A DNA stretch of 47,265 nucleotides from positions 1-47,265 of the forward strand of contig JAHLFB010000282.1 in the NCBI GenBank assembly GCA_018884025.1, in the 5' to 3' direction. The notes beneath the pieces are model-generated. The model did not search any database. It worked only from the letters and a program-made list of their open reading frames with translations, and was not told the origin of the DNA. The translations under genes and the position numbers were made by a program. The DNA comes from Candidatus Phocaeicola faecipullorum (GTDB taxonomy: Bacteria; Bacteroidota; Bacteroidia; Bacteroidales; Bacteroidaceae). Of this stretch, positions 1-47,265 are shown one piece after another; the stretch's first letter is position 1, and each line of letters begins with the position of its first letter.

Positions 1-1
1 G

Positions 2-1201
2 CCCAACGGGCTGCGCCTGATTCATGCGCCGAGTCCTACCAACGTGGCCTATTGCGGCTTTGCCGTGGATGCCGGCACCCGTGACGAGCTGGACGGAGAG
101 CAGGGGATGGCGCACTTTGTGGAGCATCTCATCTTTAAAGGCACGAAGAAGCGGCGCGCCTGGCATATACTGAACCGCATGGAGAATGTGGGCGGAGACT
201 TGAATGCCTATACCAACAAGGAGGAGACTGTAGTCTACAGCGCCTTTCTGAAGGAGCATTTTGCCCGTGCCGCAGAGCTGCTGGCCGATATTGTCTTTCA
301 CAGTGTCTTTCCCCAGCCGGAGATAGACAAGGAGGTGGAAGTGATAATCGACGAAATCCGCAGTTATGAAGACAGTCCGTCGGAACTTATTTTCGACGAC
401 TTTGAGGAACTGATTTATCCGGGGCATGCACTGGGAAAAAACATTCTGGGCAAACCGGAGCTGCTGCGCAGCTTCCGCAGCGAGGATGCGCGCCGGTTTG
501 TGACACGCTACTACAAGCCTGCCAACATGGTCTTTTTTGTGCTGGGCGACATCGACTTCAAAAAGGTGGTGCATACGGTGGAGTGTGCCGTTGCCGATAT
601 TCCCTGCGGCGGAGTGGAAGGGTATGTGCGCCGGAAGCCCCTGCCTTACTCGCCGCGCAGCCTTGTCGTGGAGAAGGGTACCCATCAGTCGCACGTGATG
701 ATAGGGGGACGGGGATATGATGCCTACGACGAACGCCGCACGGGCCTTTATCTGCTCAACAATATCTTGGGCGGCCCGGGCATGAACAGCCGCCTGAACG
801 TGATATTGCGCGAGCGGCGCGGCCTGGTGTATAATGTGGAGTCCAATCTCACGGCCTATACCGATACGGGAACCTTCTGCATTTATTTCGGATGCGATGC
901 GGAAGACGAGGAACGCTGCATCACTTTGGTGCACAAGGAGCTGAAACGCCTGCGCGAGCGGCGGCTTACCGCCGCGCAGCTCGCCGCGGCGAAGAAGCAG
1001 ATTATCGGACAGATAGGGGTGGCAGGGGACAATTTCGAAAACAATGCGCTTGATATGGGGAAGTGTTTCCTGCATTACCGGAGGTATGAAGACAAGAGCG
1101 AGGTGTTCGCCCGCATAGAAAGCCTGACTGCCGACGGGCTTCTTGAAATAGCCAATGAGGTCTTTGCGGAAAGCTACCTGTCGACACTGATTTATCATTG
1201 A
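2..1201 (+). CDS. M16 family zinc metallopeptidase (5' end outside window)
   Basis: Insulinase/pitrilysin-type zinc peptidase. The frame is open from base 2, where it reads PNGLRLIHAPSPTNVAYCGF, the usual start region of bacterial M16 proteins, so a GTG at 44 is not the true start and only about the first dozen residues are missing. The inverted zinc motif HxxEH is present as HFVEH (bases 113-127), and the third zinc ligand is expected in the downstream helix around EIDKE. The rest shows the normal M16 two-lobe pattern, ending in a domain that carries RRGLVYNVES. No signal peptide can be judged because the start is missing. Family members in Bacteroidales are about 400-410 residues, so this is essentially full length. 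Substrate unknown. Confidence 0.9.
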   Translation, partial: PNGLRLIHAPSPTNVAYCGFAVDAGTRDELDGEQGMAHFVEHLIFKGTKKRRAWHILNRMENVGGDLNAYTNKEETVVYSAFLKEHFARAAELLADIVFHSVFPQPEIDKEVEVIIDEIRSYEDSPSELIFDDFEELIYPGHALGKNILGKPELLRSFRSEDARRFVTRYYKPANMVFFVLGDIDFKKVVHTVECAVADIPCGGVEGYVRRKPLPYSPRSLVVEKGTHQSHVMIGGRGYDAYDERRTGLYLLNNILGGPGMNSRLNVILRERRGLVYNVESNLTAYTDTGTFCIYFGCDAEDEERCITLVHKELKRLRERRLTAAQLAAAKKQIIGQIGVAGDNFENNALDMGKCFLHYRRYEDKSEVFARIESLTADGLLEIANEVFAESYLSTLIYH

Positions 1202-1361
1202 ATGCGGAAAGGCCGCTACCCTGGAAAAACTGAATCCGAATAAGCCTGAAATTGTGCCTGATATTCCGCTTTTTTGCTTGTTTAGTCATAAAGTGGCCGT
1301 TCGGGCCTTTTACGGGAATTTTTTCTGTACGTATCTTAGTTTCCCAAATACGAGAAAACAC

Positions 1362-1715
1362 ATGAGTATACGATTGGGAGACAAGACTTATCTGCTGATA
1401 GGGAAAAAGCTTGATGAATGGAAAAGACAGAAAGGATTCCTTTGTCTTGGGCTGACCATACAGGCATTGAGCAAGTCTATAGGGGTCAACCGCACCTATC
1501 TGTCTAATTATGTCAATGACACTTATGGCCGAAACTTTAACCGATGGGTGAATGAGCTGCGGATAGAAGAGGCAAAAAGCAGGATGAAGACTGCCGAAAA
1601 CAGTCTGGCCGAGATAGCTGCGCAGGTCGGATTTGCCGATTTGGCCCATTTCAGCAAGCAGTTTAAGCGGAAAGAGGGACTCTCTCCGTCCGCATGGCGA
1701 AAGAAACTGAGATAA
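1362..1715 (+). CDS. Stand-alone AraC-type DNA-binding protein
   Basis: About 117 residues containing little more than an AraC/XylS C-terminal DNA-binding domain. The two helix-turn-helix units are visible: IQALSKSIGVNRTYLSNYV, then LAEIAAQVGFADLAHFSKQF, ending in the typical SPSAWRKK tail. I chose ATG 1362 because the residues upstream of it in the same frame (from GTG 1254) resemble no protein. The ribosome-binding site is weak. The sequence matches the C-terminal part of larger Bacteroides regulators, whose N-terminal sensor or membrane part is absent here. It may be a small functional regulator or the remnant of a longer one; the frame is open back to a stop at 1188-1190. Target unknown. 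Confidence 0.7.
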   Translation: MSIRLGDKTYLLIGKKLDEWKRQKGFLCLGLTIQALSKSIGVNRTYLSNYVNDTYGRNFNRWVNELRIEEAKSRMKTAENSLAEIAAQVGFADLAHFSKQFKRKEGLSPSAWRKKLR

Positions 1716-1743
1716 TCATAGGGCGAACTTCGCTCGAAATCAC

Positions 1744-1751
1744 TATCTTTG
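1744..1751 (+). promoter_or_regulatory. Putative -7 element upstream of argS
   Basis: TATCTTTG fits the Bacteroides -7 consensus TAnnTTTG and lies 47 nt before the argS start. No good -33 TTTG is visible at the expected distance, so only the -7 element is supported. Confidence 0.45.
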
Positions 1752-1798
1752 CGCATCCGATGAAGTATGAAAAACGATAAACAACATTATATAAGCGC

Positions 1799-3592
1799 AT
1801 GAAGATAGAAGACAAACTGACCGAATCCGTCCTCAGGGGCGTAAAGGAACTGTATGGCGCGGATGTTCCCGCCAAGATGGTACAGATACAGAAGACGAAA
1901 AAGGAATTTGAAGGGCATCTTACGCTGGTGGTGTTCCCTTTCCTGAAGATTTCGAAGAAGGGGCCGGAACAGACTGCACAAGAGATTGGCGAATATCTGA
2001 AGCAGAATGAACCGGCGGTGTCGGCCTATAATGTAATCAAGGGCTTTTTAAACCTGACGGTTGCTTCGGATGTATGGGTGGAACTGCTGAACCGCATTCA
2101 TGCCGACAGCCGGTGGGGAATCCGGGAAGCTGCGGCTGATGCACCTCTGGTGATGATTGAATATTCTTCTCCCAATACAAACAAGCCGCTTCATTTGGGC
2201 CACGTGCGCAACAACCTGTTGGGAAACGCTTTGGCCAATGTCATGGCGGCCAACGGAAATAAGGTAATCAAGACAAACATAGTCAATGACCGCGGCATCC
2301 ATATCTGCAAATCCATGCTTGCATGGCTGAAGTATGGGAACGGAGAGACTCCAGAGTCTTCCGGAAAGAAGGGAGACCATCTGGTGGGCGATTATTATGT
2401 GGCTTTTGACAAGCATTACAAGGCCGAAGTGGCCGGGCTGATGGAAAAGGGATTGAGCAAGGAGGAGGCTGAAGCCCAGTCGCCGCTGATGCAAGAGGCC
2501 CGGGAGATGCTCCGCCGGTGGGAAGCGGGCGATGAGGAAGTGCGCGCGCTCTGGAAGAAGATGAACGGATGGGTTTATGCCGGATTTGACGAGACTTACA
2601 AGATGATGGGCGTAGGCTTTGACAAGATATACTATGAGTCGGAAACCTATCTGGAAGGCAAGAAGAAGGTGATGGAAGGTCTGGAGAAAGGGCTTTTCTT
2701 CCGCAAGAACGACGGCTCGGTATGGGCTGACCTGACTTCTGAAGGACTTGACCAGAAGCTGCTGCTCCGTGCAGACGGCACTTCTGTCTATATGACGCAG
2801 GATATCGGTACGGCCGAACAGCGTTTCGCCGATTATCCGATTGACAAAATGATTTATGTGGTAGGAAACGAGCAGAACTATCACTTCCAGGTATTGTCGA
2901 TTCTGCTTGACAAGCTGGGCTTTGACTGGGGAAAAGACTTGGTTCACTTCTCATACGGGATGGTGGAACTGCCGGAAGGAAAAATGAAGAGCCGTGAAGG
3001 AACGGTGGTGGATGCGGACGATTTGATGGAGGCCATGATAGAGACGGCGAAGGAGACAAGCAGCGAGCTGGGAAAACTTGACGGACTGACGAAGGAAGAG
3101 GCTGACGACATTGCCCGTATCGTGGGGTTGGGTGCCTTGAAATACTTCATCCTGAAGGTGGATGCCCGCAAGAACATGATGTTTAACCCGAAGGAGTCAA
3201 TCGACTTCAACGGGAATACGGGGCCGTTCATCCAGTATACATATGCGCGAATCCAGTCTATCCTGCGCAAGGCCGCAGAAAACGGCATCGTCATCCCGCA
3301 GACTATTCCGGCGGGCGTGGAGCTGAGCGTGAAAGAGGAAGGCCTGGTTCAGATGCTTGCCGACTTTACGGGAGTGGTGGAGCAGGCAGGAGCGGACTAT
3401 AATCCTTCCGTCCTGGCCAACTATGCTTATGATTTGGTGAAAGAATATAATCAGTTCTATCACGATTTCAGCATCCTGCGTGAGGAAAACGAGGCGCTGA
3501 AGGTGTTCCGCCTTGCACTGAGCCAGAATGTAGGAAAGGTAGTGAAGCTGGCGATGGGACTGTTGGGCATCGAAGTGCCGGAAAGAATGTAA
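1799..3592 (+). CDS. argS: Arginine-tRNA ligase
   Basis: Class I aminoacyl-tRNA synthetase that charges tRNA-Arg with arginine, using ATP, in the cytoplasm (EC 6.1.1.19). It is 597 residues, normal for bacterial ArgS. An N-terminal ArgS-specific domain covers about residues 1-85. The catalytic core has the HIGH motif as HLGH (132-135), preceded by the conserved SSPNTNKPL, and the KMSKS counterpart as KMKSR (395-399). A helical DALR-type anticodon-binding domain forms the C-terminus and ends in the characteristic LLGIEVPERM. ATG 1799 gives the expected N-terminus. It follows the small AraC-type gene by 83 nt, with a -7-like element in the gap. Confidence 0.98.
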   Translation: MKIEDKLTESVLRGVKELYGADVPAKMVQIQKTKKEFEGHLTLVVFPFLKISKKGPEQTAQEIGEYLKQNEPAVSAYNVIKGFLNLTVASDVWVELLNRIHADSRWGIREAAADAPLVMIEYSSPNTNKPLHLGHVRNNLLGNALANVMAANGNKVIKTNIVNDRGIHICKSMLAWLKYGNGETPESSGKKGDHLVGDYYVAFDKHYKAEVAGLMEKGLSKEEAEAQSPLMQEAREMLRRWEAGDEEVRALWKKMNGWVYAGFDETYKMMGVGFDKIYYESETYLEGKKKVMEGLEKGLFFRKNDGSVWADLTSEGLDQKLLLRADGTSVYMTQDIGTAEQRFADYPIDKMIYVVGNEQNYHFQVLSILLDKLGFDWGKDLVHFSYGMVELPEGKMKSREGTVVDADDLMEAMIETAKETSSELGKLDGLTKEEADDIARIVGLGALKYFILKVDARKNMMFNPKESIDFNGNTGPFIQYTYARIQSILRKAAENGIVIPQTIPAGVELSVKEEGLVQMLADFTGVVEQAGADYNPSVLANYAYDLVKEYNQFYHDFSILREENEALKVFRLALSQNVGKVVKLAMGLLGIEVPERM

Positions 3593-3685
3593 GACAGAAA
3601 TACAGAAAATGGTTGAGAATGGGGAATGAAGGATTTCCGTCAGGGGATTATTCATTTTTCATTCTCAATCTTTTATCGGGGGATT

Positions 3686-4303
3686 ATGGCAAAAAAGAAA
3701 TTCTATACGGTATGGAAAGGAGTTAATCCGGGAGTATATGCTTCGTGGACGGACTGCCAGCTGCAGGTAAAAAACTATCAGGGAGCGGTTTTCAAGTCGT
3801 TTGATACGCGCGAGGAGGCGGAAAGGGCTTTTTCGATGCCGGCACATCTGATTTTTTCCGCGAGGAAGACGGAGAATGCTGGGCTTTCGCTGCCGGAGGG
3901 CTTTAACCGAAATTGTCTGGTGGTGGATGCCGCCTGTAGCGGGAATCCCGGTCCGATGGAATATCGAGGGGTATATCTGCTCACCGGACAGGAGGTCTTT
4001 CATTTTGGCCCGGTATATGGCACCAACAATATCGGCGAGTTTCTGGCCATCGTACATGGATTGGCGCTGCTGAAGAAGAAGAATCTCGACATGCCGGTCT
4101 ATTCGGACAGCCGTAATGCCTTGCTTTGGGTGAAGCAGAAAAGGTGCAAGACGAAGTTGGAGCGCAATGCCCGTACCGAAGAATTGTTCAGTCTGATTGA
4201 GCGGGCCGAGAACTGGCTGAAGGAGAATGCATATAAAACTCCCCTTCTGAAGTGGGAGACCGAGCGGTGGGGGGAGATTCCTGCCGATTTCGGGCGGAAA
4301 TAA
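3686..4303 (+). CDS. rnhA: Ribonuclease H1 with N-terminal hybrid-binding domain
   Basis: Endonuclease that cuts the RNA strand of RNA:DNA hybrids. The start is ATG 3686, which has a purine-rich ribosome-binding site (GGGGG) just upstream and begins MAKKKFYTVWKGVNPGVY; the longer frame from 3626 adds an unrelated 20 residues. Residues 3-50 are the caulimovirus-viroplasmin-like RNase H hybrid-binding domain, usual in eukaryotic RNase H1 and in Bacteroidetes. The RNase H fold follows, with likely catalytic acids D81 (VVDAA), E118 (NIGEFLA), D141 (YSDS) and D201 near the end. Length 205 residues. A strong hairpin terminator follows. Confidence 0.93.
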   Translation: MAKKKFYTVWKGVNPGVYASWTDCQLQVKNYQGAVFKSFDTREEAERAFSMPAHLIFSARKTENAGLSLPEGFNRNCLVVDAACSGNPGPMEYRGVYLLTGQEVFHFGPVYGTNNIGEFLAIVHGLALLKKKNLDMPVYSDSRNALLWVKQKRCKTKLERNARTEELFSLIERAENWLKENAYKTPLLKWETERWGEIPADFGRK

Positions 4304-4338
4304 AGTCTTCGGGCGTTTTGAAGAGCGCTGGCTGATGC

Positions 4339-4400
4339 GGAAAGGCGGACGATGAAACCGTGCAAATTCTGTTGCAAGATTTCATCGTCCGCCTTTTTTA
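4339..4400 (+). terminator. Strong intrinsic terminator after rnhA
   Basis: The arms 4341-4357 and 4380-4396 (AAAGGCGGACGATGAAA and its exact complement) form a perfect 17-bp stem, and a T-tract runs to 4399. The loop holds a second small TGCAA/TTGCA hairpin. The A-run at the left foot could let it work for the opposing minus-strand nitroreductase transcript as well. Confidence 0.9.
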
Positions 4401-4566
4401 TGGCTTGCCTTTCAACATTTCCCGTGAGAGGGCGATTGTTGCCTTTGGAAAAATCTCCGTTGAGGCAGCAAGTCAGGATTTCGCTTGTTCTCCGCTGAAT
4501 GTTTGAGCTTCTGTGGTTGCATATGGCCGCAGCATCTTCAGGGAAAAAAGTACATCAGGTCATTCG

Positions 4567-5217
4567 TCAGTCGATGAATTTTACTTTCTTCATGTCGCGG
4601 GGCTTGGCTGCCGGGCTTTCATCCGGATATCCAAACGCAATGCAGTACAGTAGCTTGTATCCGTCGGGAAATTCCAGACGCTTCAAGTATTCGGCGGCTG
4701 CCGGGTCGGTGTTCATAAATCGTATCGGGCCACCTAAACAGCAAGAGCCGATACCCATTGACCAGGCGGAAAGAATCATGTTTTCTCCCAGCAGTCCGCA
4801 GTCAATCTGCGACATGTCATAAGCCGGGTCGTGTGCGATGAACACAACGGTAGGCGCATTGCGGAACATGTTCTTGAACGACGGGTCTTCGGCCGCTTTC
4901 GGATTGGCTTTCTTGTAGGCTTCGGTAATGCCGTTGATGTATTCCGGATTGTCTACGATGCGGATGGCCCATGACTGTTTGTTCATTCCGTTGGGCGCAT
5001 TGATGCCGCATTCTACGATAGTCTGCATCTTTTCCCGCTCTACGGCTTGTGGCTTGTATCGGCGGATGCTGCGCCGCGACATGATGGTTTCGATAACCTG
5101 GTTTTTGCTGACCGTGGTAGTGTCATTTGCCGGTTGCGATTGCTGTGTAGTGTTCCCTCCGCATGCCATAAGGGGCAGGAAAATTGCAGTCAAGGCTGCT
5201 TGTTTGAGTCGTTTCAT
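4567..5217 (-). CDS. Lipoprotein nitroreductase family protein
   Basis: An FMN-dependent nitroreductase-fold protein of 216 residues with a lipoprotein signal peptide: hydrophobic stretch, then lipobox LMAC with the lipidated Cys at residue 19. The typical nitroreductase N-terminal motif is MSRRSIRRYKPQAV, which contacts FMN phosphate, followed by APNGMNKQSWAIRIV. The C-terminal GYPDESPAAKPR is the usual end motif. Cytoplasmic nitroreductases are the norm, so a lipidated, exported version is unusual but is seen in Bacteroidales. Electron donor and substrate are unknown. It lies downstream of pckA on the same strand but is separated by the pckA terminator and has its own putative promoter. Confidence 0.88.
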   Translation of the reverse strand: MKRLKQAALTAIFLPLMACGGNTTQQSQPANDTTTVSKNQVIETIMSRRSIRRYKPQAVEREKMQTIVECGINAPNGMNKQSWAIRIVDNPEYINGITEAYKKANPKAAEDPSFKNMFRNAPTVVFIAHDPAYDMSQIDCGLLGENMILSAWSMGIGSCCLGGPIRFMNTDPAAAEYLKRLEFPDGYKLLYCIAFGYPDESPAAKPRDMKKVKFID

Positions 5218-5239
5218 GGTTTTGTTGTTTGATTTGTGG

Positions 5240-5269
5240 TAAAGATACGAAAAAAGCGGTTCTCACAAA
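5240..5269 (-). promoter_or_regulatory. Putative promoter of the nitroreductase gene
   Basis: On the minus strand TTTG (5266-5269) is followed after 18 nt by TATCTTTA (5240-5247), close to the Bacteroides -33/-7 pattern. The -33 box lies in the loop of the pckA terminator. The predicted 5' leader is about 16 nt. Confidence 0.45.
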
Positions 5270-5281
5270 GAGAACCGCTTT
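5250..5281 (-). terminator. Intrinsic terminator of pckA
   Basis: AAAGCGGTTCTC (5253-5264) and GAGAACCGCTTT (5270-5281) form a perfect 12-bp stem with a 5-nt loop. On the minus strand it is followed by a T-tract. It starts about 25 nt after the pckA stop. Confidence 0.9.
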
Positions 5282-5306
5282 ATATTTAGAATTTTGTAAG
5301 TTTTGA

Positions 5307-6911
5307 TTACAATTTCGGACCTGCAGCAACCAAAGCTTTGCCTGCTTCGTTTCCTTCGAACTTAGCGAAGTTCTTGATGAAGCGTCCGGCCAAATCTTTA
5401 GCTTTTTCTTCCCACTTGCAAGCGCAGTCGTAAGTGTCACGCGGGTCAAGAATCTTCGGATCTACACCCGGCAACTCAGTCGGAACAACGAAGTTGAAGT
5501 ACGGGATAGTCTTGGTCGGAGCCTTGTCGATAGAACCGTCCAGAATAGCATCGATGATACCACGAGTATCACGGATAGAGATACGTTTGCCAGTTCCGTT
5601 CCAGCCAGTGTTAACCAAGTAAGCCTTAGCACCTGTCATCTTCATCTTCTTAACCAATTCTTCAGCATATTTTGTTGGGTGCAATGACAAGAATGCAGCA
5701 CCGAAACAAGCAGAGAATGTAGGAGTTGGTTCAGTGATACCACGTTCTGTACCAGCCAACTTAGCAGTAAATCCTGACAGGAAGTAGTACTGAGCCTGTT
5801 CCTCGTTCAAGATTGATACTGGAGGCAATACACCGAACGCATCAGCTGACAAGAAGATAACTTGTTTAGCGTGAGGACCTTTAGAAACCGGTTTAACGAT
5901 GTTGTTGATGTGATAGATAGGGTAAGAAACACGAGTGTTTTCAGTTACGCTCTTATCAGCGAAGTCTATCTTACCGTTAGCGTCAACAGTTACGTTTTCC
6001 AACAAAGCGTCACGTTTGATAGCATTGTAGATATCTGGCTCTGATTCCTTATCAAGGTTGATAACCTTAGCGTAGCAACCACCTTCGTAGTTGAATACAC
6101 CTTCGTTATCCCATCCGTGTTCGTCATCACCAATCAACAGACGTTTAGGGTCAGTTGACAAAGTTGTCTTACCTGTACCAGACAGACCGAAGAAGATAGC
6201 TGAGCTCTTGCCTTCTTTATCTGTGTTAGCTGAACAGTGCATAGAAGCGATACCACGAAGTGGGTTGAAGTAGTTCATCATAGAGAACATACCTTTCTTC
6301 ATTTCACCACCATACCAAGTGTTAAGGATAACCTGTTCCTTAGTAGTAAGGTTGAATACAACTGCTGTTTCAGAGTTCAAGCCAAGTTCTTTGTAGTTTT
6401 CAACTTTAGCCTTAGAAGCGTTGTAAACGATGAAGTCAGGTTCGAATGATTCAAGTTCTTCAGCTGTTGGGCGGATGAACATGTTAGTTACGAAGTGAGC
6501 CTGCCATGCAACTTCCATGATGAAACGAACTTTCAAGCGAGTAGCTTCGTTAGCACCGCAGAAACCATCAACTACATAAAGTTTCTTGTTTGACAATTCT
6601 TTAGCAGCAAGTTCTTTCAATACATTCCAAGCTTCTGTAGTTACAGGCTTGTTGTCGTTTTTATATTCTTCTGAAGTCCACCATACAGTGTTTTCACTTG
6701 TAGCGTCTTTTACCAAGAATTTATCTTTAGGAGAACGACCAGTGTAGATACCAGTCATAACGTTCACTGCACCAAGTTCAGTTACCTGACCTTTTTCATA
6801 GCCTTCCAAACCAGCTTTTGTTTCTTCAGCGAACAATACTTCGTATGAAGGATTGTGCAAGATTTCTACGGTACCCTGGATACCGTATTTGGTAAGATCT
6901 AAATTTGCCAT
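5307..6911 (-). CDS. pckA: Phosphoenolpyruvate carboxykinase (ATP)
   Basis: Interconverts oxaloacetate + ATP and phosphoenolpyruvate + CO2 + ADP (EC 4.1.1.49). In Bacteroides it works mainly in the carboxylating direction, fixing CO2 on the way to fumarate and succinate. Length 534 residues, normal for the ATP-dependent family. Visible motifs: TGRSPKDKF near residue 57, the PEPCK P-loop GLSGTGKTT (242-250), and the metal-binding kinase-2 motif LIGDDEHGW (259-267). The wording of the codons is more uniform than in neighbouring genes, as expected for a highly expressed gene. It is monocistronic, with a promoter about 60 nt upstream and a terminator directly downstream. Confidence 0.98.
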
Positions 6912-6971
6912 TGTTCTAATGAATTAAATTGGTTATTATTTTAGATATATTTATTTCCTTTTTTGGCGACA

Positions 6972-7000
6972 CAAAAATACAACATTTTATTTGAATGCAA
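6972..7000 (-). promoter_or_regulatory. Putative pckA promoter
   Basis: On the minus strand TATTTTTG (6972-6979) matches TAnnTTTG and a TTG (6998-7000) lies 18 nt upstream, as expected for a -33 box. The transcript would start near 6965, giving a leader of about 54 nt. Confidence 0.55.
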
Positions 7001-7160
7001 TTAATAATTAGAGAAAAAAATCCGTAATAATGAAATATTTATACTTGTGTAACACATTTGCAAGGTATATGTTGCAAAACATAGTTTTAATACAAAAATC
7101 AAGCAATTCAGAAGTTTCTATAAAATTGTCATACTTGGTATTATTCAACACTTTTCCACA

Positions 7161-7200
7161 AAAAACGGACTGCCCGAAGATCACTCCCCAGGCAGCCCCA
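7161..7200 (-). terminator. Intrinsic terminator of the RND efflux operon
   Basis: On the minus strand GGGCTGCC pairs with GGGCAGTCC (one G-T wobble) around a loop of about 16 nt, and six T residues follow (7161-7166). It sits about 140 nt beyond the stop of the outer-membrane factor gene. Confidence 0.7.
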
Positions 7201-7280
7201 ATCATCTAATTATCACACTAGATAATGATAACAGTTAATTTTATATGAAATGATTGTGTGTGTTTACACCTAAAAAAACT

Positions 7281-7309
7281 CTTCGTTTCTTTAATCCAAA
7301 CGCTTCGTC
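7281..7309. repeat. Two-unit GACGAAG repeat, 22-bp period
   Basis: CTTCGTT at 7281 and CTTCGTC at 7303 are exactly 22 bp apart (GACGAAG on the minus strand). The same motif and the same period recur at 40694-40744. Confidence 0.6.
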
Positions 7310-7338
7310 GTTTTATTTCGGATAAACGAGCTATATAA

Positions 7339-8703
7339 TTATTCTCCTCTTCCTCCTCCAAGAGCCTGATAAAGACTTATCACGCTTTGTATCTCAGTAA
7401 AGCGGTTTGACACCTGCGTAAGTTGTGCGTTAAGCAATGACTGACGGGCTGTCAACACTTCAAGATAATTCGTCGTACCGTACTCCATAAGCAACGATGT
7501 ACTGGTCACTGTTTTTTCCAGTGATTCTACCTGTTTCTGATACAATTCTGTCTTTAACTTGCTCGACTGATATGCTGTCAGCGCATCGTTAACTTCAGCT
7601 CCCGCATTAAGCAGTGTCTGCTGGAAACTCAGACTTGCTTCTTCCTGCTGGGCCTTGGCTATACGAAGTTGGGCTATGTTCTGTCCACGGTTGAAAAGAG
7701 GCATTGTCAACTGACCCACAGCAGTAGCTATGAACTTGGCAGGATTGACTATTATCGAACCTGCGGCATTCGTCCATCCTGCACTACCGCTTAAAACTAT
7801 TGAAGGATAGAAAGCCGAACGTGCCTGGTTAGTAACATAGAACGCAGCTTCGAGTGAACGTTCTGCCGAACGGACATCTGGACGATTTGAAAGCATCTGC
7901 AATGGAACACCTATTGACAAGTCGTCAGGCATTACCTGGTCTGCCAGTTTTCCACGCTCATAATTACGAGGAGTCTCAGCCAACAGAAGTGCCAGAGTAT
8001 TCTGTGTCTGGTTTATCTGTTCTTTAAGATCAACTACAGAAGCCTGCACACTGTAATATGTTGCTTCCATCTGCGATACTACAGCCTCATTGTACTGACC
8101 CGCATCCATCAATGCACGTGCGGCACCAACAGTTTCTTTCCATGCCTCCGCTGTTTCTTCCGACAATTTCAGTTGTTCGTCCAGCATAAGCAATGTATAA
8201 TATGTGTTGGCAACATTGGCAATCAGCTGTGAACGTACAGCCTGCTTATAGTCAACACTCTGAGCGTACAATGCCTGAGCCTGTTTCTTGGAATTTCGCA
8301 TACGGCCAAATATATCAAGTTCCCAACTTGCAGTAACAGGCAGTTCATACGATTTTGTAGCTTTCTGAGAATCAAAACTGCTTATAGTTCCCTGTGGAGT
8401 CAGTGCAAACGAAGGCAGGAAAGCCAGTTTTGATGACAGAAGCGTAGCCTTGGCTTCTTCTATACGTAACTGTGCGGACTGATAGTCAGTATTGTTCTGC
8501 AATGCCTGGTCTATATAGGTCTGAAGATAACTGTCTGTAAATATTTCTTTCCAGTCCGAGTTTCCGAAATTCGCTGTATCGGCTATTTCTACATTTGCTC
8601 CGTACAGACTGTCAGGAACAGTTTCCGCAGGTTTATATTTTGTATATATACCACAGCTGCTCAACATGGCAGCTGTAGTGGCAAGTATCATTATTTTCTT
8701 CAT
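7339..8703 (-). CDS. RND efflux outer-membrane factor (OprM/TolC-type lipoprotein)
   Basis: Outer-membrane channel of a tripartite RND efflux system, of the NodT/OprM lipoprotein type. Length 454 residues. The signal peptide ends in lipobox LSSC, with the lipidated Cys at residue 17. Two internally related OEP halves are visible, each with long alpha-hairpin heptad segments (for example LRIEEAKATLLSSKLAFLPS, and later LRIAKAQQEEASLSFQQTLL) and the conserved SNRPDVRSAERSLEAA linker. It begins 18 nt after the RND pump gene and is the last gene of the operon. The exported compound cannot be deduced. Confidence 0.95.
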   Translation of the reverse strand: MKKIMILATTAAMLSSCGIYTKYKPAETVPDSLYGANVEIADTANFGNSDWKEIFTDSYLQTYIDQALQNNTDYQSAQLRIEEAKATLLSSKLAFLPSFALTPQGTISSFDSQKATKSYELPVTASWELDIFGRMRNSKKQAQALYAQSVDYKQAVRSQLIANVANTYYTLLMLDEQLKLSEETAEAWKETVGAARALMDAGQYNEAVVSQMEATYYSVQASVVDLKEQINQTQNTLALLLAETPRNYERGKLADQVMPDDLSIGVPLQMLSNRPDVRSAERSLEAAFYVTNQARSAFYPSIVLSGSAGWTNAAGSIIVNPAKFIATAVGQLTMPLFNRGQNIAQLRIAKAQQEEASLSFQQTLLNAGAEVNDALTAYQSSKLKTELYQKQVESLEKTVTSTSLLMEYGTTNYLEVLTARQSLLNAQLTQVSNRFTEIQSVISLYQALGGGRGE

Positions 8704-8721
8704 ATGTTATACCTTTTATAA

Positions 8722-11700
8722 TTATACCTGTTCATCGTTTTTAAAAACACTTCTTTCTTCAAGACTGCGTTCGTGTTCTAACTTGAACTGTGCATCTCCC
8801 TCTACCTGCATAGGTTTACGGATTTTCTCCTGAAGATACTCAAACGTAATATAGAACACAGGAACGACAAAGAGAAGAGCCAAAGTACCGACAAGCATAC
8901 CGCCGACAACACCTGTACCCAATGAACTGTTACCGTTAGCTCCAGCACCTGTTGCAAACATAAGCGGAATCATACCGAAAATCATTGTCAACACTGTCAT
9001 CAGGATAGGACGCAAACGGGCTTGTGCAGCAGAGTAGGCAGACTCAATAATTCCCATTCCTCTACGACGACGTTCCAGAGCATATTCCGTAATCAGGATG
9101 GCTGTCTTTGAAAGCAGACCAATCAACATAATCACACCTGTCTGAAGATAGATATTGTTTTCCAATCCGAACAATTTGGCAAATAAGAAACTACCCATCA
9201 AACCGAACGGAACAGAAAGGATAACCGCCAACGGAACAAGGAAACTTTCATACAGACATGAAAGGATAAGATATATAAGTACAACACATATTACATATAT
9301 AAATACTGTCTGCGAACCACCACTCTGAGATTCCTCACGGGCAATACCGCCATATTCATATCCGTAACCTGTAGGAAGAGTCTGAGCGGCAACCTCTTTA
9401 ATTGCATTCTGTACTTCACCTGTTGAATATCCTGCCTGAGCATTAACGTTTACATTTATAGAACTGTAAAGGTTGAATCGTTTTGCGACTTCAGCTCCCA
9501 TTACATTCCTCAATGTAACGAACTGTCCTAATGGAGCCATCTCTGTTCCGTTACGTACATACATATTATTAAGAGACTGTTCGTCAAGACGGTATTCAGG
9601 CGATGCCTGAAGCATTACACGATATACCTTACCGAATTCATTAAAGTTTGATACGTATGAACCACCACAATAACTACCTAAAGCAGAAAGTACATCCGAT
9701 GGAGATATTCCTGCTCGTTTACACTTGGCTGCATCAATATCTACTGCAATCTGAGGGAAGTTCATTGCATATGAAGTATATGCCATGGCTACCTCAGGAC
9801 GCTGGTTCAAGACTCCAAGGAAGTTCATTACATGTCCGAAGAACACAGACATATCACCTCCGGTCTTATCCTGCATATATAATTCCACAGAGTTACCCAT
9901 ACCGTAACCAGGAATCATACCTGTCTGGAAGCAGAAAATCTGAGCTTCCTTAATTTGGGCAAACTGTGCATTCAGTCGTGCCAGAACGGCATCAGCAGAA
10001 TGTTCCGCTCCCTTACGTTCATCCCATGGTTTAAGATCGACGATACATGATGCATAAGAAGTACCCTGACCGGAAATAAGGCCATAACCAGATGTAGCAC
10101 TGTAATTATCAACTTCAGGAGTATTCTTCAGGATATCTTTTACTTTTTCCAGCACCTTTACAGTCTCAGCAAGAGTGCTACCAGGTGATGTACTGATGTT
10201 AATCATAACAGTTCCCTGGTCTTCCTGTGGAACCAGACCTGTCTTGGTAGTCTTCATAAAGAACACAAGCAATACTACTGATACAATAAGCGCAGCCCAC
10301 ACCATCCATCTGTGATGAATTGCGAACATAACTCCTTTCTTATATTTATTCATAGTAGCATTGAAAGAAGCATTATATGCAGCCTTTACACGACCATTGA
10401 AACTTTTAGCGCTCTTCTGTCCGTCGGATGGTCTCATCATAATGACACAAAGAGCAGGACAAAGTACCAATGCACAAATCATTGACAGACCTACAGAAGT
10501 AGCCATAGTGACACCAAACTGAGTATAGAATATACCAGATGTACCGCCCATGAATGTTACAGGGATAAACACAGCCATAAACACACATGTACATGAGATA
10601 ACGGCCATAGTAACATCACTCAACGCATCTTTTGTAGCCAGATAAGGAGATTTGTATCCGGAGTCGAATTTCTCCTGCACGGCCTCAACCACTACTATGG
10701 CATCATCCACCACAGTACCGATAGCAAGCACAAGGGCAAACAGGGTAAGAATGTTGATACTGAAACCTGCCGCAACAAGACAAGCAAACGTACCGATAAG
10801 AGAAACAATGATTGAAATAGAAGGAATCAATGTACTCTTGAAATCCTGCAAGAAGAAATAAACTACAAGGATAACGAGTATGATTGCTATTACAAGTGTT
10901 TCTACAACGTTATGAATAGAAGCATAGAGGAAGTCATTTGAACTCATCATCTGAACAAATTCAACGCCAGGAGGAAGAGCCTCAGACATTTCTTCCAGTC
11001 GTTTTGTAATGGCTTCATTAACTTCTGTCGCATTGGCACCCGCTACCTGGAAAGTAAGGAAAGTCACACCCGGACGGTCATTCACCTCGCCATGATAGCT
11101 GTATGAAAGACGTCCCAGTTCAACCTTTGCAATGTCTTTAAGTCGGAGAACAGAACCGTCCTCATTAGAACGTATCACGATATCTTCAAACTGTTCTACC
11201 GATTTAAGACGTCCTTTATATTTCAACGCATATTGGAACACATTTGGAGAGTTCTCTCCCAGGTTACCAGCCGGAGCTTCAATGTTCTGTTCACCAAGTA
11301 CAGCCGTAACATCATCAGGAATCAAACCATACTGAGCCATACGTTCCGGATTAAGCCATATACGCATACTGTAGGTATCACCCAGCAATGTAGCATCACC
11401 AACGCCTTCGATACGTTTTATCTCAGGAATGACATTTATATCCAGATAGTTGGCAAGGAATGTCTCGTCATATTTACCGTCGGTACTAACCAACGAGTTA
11501 ATCTGAAGGAAGCTAGTCTGTCTTTTAGCTGTAGAAACACCGATTTTTGTTACTTCCGACGGCAAAAGTCCCTGCGCCTTTGATACACGGTTCTGAACGT
11601 TGACAGCAGCCATATCAGGGTCTGTACCCTGTTTGAAATAAACCTGTATTGTAGCCGAACCGGAGTTTGTTGCGGTAGAAGTGATATACATCATGTTTTC

Positions 11701-11919
11701 CACACCGTTTATACTCTCTTCCAACGGCATTATAACACTGTTCATTACCGCATCGGCACTGGCACCTGTATATGTAGCATCAACCACCACTGTAGGAGGA
11801 GCTATATCAGGATACTGTTCTACCGGCAACGATATGAGTGAGATAAATCCCACCAACAAAATCACGATGGAGATGGAAATAGCCATCACCGGTCGTTTGA
11901 TAAATATATTTCCTTTCAT
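8722..11919 (-). CDS. RND efflux pump, HAE1 (AcrB/MexB) family
   Basis: Inner-membrane proton-driven drug exporter, 1065 residues, full length for AcrB-type pumps. It begins MKGNIFIKRPVMAISISI, the normal first membrane helix. Twelve membrane helices in two repeats surround two large periplasmic loops. The proton-relay aspartate pair is present in TM4 (IGTVVDDAIVVVEAV), and the TM10 lysine in LIGLLSKTAILITEYA. The loop motif GTDPDMAAVNVQNRVSKAQ is typical of HAE1. It lies 41 nt after the membrane fusion gene and 18 nt before the outer-membrane factor, so the three are co-transcribed. Substrate range is unknown; homologues in Bacteroides (Bme pumps) export drugs and bile-type compounds. Confidence 0.97.
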   Translation of the reverse strand: MKGNIFIKRPVMAISISIVILLVGFISLISLPVEQYPDIAPPTVVVDATYTGASADAVMNSVIMPLEESINGVENMMYITSTATNSGSATIQVYFKQGTDPDMAAVNVQNRVSKAQGLLPSEVTKIGVSTAKRQTSFLQINSLVSTDGKYDETFLANYLDINVIPEIKRIEGVGDATLLGDTYSMRIWLNPERMAQYGLIPDDVTAVLGEQNIEAPAGNLGENSPNVFQYALKYKGRLKSVEQFEDIVIRSNEDGSVLRLKDIAKVELGRLSYSYHGEVNDRPGVTFLTFQVAGANATEVNEAITKRLEEMSEALPPGVEFVQMMSSNDFLYASIHNVVETLVIAIILVILVVYFFLQDFKSTLIPSISIIVSLIGTFACLVAAGFSINILTLFALVLAIGTVVDDAIVVVEAVQEKFDSGYKSPYLATKDALSDVTMAVISCTCVFMAVFIPVTFMGGTSGIFYTQFGVTMATSVGLSMICALVLCPALCVIMMRPSDGQKSAKSFNGRVKAAYNASFNATMNKYKKGVMFAIHHRWMVWAALIVSVVLLVFFMKTTKTGLVPQEDQGTVMINISTSPGSTLAETVKVLEKVKDILKNTPEVDNYSATSGYGLISGQGTSYASCIVDLKPWDERKGAEHSADAVLARLNAQFAQIKEAQIFCFQTGMIPGYGMGNSVELYMQDKTGGDMSVFFGHVMNFLGVLNQRPEVAMAYTSYAMNFPQIAVDIDAAKCKRAGISPSDVLSALGSYCGGSYVSNFNEFGKVYRVMLQASPEYRLDEQSLNNMYVRNGTEMAPLGQFVTLRNVMGAEVAKRFNLYSSINVNVNAQAGYSTGEVQNAIKEVAAQTLPTGYGYEYGGIAREESQSGGSQTVFIYVICVVLIYLILSCLYESFLVPLAVILSVPFGLMGSFLFAKLFGLENNIYLQTGVIMLIGLLSKTAILITEYALERRRRGMGIIESAYSAAQARLRPILMTVLTMIFGMIPLMFATGAGANGNSSLGTGVVGGMLVGTLALLFVVPVFYITFEYLQEKIRKPMQVEGDAQFKLEHERSLEERSVFKNDEQV

Positions 11920-11960
11920 TGTTATTCTTTCTTAATTAAAGCCACATCAACTCTATTTGA

Positions 11961-13067
11961 TTATCTTACCTGAGTTCCTTCGCGAAGAAGTCCTGCGCCC
12001 TTGGCTACGATCTCATCGCCCGGATTAAGACCTTCAAGCACGATATACTCGCGTCCGTCGTTATAAGCGGCAACCTTAATTAATGTTGTCACAGCCTTGC
12101 CGTCAACAACTCTAAACACTGAAATCTTATCTTGCTGTTTAACTGTTGCTTCCTGAGGTATTACTATATAATCGCTATATGTACTTGGTATTAACACTCT
12201 TCCGGAAGCACCGCTCAGCAATAATCCTTTCTCGTTAGGGAATACAGCACGTACTCCTACAGTACCAGTCTGTGTATCTATTACTCCACTGATTGATTCA
12301 ATCTTTCCCTTTTCTGCGTATGTGGTACCGTCATTCAGTTCCAGTGAGATTTCCGGCATTTTAGCTATTGCCTCATCCACAGAGCCATATTCACGAACCA
12401 TGCCAAGTACCTGATTTTCTGTCATTGAGAAATAAACATACATTTCAGAATTATCAGAAACGGTAGTCAAAGGCTGTGTCATAGACGGACTGACCAATGT
12501 ACCTACACGGTAAGGCAGCATACCTACCACACCATTGCTAGGGCTTTTCACCTCTGTATATGACAGGTCATTGCGGGCATTCACTTCTTGTGCCTCAGCC
12601 TGCGCCAATTGTGCTTTAGCTGTCAGATACTGGTTTTCAGAAGTTTGAAGTGTAAATTCCGATACTACCTTTTTTGCATACAACTCTTTGTTACTGTTAA
12701 AAGTAAGTTCCGAAGTAGCCAATGCAGCCTGTGCAGATTTTACATTTGCTACAGCTGTATTAAGAGCAGCTTTATAAGGAACCTGGTCAATAATAAAAAG
12801 TACCTGATCTTTTTTTACCTTCTCACCTTCTGTTACACATAGTTTATGTATTGTTCCCGACACCTGAGGCATGATATTTATATCCTGGCGTCCACGAATA
12901 GAAGCTGAATAACCAGTTTCGACAACCTTATTCGCTTTTTCCACTTTCATGATTTCATAACCTCCGGCTTGCATTTCTCCTTTTTGTGTTTGCCCACACG
13001 AAGCGAGTCCAATCACGCAACCAACTATTCCCATCAGTTGCAACCATTTTTTGTTTACTGTTACCAT
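11961..13067 (-). CDS. RND efflux membrane fusion protein (AcrA/MexA family)
   Basis: Periplasmic adaptor that links the RND pump to the outer-membrane channel. Length 368 residues. Lipoprotein signal with lipobox GLASC and the lipidated Cys at residue 24. Order of parts: barrel-sandwich/lipoyl half (SGTIHKLCVTEGEKVKKDQV), an alpha-helical hairpin (about residues 105-165), second lipoyl half (LSYTEVKSPSNGVVG), beta-barrel and membrane-proximal domain. First gene of the operon, divergent from an AraC-type regulator. Confidence 0.95.
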   Translation of the reverse strand: MVTVNKKWLQLMGIVGCVIGLASCGQTQKGEMQAGGYEIMKVEKANKVVETGYSASIRGRQDINIMPQVSGTIHKLCVTEGEKVKKDQVLFIIDQVPYKAALNTAVANVKSAQAALATSELTFNSNKELYAKKVVSEFTLQTSENQYLTAKAQLAQAEAQEVNARNDLSYTEVKSPSNGVVGMLPYRVGTLVSPSMTQPLTTVSDNSEMYVYFSMTENQVLGMVREYGSVDEAIAKMPEISLELNDGTTYAEKGKIESISGVIDTQTGTVGVRAVFPNEKGLLLSGASGRVLIPSTYSDYIVIPQEATVKQQDKISVFRVVDGKAVTTLIKVAAYNDGREYIVLEGLNPGDEIVAKGAGLLREGTQVR

Positions 13068-13095
13068 ATAAATCTTTTTACTTTAAAATTCGTGG

Positions 13096-13103
13096 CAAAA
13101 TTA
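13096..13103 (-). promoter_or_regulatory. Putative -7 element of the efflux operon
   Basis: TAATTTTG on the minus strand fits TAnnTTTG and would give a leader of about 22 nt. No clear -33 TTTG is seen. An inverted repeat TTGTTC-N7-GAACAA (13146-13164) lies upstream and could be an operator. Confidence 0.35.
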
Positions 13104-13326
13104 AGTTAATTACCAACAACGTTAATTTTCTTTTTTACAGCACTATTGTTCAAAATCGGAACAACCGATATGCTTTATAGATTATTAAGACCTTAAATAT
13201 TTTTTATTTAACGAAAAATAAATAATAAAAAAAACAATGTATATATTATTGAATTGCAATATTAGATACTAATTTTACTATGTATTTTTTATTGATATAA
13301 ATTGTTATTAACGAAATTGAAACTAT

Positions 13327-14160
13327 ATGCATATACTTCAACTACCGGATGATGAAATTTTCAAAGCTGGAGCAGACAAAGATGAATGGCTACCATCAGG
13401 CAAAACAATGAAAGTGGATGTTGACACAATTATCTTTTGCAGAAAAGGTACGGCACTTATAGAAATAGACCTTATTCCGTACGAAATCGTGGCCAATACG
13501 CAGCTAATCATAATAGCCGGAAGCATAGTTCACAATATCAGCAACAGCGATGACTTCAAAATCTCATATATAATATTCAAGCACGAAGTTTACGATGAAG
13601 CAACAGCGCAACTGGAACCTTCATTTACTTTCTTCCTGAAAGAATACCCTTGTGTACAATTGGGAGAGAAAAGAATAAACAAAATGAATTATCTTGTAGA
13701 GGCTATGGAAGATTTCTATAATGAAAAGACAAACTGTTTCAGAGTAAAAATCTTAAAAAACAATATCCAAAGTTTTTTGCTGGATGTATATGACAAAACA
13801 AGGACGCTCTTCAAAATAGACAAGTCAGAGGAAGTGGGAAGACGGGAAGAATTATTCATCAAATTCATACATCTGATACATAACTTTTGTCCAAAGGAAA
13901 GGGAGGTAGGTTTCTATGCTGAGAAATTGTATATTACATCCCGTTACTTGTCATCAATAACACAAAGTGTCGCTGAAAAATCTGCCAAGTACATCATTGA
14001 CAAACATGCAATACAGAGAATAAAGATAATGCTTAAATATTCAAACATGTCAATTCAGGATATTTCATACGAACTGAACTTCCCTGACCAGTCCTTTTTT
14101 GCCAGATACTTTAAGAAACATACCGGGATGACGCCAATTGAATATAGGACAAAACCTTAA
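13327..14160 (+). CDS. AraC family transcriptional regulator
   Basis: 277 residues. The N-terminal half (about 1-150) looks like a cupin-type sensor domain (MHILQLPDDEIFKAGADKDEW, then FCRKGTALIEIDLIPYEI). The C-terminal about 100 residues are a typical AraC DNA-binding domain, with YAEKLYITSRYLSSITQSV as the first HTH and SIQDISYELNFPDQSFFARYFKKHTGMTPIEYR as the second. It is divergent from the efflux operon over a 259-nt AT-rich gap, so control of that operon is the natural guess. No promoter for it could be identified with confidence. The effector is unknown. Confidence 0.92.
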   Translation: MHILQLPDDEIFKAGADKDEWLPSGKTMKVDVDTIIFCRKGTALIEIDLIPYEIVANTQLIIIAGSIVHNISNSDDFKISYIIFKHEVYDEATAQLEPSFTFFLKEYPCVQLGEKRINKMNYLVEAMEDFYNEKTNCFRVKILKNNIQSFLLDVYDKTRTLFKIDKSEEVGRREELFIKFIHLIHNFCPKEREVGFYAEKLYITSRYLSSITQSVAEKSAKYIIDKHAIQRIKIMLKYSNMSIQDISYELNFPDQSFFARYFKKHTGMTPIEYRTKP

Positions 14161-14188
14161 TAAGTGTATAACAAACAACGATATTACT

Positions 14189-14214
14189 AAATAGTGTTAT
14201 AAAGCACTATTTTC
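14189..14214 (+). terminator. Probable terminator of the AraC regulator
   Basis: AAATAGTG (14189-14196) and CACTATTT (14205-14212) form an 8-bp stem with an 8-nt loop, ending in a short T run, 29 nt after the stop codon. Confidence 0.5.
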
Positions 14215-14226
14215 ACAGTAAAATCC

Positions 14227-14256
14227 TTGCATATTACGGAAAAGTCCGTACCTTTG
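14227..14256 (+). promoter_or_regulatory. Promoter upstream of the MnmA-like gene
   Basis: TTG (14227-14229) is followed after 19 nt by TACCTTTG (14249-14256), an excellent match to the Bacteroides -33/-7 pattern. Transcription should start near 14263, giving a leader of about 104 nt that contains a terminator-like hairpin. Confidence 0.65.
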
Positions 14257-14300
14257 TACTGTGTTTTTCATAGTATTAGATTTTAAGGTTAACAAAGGTT

Positions 14301-14325
14301 GGAGTACAGCGGTACTCCTTTTTTT
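14301..14325 (+). terminator. Terminator-like hairpin in the leader of the MnmA-like gene (attenuator candidate)
   Basis: GGAGTAC (14301-14307) and GTACTCC (14312-14318) form a perfect 7-bp stem with a 4-nt loop, followed directly by seven T residues. It lies between the promoter and the start codon at 14367. It could end a short RNA of about 63 nt or act as an attenuator. Confidence 0.7.
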
Positions 14326-14366
14326 ATGCCCTTACGTCAAAACGGCAGATTATACATATATTTATT

Positions 14367-15443
14367 ATGCAGACGAACAACAGAGTGCTTTTAGGAATGA
14401 GTGGCGGAACGGACAGTTCTGTAGCTGCCATGTTACTTATGGATGCAGGTTACGAAGTGACCGGTGTCACATTCAGATTTTACGAGAAAGGCAATAATAC
14501 AGAATATCTTGACGACGCTTATAATCTATGCCAAAGACTTGGCATAAGCCATATCACATACGACCTGAGAGATAAATTCAAGGAATACATAATAGACTAT
14601 TTCATAAAGGAGTATATGTCCGGAAGAACTCCTGTGCCTTGCACACTTTGCAACAACTACCTGAAATGGCCGATACTGAAAGAAATAGCAGATAAGGAAG
14701 GAATATACCATATCTCCACAGGACATTATGTTCAGAAAACATTCCGCGATGGATATTGGCATATCAAAAATGGTTCCGATCCTGATAAGGACCAGTCGTT
14801 CTTTCTGTGGGGACTTCCGCAGGACATTATGGAACGGATGTTGCTACCACTGGGAAATATAACAAAAACAAGGGTAAGAGAAATTGCGGCAGAAAGAGGC
14901 TTCATGAAAACCGCAACAAAGAAAGACAGCCTCGGAGTATGTTTCTGTCCTATGGATTACAGGAGCTTCTTACGCAAGAATGTTAATCCTGACTCCATCA
15001 AGCCTGGCATATTCTGTGACGAAGATGGGAATAACATAGGAAAACATGAAGGATATCCCTTTTATACAATAGGCCAACGGAGAGGATTGGGTATATATAT
15101 GAACAAGGCATTGTTCGTAAAAGAAATTTTCCCTGAAGAAAATAAAGTTGTAATAAGCGACAAAATGTCTTCGCTTGAACAAGACGAAATGTGGCTAACA
15201 GACTGGAATATAATAAATCCGAAATTTCTGTTGGATAAGGATGATGTAATAGTAAAAATAAGATATCGCAAGCAGGCAAACAGATGTACTGTTACAATGA
15301 CCGGTGACGGACTGTTGCATGTCAAGCTTCACGAGCCTTTAGCAGCTATCGCCCCGGGACAAGCTGCTGCATTCTACCGGGGCGATATTGTTCTCGGTGG
15401 AGGTATTATAAAATTATTTTCCTATTCCGAGAAGTTGCTTTAA
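14367..15443 (+). CDS. mnmA: tRNA-specific 2-thiouridylase MnmA (paralogue)
   Basis: Adds sulfur to U34 of tRNA-Glu, tRNA-Gln and tRNA-Lys in the cytoplasm. 358 residues, normal length. The ATP-pyrophosphatase loop is SGGTDSS (residues 12-18; the common form is SGGVDSS). Expected catalytic cysteines are C95 in PCTLCN and C192 in LGVCFCP; extra cysteines C92 and C194 sit beside each, and the usual GICFIG is changed to GVCFCP. The tRNA-binding segment [12 protein letters not shown] and a C-terminal beta-barrel are present. UniProt lists several MnmA paralogues per Bacteroides genome; this resembles one of the secondary copies. Its 3' end overlaps the convergent MFS gene by 30 bp. Confidence 0.88.
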
Positions 15444-16685
15444 TGTTACAGTCTTATTATTGACAAGAGGACGTGCGGCAAATGCTACAAATATAATGTA
15501 AGCAACAAACAGAAAGATTACGCACATACCGGTTCTCAATGAAGTCAAATCTGCTATGCTGCTAATGATAAGCGGCCCGGCTGCACCCCCAACGATAGCT
15601 GTACAAAGTATTCCTGCGAATGAGCCGTGATTGGACGGTACTGAATTAAGCGCAAGAGAAAACACAATGGAATACATAACCGAGATACTGAATCCTATTG
15701 CCGGGAAAGCGACGGATGACAGACTACGACCGCCGAAAATCGCACAGGCCAGAAGTACTATAGTAAGAAATCCAGAACACTTAAGAAGCAAACGGCTATC
15801 GATAAGTTTAAGCAAAAGCATTCCTACCAGACATCCTGCAGTCATAAGTCCCCAGAAAAGACTTACTATGAAGGCTCCGTCTGTCTGCGGATTTACGCCA
15901 TGATATTTCTCAAGGAAAGTAGTCATAAATATGGATGTTCCCTGTTCGGTACTGACATAACAAAATATGCCGAGGAAAAACATCCACACAGAACCACTCT
16001 TGAACAACGACATATAAGTAGCCTTATTGCCTCCCCGTTCGTCATCATTAAGTTCAATCTTAGGGAAACGGGAAGAAAGTACAGATATGAGCATCAAAAC
16101 AAGCAATGCCGCAAATATCCAGTAAAGTGAAACCCATGGAAGGTCTGACGGAGTAACTGACGCCAGGGCATCAGCTATAATACTGTTCCCTGGTACATAC
16201 ACATCCGGAGACAGGCGCGACATAAGGCCTGAATAGACCAATGGGCTTACAAAAGAGGCCACACCAAAAACGAACTGTGCAAGCTCGGCTATAAAGGCAT
16301 AATTTTCTTCACCTCCCACAGTGCGTTGCAAAGGGTTTATAACAGTCTGCAACATAGCCATACCAAGCCCGATAATAAACGATGAAGCCAGAAGAGCAGG
16401 ATATGTATGAATAGTTGCAAATAGTACAGAGCCTATCAACGGCATTAGAAAACCGCAAAACAGTACAGGCTTCTCACCGTATTTGTCTATAAGTATTCCG
16501 GAAGGAATAGACATTATAGCGTATGCAAGGAAAAAAGAAGTCGGAATAAAACCTGCCATCGCAAGATTGGACAGGTTGAAATTGTTGATAATATCCGGAA
16601 TTAAAGGTCCAAGTATATTCGTAATGAAAGATATAGTGAACCAGAACGACATTATCAGTATCAGATGTATTGTCCTTTTATTCAT
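15414..16685 (-). CDS. MFS sugar transporter, FucP-like (FHS) family
   Basis: Inner-membrane secondary transporter of 423 residues with about 12 hydrophobic helices. It starts [19 protein letters not shown] and has the FHS/FucP-like features [15 protein letters not shown] after TM2 and a conserved [11 protein letters not shown] segment in the TM4-5 region. The role inferred from context is uptake of a monosaccharide released by the locus, probably an amino sugar or uronic acid. It is the last gene of the PUL, starting 34 nt after the ROK kinase. The 3' end overlaps the convergent MnmA-like gene. Confidence 0.85.
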
Positions 16686-16719
16686 AGTCTGATTTTTTCA
16701 ATTAGTATATACCCTGTTT

Positions 16720-17676
16720 CTACTTTCCATTAAGTCCGGCATCGAATACCATTGATGCGGCTCCCAGACTACCGGCCTTATTGCCTAATCCGGCAGCAAC
16801 AATATCCGTATTTACAGCACAGTCAGCCATTGCATTCTTGAATGCTTCTTCCTTCACCATATCTATATAGAACTGTCCGGCATCGGAAATACCTCCACCT
16901 ATCACCACCAATTGTGGGCTGAAGATATTTATAAAACCGGCTATTCCCTGTCCCAGATATCTGCAATGTCTGCGCAAACAATCCACAGCCAACGGATGAC
17001 CTTCTTTATAAAGGCGGACTATGAGTTCTCCATCTGCCCCACCATCCGGAATAGTATAGCCATATGCAGGAGCTTCTGATACAAACATTCTTACCAAAGC
17101 AGAAGCTGAAGCGTAATGTTCAAGACATCCTGTAGCCCCGCATGCACACTTCTCGCCATTTGCTATCAATGGAACATGGCCAAGTTCTGTTCCACGGTTG
17201 GCATATCCGCCAAACAGTTTTCCACCAATAACCACGGCACCACCTATTCCTGTACCTACAGTAATGAACACTACATCCGTCATCCCCTTGCCGGCACCGA
17301 AACGTGTTTCACCAAGTCCCATCATATTGGCATCATTGCCAACCAGTACAGAAAGGCCTGTTTCTTTCTCTATGATATCCGCAAGATGTACATTTTCCCA
17401 TCCCTGGATATTCTCTGCACCACCCATGACAATACGCGATGTAGAATCTACTATTCCGGGAGTTCCTATACCTATACCGTCTATAACAAAACCCTCAGAA
17501 GCAGCATATGCTTTCACTTCATTTATTGCATGCAAAATCTGACCTACGACTGCATCAGCCGATACATCAGCCTTCGACGGGATACGTCCCTGAAAATGAA
17601 ATACGCCTTCATTATCAATCAAGGCGTATTTCACAGACGTACCGCCAAGGTCTATTCCTATAGCGTACCTTTTCAT
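16720..17676 (-). CDS. ROK family sugar kinase
   Basis: Cytoplasmic ATP-dependent sugar kinase of the ROK family, 318 residues from ATG 17676. This start has GGAGAG upstream, lies one nucleotide after the stop of the preceding gene, and begins MKRYAIGIDLGGT; the longer frame adds 23 unrelated residues. Motifs: phosphate-binding IDLGGTSVKYAL, the catalytic Asp in VGNDANMMG, the second phosphate motif GTGIGGAVV, and the ROK zinc motif CACGATGCLEH. The B. thetaiotaomicron heparan sulfate locus, as I recall, carries a ROK kinase (BT4654) acting on the released glucosamine-type sugar, and the same role is likely here. Confidence 0.92.
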   Translation of the reverse strand: MKRYAIGIDLGGTSVKYALIDNEGVFHFQGRIPSKADVSADAVVGQILHAINEVKAYAASEGFVIDGIGIGTPGIVDSTSRIVMGGAENIQGWENVHLADIIEKETGLSVLVGNDANMMGLGETRFGAGKGMTDVVFITVGTGIGGAVVIGGKLFGGYANRGTELGHVPLIANGEKCACGATGCLEHYASASALVRMFVSEAPAYGYTIPDGGADGELIVRLYKEGHPLAVDCLRRHCRYLGQGIAGFINIFSPQLVVIGGGISDAGQFYIDMVKEEAFKNAMADCAVNTDIVAAGLGNKAGSLGAASMVFDAGLNGK

Positions 17677-17677
17677 A

Positions 17678-19306
17678 TTAAACTCTCTCCACCCATATAG
17701 GAGTACTGAAAGCCCACTGCTGGTCTTTCTGACGCACTCTGACATAATAATAGTCTGTATCTCTCTCAGGTTCGTTGTCCTCCATATAATGTTCTATGGT
17801 ATAGCAATCTTCAGGCATAGCCCTGTTGAAGAGTATAGCCTCGCTAAGCCATCCTATCATGAAGTGACTGCGTGAACCTGCAAGCAATTCTCCCAAAGAA
17901 TGTTCAAAATGTTTTCCGTTGAAATCGGCAGAAAGGATTCCATCCTTCGGCATTTCCAGTTCAAGAATAACAGCCTGAGTAGCAGGAGTTACTGTGTTAG
18001 GATTTTTGGTTGTGAACAGTTTCAGTTCTACTGAATTCTCTGTTGTTGAAAGGATACGGTTCACATGAGTATGGAATTCTGTCTCACCTTCCTGTGGAGA
18101 AGTAAATGCAGCACCGCGGAAACATGGTGTCACGCTTAATATACGTCCCTTGTTTATACTCAAAGCACCGTCCCATGTAACATATCTTTCCTCACGGTTC
18201 CATCCGAACTCTACCTTCACCTTACAACGTACTGTATCACCGGCCGGAGCAAGCGGACTCATAGGTCCGTTCATTCGTGCAAGCAACTTACCGTTCTTGA
18301 TTATATCAATATAGTCAATACAGCTTTGTCCTTCGACATTCAGGTATATGCGACGCTGATTTCCTCTCACAACATCACCCATAAACGCATCGTTCAGACG
18401 GAAATCAATCAATATTTTATCACCCGTCGAGCAGCATACGTGACGGTTCTCCATAGCATTCCACAAAGCATCACGTGTAAGAGAAGGTGCAAGCACACCT
18501 ATACGTCCGTCACCGTAGCTACCTGGATAGCCGGAATGCTGGTCTGTAGAGCCCATAAGTCCGAACTTATAACCGCGTTCGAGACCGCACAGGATTGTAC
18601 CTTCCCACTGACGAGGTCCCATATCATGAAGATACGGGAAATCACCCTGATCTGATTCAGCAAGTCCATGACGTGAATACATTTCCACAAAAGGTGTCTG
18701 CTTGCCTTCAGTAAAGAAGTCCCAGTTATATCCTCTGTATCCAGTCTGATATCCCATGTGGTGTGGAGTGATAAACACTTTATGTCCACGTGCCTTCTGT
18801 TTCCAGTCTTCTATAGAAGTACAGTCCACCAAAGGAGCGTCAAGGTCATAATTCAACGCTACATGGTCGCCATGTTCCATACTGTGAGCCTCATAACCTA
18901 TGAATGCAAGAAACTCTCCTTCTTTATTATATTCATTGGTCATTGCCACATACTTCTCGTAGCCACCTTGTCTTAAACGTTTGAATGCACCTGTATGATA
19001 ATCAATAACCCATTTCAGACGAGGGTCATTCTCACCCGGAATGTCAGGCCACATAGCATGAGGAGTTACACTTACGAAATCAAGCTGAGTTTTTGCAGCT
19101 TCGAAAGCATCACGCATATCTCCATGACCATAAGTAAGATTACAATGATTATGAAGGTCGCCCCAGTACATCTTAAACTTTGAAGCAGATGGCATTATCT
19201 TCTTTGCTTCCTTTGAACCCGGCACACATGAACCGAGCAGGCTGCCGGAAGCTGCCATACCAAGAAACGACCAGCCTGAAACCTTTAGAAAATCTCTTCT
19301 ATCCAT
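17678..19306 (-). CDS. Tat-exported lipoprotein with PHP-like metal site (DUF3604-like)
   Basis: 542 residues. The N-terminus is a twin-arginine signal (RRDFLK) that also ends in a lipobox (LLGSC, Cys 27), so it is exported folded and probably lipidated. The body resembles PHP-fold metal-dependent phosphoesterases and DUF3604: GDLHNHCNLTYGHGD with H52 and H54, H83 in TPHAMWPD, E139/H141 in GYEAH, H182/H183, E208 and D255/H257 in STDQHSG could bind two or three metals. The C-terminal about 200 residues look beta-rich. The Tat route fits folding with metal in the cytoplasm. It sits in the PUL between sulfatase and ROK kinase. The substrate is unknown; a phosphate, sulfate or other ester on the glycan is possible. 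Confidence 0.75.
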   Translation of the reverse strand: MDRRDFLKVSGWSFLGMAASGSLLGSCVPGSKEAKKIMPSASKFKMYWGDLHNHCNLTYGHGDMRDAFEAAKTQLDFVSVTPHAMWPDIPGENDPRLKWVIDYHTGAFKRLRQGGYEKYVAMTNEYNKEGEFLAFIGYEAHSMEHGDHVALNYDLDAPLVDCTSIEDWKQKARGHKVFITPHHMGYQTGYRGYNWDFFTEGKQTPFVEMYSRHGLAESDQGDFPYLHDMGPRQWEGTILCGLERGYKFGLMGSTDQHSGYPGSYGDGRIGVLAPSLTRDALWNAMENRHVCCSTGDKILIDFRLNDAFMGDVVRGNQRRIYLNVEGQSCIDYIDIIKNGKLLARMNGPMSPLAPAGDTVRCKVKVEFGWNREERYVTWDGALSINKGRILSVTPCFRGAAFTSPQEGETEFHTHVNRILSTTENSVELKLFTTKNPNTVTPATQAVILELEMPKDGILSADFNGKHFEHSLGELLAGSRSHFMIGWLSEAILFNRAMPEDCYTIEHYMEDNEPERDTDYYYVRVRQKDQQWAFSTPIWVERV

Positions 19307-19322
19307 TAGTATTAAGTTTTTA

Positions 19323-19417
19323 AGTTTATAAGTTACCAGTTAACAAGTTGACGAGTTAACAAGATTTCCACTCGTATAGAAAACCTTGTTAACTTGTCAA
19401 CTGTAACCTTGTAAACT
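19323..19417. repeat. Long intergenic inverted repeat between sulfatase and PHP-like gene
   Basis: Left arm 19323-19363 and right arm 19385-19417 pair over about 33 bp, with one 8-nt extra unit in the left arm. Both arms are built from AGTTTATAAG/GTTAACAAG-type words. It fills almost the whole gap and ends in the sulfatase stop codon. In the polycistronic RNA it would form a long hairpin. Confidence 0.75.
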
Positions 19418-21038
19418 ATTTCTTGTTAGTTCTATCCATTACTCTTCTGTCACCTTTGAACAGCACATTTACTTTTTCATCCGGATCTGTATCTGCATAT
19501 TCCTTTTGAGCCTTCTCAAGCAATCCATGCATCATATTTCTCACTTCTGCGTATGAAGCATCATCATATACATTATTCATTTCTTCCGGGTCTTCAGCAA
19601 GGTCGTAAAGTTCCCATTCGTCTATATCATTATAGAAATGAATAAGTTTATAACGGTCGGTACGAATTCCATACTGACGTTTCACAGAGTGCTCAGCCGG
19701 ATATTCATAATAATGATAATAGGTACATTCTCTCCAGTCGTCCGGGAGCCTACCTCCATTATCCAGAATGGAACGAAGCGAACGTCCCTGCATATCTTCT
19801 GGTATCTTCACACCGGCATAATCGAGGAAAGTAGGTGCAAAGTCTATGTTCATACACAAAGCTTTACTCTCACTTCCAGCAGTAATGGAGCGTGGATAAC
19901 GTATAAGCAACGGCATACGTGTTTCTTCATACATGAAACGCTTGTCGAACCATCCGTGTTCTCCAAGGAAAAATCCCTGATCGGATGTATATACTATTAT
20001 AGTATTGTCAAGTTCACCTATACTTTCCAAATGTTTCATCAACCGCCCTACACTTTCATCCACCGACATAGCCGTAGCAAGATAGTCACGCATATATTGC
20101 TGATATTTCCAACTTACCAGATTGCTGCCAGTGAGTTTACCACTACGATATTCCTCTATACGCGGTGCATATACCTCGTCCCATTTATCCTGCACTTCCT
20201 CAGGCATGCGTTTATACACTTTGTACAGGCGGTTGGTAGTATCGCGCAACATTTCATCACGTGTAAGAAGCTTCAAGTCCCAGTCATCAGTAAAGGTATG
20301 TTCTATGCTCATATCCTGTTCCTTCGATGCACGGCCACGTCCTTTATAATCATCAAAGAGAGTGGCAGGTTCAGGAAATACCGTGTTATTAAACAGTCCT
20401 AAATGACGCGGAGCCGGCATCCAGTTGCGGTGAGGCGCTTTATGATGGAACATCAGACAGAAAGGCTTGTTCTTATCAACACCATCAATATATTTTATGG
20501 CCTTATCAGTTATGATATCGGTAACATATCCTTTCTCGACAATATGCTTTCCATTCTCATTGAAATCCGGGTCATAGTAATCACCCTGTTCCTCCTGCCC
20601 TGTAAGGATACTCCAGTAATCAAAGCCCTTAGGCTCGGAAATAAGATGCCATTTACCCACAATGCCTGTCTGATAACCAGCCTTATGAAGAAGACTGATA
20701 AATGTAGGCTGGTCCGAATTGAACCTGCTCGCATTGTCAGTAAAACCATTTATATGGCTCATCTTTCCGGTAAGGATACAGGCACGGCTCGGACCGGACA
20801 ATGCGTTAGTGGCATAACATCTGTCCATGCGTATTCCCTCATGTGCCAGGCGGTCAAGATTTGGAGTCTGAACCAGATTGCCGCCATAACATGAAATAGC
20901 CTGAGTGGTATGGTCGTCCGTCATAATGAATATTATGTTCGGCCTTTTATCCTCACGTGTATTCTTTTTTGAAGCGCAGCCTGCCAAAGACATTCCGGCC
21001 ACTGACAGGAACAGCGCATTATATATCAGTTTTTCCAT
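19416..21038 (-). CDS. S1-family sulfatase, Ser-type (GlcNAc-6-O-sulfatase-like)
   Basis: Formylglycine-dependent sulfatase, 540 residues, with a lipoprotein signal (SLAGC, Cys 21). The signature is SGPSR (81-85): the residue converted to formylglycine is Ser 81, so it needs an anaerobic sulfatase-maturating enzyme. Metal ligands include D41-D42 in MTDDH and the pair in YTSDQGFFLGEHGWFDKR. Overall it resembles the subfamily of BT4656 (S1_11), which removes 6-O-sulfate from GlcNAc of heparan sulfate, and it lies 2 nt from a PL12 heparin lyase, as BT4656 does next to BT4657 (recalled, not checked). The acidic-residue surface-export signal is absent after the Cys, so a periplasmic place is likely. 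Confidence 0.88.
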   Translation of the reverse strand: MEKLIYNALFLSVAGMSLAGCASKKNTREDKRPNIIFIMTDDHTTQAISCYGGNLVQTPNLDRLAHEGIRMDRCYATNALSGPSRACILTGKMSHINGFTDNASRFNSDQPTFISLLHKAGYQTGIVGKWHLISEPKGFDYWSILTGQEEQGDYYDPDFNENGKHIVEKGYVTDIITDKAIKYIDGVDKNKPFCLMFHHKAPHRNWMPAPRHLGLFNNTVFPEPATLFDDYKGRGRASKEQDMSIEHTFTDDWDLKLLTRDEMLRDTTNRLYKVYKRMPEEVQDKWDEVYAPRIEEYRSGKLTGSNLVSWKYQQYMRDYLATAMSVDESVGRLMKHLESIGELDNTIIVYTSDQGFFLGEHGWFDKRFMYEETRMPLLIRYPRSITAGSESKALCMNIDFAPTFLDYAGVKIPEDMQGRSLRSILDNGGRLPDDWRECTYYHYYEYPAEHSVKRQYGIRTDRYKLIHFYNDIDEWELYDLAEDPEEMNNVYDDASYAEVRNMMHGLLEKAQKEYADTDPDEKVNVLFKGDRRVMDRTNKK

Positions 21039-21040
21039 TA

Positions 21041-23047
21041 TTACAATCCGTATTTCAACACCTGTTTCTTACCGTCAACCTTAACTTCCACCTCAAGTCC
21101 TTTCTCATCATATTTCTTTGATTTGAACTTGGCAGAAATCTTCGGTGCATCAGCACTGTCCTTAACCGGGCAGATAACAGTGATATACCTTACCGGATCG
21201 TTAGTTTCCTTCTTTACATTGAATGAAACATTCATTCTCTTCTGTTTCTTTCTGTATTCAGTAGATAACCATCCTTCTTCTTTCTTCATTGTCATGCCTT
21301 CAGGACCGAAGCACTGCAGTTTCATATTGCTGCCCGGTTCAAAAGCTGTCACGAAAGTCATATCCTCACGACTGTTGTTTACCTTTCCACGAGGCATCTG
21401 ATAATTCAGATTAACAGAACCTTTTGCATCTCCCACTGCCTCGTCAACAATAACGAAATACTTGCCATCAACAAAAAATACAGAACGACGGTGTTTCAGT
21501 TTCTTGTAGCTCTGGTTTTCTGTAACCAACATCTGTACATTACCTTCAGGCTGCCAAAGAAGTGTCTTTGAATCAGTAGTTTCCAAATCCTTGCCACCAA
21601 GAGTCAATGTATTATGCACACGAGTCTGACGGAACCAGTTACGCCATTCCATAACCTCTCCATTTCCCGCATATACATATGAACCTGAATCAGCAAACAG
21701 TTTCTTACCATTAAACCAAAGTTCAAAAGTTCCGTTATCAGGCTGGCAATGCCAGAATGCCTTAGGACCTGCCTTTACCACCATCTGCGTAGCATCCATA
21801 CCCCATGAGTTACGGAATACGAAGAAACCAGATTCCTTGAAAGCGATAGAAAGATTTTCAGGCAATTTACCTTCCTTACCCTGTGTAGCCATATATCTGA
21901 TAGCCTCGTTTTCAGGGAAAGTCTTAAGCCAACGCTTATAGTTCTTGACCATTTCTTTTTTGTCTGTCAGTTTAGCATCGCTGAAACAAGGATTTGTATA
22001 ATCAGGGAAAGAAATATTCATATAGAACATTATCATATTTTCCACTGTATCAATATAAGACTGTGGGAACTCTTTTTTATAACCGTTCATATCAGCCAGT
22101 TCCAATGCCTTCCAGAAAATATTGATAGCAGCCAGATGATAGTGAGGGTCCAACTCAAATTGTCCTCCATCCTTATAAACCTGTACACCAATTTCTCTGT
22201 TCAGGATGTCTATACCGCTACGTCTCCACTCAGCAGCCTCTTTAAACTCAGGGAAGAAAGAACCTGCACACAACATACGCTGAGCCTCAAACAACAGGTG
22301 ATTACCCTGATCAGAGTAGTTTGCCATGATATGCAAAGCGTGCTTATGATAGTTCAGGAGGAACTCGGTTAAGAACTCCGGAGTAAACGAAGGTGACGGC
22401 AAGAACAATACAAACTGTGATGTCTGGTCCTGCAAACGGTTACTAACCTCCAAAGGACGCCATGCGAATCGCATGTTCTCATAATCACCCTTCAGTTTTC
22501 CATCGTTTACCAGTTCATATTCTTTTTTGTCTATTTTCAACAATGGATTCTTCTTTATCCAGTCCATATACTGGAAAACCCACTCTTTCGCATATTTCTC
22601 ATCACCACTCAATCTATAAGCCTTACCCATTGGAGTAAACCATTTGTGGCGGTGCAACTGCCAGCGCAATTCGTTATCCTTTACTGGCCAATACTGCCAG
22701 TCGATATCCTGACCGTAGTTGAAAGAAGGCTGATAACCTTTATGTGAAAAGAAAGTATGCTCCAAAGCCTCATCTGCCCATTTCTGTTCATCCTTACTTA
22801 TAGTAATCTTATCAACGTTTACTTCAGGTGCCTTGACATTCTTACGTGCCCTATAATATTCCAGCAACGCGCTTGCCGCATCGGCATCCTTACCCTGAGA
22901 ATGCAGTTCCTTCACTTTTTCCAATCCCGGATAATCGAGATTAAGAAAATCAAACACTTCTGTTTTTAACTCCTGCGCAGCAGCCGTACATACGGAACAA
23001 GCCAACGCTACTGAAAAAGCCAGATTTTTAAAAGCAAATATTTTCAT
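21041..23047 (-). CDS. hepC: Heparin/heparan sulfate lyase, PL12 family (periplasmic)
   Basis: Polysaccharide lyase that cuts GlcN-uronic acid bonds by beta-elimination. 668 residues with a type I signal peptide ending near AAAQ, so it is probably periplasmic. N-terminal marker NLDYPGLEKVKELH, an alpha/alpha toroid with likely catalytic N249 (DQGNHLLFEA) and Y303/H304 (LDPHYH), then H433 in WHCQPDNGTFE at the start of the heparinase II/III beta-sheet domain, ending in a beta-sandwich. It closely resembles B. thetaiotaomicron BT4657 (HepC) in these segments. Preceded by GH88 across a long hairpin and followed after 2 nt by the sulfatase. The downstream partner in the pathway is GH88. Confidence 0.92.
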   Translation of the reverse strand: MKIFAFKNLAFSVALACSVCTAAAQELKTEVFDFLNLDYPGLEKVKELHSQGKDADAASALLEYYRARKNVKAPEVNVDKITISKDEQKWADEALEHTFFSHKGYQPSFNYGQDIDWQYWPVKDNELRWQLHRHKWFTPMGKAYRLSGDEKYAKEWVFQYMDWIKKNPLLKIDKKEYELVNDGKLKGDYENMRFAWRPLEVSNRLQDQTSQFVLFLPSPSFTPEFLTEFLLNYHKHALHIMANYSDQGNHLLFEAQRMLCAGSFFPEFKEAAEWRRSGIDILNREIGVQVYKDGGQFELDPHYHLAAINIFWKALELADMNGYKKEFPQSYIDTVENMIMFYMNISFPDYTNPCFSDAKLTDKKEMVKNYKRWLKTFPENEAIRYMATQGKEGKLPENLSIAFKESGFFVFRNSWGMDATQMVVKAGPKAFWHCQPDNGTFELWFNGKKLFADSGSYVYAGNGEVMEWRNWFRQTRVHNTLTLGGKDLETTDSKTLLWQPEGNVQMLVTENQSYKKLKHRRSVFFVDGKYFVIVDEAVGDAKGSVNLNYQMPRGKVNNSREDMTFVTAFEPGSNMKLQCFGPEGMTMKKEEGWLSTEYRKKQKRMNVSFNVKKETNDPVRYITVICPVKDSADAPKISAKFKSKKYDEKGLEVEVKVDGKKQVLKYGL

Positions 23048-23067
23048 GATATTTTAGTAGGTTTGTA

Positions 23068-23133
23068 AGTTTTTGAGTTCATGAGTTTATAAGTTCCAAT
23101 CAACAAACTTATAAACTAAAGAACTTAAAAACT
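23068..23133. repeat. Long intergenic inverted repeat between GH88 and PL12
   Basis: Two 28-nt arms (23068-23095 and 23106-23133) match at 25 of 28 positions, with a 10-nt loop. The core AGTTTATAAGTT is perfect and shares words with the inverted repeat at 19323-19417. It fills most of the 92-nt gap. Confidence 0.75.
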
Positions 23134-23139
23134 AAAAAT

Positions 23140-24417
23140 TTATAAATTCTTATATTCAATACCTTTCAGTTTCATATATCTCTGCAAAGCCTCAAGGTAA
23201 TAATAGTCCGCATAGTTAAGAGGAACATCTATTTCCGAACCGTTAGGAAGAGAACCTGTAGAATGCATCAATATAAATCCCTGATTTTCTCCTTTCTTTG
23301 CAAGATATGCATCAGATGACAAACTCTTAAGTATTTTCTCTGCATAATCGAAATATTTCTGTCCGTCTTCCACCATAGTGCTCATTTCAATCAGCGCAGA
23401 AGCTGTAACAGCGGCAGCAGAAGCATCACGAGGAGTTTCCTCTGTAACAGGAGCATCGTAATCCCAATAAGGAATAGCATCTTCTGTTTTCACTCTGTCC
23501 ATTATCATATCCGCCACATTAACAGCAAAGTCCAAATACTTCTTGTCACCTGTTTCACGATAGCATGATGTATATCCGTAAACAGCCCAAGCCTGACCGC
23601 GAGCCCATGAAGAATCATCATTCTTTCCTTGATGAGTCTGCTTACGTTCCACTGTTCCATCATTATTATAGCTTACCACGTGCCAGCAAGTATAGTCCGG
23701 ACGGAAATGATTAGCCATAGTCTTATCAGCATGCTTCAAGGCAATTTCCTTATACTTGGCATCACCAGTCATTTTGCTTACAGTAAACAGCAGGTCAAGA
23801 TTCATCATATTATCTATGATAACAGGAAAATTCCAAGTTCCAAAATCCCATGAGCGGATACATGAGATACTATCATTAAAACGTCCTATAAGATTATCTG
23901 CCGTCTCAACCATTACAGCATCTATAGTATCAGCATATGCCAGACGGCGTGCATTGCCATAACTGCAATTAATCATAAATCCCAAGTCGTGTGTACCTTT
24001 ATAATAACGTACCGGATTCAACAGATTAGTATATTTTGCAGCCTCAGTTTCCAACTCCTTATTGCCGGTAAGTTCGTAAGCATACCATAATGAACCCGGA
24101 TAGAAACCACTTGTCCAATCATAAACACTACATAATCTGCGTTTGCCATCCATCTCAGGAGTAGGCTTCTTACGCAATGAATCTACAAAAGTTGCCGTAT
24201 CTCTTTCCAACTGTCGGATCAGGAAATCCATATCATAACCTACATGGATTGAACGAGGTAACTTACCTGTACCATCTATTTCATGTGCAGTCAACAGAAG
24301 CTGTGAAGCCGATCTGTCCAAAGCAGTTTTTATCCACTCATCGTTTTCTGTTTTTTGTGTATTTACACAAGAAGCAAAAGCTATTGCAGTAGCAACTAAA
24401 AATAATTTCCCTTTCAT
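23140..24417 (-). CDS. Unsaturated glucuronyl hydrolase, GH88 family (lipoprotein)
   Basis: Hydrolyses the 4,5-unsaturated uronic acid left at the non-reducing end of oligosaccharides made by polysaccharide lyases. 425 residues with lipobox FASC (Cys 17). The (alpha/alpha)6-barrel shows the two conserved aspartates D144 (THDLGFM) and D202 (IIDNMMNLDLL), matching the catalytic pair of characterised enzymes. The tail LNYADYYYLEAL is typical. It serves both PL12 and PL8 products in principle. A 209-nt gap upstream holds a putative promoter and operator, so it probably starts a second transcript within the locus. Confidence 0.93.
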   Translation of the reverse strand: MKGKLFLVATAIAFASCVNTQKTENDEWIKTALDRSASQLLLTAHEIDGTGKLPRSIHVGYDMDFLIRQLERDTATFVDSLRKKPTPEMDGKRRLCSVYDWTSGFYPGSLWYAYELTGNKELETEAAKYTNLLNPVRYYKGTHDLGFMINCSYGNARRLAYADTIDAVMVETADNLIGRFNDSISCIRSWDFGTWNFPVIIDNMMNLDLLFTVSKMTGDAKYKEIALKHADKTMANHFRPDYTCWHVVSYNNDGTVERKQTHQGKNDDSSWARGQAWAVYGYTSCYRETGDKKYLDFAVNVADMIMDRVKTEDAIPYWDYDAPVTEETPRDASAAAVTASALIEMSTMVEDGQKYFDYAEKILKSLSSDAYLAKKGENQGFILMHSTGSLPNGSEIDVPLNYADYYYLEALQRYMKLKGIEYKNL

Positions 24418-24468
24418 TTGATAATATATAATTTCATTTATAAATACTTTAAGTATAACTCACTTTAG

Positions 24469-24476
24469 CAAAGTTA
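24469..24476 (-). promoter_or_regulatory. Putative internal promoter of GH88-PL12-sulfatase genes
   Basis: TAACTTTG on the minus strand is a perfect TAnnTTTG, 52 nt before the GH88 start. No clear -33 box, as is common for activator-dependent promoters. The half-site pair at 24544-24576 lies upstream. Confidence 0.5.
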
Positions 24477-24543
24477 GCCAATATGGAGTAAAACATATCT
24501 CAATAATGTTTTTTTATATATAAGCTAAAGTCCTCAGAGTGCC

Positions 24544-24576
24544 AAATATGTGTAATTTTATATCAAAAATGTCTTA
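24544..24576. promoter_or_regulatory. Candidate operator, two half-sites 21 bp apart (GH88 promoter)
   Basis: AAATATGTGTAA (24544) and AAAAATGTCTTA (24565) resemble the half-sites at 39540/39561 and 40581/40602. The spacing is again 21 bp and the distance to the -7 element is 75 bp (74 in the other two). The second half-site is the weakest of the set (7 of 12 against AATTTTGTGTAA). Confidence 0.45.
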
Positions 24577-24626
24577 TTAATTATTCAACAAGCACAAAAA
24601 GCGGTTTAAAAGTCATGCAATATCAT

Positions 24627-27059
24627 TTAAAAAGTAATGCGTTTTATTTCTCCAGCTTTAAATTTTATAGATTTGTTTTCACCCATATAAGAAACATTTA
24701 CATTTTTATTATATAAACTATAGATATCTGCAAATTCCATTTTTCCATTTTTCCATGAAATATCAACAGTAAATCCGCCTCTGGCTTTCAATCCCTTAAC
24801 TGAACCATTCATCCATGTTTTTGGTAAAGCAGGAAGTAAATGAATGCCATTATGACTCTGCATCAACATTTCTGCGATACCTGCAGTAACACCAAAGTTT
24901 CCGTCAATCTGGAAAGGTAAGGCATTAAGCATATTTCTATAAAGTCCTCCACTATTTTCTGCTTTTTTGTTTGCGTCTATATAGTTCACCAAATTTGTCA
25001 AGGCTTCGTATGACTTAGCAGCATCATATAAACGTGCCCACAAAGATACTTTCCACGCCATACTCCAACCGGTTGTTTTGTTACCTCTATCTTCCAATGA
25101 CCTACGAGCAGCCTCGAATATATCTTCATTATCGGAAGTAATATCATATCCCGGATATAGACCAAATAAATGTGAAACATGTCGATGATTAGGCTCCTTT
25201 TCTATATATTCTTTATCCCATTCAAGTAACTGTCCTTTACTTCCTATCTGATAACCACGCATATCAGCAGCTTTTTCTTTAAGCATCAATCTGAATCTCT
25301 TATCAATACTTAAAACTTCAGAAGCCTTTATTGTAATATCAAACAGATTCCTGATAAGTGCCTGATCCATCGTACTACCTGGACAAACAGACGCTTCTAT
25401 TCCATTAGGCATAATATAAGCATTTTCAGGTGATGTGCTCACAGGAGTAACCCACTTACCATTGCTATCCTTAACAAGCCATTCAGAATAAAAAACTGAC
25501 GCTCCTTTAAGTATATCATAGTACTTACTTAAGAACTCCTTATCTTCCGTGTATAAATAATGCTCCCAAATATGGCTACACAACCAGGCACCTGAGATAT
25601 TCCAGAAAAACCAATAAACATAACCGTCTGAAGGATAGCCTTCCCTCCATATTGAAATGTTATGATGTATTGCCCATCCGTCAAGACCATACATATTACG
25701 TGCTATTTTTTTACCTTTCTCTGATATTTCCTCTATAAGATTAAACAAAGGCATATGACATTCTGAAAGATTTGTAACCTCTGCCGGCCAATAATTCATT
25801 TCAAGGTTTATATTCAATGTATAACCAGAGTTCCATGGTGGCAATCTTTTATCGTTCCATATACCCTGTAAGTTAAGTGGCTGTCCTCCAGGTCTTGATC
25901 CTGAAATCATAAGATAACGGCCAAATTGGAATAACTGAGCTAACAACATCTGGTCTTCTGTTTCATGAAATCTTCTCAAACGTTCATCGGTTGGCAAAGA
26001 TTTTTGTTCGTCTGATGCAGGCAGTTCCAGAGTAACACGATTAAACAATTCTGAATAGTCTGAGAGATGTTCATTATACAGTTCATTATAACTTCTGCCT
26101 TCATTCTTCTTCATTGCAGACAGTATCTGCTTATGAGGATCTTTCCCGGCTAATACAGGACTTTTATCAAAGCCACTGTAACTTGTTGCGGCATATACCA
26201 TAAATATTACCTCACTACATGCAGAGGCCCTCAAAGTATCATTCTTAATACAGACATTACCATTGTGACTCAACATGTCAAGACACGCCTCAAACAAGGT
26301 TCCTCTATCATCCAATCCATCACCATATATGATATGTTCTTTTCTGATGACATTTTCATTAGAATCAAAATACTCAGGATGTAAACGTTCTGTATTAAAA
26401 GCTCTCATGTGAGAAATATCCCTACGCTGAGCATGTGAAGGTGCCTGTCCTTTAATACAGATGTTATCACCATCTGAGATAGTCTTATAAGGATGTTCAG
26501 AAGATATATATGCATTAAAATCCAGAATAGGTTTTTCAGCAGACAGTTTTATTATAATGGCCTGAGCAGGATAAGATGCGAAAACCTCTCTTTTTACATG
26601 TACATTATTTATCTTATAGTCAGTCTTTACAACAGCCTTTGTCATATCAAGACTATGCACATAGTCTGTTATTTTCCCTTTATTCTTAAAATCAATATAC
26701 AAATCACCGCAAGGCTGATAAGCCTCATTCAGTCTTCCAATCCATTTGTTCTGAATGATACTGTCAGCCTCGTTGTTCTTTCCTGCAGCCAACAGGTCTT
26801 TTATATTATTTAAATCCGGCTGTACAAAGATATTAAATGACTGTTCCGGACCACCACTATAAAGGGTATTCTCATTAAACTGAATACGTTCGCAATCTGT
26901 ATATCCGAAAATCATTGCCCCCAAACGACCATTTCCTACAGGAAGAGCCTCTTCCCATGCATTTGCGGGAGTTTTATACCATAATGTAAGATTATTAGCC
27001 TCTATCTTAGACGAATAGAATGCAATAAATAAACATATTAATCGTATTGTAAATTTCAT
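24627..27059 (-). CDS. GH95 family glycosidase (alpha-L-fucosidase/galactosidase type)
   Basis: Inverting glycoside hydrolase of family GH95, which removes alpha-1,2-L-fucose or alpha-L-galactose. 810 residues with an apparent type I signal peptide (cleavage near EA). N-terminal beta domain ([24 protein letters not shown]), a linker, then the (alpha/alpha)6 barrel with the conserved N416/N418 ([10 protein letters not shown]), general-acid E545 (TSPENAY) and D719 (QIDGNFG). The usual HHNTDxWR segment reads HHNISIWR (465-472), which could change substrate choice. It starts 2 nt after PL8, so the two are translated as a pair. The AT-rich bases and absence from the typical heparan sulfate locus suggest an insertion into the PUL. 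Confidence 0.92.
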
Positions 27060-27061
27060 AA

Positions 27062-29983
27062 CTATTTCTTTAACACCAAATTATAATTTTCTCCACGTAT
27101 TGTAGAAATTATTACATAAGTTTCATTTCTCTGTTTATTGTAAGAAACATCAATATCTTTTTGACCACATTTTACATTAAACATTCCATTCAAAACAATT
27201 TTTGTATTGAAAGGCTTTTCTTCCTGTATCACATCCTCTTCTGTCAAAAGTCCCATATGTGCTTTTGATATTCTACGCATATCAGGTTCACAAATAGACA
27301 ATATTTTCTCATCTCCAACGCTTTCCAGAACATAAGCCAGTGGTATATTTACTTTTCTGACAATAAGATTATTATATTCCTTATCCTCATTAAACAATGC
27401 TGCACAAACAATATTTTTTTCCTTATCTTCAATAATATGTGCATCATTATTATTTGAAATAATATTTACCGGAGAATCTTTTGATATCAGTCGTCTGGCA
27501 AGCTTCTTATCTTTGTTCTTGATAATATAATATTCATAATCCGAAGATTTAGGAGCTTTCCCATGCTGTATATATGCACAGGTATGATTACCATTTTTAG
27601 CAAATTCAAGTTTTCCTTTCTTTAACGCATACAATAAAGACGCATCTTCCAAAATATAACCTTCACCGGATTTCTTCTTCCAAGCTTCATCAAAAGATTG
27701 GAATATTGTAGTTACAGTATTATGGTTATTATCATTGTTCTGTATATCAGAACCCATACAAAGTAAATAATCACCTATTGAGAAAACTGATTTATTTGCT
27801 CTGAATGAAGAATCATAAGTTATATCATGCATTCTAAATGAAAACATAGCAGCATCATTACCACCATCAACCCCGGCCAAGAAAGTTTCATCAGAGAAGT
27901 TTCTATGCCCGGAACTTCCTCCACCTCTATCTATGAGTTCATCATCAGAAAGGACCTTAACTGTAGTTCCAGATATAAAATTCCAATCAAACTCTTTTTC
28001 AACCGGCAGGAAAGATTTCTTTCTGTTTTTTAAATCGAAATACTCTAACTGACCATAAGCCAAATAACGTCCCTTTATATTTTCTTTATCAGAAGATTCA
28101 AAATCCCAAATATAACGGCTGAAACCTTTTACATTAAAATGCAAGTTCTCATCTTTCATAACCATTAACCCTGAATATGGCATAAACAAGTTACCCTCAA
28201 TATCTTCCTCCTCATCAATGTTTAAAGAAACCGCTTTTTCCATCAGCTCCACTTCACCGACAGATGCTGTATATGCAAGAGTTGAATTTACGGAACGCAC
28301 ATAATCAATAATATGACCTTTATTATCTGCATTATTCATTATCTTTTTTAATGCGGCTACCAGTTCCTTATCCGGTTCCTTATATGAAAAAGCTACATAA
28401 GCAAATGCAGGCAGTAATTCATGCAATACATCCTGTTTCAGAGGGAAACGACCGACCGTTCCTGCCGGTATTTCAAGATTAGCACTAAAGAAACGGAATG
28501 TCAGCAATCCACGTTTTAAGTTATTCAAAGTTTCTTCAGATAAAGCATAAGGTGTATCATGCAACAAGTAAGCAATCAAAGCACCTGCATATAAAGCATG
28601 AGGATAATATGCACTGTTGTAAGTACCACGATGATGATAACCGGAGAAATCCGCTTTTAACGTTCCATAGAACCCCGGAGCTATTCCCAAAGCATTTTCC
28701 ATATAAGCCTTATATGCTGTCAAGGCAATCTGACGTTTACATTTATCCTTAACAGACAAAGCATATATAAGTTTAGGTATAGCCAAGGCACGAAGATTAT
28801 CAGCAACTTCACCTGCGTATGTTGGAAGATCATAACATATTCCAAACATTGTAAACCAATATAATGAATTCAGTTCACGCTCATAGACTTCATCACTTAG
28901 TTGGTCTTTTACGAGGAAAAAAGAATGAAAATATCCGGAACTTCTTAACTTTTCAAAACATAAAGTTCCAAGTCCACTACCATCAGCCCATCCCTGATCA
29001 TTGAACCAATCATATATATATTTAATTTTCTCTAAACTCTCATTATTATTATTTTTTCTATAATCTAATGCTAATGGTAATAAAATCTTCTCATTTATTC
29101 CACGGAACTGATGTATCTTTTCACCATCTATTTTGTTAGGTGCACACATTGGATACAATGGATATCCAATAGGTCTGTTATCGGTTGAATAATTTATTTT
29201 TATACCATCCGACAATTTAACTCCTCCTGATATAAACTCAGTTTCAGATTTTTCTCTAATTATAGACAATGCTCCTTTGTCTTGAATATTTCCACCAAGA
29301 TACCAATCAGTCAATCTGTCTGATATTATTTCTATATCCTTATCAGTCGCAGAAATCATATTATCAACCTTTTCTTCCGCACTTCTATAAAGCATAAAAT
29401 TCGGTATGAGGCTGAAGTCTGTACGATTTACTGTATATTGTGCATCAGACATTTTCTGCCATGAAACATTAGGAGTAAATTCTAAATAATCCACATAAAC
29501 AGTTCCGCCATCTTTTGAGTTAGGAAAGATGATTTCGACATCCTTAACCTTTGTACCTTTTTTTATACCCAAATCAGCCTGAAACTGTTGCCAATAGCAC
29601 CTCCAACCGGTAAATCCAAGTTTAAACTCAGAACGGGCAAGCTCTTTGCCATCTATATCCTTAAATACAAAAACTGCTGGAGATTCTATTGATCTATCAC
29701 TATATACCCACGTAGCGATACCACCATTTTTTTTTCCTGAAGCAATGTCAATACCCAAAGGGGAAACCATTTCAAATTTTGCACCAGGTTGCCAATCAAT
29801 TCTTAATGATTGATTTCCAAGCTTATATTTTCCATTAGTAACAGAAAGTAACCCTTTGTCAATTCTCCAGTTATTTGGTACTTTATTATCCTCAAAAGAA
29901 TAAATCTGTGCTTTTATGTTAGAAACTGTTAGTATTCCACAAACAGTACTAAATAATATATATCTTAAAAAGTTCATTTTCAT
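27062..29983 (-). CDS. Chondroitin sulfate ABC lyase-like enzyme, PL8 family
   Basis: Lyase expected to cut chondroitin/dermatan sulfate or hyaluronan at the hexosamine-uronic acid bond. 973 residues with a type I signal (cleavage near KAQ). An N-terminal jelly-roll, carbohydrate-binding-like domain (about 27-170) starts [12 protein letters not shown]; a helical toroid holds the catalytic segment [15 protein letters not shown] (449-463), with H451 and a nearby Tyr as counterparts of His501/Tyr508 of Proteus chondroitinase ABC, and R512 in GRFP as counterpart of R560. Beta-sandwich domains follow. It pairs with GH95 (2 nt gap). It is separated from SusD by a structured 102-nt gap. PL8 genes belong to chondroitin loci elsewhere, so the presence here is notable. 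Confidence 0.9.
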
Positions 29984-29994
29984 AATAAATAAAA

Positions 29995-30052
29995 CTATCT
30001 TAAGCCTGCATCAGGCTTATTTAATTATAAGGCATGAGCAGACTTAAGATAG
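29995..30052 (-). other. Structured intergenic element between SusD and PL8
   Basis: CTATCTTAAG (29995-30004) and CTTAAGATAG (30043-30052) form a perfect 10-bp outer stem. Inside lies a competing perfect hairpin TAAGCCTG-CAT-CAGGCTTA (30001-30019), which shares four bases with the outer stem. On the minus-strand transcript the outer stem is followed by TTTTATTTATT. It may partly terminate or protect the RNA after SusD. Confidence 0.65.
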
Positions 30053-30085
30053 CGTTAACATAAAATTAAAATTATTTTCAGAAAC

Positions 30086-31801
30086 TTACCAACCAGGATT
30101 CTGATTGAACTTTGTCATCAAGTCTTTATCTCTCTGAGGTATAGGAAGAAGTTCATGCTTATTTTTCTTTGTATATTCATAACATATATAAAACTCTCCT
30201 CCATCACTATACCAGTTTACAATATCGTTAAAAGTATCCTGTATAGCATCAACATATATACCCCAACGTATAAGATCCTGACGACGATGCCCTTCAAATG
30301 CCAACTCATAAGCTCTTTCTATACGAACAGCATCTCTGAATCCGTTATAATCAAGCCCGGCCAAGTCACTTTTAGTATTTGGCATATCTACTGGCAATCC
30401 CATACCACGGCGACGAACCATGTTTATTGCCTCATAAGCTTCAGATGTAGGTCCTTGCTTCCATTCATTCATAGCTTCTGCATACAGTAACAATACATCA
30501 GCATAACGTAAAATATACCAGTTTATATTCGAAAGATTCGCATCCACAATATAATTGGCATCATTCACATATTTCTCCGTATCCCATTTTGCAGGAGTTA
30601 TTCCATCCATATATGCTTTCTTTACATCGTTTTTCGCATCATCCTCTAATGCCTCGTCCATTGTAGCCTTTGAACTTATAGGCAACTTCACTCCATTCTC
30701 ACCGGTTGTTTCATTCTTACCGTATTTATAATCTGCAATAGAAATCGAATATCTCCTGTCCATAGGAGTTCCATCATCATTCTTAGGCGATACATCTCTC
30801 CAGTCTCTTATAAAAGTAGGTATTATACGCCAGTTACCATCATTACGCACTCCTTTAATTCCACTTGCTGCCACTCCGTTCCATTTGCCGATACGTCCAC
30901 TTGGATCGGAAGCAGCCACTCCTGTTATAGCAGGTGAATAAAAGCTAACCTCTATCAAGCTCTCGCTATTATCCCATACACCATTACAAGTATTCTTCCA
31001 TAGCTGTTCATAATCATCAAGCAGTTTATGTTTTCCAGACTCCACTAATACTTTTGCAGTTTTTGCTGCTGCTTCCCACTTGCTGGTATCATTTATCGGA
31101 TATCCAGCCCATGTTGCATAAACTTTTGTGAGAAGTCCAATTGCAGAACCTTTTGAAAAACGGAAACTATTATCACTACGCAGATTGTCATCTACAGCAT
31201 AAGGAAGATTTTCTATCGCATACAGCAAATCCTGTTCTATAAACTTATATACATCAACCGGATCTGCTTGAGTATAAGTTGAAGGGTTTTGATAAGATTG
31301 CTGAGTTGAAGTTATTAAAGCTATATTTCCATACCATCTGACCAACTCAAAATAAAACAATGCTCGCAAAGCTCTCGCCTCTGCCATATATATTGTAGCC
31401 AAAGACTTATCTTTATCAGAAAATTTATTAAACCTTGCAGACAAAGTTTCTATAAAATCATTAGAATCATAAACAGCACCATACAAAGATTGCCATGTTG
31501 CTCTAACCTCATCTTGAGTACTTGTATAAGAATTGGAAGGAACCAAACGTTTTCCTTCGGTCGTATTACCTGTACATTTAGCAATATCACTTGGCAGAGT
31601 AAACAACAACGACAAGTGATACCTGTACATAGCTTCCTCTACAAAATTACGATAAACTCCATACAATACATTCTGCGCTTCACTTGCAGTATTCATATAA
31701 TTGTCTTTTTCCATCTCAACATAATTATTCTCATCAAGAGAACATGATGAAAAAGCAAAGAGACTGGCTAATAACCAAATACTATATTTCATATTTTTCA
31801 T
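30086..31801 (-). CDS. SusD/RagB family surface glycan-binding lipoprotein
   Basis: Outer-membrane lipoprotein that caps the SusC channel and helps bind the glycan. 571 residues, lipobox FSSC (Cys 20), followed by SLDENNY, whose acidic residues fit surface export. Helical TPR-like segments typical of SusD are visible: ARALRALFYFELVRWYGNIALI, the C-terminal RIERAYELAFEGHRRQDLIRWG and the end motif LLPIPQRDKDLMTKFNQNPGW. It starts 6 nt after SusC, as usual for this pair. Confidence 0.96.
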   Translation of the reverse strand: MKNMKYSIWLLASLFAFSSCSLDENNYVEMEKDNYMNTASEAQNVLYGVYRNFVEEAMYRYHLSLLFTLPSDIAKCTGNTTEGKRLVPSNSYTSTQDEVRATWQSLYGAVYDSNDFIETLSARFNKFSDKDKSLATIYMAEARALRALFYFELVRWYGNIALITSTQQSYQNPSTYTQADPVDVYKFIEQDLLYAIENLPYAVDDNLRSDNSFRFSKGSAIGLLTKVYATWAGYPINDTSKWEAAAKTAKVLVESGKHKLLDDYEQLWKNTCNGVWDNSESLIEVSFYSPAITGVAASDPSGRIGKWNGVAASGIKGVRNDGNWRIIPTFIRDWRDVSPKNDDGTPMDRRYSISIADYKYGKNETTGENGVKLPISSKATMDEALEDDAKNDVKKAYMDGITPAKWDTEKYVNDANYIVDANLSNINWYILRYADVLLLYAEAMNEWKQGPTSEAYEAINMVRRRGMGLPVDMPNTKSDLAGLDYNGFRDAVRIERAYELAFEGHRRQDLIRWGIYVDAIQDTFNDIVNWYSDGGEFYICYEYTKKNKHELLPIPQRDKDLMTKFNQNPGW

Positions 31802-31807
31802 TTTAAA

Positions 31808-34800
31808 TTAAAATTGTACTTCTACTCCTACTGTAAATACACGACTCTTAGGATATGCTCCCCAATCAAAACCAGGCATCAATGGGCTGCTCTTCATATT
31901 CACTTCAGGGTCGTAACCACTATATTTAGTAAACGTAAGCAGATTCTGAGCAGTACCATATACCCTCAAACGTTCTATAAATGCCTTTCTTGTCCATTTA
32001 CTTGGTAATGTATATCCCAATGTAACATTCTTCAGACGAATGAAAGAACCATCCTCAATAAAACGAGAATATAATTCATATTTAACATAACCTTTTGCTG
32101 ATGGAACACGGTTTGAAGCATGTGTTGGAGTCCATCTGTCCGCAACTTCTATAAGCTGGTTAGTTCGTTCGTCCTGCGACTGAGTCTGGAACATACGTGT
32201 AGCGTTATAAACATCATTTCCATAATTAAACTGAAATAGAAAACTGAAATCAATTCCTTTATATCTCAAAGTATTCGTAATACCGCCATACCAGTCTGGA
32301 AGTCCGTTACCTATGACAGTTCTATCATTAGTAGTAATCTTTCCATCACCATCAATATCTTTATATTTAACCATACCTGGCTCTGTTGTACGTCCGGCAT
32401 GTTCACTCATATCTGGTACACCAGGTTTCAATACAAGACCATTAGGAGTAGAATTAAAGTCTGAATACTGATAAACACCGTCAAACTCATATCCATACAT
32501 TAAACCTAATGACTCACCAACCATTGCAATATAATCGTATCCTGTAAAGTTTGTATTAAAACCAGTTCTTGAATACATTACTGTAGCACCGTCCTGTAAA
32601 CTCTTCAATGTATTTCTTATAAACGAAATATTAAAGTCTGTAGTCCAGCTGAAATCTTTTCTTTGGAAATTGACTGTATTAAGATTTAGTTCAACACCTT
32701 TATTCTGAATTTTACCTATATTCTGCCATTGTGAACTGAATCCAGTAACATACGCCAAGTCCTGAGCCATCAGCAAATCTTTTGTATTCTTTAAGAAGAA
32801 ATCTGCAGTAATGTTTATTCTGTTATCAAATAGACCTAAATCAATGCCAACATTGGCAGTAGAAGACCCTTCCCATTTAAGATCAGGATTAGCCAATTGT
32901 TTAGGCGACAAAGAGGTTATCAGTTTATTTCCTATTCCATATTTCATCTCTGTATAAAGGTCCATAGACAAATAGTTACTGATACGATCATTACCTACAA
33001 CACCCCATCCTAAACGTAACTTCAAATTAGAAATAGGTTTTATTTCTTTCATAAATTTTTCTTCAGATACACGCCATGCAGCAGAGAACGAAGGGAAATA
33101 TCCCCACTTATGCTTTTCTGAAAATACGCTTGATGCATCTGCTCGCACTGTAGCTGTCAATAAATAGCGTTCCTTGAAATTATAAACGCCACGAGCAAAG
33201 AAAGAAAGCATTTTTTTATCGCTTCTGGATGTACTTACAGAGCTTGGTGTAGCACCCAAACCTAAGTTATCATTACCTAAATTATCAAAAGGAAAGTCTT
33301 TTGACTGACCATATAACAATTCAGAACCTCTGTACGAATATTCATGTCCAAGCACGAAATTCAATGAATGTTTCTTCTTGAATTTTGCATCGTAAGTCAA
33401 AGTATTACTACTTGACCAACGTACATCCTTTTGCATCTGTGTAGAACCATACGCACCTCCACTACGGTATGCCTGGCTTGATTCTGCTCCATAGAATGTA
33501 TCATTCCTATAATTTGTTGTATTATATGTACCGGCAGCACGGAATGTCAAACCTTTAATAATCTTAACACTCAACGCCATATTAGCCCCCCAATACTCAG
33601 ATTCTCTGTTATTATCAACAGCTTCAGACTGTTTTATAGGATTAACGACTGAATATGTTCCTTCCTCCAATTCAATAGGGTCAATAGCTTCATTCAACAA
33701 GTCATAATCAGACGTATCAAGTCCACCGGTAGGTCTTGCCCGCAACAAACTTGACAGAACACTTAATGTACCACTTGTTCCACTTGTACCAATACCTGTT
33801 TTTACTGAATTTGAGTAGTTAATTGTCGCATCAAGTTTTATTGATTTATTAATATCTTGGACCAAACGTAACTTTCCTGTATTCTTTTTATATCCACTGT
33901 TTGTAAAAATACCATTTTCATCAAAATGAGAGAAAGACGCAGAATATTTAGTTGACTTTGTTCCACCACTTATACTAAAATCGTGATTCTGTGACCATGT
34001 AGGTCTGAATGCAGCATCCTGCCAATCAACCCCAGGTACAGACAAATAATCATCCATAGTCTGGTATATATAGTTCTCGCCTGTGTCAGGATCAATTCCT
34101 TCCTTAAAATATGTGTTGGCATATTTTGTTGGGTTTATTTCAAGCTGCAATTTTACGAACTCATAAGGAGACAACAGATCTAAAGTCTTGGAAATAGTTC
34201 TATAACTTGCAGAGCCATTATATGAGATAACAGGCTTACCTTCTTTACCTGATTTTGTCGTAACAAGGATTACACCATTCGCCGCACGGGCTCCATAAAT
34301 GGCTGAAGCTGACGCATCCTTCAATACATCAATACTTTCTATATCATTATTGGCAAGATAATCAATGTTATCAACTTCAAAACCATCTACGATATACAAT
34401 GGAGAAGCATCACCATTCACGGTACCTACACCACGGATTTTAATATCAAAACCTGAACCCGGAGTACCATCCGACTGTGTAATCTGAACTCCGGCTATCT
34501 GTCCTCCCAATGCTTCAACGACAGAACTTGTCTTGAAGTTTTCTATGGCTTTCGAGGATACAGAAGATACAGAACCTGTAAGGTCACTTTTCTTCATTGC
34601 TCCATAACCAACCACTACTACCTCATCAAGCTGTGCATAATCTGGAACCATTTTTATTTTCAGGGTCTGTTCACCACGAACTTTTACTTCCTGATCTTTA
34701 TATCCTATATATTTTACAATCAAAGTAGATTTTGGAGTTACTTTCAACTCAAAATTACCATCAAAATCCGTAGCAGCTCCTGTATTTGAATTTTTAACCT

Positions 34801-34957
34801 GAATAGTCGCACCTATAAGTGGCTGGTCATTTTCATCAATGACCACGCCCTTTATAGAAATCTTCTGTGCAAATGACGAAACAGTGCACAATAAGGCAAA
34901 AAGAACAAACATAAATCTTTTGCCCGATATTTTTACTATATATTTATAATTATTCAT
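31808..34957 (-). CDS. SusC/RagA family TonB-dependent outer-membrane transporter
   Basis: TonB-dependent importer of oligosaccharides, 1049 residues. Signal peptide (cleavage near SFAQ), N-terminal carboxypeptidase-regulatory-like domain (ISIKGVVIDENDQPLIGATIQV), a TonB-box-like DEVVVVGYG, a plug domain (SDLTGSVSSV; IRGVGTVNGDASPLYIVDGF; DASASAIYGARAANGVILVTTK) and a 22-strand barrel ending in Phe (TVGVEVQF). It forms the import complex with the SusD gene 6 nt downstream. It lies 17 nt after the SGBP. Confidence 0.97.
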   Translation of the reverse strand: MNNYKYIVKISGKRFMFVLFALLCTVSSFAQKISIKGVVIDENDQPLIGATIQVKNSNTGAATDFDGNFELKVTPKSTLIVKYIGYKDQEVKVRGEQTLKIKMVPDYAQLDEVVVVGYGAMKKSDLTGSVSSVSSKAIENFKTSSVVEALGGQIAGVQITQSDGTPGSGFDIKIRGVGTVNGDASPLYIVDGFEVDNIDYLANNDIESIDVLKDASASAIYGARAANGVILVTTKSGKEGKPVISYNGSASYRTISKTLDLLSPYEFVKLQLEINPTKYANTYFKEGIDPDTGENYIYQTMDDYLSVPGVDWQDAAFRPTWSQNHDFSISGGTKSTKYSASFSHFDENGIFTNSGYKKNTGKLRLVQDINKSIKLDATINYSNSVKTGIGTSGTSGTLSVLSSLLRARPTGGLDTSDYDLLNEAIDPIELEEGTYSVVNPIKQSEAVDNNRESEYWGANMALSVKIIKGLTFRAAGTYNTTNYRNDTFYGAESSQAYRSGGAYGSTQMQKDVRWSSSNTLTYDAKFKKKHSLNFVLGHEYSYRGSELLYGQSKDFPFDNLGNDNLGLGATPSSVSTSRSDKKMLSFFARGVYNFKERYLLTATVRADASSVFSEKHKWGYFPSFSAAWRVSEEKFMKEIKPISNLKLRLGWGVVGNDRISNYLSMDLYTEMKYGIGNKLITSLSPKQLANPDLKWEGSSTANVGIDLGLFDNRINITADFFLKNTKDLLMAQDLAYVTGFSSQWQNIGKIQNKGVELNLNTVNFQRKDFSWTTDFNISFIRNTLKSLQDGATVMYSRTGFNTNFTGYDYIAMVGESLGLMYGYEFDGVYQYSDFNSTPNGLVLKPGVPDMSEHAGRTTEPGMVKYKDIDGDGKITTNDRTVIGNGLPDWYGGITNTLRYKGIDFSFLFQFNYGNDVYNATRMFQTQSQDERTNQLIEVADRWTPTHASNRVPSAKGYVKYELYSRFIEDGSFIRLKNVTLGYTLPSKWTRKAFIERLRVYGTAQNLLTFTKYSGYDPEVNMKSSPLMPGFDWGAYPKSRVFTVGVEVQF

Positions 34958-34974
34958 TTTCTTATTTTTTAAGA

Positions 34975-37158
34975 TTAAAATCTTGTATCAAACCATATTG
35001 CGAGAGGGAAAATACCCTTATCCCCTGAAACATTTTGAAGGTCAGTAGTGCTACCGTTTGTAACAAATGTCATCTGTCCTATCATAACTCCATTTGCATA
35101 TCCGTAATTATTCAACCACTTATTGGCATTGATTTTCACTGCAAGATTATTGGTTGCATCAACATAACCTAAAGGTATATTCAATTTTCCAATATTATCA
35201 TAATAAGACATTGGAGCACGTGCTCCAGGATTATTACCTTTGCCAATAGCTTCAAAATAAGCCTTCCAAACACTTTCCATAAACGAACTACCTACACTTG
35301 GCTGCCCCTTCAAATGTTCTTCCGGACCATTCAAGTTATAATAATCAAATGTACGGCGATAATCCATCAGGAACTTAGACATATCCGTAACACCTATTAT
35401 TTCCGGAGTTGCAGAAACACCTCCCGTACGAGGATTTACCTGCATAACAAACGGAGTATATCTAACAATTACACCTTCGTTCATGGAAACTGAACAATCA
35501 AAGAATATAGGAGTCTTTACAGTCACTTCTTCAGATGTTCCCTTTCCTGCAGTAGTATTTATTACAACCATGATAACTTTACCATTTTTCCAACCTTTTC
35601 CTGCCCTTACGGTAAACTTACCTGTATTCTTATCAATACTTACAGCACTTGGAGTAGAAGATGATTCTGTATCAATAGTATATTCCACATTTGTAGCATT
35701 ATCTCCCAAGTCCGTATCAACAACATCAAATGAGAATGATTCAAACTCTGCTTTTGTTGTAGCACGGAACTGGCTTGCATAGTCTTTAGCAGGTTCAAGA
35801 CCTAAATTATTTCCCCAACTTACGTATGTAAAATAGTTAGGATTTTCTTTAACTGTAAGACTAAACGTTGCAGACAACTCACTCTTAATATTTTTAGCCA
35901 ATACAGTAACTGTATAGGTTCCAAGAGGTATAGAATTTCCTTTCTTGGCAGAAATTACACCGGTTAATGGGTCTATCTGTAAATCAGACAATTTTGAATC
36001 CAGATTTACAAAAGAATACATAACCTCACCTCCATCACAGACAGACGGTGCAATATCAAATGCTGTACTCTGTGATACCTCTGCATTATCATAAGCAAAT
36101 TGTGTAATTGGTTCTATAAAATCAATTATAGTAAATGTATATACATTGTCAAACTCAGCTGTACCATATTGGTTAGTGACGCTAACTGAGATATTACATA
36201 CATCATCTATTTCCAAAGAACTTTCTTTTGCTAAAGAAATGACACCTGTTGTAGGATTAATGCTAACTTGTGCACCTTCCAAAGATACAGACTTAATAGC
36301 ATAATTCAATCCTTCAAGTGAGCCTGACAATACCGGAGCAACAGACTCAAATGCATATCCCTTCTCTATACGCACAGAATTTGGCGTATATGTCAATCCT
36401 AAAGGACGAGAAGTTACATTTATCGTCAAAGCATTCTCAAATATGCCTTCTTCTGACTCTTCGCCTACTATCGCAGTTGTCAACTTTAAGTTCAAGACAT
36501 ATTTACCCGGCTGTATATTTGACTCTCCCCTTACTATTGATATTTCTCCTGTAGAGGCATTGATATTAAAGAAATCACAATCTTCAACCTTTACTCCTTC
36601 CTTTGTTACACTTGCAATAAGATATTTTGATATTGACACATGGTTTCCATCAGTTGTAACCTGGGCAGTAGGTAATTCAGCTTCGCTGTCTTCTGACACT
36701 ACATCAGCATAATCCACAACCAGTTCAGCAGGTTCAACAGTTATTCCGTCAGGTACAGGTTTCATCATATTAATACTTATAATATCACTAAATGTATAAT
36801 GATGGCCATTCGAAGTACAAGATATACTAATAGTATATAATCCTACCGGCAACTCTCCTGTATTCTGGATTTCAACAGTACCATTTTCTTTTATAGTAAA
36901 ACATTCTGTTTCATAAGGTTCACCATCAAGTTTTACTCCAACAATAGTAAATCCGGAAGGTTGACCACCGATATAAGTAGGAGCATCCAAAGTAAAATTC
37001 ATAGATGGTCCGATATCGGTAACTCCTGGATAATAAATCATAAATTCTGTCGAGTCTGTTGTCTCAGGATCTTCACAAGAAGCATTGGCGAAACAAAAAC
37101 AGACTACTGCAAGGATTTGAAAAATCCTAAACATTCCATTTGTTAAATTTTGTCTCAT
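34975..37158 (-). CDS. Surface glycan-binding lipoprotein with Ig-like repeats
   Basis: 727 residues, lipobox ASC with the lipidated Cys at residue 28, then acidic EDPETTDS (surface export). The body has about four Ig-like/cadherin-like repeats, each with a recurring INxxTGxIS-type turn (FNINASTGEISIVRG; INPTTGVISLAKE; IDPLTGVISAKKG; IDKNTGKFTVRAG). The C-terminal about 170 residues form a separate domain (FDYYNLNGPEEHLKG, ending FPLAIWFDTRF). The place between surface PL12 and SusC matches the SGBP BT4661 of the B. thetaiotaomicron heparan sulfate locus (recalled). It should hold the polysaccharide at the cell surface. Confidence 0.82.
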   Translation of the reverse strand: MRQNLTNGMFRIFQILAVVCFCFANASCEDPETTDSTEFMIYYPGVTDIGPSMNFTLDAPTYIGGQPSGFTIVGVKLDGEPYETECFTIKENGTVEIQNTGELPVGLYTISISCTSNGHHYTFSDIISINMMKPVPDGITVEPAELVVDYADVVSEDSEAELPTAQVTTDGNHVSISKYLIASVTKEGVKVEDCDFFNINASTGEISIVRGESNIQPGKYVLNLKLTTAIVGEESEEGIFENALTINVTSRPLGLTYTPNSVRIEKGYAFESVAPVLSGSLEGLNYAIKSVSLEGAQVSINPTTGVISLAKESSLEIDDVCNISVSVTNQYGTAEFDNVYTFTIIDFIEPITQFAYDNAEVSQSTAFDIAPSVCDGGEVMYSFVNLDSKLSDLQIDPLTGVISAKKGNSIPLGTYTVTVLAKNIKSELSATFSLTVKENPNYFTYVSWGNNLGLEPAKDYASQFRATTKAEFESFSFDVVDTDLGDNATNVEYTIDTESSSTPSAVSIDKNTGKFTVRAGKGWKNGKVIMVVINTTAGKGTSEEVTVKTPIFFDCSVSMNEGVIVRYTPFVMQVNPRTGGVSATPEIIGVTDMSKFLMDYRRTFDYYNLNGPEEHLKGQPSVGSSFMESVWKAYFEAIGKGNNPGARAPMSYYDNIGKLNIPLGYVDATNNLAVKINANKWLNNYGYANGVMIGQMTFVTNGSTTDLQNVSGDKGIFPLAIWFDTRF

Positions 37159-37168
37159 TGTTTTTCAA

Positions 37169-39304
37169 TTATAATTTATATTTTAAGTTATATTCTTTAT
37201 CGTTAATCTTTACCATCACATCAACTCCGTCAGCATGGAAAGCTCCAGCAGTTCCACCTTCATTGTCCTTGAAACTTGCATCGAAAGTAAGTTTACTCAA
37301 CTCATCAACCTTATCAAAAGGATAAATAATAGTGATAAAACGGGCAGCACCATCTGCAGGTTTAGTGATTGAAAGCTGATAACTTGCACGAACACCATTA
37401 ACTTCTCCTATTGCGTTAGAGACAGTGGTTTCAGAAGAATTAAAGGCTAATCCATCATTCGTTTCGGCAAAAGTGCGTATAATCATATTATTGCTGTCAA
37501 AAGTAGTATATGCTCCATATTCTCTATTTTCTTTATTTAAATATTTGCTTTTTTTAGTGGCATCAGCATCAGACAGAAGATGGAAATTCAATTCTACCTT
37601 ATCAGAATTACCGTTTCCGTACCCCTCATCCACCAAGACAAAGAACTTGTTCTCTACAAAGAACACCGAACGACGATGCGTAAGATTCTGATATGACTTA
37701 TTTTCAACAACAATTAATTGTGTATTACCATTTACAACCTCATTCTTTAGCATTCCTCCATTCATAAACCCATTAGCAATAGTTTTACCATTGCAAGTCA
37801 TAGTATTGTGATTCTTCGTAGCAAGATATTGGGCACGTTCTGCATTTGATTCACTCGTTCCACCATAAGAGAAGACACCTGCATCAGGGAAAAAGTTTCT
37901 CTCATTATGATACAGGCCAAAAGTACCATTATCAGGCTGACAGTGCCATTTATTATTTACATTTTTATTATTCTTAAGCACCATCATTGTAGAAGATTTA
38001 TCCCATCCGTTTCTTAAGATATAATAACCTGCATCATCATACATCTTGAAATTATATGATGGTTTTGTACCTGACTTACCTTCGTAAGCAAACCAAAGCA
38101 ATTCTGCATCTTCCGGGAACATTTCTACATACTTTTTCAGGTTCTTGGTAAGTACACTTTTTGTCCAAGAAACAGAACGTGTATCATTAAAATTATCAAG
38201 AGTATAATTAGGATAAATTATATCCATGACAAAACGTGCAGAATTTTTCAACTGTTCAATATAATTTTCCGGGAAAATAGAAAGTTTGTTGTTTTGAGAA
38301 GCCAATTGATACGTACTGTAAAAGCCGTCAACAACACCAATATGATAGCTCGGATCCAATTCATTCTGAACACCATCATTCAAGAACTGATCTTTCACCT
38401 GCTGTCCCATAACTGTAGAACCTTCTGTCAACCATTCAGAAGCGTTCTTAAATTCAGGCATCAATATACCGGCTGTAGTTACTACACGATACATGGCAGC
38501 CTCAATATTACCACCATCTGTAAAATAATTATTACGTACACATTCCACATGATCTGAAAAGGCAAGTAAAAATTCAGATAAGAACTCTGGTGTAAAATTC
38601 ACAGACTGAATAAAATATTGTAACAGATTCATCTGATCATCCAATCGTTCTGTAGGCTGCAAACCATACCATTCTACCTGTTCTTTTGAAACCTTACCTT
38701 CCGGACATGGATAAGTTTTTAACCAATCCAAATAGGTTTCCTTCCAAGACTCAAAATACTTCTCATCTTTTGTTACCCTATATGCTTTACCTAACGCCGG
38801 AAACCACTGATGACGATGCTTCTGCGAGAAGAATTCCTGATAATCCATTCCTTCAGGCGCATAAGACCAATCTATTTTACCGTCTTTTTCAAATAAGTAA
38901 TATACAGCATTCTCACCTGTACCTGACTCCTGGAAATTACGAATATAAAAACGATGTTCCAATGCCTGATCTGCGATTCTCTGATCTGTCGCTGTAATTG
39001 ATGGATTTATCAGATTAATACGAGTGTTCACAATATTAGAACGATTACGATAATACTCTAATAATTCATAACAAGCATAATAGTCCTTACCAGCCTCATG
39101 ATAAGCCTTCACTTTCTCAAGTCCGGGATAATCAAGATTTAATTTGTCAAATAAATCCTGTTTTACAACTTCATTAGGTTTATCTTCCGGTAGAATTTCC
39201 CAATTAATATCCCCACTACCATCCAATAATTTCTCTGTGTTATCACTACAAGAAATCAGTGCAAATGCACCAATAAAGCAATAAAAAAGTTTTTTCATAT
39301 ACAT
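37169..39304 (-). CDS. Heparin/heparan sulfate lyase, PL12 family (surface lipoprotein)
   Basis: 711 residues with lipobox LISC (Cys 19) followed by SDNTEK, fitting surface display. After a short linker comes NLDYPGLEKVKAYH, the shared PL12 start. Catalytic-site counterparts are the Asn in DGGNIEAAMYR, LDPSYHIGV, and the His in KWHCQPDNGTFGL; a heparinase II/III domain and beta-sandwich follow. It is probably the endo-acting surface enzyme, as BT4662 is in the similar B. thetaiotaomicron locus (recalled). First intact gene of the PUL transcript, 10 nt before the SGBP gene. A second ATG two codons later (39298) is also possible. Confidence 0.9.
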   Translation of the reverse strand: MYMKKLFYCFIGAFALISCSDNTEKLLDGSGDINWEILPEDKPNEVVKQDLFDKLNLDYPGLEKVKAYHEAGKDYYACYELLEYYRNRSNIVNTRINLINPSITATDQRIADQALEHRFYIRNFQESGTGENAVYYLFEKDGKIDWSYAPEGMDYQEFFSQKHRHQWFPALGKAYRVTKDEKYFESWKETYLDWLKTYPCPEGKVSKEQVEWYGLQPTERLDDQMNLLQYFIQSVNFTPEFLSEFLLAFSDHVECVRNNYFTDGGNIEAAMYRVVTTAGILMPEFKNASEWLTEGSTVMGQQVKDQFLNDGVQNELDPSYHIGVVDGFYSTYQLASQNNKLSIFPENYIEQLKNSARFVMDIIYPNYTLDNFNDTRSVSWTKSVLTKNLKKYVEMFPEDAELLWFAYEGKSGTKPSYNFKMYDDAGYYILRNGWDKSSTMMVLKNNKNVNNKWHCQPDNGTFGLYHNERNFFPDAGVFSYGGTSESNAERAQYLATKNHNTMTCNGKTIANGFMNGGMLKNEVVNGNTQLIVVENKSYQNLTHRRSVFFVENKFFVLVDEGYGNGNSDKVELNFHLLSDADATKKSKYLNKENREYGAYTTFDSNNMIIRTFAETNDGLAFNSSETTVSNAIGEVNGVRASYQLSITKPADGAARFITIIYPFDKVDELSKLTFDASFKDNEGGTAGAFHADGVDVMVKINDKEYNLKYKL

Positions 39305-39465
39305 TTTTTCTTAATGGTTAATAAAGTTATACCCACCTATTATAATAAACTAAACACAATTCTAAATACTGGACTCCCAATCCTTTCAAATTCATTTCGC
39401 TAAGTTAATTACATAAATATTAAAAATTAAGTTTTCTTATTTCTATTTTCATTAATCACATATTG

Positions 39466-39473
39466 CAAAGTTG
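39466..39473 (-). promoter_or_regulatory. Putative -7 element of the main PUL transcript
   Basis: CAACTTTG on the minus strand differs from TAnnTTTG in one position. The predicted leader is about 155 nt. Its distance of 74 bp to the first half-site is the same as at the degraded PL12 promoter. Confidence 0.4.
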
Positions 39474-39539
39474 TAGAAAATTAAAGACTATTAAGGTTTA
39501 ACTTGTGCCAGTTAATTACAAGTCTGTCCAATATATTTC

Positions 39540-39572
39540 AATATTGTACAAAATCATTTTAATTTTGTGTAA
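39540..39572. promoter_or_regulatory. Candidate operator, two half-sites 21 bp apart (main PUL promoter)
   Basis: AATATTGTACAA (39540-39551) and AATTTTGTGTAA (39561-39572) are direct repeats with 21-bp spacing, two helical turns, as expected for AraC-type DNA-binding domains. The whole segment is nearly identical to 40581-40613. Confidence 0.6.
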
Positions 39573-39654
39573 CATAAATTCCAAGCATACAAATAGTCAT
39601 AAAATCAAGTTTATTTCAGCGGATGAGAGAAGCTGTAAGTTTCCCTTTGTCAAT

Positions 39655-40487
39655 TTAATCCGTCACTCCTGTTATATCACCTTCCAAACTTTTCTTCACG
39701 CTTCCGATACTTATCTTTACACCTATTTTCCCTTTGGAATATCCACCATCTGTAAATTTTGCATCTATTTCAGGATATTCATTTACAGAAGTTACAGGAT
39801 ATATCACAGTGATATATCTCACCGGAGTGGTATCTGTTTTCTTCACATCGTACGATATGGATGTACGCTGTGTCTTTTCATTATATTTCACGGATTGCCA
39901 TCCCTCTTTCTCATTCATAGTGATTGCATGGTCCGAAAAGCATTGTAACTTTACATTGCTATTACCTCTATAATTTGTATATATTGCATTCTCTTCTTTT
40001 ACAAGGCTGACATCCGATGGTGTCTCACACATCTGAAAGTTAAGGTTAATCGTACCCTTTGCATATCCTACGGCCTCGTCAACGAGTACAAAATATTTCT
40101 TATCAACGAAAAATACTGTACGTATGTATTTGAGATTTGAGTAATGCTGTTTTTTCAACTGACTCTATGCAAAGCAATAGTTTTCACATTCAGCAGTAGT
40201 TCCGTTTTTCCGACTCATCGTTTTTTATCCAGTCAAGGTATTGGAAAATCCATTCTTTAGCATACCTTTAGATTTCCAAGCCCTGGATACTCTAAATTCA
40301 GGAGTGAGAGAACGTCCTTGTATTCAGCATTTTCATCATCCGTTCCATCATCAGGAGTATCATCTTCCCCTGCCCCATCCGGTATCTCGGAAAGGATATT
40401 ATTTTCATTGTCACCGGGTATAACAGTTTCATTCTGACGGGAACATGATATAATAAGGAATAATATAAGCAGATAGCCTTTTTTCAT
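39655..40487 (-). pseudogene. Degraded PL12 lyase lipoprotein (two internal deletions)
   Basis: Three separated remains of one PL12 gene in order. (a) From ATG 40487, a lipoprotein signal with lipobox ISC, an acidic linker, and NLEYPGLGNLK, then a stop. (b) After a jump of about 110 codons in another frame, AKEWIFQYLDWIKND, matching KEWVFQYMDWIKK of the intact PL12. (c) After a much larger jump, NLKYIRTVFFVDKKYFVLVDEAVG and the C-terminal beta-sandwich to 39655. The whole catalytic toroid, the HCQPDNGTF motif and most of the lyase domain are missing, so no activity is expected. The signal peptide and upstream operator are intact. Confidence 0.88.
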
Positions 40488-40580
40488 AATAAAGTCTGTT
40501 TTGTTACAAAGGTCGCTCATTTTATCATTAAACAATTCCCGGATTGTTTTAGTTCATTATTATAACAGACTTAATATTTA

Positions 40581-40613
40581 AATTTTGTGCAAAATAGTTT
40601 TAATTTTGTGCAA
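40581..40613. promoter_or_regulatory. Candidate operator, two half-sites 21 bp apart (degraded PL12 promoter)
   Basis: AATTTTGTGCAA occurs exactly twice, at 40581 and 40602. The first copy is 74 bp from a -7-like element (40507), the same distance as at the main PUL promoter. Confidence 0.6.
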
Positions 40614-40693
40614 TGCAAAACATGAAGTATCATTATGTTTGATTTTTGACCGGAGAATGGACAAATACAGCCAAATTCCGGGAATAAAAAAAC

Positions 40694-40744
40694 GACGAAG
40701 CATTTCAACACGAATGACGAAGCATTTTAGTTCAAACGACGAAG
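40694..40744. repeat. Three-unit GACGAAG repeat, 22-bp period
   Basis: GACGAAG starts at 40694, 40716 and 40738, exactly 22 bp apart, with AGCATTT or AGAGTTT after each unit. The same period is seen at 7281-7309 with the opposite orientation relative to the neighbouring operon. Confidence 0.7.
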
Positions 40745-40784
40745 AGTTTATTTTTAAGGTTTAAAGGGCCATGAATCTATTAAT

Positions 40785-40828
40785 AAAAAAATAGGTTCAC
40801 AGGATTTTTGAACCTTTGAACCTATTTT
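40785..40828 (-). terminator. Terminator of the three-lipoprotein operon
   Basis: AAAATAGGTTCA-type arms (40788-40799 and 40817-40828) form a 12-bp stem. On the minus strand the stem is followed by T residues. It starts 53 nt after the last gene. The loop contains a further TGAACC copy, so alternative pairing is possible. Confidence 0.8.
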
Positions 40829-40880
40829 CATTCGTTACGGTTTCTACAACAAATGCTGAAAGATATCCGCAACTAAAATA

Positions 40881-43112
40881 TCAATATATGTATTCCACAT
40901 CAGATTTCTTGAATCTAAGGATACGGGTATCATTCGGACCTGCCGAGTTCTTCGACGGATAAAGACCGCCCATTCCACCAACAAAAAACCATCCCTGTCC
41001 ATCTGAAGGATTATGAACGGCAATCAACAGATTATTGTAATGGCCATGATTTATACCATTATCATTCCACTGCGGACTTGAGCCATACCACACTATCGGT
41101 TCATACTCTGTCTCCGACTGGTTATACATAGATATATAAATAAGATCTGTCAGTGACACTGTTCCTACTGTAACATCGTTTCTTCTGCGTTGCCTGCGCT
41201 GTATGGTAGTACTTCCATTCCAGGCTGTAGTATGCGAACCGTCCCACATAAGCCAAATAGTTCCGCTTGTAGAATTGAATACTCTTTCAAAATTCTCCAT
41301 TGATGGCAATTCATAGCCGTCAGGAGCCAGAGCCTTAGCGTCTATCTTATTTATATGCTCTGTACTTGAAGAATAACCTTCCAGTTTCGCCACTCCTCCA
41401 TCGTCTATTACCTGAAGTCCTTGCGAACTCTTACCCTGGTAATTCCATTTCCAGAGATTGAAGAACTCATCAGCCGTACAGTCTCTCAAATAATCAAATA
41501 CTGTCTTACCGGCCATTGCCGCAGGATCTGCCGATGAAAGAATCTGTTCTGAAAAGTTTTTAGCATCACCTCTGGCATTATACTTACACCACCACACATC
41601 ATTAAGCTTTGTAACAGGCAACCCCCAGTTACGGCGTGAGATAACGAATTCCTCTCTTTCAGAGCCATCAGCCGAGTTACTTATTACTATACGTGCCTTC
41701 TGTACTCTGCCGTTTGCAGTCTTGTCGTTAGGACGCCATCCTCCAATCACACGTACCCTCTGACCTGATGCATCAAGCTTCACCCATTCGTCTTCTCCTT
41801 CATCGTACTCAACAGTTATCGACTTCGATTCCGGAACAGTAAAGACACCAAGCTCATTATCTATGTATTTTGCGAAATCGAATGATGCACTGTCCTCAAA
41901 ATGTATCAGTCCTTCCAGTTTAACGGGATGTTCAGACATTACAACATTTATATAATCATCAGCATAATTCTCATTCAATCCTTTACGATGAAACATAAGT
42001 TTTCTCTCTACACGCTCCATGCCAGGATACCATATTTTCTTTTTTAGACGAAACAGATTCTTTCCTACATTCTCCGCACCTCCTATACGCTCCACTGTCA
42101 TCGGGAACTCAGGATCGGCTATCAGCTCCAATTCATCGTCGCAGTCAACAGAGAGAATGAAATCCGAAGCATAGTGTGACAATACTATACCCCTGCGGTC
42201 TGCATCCACCTCTGTATTTGCAGGGAATGATGTTCCTTCTACGTCCACTGTCAGACCTCTTTCGTTTGGTCCCAGATTGAAGTCACCTCCGTTTTCCCAG
42301 TCTGTCACACTTAGAGTTACGTCAGCCTGTACAGATGCTTTAAACACATTGATAGTATAGACACAGTTTCTCTTTAGCGTAGAAGGCAAAGCTACTTCTT
42401 TCTCCACAGTTTCGCCATCTACATTTATAGTCAGCACTGCAGAGATATTCTCCGATGCCTGTTCGCACAGATAAGCCACCCCGTATGTGCTGCCGGTAAG
42501 AGGAGATTCTATGACTGGAGTAACATCGTTGTAACCTGTACTTTCCGGTGATTCTACTGTATGACGACGGTTCAGATACGACTTCTGCGCCACATTTCTG
42601 AACATGATAGCCGATACGGACAAATCGTGTTCTCCTGAAACATTGACATCTATACGTGCCACTCCCCTGTTAAGCTGAAGAACTCCATGTGAGACATCTG
42701 ACAGGTCAATAACTCCACTCGTATATGTCAGGTTCACACCTCCCGCATGTGGTATTGTGGTTGACAGCCATTCCTCCTCAGTCATACCGATATCATAAAA
42801 GGAAGCGGAATTGTTTCCTTCAATATTGGCAACCATATAAAGGCGTCCCTTGCTGTCATCTATCTTGATACCGGCCAAAGGGTCTATATAAGGATAAACG
42901 CGTGTCATAACACCATTTTCAAAAAGACAGGCATGAAGTATTCCTATCTCCTTTGTTTCTGCTGTTTCATCATTTCCGGAAGTATAGTTATATGATGCCA
43001 CGCGTGGCAATATAACAGAATCTGCTCCATTCAGCTCGTTAGTCACTTCTGTATCTGCACATGATATTACAGCAAGCGAAATCATTATGGCAAATATGTT
43101 CTTTATGGACAT
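40881..43112 (-). CDS. Mfa2/FimB-like surface lipoprotein with FISUMP-like C-terminus (A)
   Basis: 743 residues from ATG 43112, chosen because it gives a clean lipoprotein signal (VISC, Cys 18) and lies 23 nt after the preceding stop; the longer frame starts inside the previous gene. The N-terminal about 280 residues resemble fimbrial anchor proteins (VARIDVNVSGEHDLSVSAIMFRNV; CVYTINVFKASVQADVTLSVTDWENG). The middle contains beta-rich domains (VDADRRGIVLSHY; VRVIGGWRPNDKTANGRVQKARI). The C-terminal part, with WWCKYNARGD and APDGYELPS, resembles FISUMP-type domains (Fibrobacter paralogous domain). Paralogue of the next gene upstream. Probably a surface adhesin or fimbrial tip component; no partner fimbrillin lies in the window. 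Confidence 0.75.
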   Translation of the reverse strand: MSIKNIFAIMISLAVISCADTEVTNELNGADSVILPRVASYNYTSGNDETAETKEIGILHACLFENGVMTRVYPYIDPLAGIKIDDSKGRLYMVANIEGNNSASFYDIGMTEEEWLSTTIPHAGGVNLTYTSGVIDLSDVSHGVLQLNRGVARIDVNVSGEHDLSVSAIMFRNVAQKSYLNRRHTVESPESTGYNDVTPVIESPLTGSTYGVAYLCEQASENISAVLTINVDGETVEKEVALPSTLKRNCVYTINVFKASVQADVTLSVTDWENGGDFNLGPNERGLTVDVEGTSFPANTEVDADRRGIVLSHYASDFILSVDCDDELELIADPEFPMTVERIGGAENVGKNLFRLKKKIWYPGMERVERKLMFHRKGLNENYADDYINVVMSEHPVKLEGLIHFEDSASFDFAKYIDNELGVFTVPESKSITVEYDEGEDEWVKLDASGQRVRVIGGWRPNDKTANGRVQKARIVISNSADGSEREEFVISRRNWGLPVTKLNDVWWCKYNARGDAKNFSEQILSSADPAAMAGKTVFDYLRDCTADEFFNLWKWNYQGKSSQGLQVIDDGGVAKLEGYSSSTEHINKIDAKALAPDGYELPSMENFERVFNSTSGTIWLMWDGSHTTAWNGSTTIQRRQRRRNDVTVGTVSLTDLIYISMYNQSETEYEPIVWYGSSPQWNDNGINHGHYNNLLIAVHNPSDGQGWFFVGGMGGLYPSKNSAGPNDTRILRFKKSDVEYIY

Positions 43113-43135
43113 GTTTTTTTTATTTACTGAATTAA

Positions 43136-45328
43136 TTAATAAATATATTCGACAGGGGTTTTCACACATCTTATGGTTCTGGTTTTTACCGCATTGCTTG
43201 CAGCGAACTTGAACCAGTTTCCTCTGCCGTCACTCTTAGAATAACCTTCGATAAGCCATGTACTGCCGGAATTACCGTATGTGGCAAACTGAATCATCTT
43301 TTTCGATATACCTGTTTCACTCCATTGATGACCGAAACCGCATAATACAAGGTGCTCTCCTTCATATTCAAAATCGTAGAAGGTAACATTTCCGTAGTCA
43401 TAACCCAGAAACATGGCCTCTCTCTCTACTACAGAGAAATTCAGTCGCTGTCCCAAACCATTATTGAATGCACCCGGATTATAATAGCCTAAATTACAGT
43501 TATTACCCCAGTTGAAGAATCTGTAATCGTTATAATCCGGTATTTCATAGCCGTCAGGAGCCATATAACCAGGATTCAATGTACCGAAATTATCTGTTTT
43601 CGTCGAATATCCCTCAAAAAGAAATCCTGTTCCGTCATTATTTAATTTCAAGCCATCGCGGTTGCCGGCCTGATACTGATCGCCAAGAATATTCAGAAAC
43701 TCATCATCCGTACATCCAGTCAGATAGTCTGCAACACTTCCACCACGTGCTGGATCGTTTGAAACCAGAATCTGGTCTGTAAATTCTTTCACGTTTCCAC
43801 GAAGATTGTATTTACACCACCATGTACCGTTTATGTTTACCACAGGAAGTCCCCAATTCTGTCTCTTAACCGTATAGGTTTCGTTATGCACGCCAGACAC
43901 GTCGGATATCAAAATTCTTGCTTCTTGTATTCTTCCATCGGCCTCAGCATCATTCGGGCGCCATCCTCCCAGAATACGGTATGTGCCATCCGCTGTTTCC
44001 TCCAGTTTCATCCACTCCGGTGAGTTATCGTCGAATTCCAGTCTTATCACCTTATCATCCGGAACACTCATTACAGCCAGTTCACCGTCTATATATCGTC
44101 CGAAATCGCAAACGTAATCATCATCAAAATTCAACTGCCCCTGCATCTTAACCGGATTTGCCAGAAATACAAGAACAACTCTACCTCGTAATGCATCACC
44201 GTTATGTACATTAACATACATATAGCCTTCCACACTACCAATCATCTTATTATTGCAGCTCACATTCAAGCTGCACAAATTATCAAGATTTACGGAACGA
44301 GAAACAGTGACATCAACACCTTTCACCAAGCCATCCACACTCACAGTAGAACCTTCCTCACCGCTTATGGCAAGACTGAAGTTTGTCTTCCATGATGGTA
44401 TAAAAACAGAATCACGTGTCTCATTCACCCTAACGCCATCGTCCAGTAGTGAGTTCTCAACATCCACAAGCGCATTTGCAAGTCCGTCTGAAGTTGTTCC
44501 GTCGCCTTCCAGCCAGGAAGCTTCAATAACTTTCACCCTAAAGTCTTCACCGTCAGCATATACTTTAAGAGTATAAACCTTATTGCGTGATATGTCCGGC
44601 AAAACAGTTTTCAGCCTGTGCCATGAGCCTGAAGATGTAACCATTATTTCTACTTCAAAGCTCTTACCTTCCTGGTGCGGAAGATAAAACAACGTTTCTT
44701 CAGCAGCCGTCAGAGGACTGTCAGCATAATCTTTCACCATATCTACCGGCTGAGGGATATCTCCGCCATTGCCTCCTTCAATTACATAACCTTCAGGACA
44801 TACATTCTTTACCTTTACACTATTCACCGCAAGGTTATTGATTGGAGAGCTTATATCTATTCTCGCTACAGAACGTTTCATTGCTACTGCTACAGATGAT
44901 GTCTGTCGGTTTATAGTTGACATACCGGACAAAAACATTCCACCTGATACCATCTCATCGGCTCCGGCAATCATTGCCTGGAAATCTGATTCAGAGGTCA
45001 CGCCTACTTCAAAACCACGACCGGAAACAAGATTTCCTGCATTAATCATAAAATACACATTACCACTCATGGCAGAAGGCTTAAGAGACACTACTCCATC
45101 TGTTCCCGGCTCAAGTGTATCAAACACCTCCGTTAATATTCCACCATCGAAACGATATGCCGACACATTCTCTACAGCGTCAGTTTCTGAGCCAGAAGTG
45201 CTGAGCAATGACAGTCTGGCAGCTACAACATCACCTGATGAATTCCCGGAAGGAATACTGTCATCACTGCACGAATAAAGAAAAATCAATAATAATGCAG
45301 ATAATATATTTATAAGTCTTACTCCCAT
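43136..45328 (-). CDS. Mfa2/FimB-like surface lipoprotein with FISUMP-like C-terminus (B)
   Basis: 730 residues with lipobox LYSC (Cys 20) followed by SDDSIPSG, a typical surface-export signal. Same order of parts as gene A: an anchor-like N-terminal half (SVARIDISSPINNLAVNSVKVKNV; NKVYTLKVYADGEDFRVKVIEASW), the marker segment RILGGWRPNDAEADGRIQEAR, then WWCKYNLRGNVKEF and MAPDGYEIPDYNDYRFF. Both genes end in a VEYIY tail, which suggests tandem duplication followed by divergence. The operon order is peptidase, B, A. Confidence 0.75.
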   Translation of the reverse strand: MGVRLINILSALLLIFLYSCSDDSIPSGNSSGDVVAARLSLLSTSGSETDAVENVSAYRFDGGILTEVFDTLEPGTDGVVSLKPSAMSGNVYFMINAGNLVSGRGFEVGVTSESDFQAMIAGADEMVSGGMFLSGMSTINRQTSSVAVAMKRSVARIDISSPINNLAVNSVKVKNVCPEGYVIEGGNGGDIPQPVDMVKDYADSPLTAAEETLFYLPHQEGKSFEVEIMVTSSGSWHRLKTVLPDISRNKVYTLKVYADGEDFRVKVIEASWLEGDGTTSDGLANALVDVENSLLDDGVRVNETRDSVFIPSWKTNFSLAISGEEGSTVSVDGLVKGVDVTVSRSVNLDNLCSLNVSCNNKMIGSVEGYMYVNVHNGDALRGRVVLVFLANPVKMQGQLNFDDDYVCDFGRYIDGELAVMSVPDDKVIRLEFDDNSPEWMKLEETADGTYRILGGWRPNDAEADGRIQEARILISDVSGVHNETYTVKRQNWGLPVVNINGTWWCKYNLRGNVKEFTDQILVSNDPARGGSVADYLTGCTDDEFLNILGDQYQAGNRDGLKLNNDGTGFLFEGYSTKTDNFGTLNPGYMAPDGYEIPDYNDYRFFNWGNNCNLGYYNPGAFNNGLGQRLNFSVVEREAMFLGYDYGNVTFYDFEYEGEHLVLCGFGHQWSETGISKKMIQFATYGNSGSTWLIEGYSKSDGRGNWFKFAASNAVKTRTIRCVKTPVEYIY

Positions 45329-45358
45329 ATTAAAATATTGTTTGTGATGATTCTCATA

Positions 45359-47218
45359 TTAATTGTACTTATGAGGATTTGAGGCACTTTTTAGATAAAC
45401 AGGCGAGTCTATAGGCATATTCCCAATATTGTCAACATAAAAATTATTCATCAATTCCTCTGCCCACGGACCATAGGTGAACGAACTACTGTGCCCATAT
45501 CCCATAACGTGTCCCAGTTCATGGAACATCACGCTGCAGGCATAACGGTTTGAATAATGTTCGAACCATCCTTGCTGATATGCTCCAAACACAGTCGGAC
45601 TACCCAAACCGATAACGCCGTTTCCTGAATAAACCAGTCCAACCTGAAGTGTCTGTCCGCGTCGCATCTTAGCCAATACATCCTCCACCTTTACAGGTTG
45701 TTTGTTGTCATCATATAACTTACCAGCATTCTCATGGAGGATAGCCTCATGCTCATCCATGTCTATCATATAGGTAAAATTAAGGAAGAAAGCTACAGAT
45801 TCTCTACAATGTACCGGACGGATACCCATCCAGTTTCCTACCGGAGCTCCATCCTCGCGTGAAGGGTCTCCACCAAAAAGTCCCCAGTAAAGTGTCCATC
45901 CGTGCTTTATTTCCTGAAGCTTATCCCAGTAAGGGTCTGATGAAAGAATCTTGAATTCCGCTCCGGCTATTGCAGCAGCGTCAAGTACAGGAACACTGAT
46001 TATGCGACCACTCTCTGTACTACACATAGTGCCATTCTCTACCAGTGGAGAAGACTCATAAAAATCGCAGAAAGCAGGAATAGAATCGAAATATGCAAAA
46101 TCGAAATATTCATCATCCACTGCCGCTATACGCGCTCTCAACGTAACCCCATAAAGTACACGTGGAGAATAGAAACGCACATGCAGACGCCCATCATCAG
46201 TAACTGAAAGCTGTAATGGCTTTGCTGTATTAAAAGTGCGCTGAGTCCTGTCCGTATAAACAGACACCGGTTCATTATCATCCAGAATCCGGGCATGGTT
46301 TCCAGCTCTGTAAGCATCGGCAGTTATATACATAACCGGCGAAATGTCATCAGGATGCTTTACTACAGTACTTACCGTATGTGCATGATTCGGCAACACT
46401 TCCTGCTGACCAAAATTGAAATCAAGCACAGTCTTCTCATCAAGATAGCTTACCGAAGTATGGAATATATCTCCTTTTAAAACAGTACCGGTAACTGTAG
46501 GCATAAAAAGATAAGGGATGTCCTCTCTTAAAACTATATCGTCTATAATACCGTCACTTTCTCCCGTAAAAGCACCTCCACCTGTTATTGATGTATAGAA
46601 CTTTGACTCAGCAAGCCTAACTCTTTTCTCGACTGTTGCATTACGCACATATCGGTTGTTATATACAAAATTGAAATCCAGACGACCTACTATCCTGTCC
46701 TGTGTTACTTCACTGTCAATGCTGATAACCTCAGTACTGCCTCCTTCAGCAGGAACTAAACGGACTGTAAACGGTGTACACGAATAAAAATACTCCGCTT
46801 CCAGAGGTTTATGTAGGTCCGACGGAAATACCAGCCATTCATCATCCATACTTGATATTTCATTTATCTCAGCACGATCGGCTGTTTCATCACCCTTTAT
46901 AGCCAGAACAAGCAAGTTATAATCGCCTTCATGAAGACCTTCGGCATATATTTCCGAGGTTAGCGCATTATATTTGGCATGTACTGTAGTCATTATATCG
47001 CCGTCAGAGTCGGCTATGTAGAAAAATACCTTGTCATAATCGCCTGTACTCACAGATTCTGTACGTGAGTTAATGTGGCCGATGTATGCAGACTTTTTCA
47101 AACGAAAACGTATGCTACCGTGTCCAGGACCGGTATTGCCGCTGTTTATAATATCATCGTTTGTACACGACACCATAAACAGAAGACCTATAAGTGCAAA
47201 TATTGTAATTCTTTTCAT
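45359..47218 (-). CDS. Surface lipoprotein zinc metallopeptidase (HELGHxxGxxH)
   Basis: 619 residues with lipobox MVSC (Cys 18) followed by TNDDIINS. The N-terminal about 300 residues are beta-rich and resemble the fimbrillin-like region of Mfa-type proteins (RIVGRLDFNFVYNNRYVRNATVE). The C-terminal peptidase has HELGHVMGYGH (566-576), the extended metzincin motif with three His ligands and the catalytic Glu; the residues after it (SSSFTYGPWAEELM) may hold the Met-turn. First gene in view of a three-gene lipoprotein operon, 30 nt before gene B; the promoter lies beyond or at the window edge. Substrate unknown; processing of the neighbouring adhesins or of host or mucus proteins are both possible. 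Confidence 0.85.
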   Translation of the reverse strand: MKRITIFALIGLLFMVSCTNDDIINSGNTGPGHGSIRFRLKKSAYIGHINSRTESVSTGDYDKVFFYIADSDGDIMTTVHAKYNALTSEIYAEGLHEGDYNLLVLAIKGDETADRAEINEISSMDDEWLVFPSDLHKPLEAEYFYSCTPFTVRLVPAEGGSTEVISIDSEVTQDRIVGRLDFNFVYNNRYVRNATVEKRVRLAESKFYTSITGGGAFTGESDGIIDDIVLREDIPYLFMPTVTGTVLKGDIFHTSVSYLDEKTVLDFNFGQQEVLPNHAHTVSTVVKHPDDISPVMYITADAYRAGNHARILDDNEPVSVYTDRTQRTFNTAKPLQLSVTDDGRLHVRFYSPRVLYGVTLRARIAAVDDEYFDFAYFDSIPAFCDFYESSPLVENGTMCSTESGRIISVPVLDAAAIAGAEFKILSSDPYWDKLQEIKHGWTLYWGLFGGDPSREDGAPVGNWMGIRPVHCRESVAFFLNFTYMIDMDEHEAILHENAGKLYDDNKQPVKVEDVLAKMRRGQTLQVGLVYSGNGVIGLGSPTVFGAYQQGWFEHYSNRYACSVMFHELGHVMGYGHSSSFTYGPWAEELMNNFYVDNIGNMPIDSPVYLKSASNPHKYN

Positions 47219-47265
47219 TTCTAATCCTTAAGTTAAATCTTTAAAGTATAGGAACATCTACTATT

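Follow-up and report, generated by a model that had tools for sequence, protein, structure and literature searches.

Background

The DNA motifs of hybrid two-component sensors (HTCS) were described by Ravcheev et al. in 2013 as direct repeats with an average period of 21 bp (PMC3878776). The same study predicted operators of one such regulator, HTCS_Hep, before BT4662, the BT4658-52 operon and BT4675. Phosphorylated BT4663-RR was later reported to bind bt4662 promoter DNA with an apparent KD of 1.7 uM, against >22 uM in the comparison given; the Hill coefficient of 2 used for the strong binding was preset by the authors and therefore says nothing about how many dimers bind (PMC11253607). Other described systems share single features with these operators. 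Those of HTCS_Rgu-1 (BT4111/BT4124) consist of two sites of 12 bp separated by 9 bp (PMC3878776), like the 12 + 9 arithmetic in the initial annotation of the locus studied here, but involve another regulator, other letters and a rhamnogalacturonan PUL. AraC-type activators are also known to act on tandem direct repeats in which the upstream half-site is the stronger (PMC4514859). The operators of MelR (E. coli melAB) and of the MtlR/XylS type resemble HTCS_Hep in this respect, but they belong to proteobacterial, sigma-70 promoters, and the AraC-type proteins that bind them are free instead of being membrane-bound hybrid sensors. The MelR operator at melAB has four sites.

The accessible text of PMC3878776 contains neither a third or fourth HTCS_Hep half-site nor a fixed distance to the -7 element, and the literature searched, to which subscription journals mostly did not belong, yielded no description of such additional half-sites. 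Likewise, the accessible parts of the literature examined give no position of an HTCS motif relative to the promoter. PUL activation by membrane-bound hybrid sensors has been little characterised at the promoter level. Here we describe a locus whose operators are, as we read it, of a kind already known, and whose predicted novelty lies in a promoter-proximal core locked to the -7 element and in a layout of four half-sites.

Results and discussion

The locus and its repeats

The window, a 47,265-nucleotide stretch from Candidatus Phocaeicola faecipullorum, is the whole of contig C247 in a fragmented assembly (completeness 86%, contamination 5.0%). Its minus strand carries a PUL of the heparan-sulfate type, running from PL12a to GH95 and then from GH88 to an MFS transporter:

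39655..40487, minus strand: degraded PL12 (heparinase II/III type), upstream of PL12a
37169..39304, minus strand: PL12a, heparinase II/III-type lyase, first gene of its operon
34975..37158, minus strand: SGBP (surface glycan-binding, BT4661-like), PL12a operon
31808..34957, minus strand: SusC, PL12a operon
30086..31801, minus strand: SusD, PL12a operon
27062..29983, minus strand: PL8, PL12a operon
24627..27059, minus strand: GH95, PL12a operon
23140..24417, minus strand: GH88 (unsaturated glucuronyl hydrolase type), heading the second operon
21041..23047, minus strand: PL12b, GH88 operon
19416..21038, minus strand: sulfatase, GH88 operon
17678..19306, minus strand: DUF3604 protein, GH88 operon
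16720..17745, minus strand: ROK kinase-type protein, GH88 operon
15414..16685, minus strand: MFS transporter, GH88 operon
13327..14160: AraC-family gene, outside the PUL, next to efflux and tRNA modification genes

The PUL genes can presumably be matched individually to BT numbers, in part by Pfam (SGBP_BT4661-like). Compared with an intact relative (L028:7682-9760), the degraded PL12 keeps a remnant of the start, a scrap of the middle and the C-terminal part (88.8%, 78.9% and 91.6% identity in the three pieces), with two internal stretches gone. PL12a lies 1 kb downstream of it on the same strand.

The initial annotation had reported direct repeats at 40581/40602, 39540/39561 and, in weaker form, 24544/24565, each 74, 74 and 75 bp from a CAAAG. 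All of this is borne out: the repeats read AATTTTGTGCAA twice, exactly; AATATTGTACAA and AATTTTGTGTAA; and AAATATGTGTAA and AAAAATGTCTTA, the CAAAG sequences start at 40507, 39466 and 24469, and coordinates and gene calls place the sites before the degraded PL12, the first intact PL12 and GH88. The proposed 12-bp half-site holds in its 21-bp period, but an 18-bp unit describes the repeat better, with TTnnACAAAATTgAtAtc as its sequence along the transcribed direction and a gap of 3 bp to the next unit. In these terms, with offsets counted from the operator start, the features of the three promoters are:

40575..40613, minus strand: distal pair O1 (40613-40596) and O2 (40592-40575) before the degraded PL12, 33.3 bits
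40534..40551, minus strand: O4 of the degraded-PL12 promoter, beginning TAAAACAATCC, ACA core at offset 66
40507..40514, minus strand: -7 element GACCTTTG of the degraded-PL12 promoter, TTTG at offset 103
39534..39572, minus strand: distal pair O1 (39572-39555) and O2 (39551-39534) before the intact PL12a, 32.9 bits
39514..39531, minus strand: O3 of the PL12a promoter, TTGGACAGACTT, offset 41, 7.9 bits
39493..39510, minus strand: O4 of the PL12a promoter, TGGCACAAGTTA, offset 62
39466..39473, minus strand: -7 element CAACTTTG of the PL12a promoter, TTTG at offset 103
24538..24576, minus strand: distal pair O1 (24576-24559) and O2 (24555-24538) before GH88, weak, 17.3 bits
24496..24513, minus strand: O4 of the GH88 promoter, AAAAACATTATT, offset 63, ACA core at 67
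24469..24476, minus strand: -7 element TAACTTTG of the GH88 promoter, TTTG at offset 104

The consensus of the -7 element is TAnnTTTG (PMC7366714). Read on the minus strand as a possible -7 element, CAAAG belongs to a complete consensus at 24469 only; at the two strong sites GACCTTTG and CAACTTTG lack the TA.

A repeat model separates the sites from chance matches

A profile built from 21 PL12a proteins and searched against the genome contigs recovered 70 loci. In 45 of these PL12a is followed by SusC, and removal of near-identical upstream regions left 42 non-redundant regions of relatives, which formed the training set of the model with the window excluded. Expectation maximisation with a repeated 12-mer at periods from 14 to 30, none of them preset, gave 21 bp as the best period (log-likelihood 379.9, against 212.0 for 20 bp and <=192.8 for the others). 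The scoring matrix derived from the 18-bp half-site model at period 21 found sites above 17 bits in 36 of the 42 training regions, 34 of which begin 132-165 bp ahead of the PL12 start codon, and no site in the other six (L021, L022, L025, L027, L046 and L057; scores <=0.2 bits).

When the window was scored in both orientations, places one to three went to the reported sites (33.3, 32.9 and 17.3 bits), the next match scoring 5.1. Out of sample, sites above 14 bits precede GH88, a promoter class absent from training, in 25 of the 43 loci that have this gene. Among 150 simulated windows a single match reached 17.3 bits (it scored 28.2), and about 682 kb of real DNA, taken from the window's own assembly and from two related genomes, put the chance rate somewhat above that of the simulation. 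The matches of at least 17.3 bits in this DNA outside the window lie beside HTCS_Hep genes (27.2 bits in the window's own genome, 27.8 bits in G001), with one further match (L122, 19.8 bits) that lacks TTTG at the proper offset. The 27.2-bit operator, at C13:19158, lies between an HTCS gene on that contig and the next gene, before a heparinase-II-type gene; it has TTTG at 104 and no O4 core.

Across the window's whole assembly, the exact 33-mer with up to three mismatches matched at the two strong sites and nowhere else, while the reversed pattern, used as control, gave 0 matches. A degenerate consensus at the same tolerance gave four matches (control, 0): the two strong sites with 0 and 1 mismatch, and one each on C43 and C81 with three mismatches. 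The last two were rejected as operators; they lack both TTTG at 103/104 and ACA at 66/67. As the degenerate pattern misses the weak site at 24544 and that on C13, it does not furnish a full list of the regulon. Score, rank and the genome-wide search together led us to reject a chance origin of the three sites, and the many pairs at unrelated genes that had been named as the refuting case did not appear.

The paired sites about 21 bp apart stand upstream of SusC/SusD PUL operons, as in described HTCS operators, and before both a BT4662-type and a BT4658-type operon, as in the HTCS_Hep regulon; the predicted BT4662 and BT4658-52 sites match two of the three window positions (PMC3878776). By published description, HTCS_Hep of Bacteroides thus shares with the window a 21-bp direct repeat and the same two operons; the window differs in its unlinked regulator and in having one operator before a pseudogene. 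The AraC/HTCS-type reading is supported by the peak of the period scan, the published structure of HTCS operators and the published HTCS_Hep positions, and is the best reading of the sites. With high confidence, the sequences are predicted operators of the HTCS_Hep type.

Promoter-proximal half-sites in phase with the strong pair

Counted from the operator start, the distance of 74-75 bp becomes a conserved offset of 103 or 104 bp. A set of 65 non-redundant sites from relatives (near-duplicates removed, window left out, no -7 element needed for selection) has TTTG at offset 103 in 31 cases and at 104 in 21 (52/65), and at neither in 13. The full TAnnTTTG, in a set of 66 sites that score above 20 bits or come from the window (including its three sites), places TTTG at 103 in 29 and at 104 in 25.

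Scanning the gap between the pair and the -7 element with the half-site model revealed further half-sites in phase, O4 clearly and O3 weakly, which the initial annotation had not included. For promoters with TTTG at 103, O4 has offset 62; for those with TTTG at 104, it has offset 63. In both cases its core is 37 bp upstream of the TTTG. Among the 65 sites, 28 combine ACA at 66 with TTTG at 103 and 18 combine ACA at 67 with TTTG at 104, with no crossed combinations, so that core and -7 element shift together in all 46 sites that have both; a further six have the -7 element without the ACA core, and 13 have neither or no -7 element. O4 is therefore tied in position to the -7 element, and the 1-bp play sits between O2 and O3/O4. 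The weaker O3 core lies 21 bp above O4, at offset 41/42.

In 64 operator promoters chosen for TTTG at 102-105 (38 of the 103 type and 26 of the 104 type, non-redundant), the O4 ACA core is present in 33/38 and 23/26, and that of O3 in 16/38 and 1/26. Mean half-site scores are -3.6 and -2.7 bits for O4 and -7.0 and -11.2 bits for O3, and the means of 500 spacer shuffles per group never rose above -14.9 and -14.1. At all three window sites, none of which was used in training, O4 is in register. Counted from the TTTG, the cores thus stand at -100/-79/-58/-37, or at -99/-78/-58/-37 where the gap between O2 and O3 is 1 bp shorter; steps of 20-21 bp put them about two helical turns apart on one face of the DNA. 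We assign O4 with high confidence, and O3 with moderate confidence, to a conserved four-half-site architecture predicted at the sequence level.

The lock between O4 and the -7 element is also what a promoter element would display. HTCS_Hep might bind O1-O2 alone as an ordinary single-pair operator, in keeping with the two sites of the published motif (PMC3878776), the ACA at -37 then being either a promoter element, for instance of the -33 region, or a place where a different protein such as Cur/BT4338 binds; we consider this possible, though less likely than not. ACA at the O4 place occurs in 56 of the 64 operator promoters but in only 11 of 90 control promoters from the same loci, and O4 scores far higher against the operator's half-site model than shuffled sequence does, while staying in 21-bp phase with O1/O2. 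Among 195 promoters below the operator cut-off, -37 is nonetheless the commonest position of ACA (20/195, against a position median of 2%), followed by -58. GH88 promoters of the heparan-sulfate PUL, with faded O1/O2, make up six of the 20, and five have ACA at both -58 and -37; those outside the GH88 group may reflect an element used more widely by promoters or by HTCS. The operator at C13:19158 is likewise compatible with a single pair, and its want of an O4 core means that O4 is not essential at every target. The -33 motif is TTTG, which does not correspond to the conserved letters at O4. The Cur palindrome quoted in PMC11501099 finds best matches of 7-11 of 14 positions in all 65 sites and does not recur, and Cur/BT4338 was rejected as binder of the proximal element.

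An HTCS_Hep orthologue encoded apart from the PUL

The initial annotation had invoked a locus regulator. A search of the window's own genome for HTCS proteins gave 49 matches, none on the window contig, but an HTCS_Hep is present in the same assembly at C13:14613-18653. It has the full HTCS set of domains (propeller, Y_Y_Y, HisKA, HATPase, receiver and AraC-type) and the SHIP motif, which has been linked to phosphorylation control (PMC11253607). In L030, one of the two nearest genomes, an HTCS gene stands immediately before the PUL; the C13 protein shares 83% identity with the product of that gene over 1346 residues, and in the DNA-binding part 88 of 91 residues are the same. The assignment of the C13 protein as HTCS_Hep orthologue derives from this comparison with the L030 protein rather than with BT4663. 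Adjacency of regulator and PUL is not a required feature of the group, and in this genome the regulator is on C13 instead. In L028 an 82%-identical HTCS (C4:1125-5156) lies about 48 kb from the PUL, which starts near 52.8 kb on what is taken to be the same contig, both being given as 105,857 bases. The separation in two genomes makes a binning error unlikely.

Control by another regulator appears improbable. The candidates would be a second HTCS, on C180, and the AraC-family protein encoded at 13327-14160; the latter gene is inside the window, but its efflux and tRNA modification neighbours set it outside the PUL. The C180 protein is 50% identical to the C13 HTCS, shares 63 of 91 residues in the DNA-binding part and has a 15.0-bit site near it (L089), but this site lacks TTTG at the proper offset, and it is the 83%-identical protein, with its 88/91 match, that adjoins the PUL in L030. 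The C180 HTCS could share the sites. Even less probable is that the repeats are merely inherited without function: the PL12a promoter does align at 88.8% with the closest relatives (L028), but the window's GH88 promoter aligns no better than shuffled sequence with four reference regions, GH88 or downstream, and still has O1/O2, O4 and -7 in register, and the 21-bp period survives the thinning to 42 regions.

The earlier picture of one regulon with two transcription starts fits the intact operons only, since a third promoter, with the strongest operator, precedes the pseudogene, and at least one more target lies on C13. The degraded PL12 retains an operator of 33.3 bits, the window's best, against 19.8 bits at its intact relative in L028; this operator may perhaps still drive read-through into PL12a.

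Another HTCS family places its pair closer to the promoter

For another HTCS, C13:4123-8343, we examined SusC relatives from 10 of 201 genomes. A TTTGTCCACC-type pair of period 21 lies at -54 to -59 from TTTG in 8/10 loci, the two misses having no TAnnTTTG in reach. This family shares with HTCS_Hep a 21-bp direct-repeat pair, a SusC-type gene and a fixed distance to TAnnTTTG, but has its pair where HTCS_Hep has the weak O3/O4; the strong pair of HTCS_Hep is about 45 bp further upstream. In a second set, 18 loci with SusC relatives of L103 (mostly 39-48% identical), a proximal pair of period 21-22 occurs in two (L148 and L149), and seven have no TAnnTTTG in reach or have one lacking the pair; this set speaks neither for nor against a proximal placement.

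Of the 195 sub-threshold promoters, 22 contain a strong 21-bp repeat, against 1-10 at periods 17-20 and 22-25; 12 of these repeats are proximal, 4 distal and 6 elsewhere. At the same cut 20 of 72 operator promoters pass, 16 distally, 1 proximally and 3 elsewhere. Two of the four distal sub-threshold repeats look like the pair of a divergent neighbouring gene, read from the opposite side. Given that other pairs are mostly proximal and those of HTCS_Hep mostly distal, we infer from position that HTCS_Hep keeps degenerate proximal sites and has gained a strong pair two repeats further up. A flip of orientation between HTCS families, suggested by the reading of TTTTGTCC and GGACAAAA, was considered and dropped.

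A proposed mechanism and its implications

Taken together, the three sites are very probably operators of HTCS_Hep (the BT4663 orthologue group) arranged as four-half-site tandem arrays, for which we propose a working by two dimers. HTCS_Hep would act in trans from contig C13 on arrays in which a strong distal pair, O1 and O2, is followed by the degenerate O3 slot and then by O4, which is conserved and promoter-proximal. On sensing heparan-sulfate fragments, it would phosphorylate its own receiver domain; a dimer would bind O1-O2 first and help a second dimer onto the weak O3-O4, where the latter could contact RNA polymerase beside the -33 region and start transcription. The two dimers, their cooperativity, the polymerase contact and activation itself are inferred, and we regard two dimers with cooperative loading as about equally likely to be right or wrong. 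Extended to the Bacteroidales, the proposal would be that HTCS_Hep promoters are activated by two tandem HTCS dimers, the canonical proximal pair having decayed so that it can be filled only with help from the strong pair added two repeats upstream; we put this forward tentatively, at slightly less than an even chance.

That an HTCS can lie apart from its PUL while the operators are kept makes the neighbours of a PUL an unsafe guide to its regulator. The ruler of cores at -37, -58, -79 and -100 from TTTG makes the action at the promoter directly testable by mutation, helps to find the promoters of other HTCS regulons and supplies design rules for glycan-responsive promoters. If the proposal is true, the two-dimer array would explain the rigid 103/104-bp geometry of these promoters, and the response to heparan sulfate would rise more steeply than other HTCS responses and be gated more tightly by the signal.

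Apparent exchange of the PL12a-to-GH95 block

The genes of the heparan-sulfate PUL differ sharply in their kinship. In the block at 24627-39304, the window's proteins share 47% (PL12a), 33% (SGBP), 60% (SusC) and 51% (SusD) identity with those of L028, the near relative holding an intact counterpart of the degraded PL12, and 69, 74, 87 and 80%, respectively, with those of Phocaeicola faecicola (L018), to which PL8 and GH95 are 66 and 68% identical. GH88 and PL12b, which flank the block, show 93 and 99% (partial) identity to L028. From these comparisons, 24627-39304 appears to have been swapped as a cassette. The window's gene order, PL12a-SGBP-SusC-SusD-PL8-GH95-GH88-PL12b-sulfatase-DUF3604, is identical in two Bacteroides faecis loci (L019 and L179), where the PL8 lyase and GH95 likewise lie inside a heparan-sulfate PUL.

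Surrounding sequences and regulatory elements

Upstream of the degraded PL12 lies a repeat, GACGAAGCATTT, with a 22-bp period (40691-40760). It is 92% similar to L028:4494-4570, and L028 carries a repeat of similar kind ahead of a 518-aa gene. Further upstream are:

40881-47218, minus strand: three large proteins

Pfam gave no match to any of the three, and L028:327-1832 encodes a 69% relative of the first.

In the genome's contig C13, a DDE transposase gene (L093:13310-14467) adjoins HTCS_Hep, the BT4663-type hybrid two-component regulator, on the flank where the PUL stands in relatives. On contig C14 of a related genome (G001; L122), operator-like matches to the 21-bp direct-repeat model occur at 3849 (19.8 bits) and 2675 (17.0 bits), both lacking TTTG at the usual offset. 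Between O4, a proximal operator half-site, and the -7 element of the GH88 promoter, 24482-24497 matches the Cur/BT4338 palindrome at 12/14 positions, a match that does not recur among relatives.

Promoter side of the block

Window 39409-40613 aligns with L028, the two long pieces of the alignment at 88.8-91.6% identity, with the old start codon of L028 matching 39409-39411. The native operator has seemingly been retained ahead of foreign genes.
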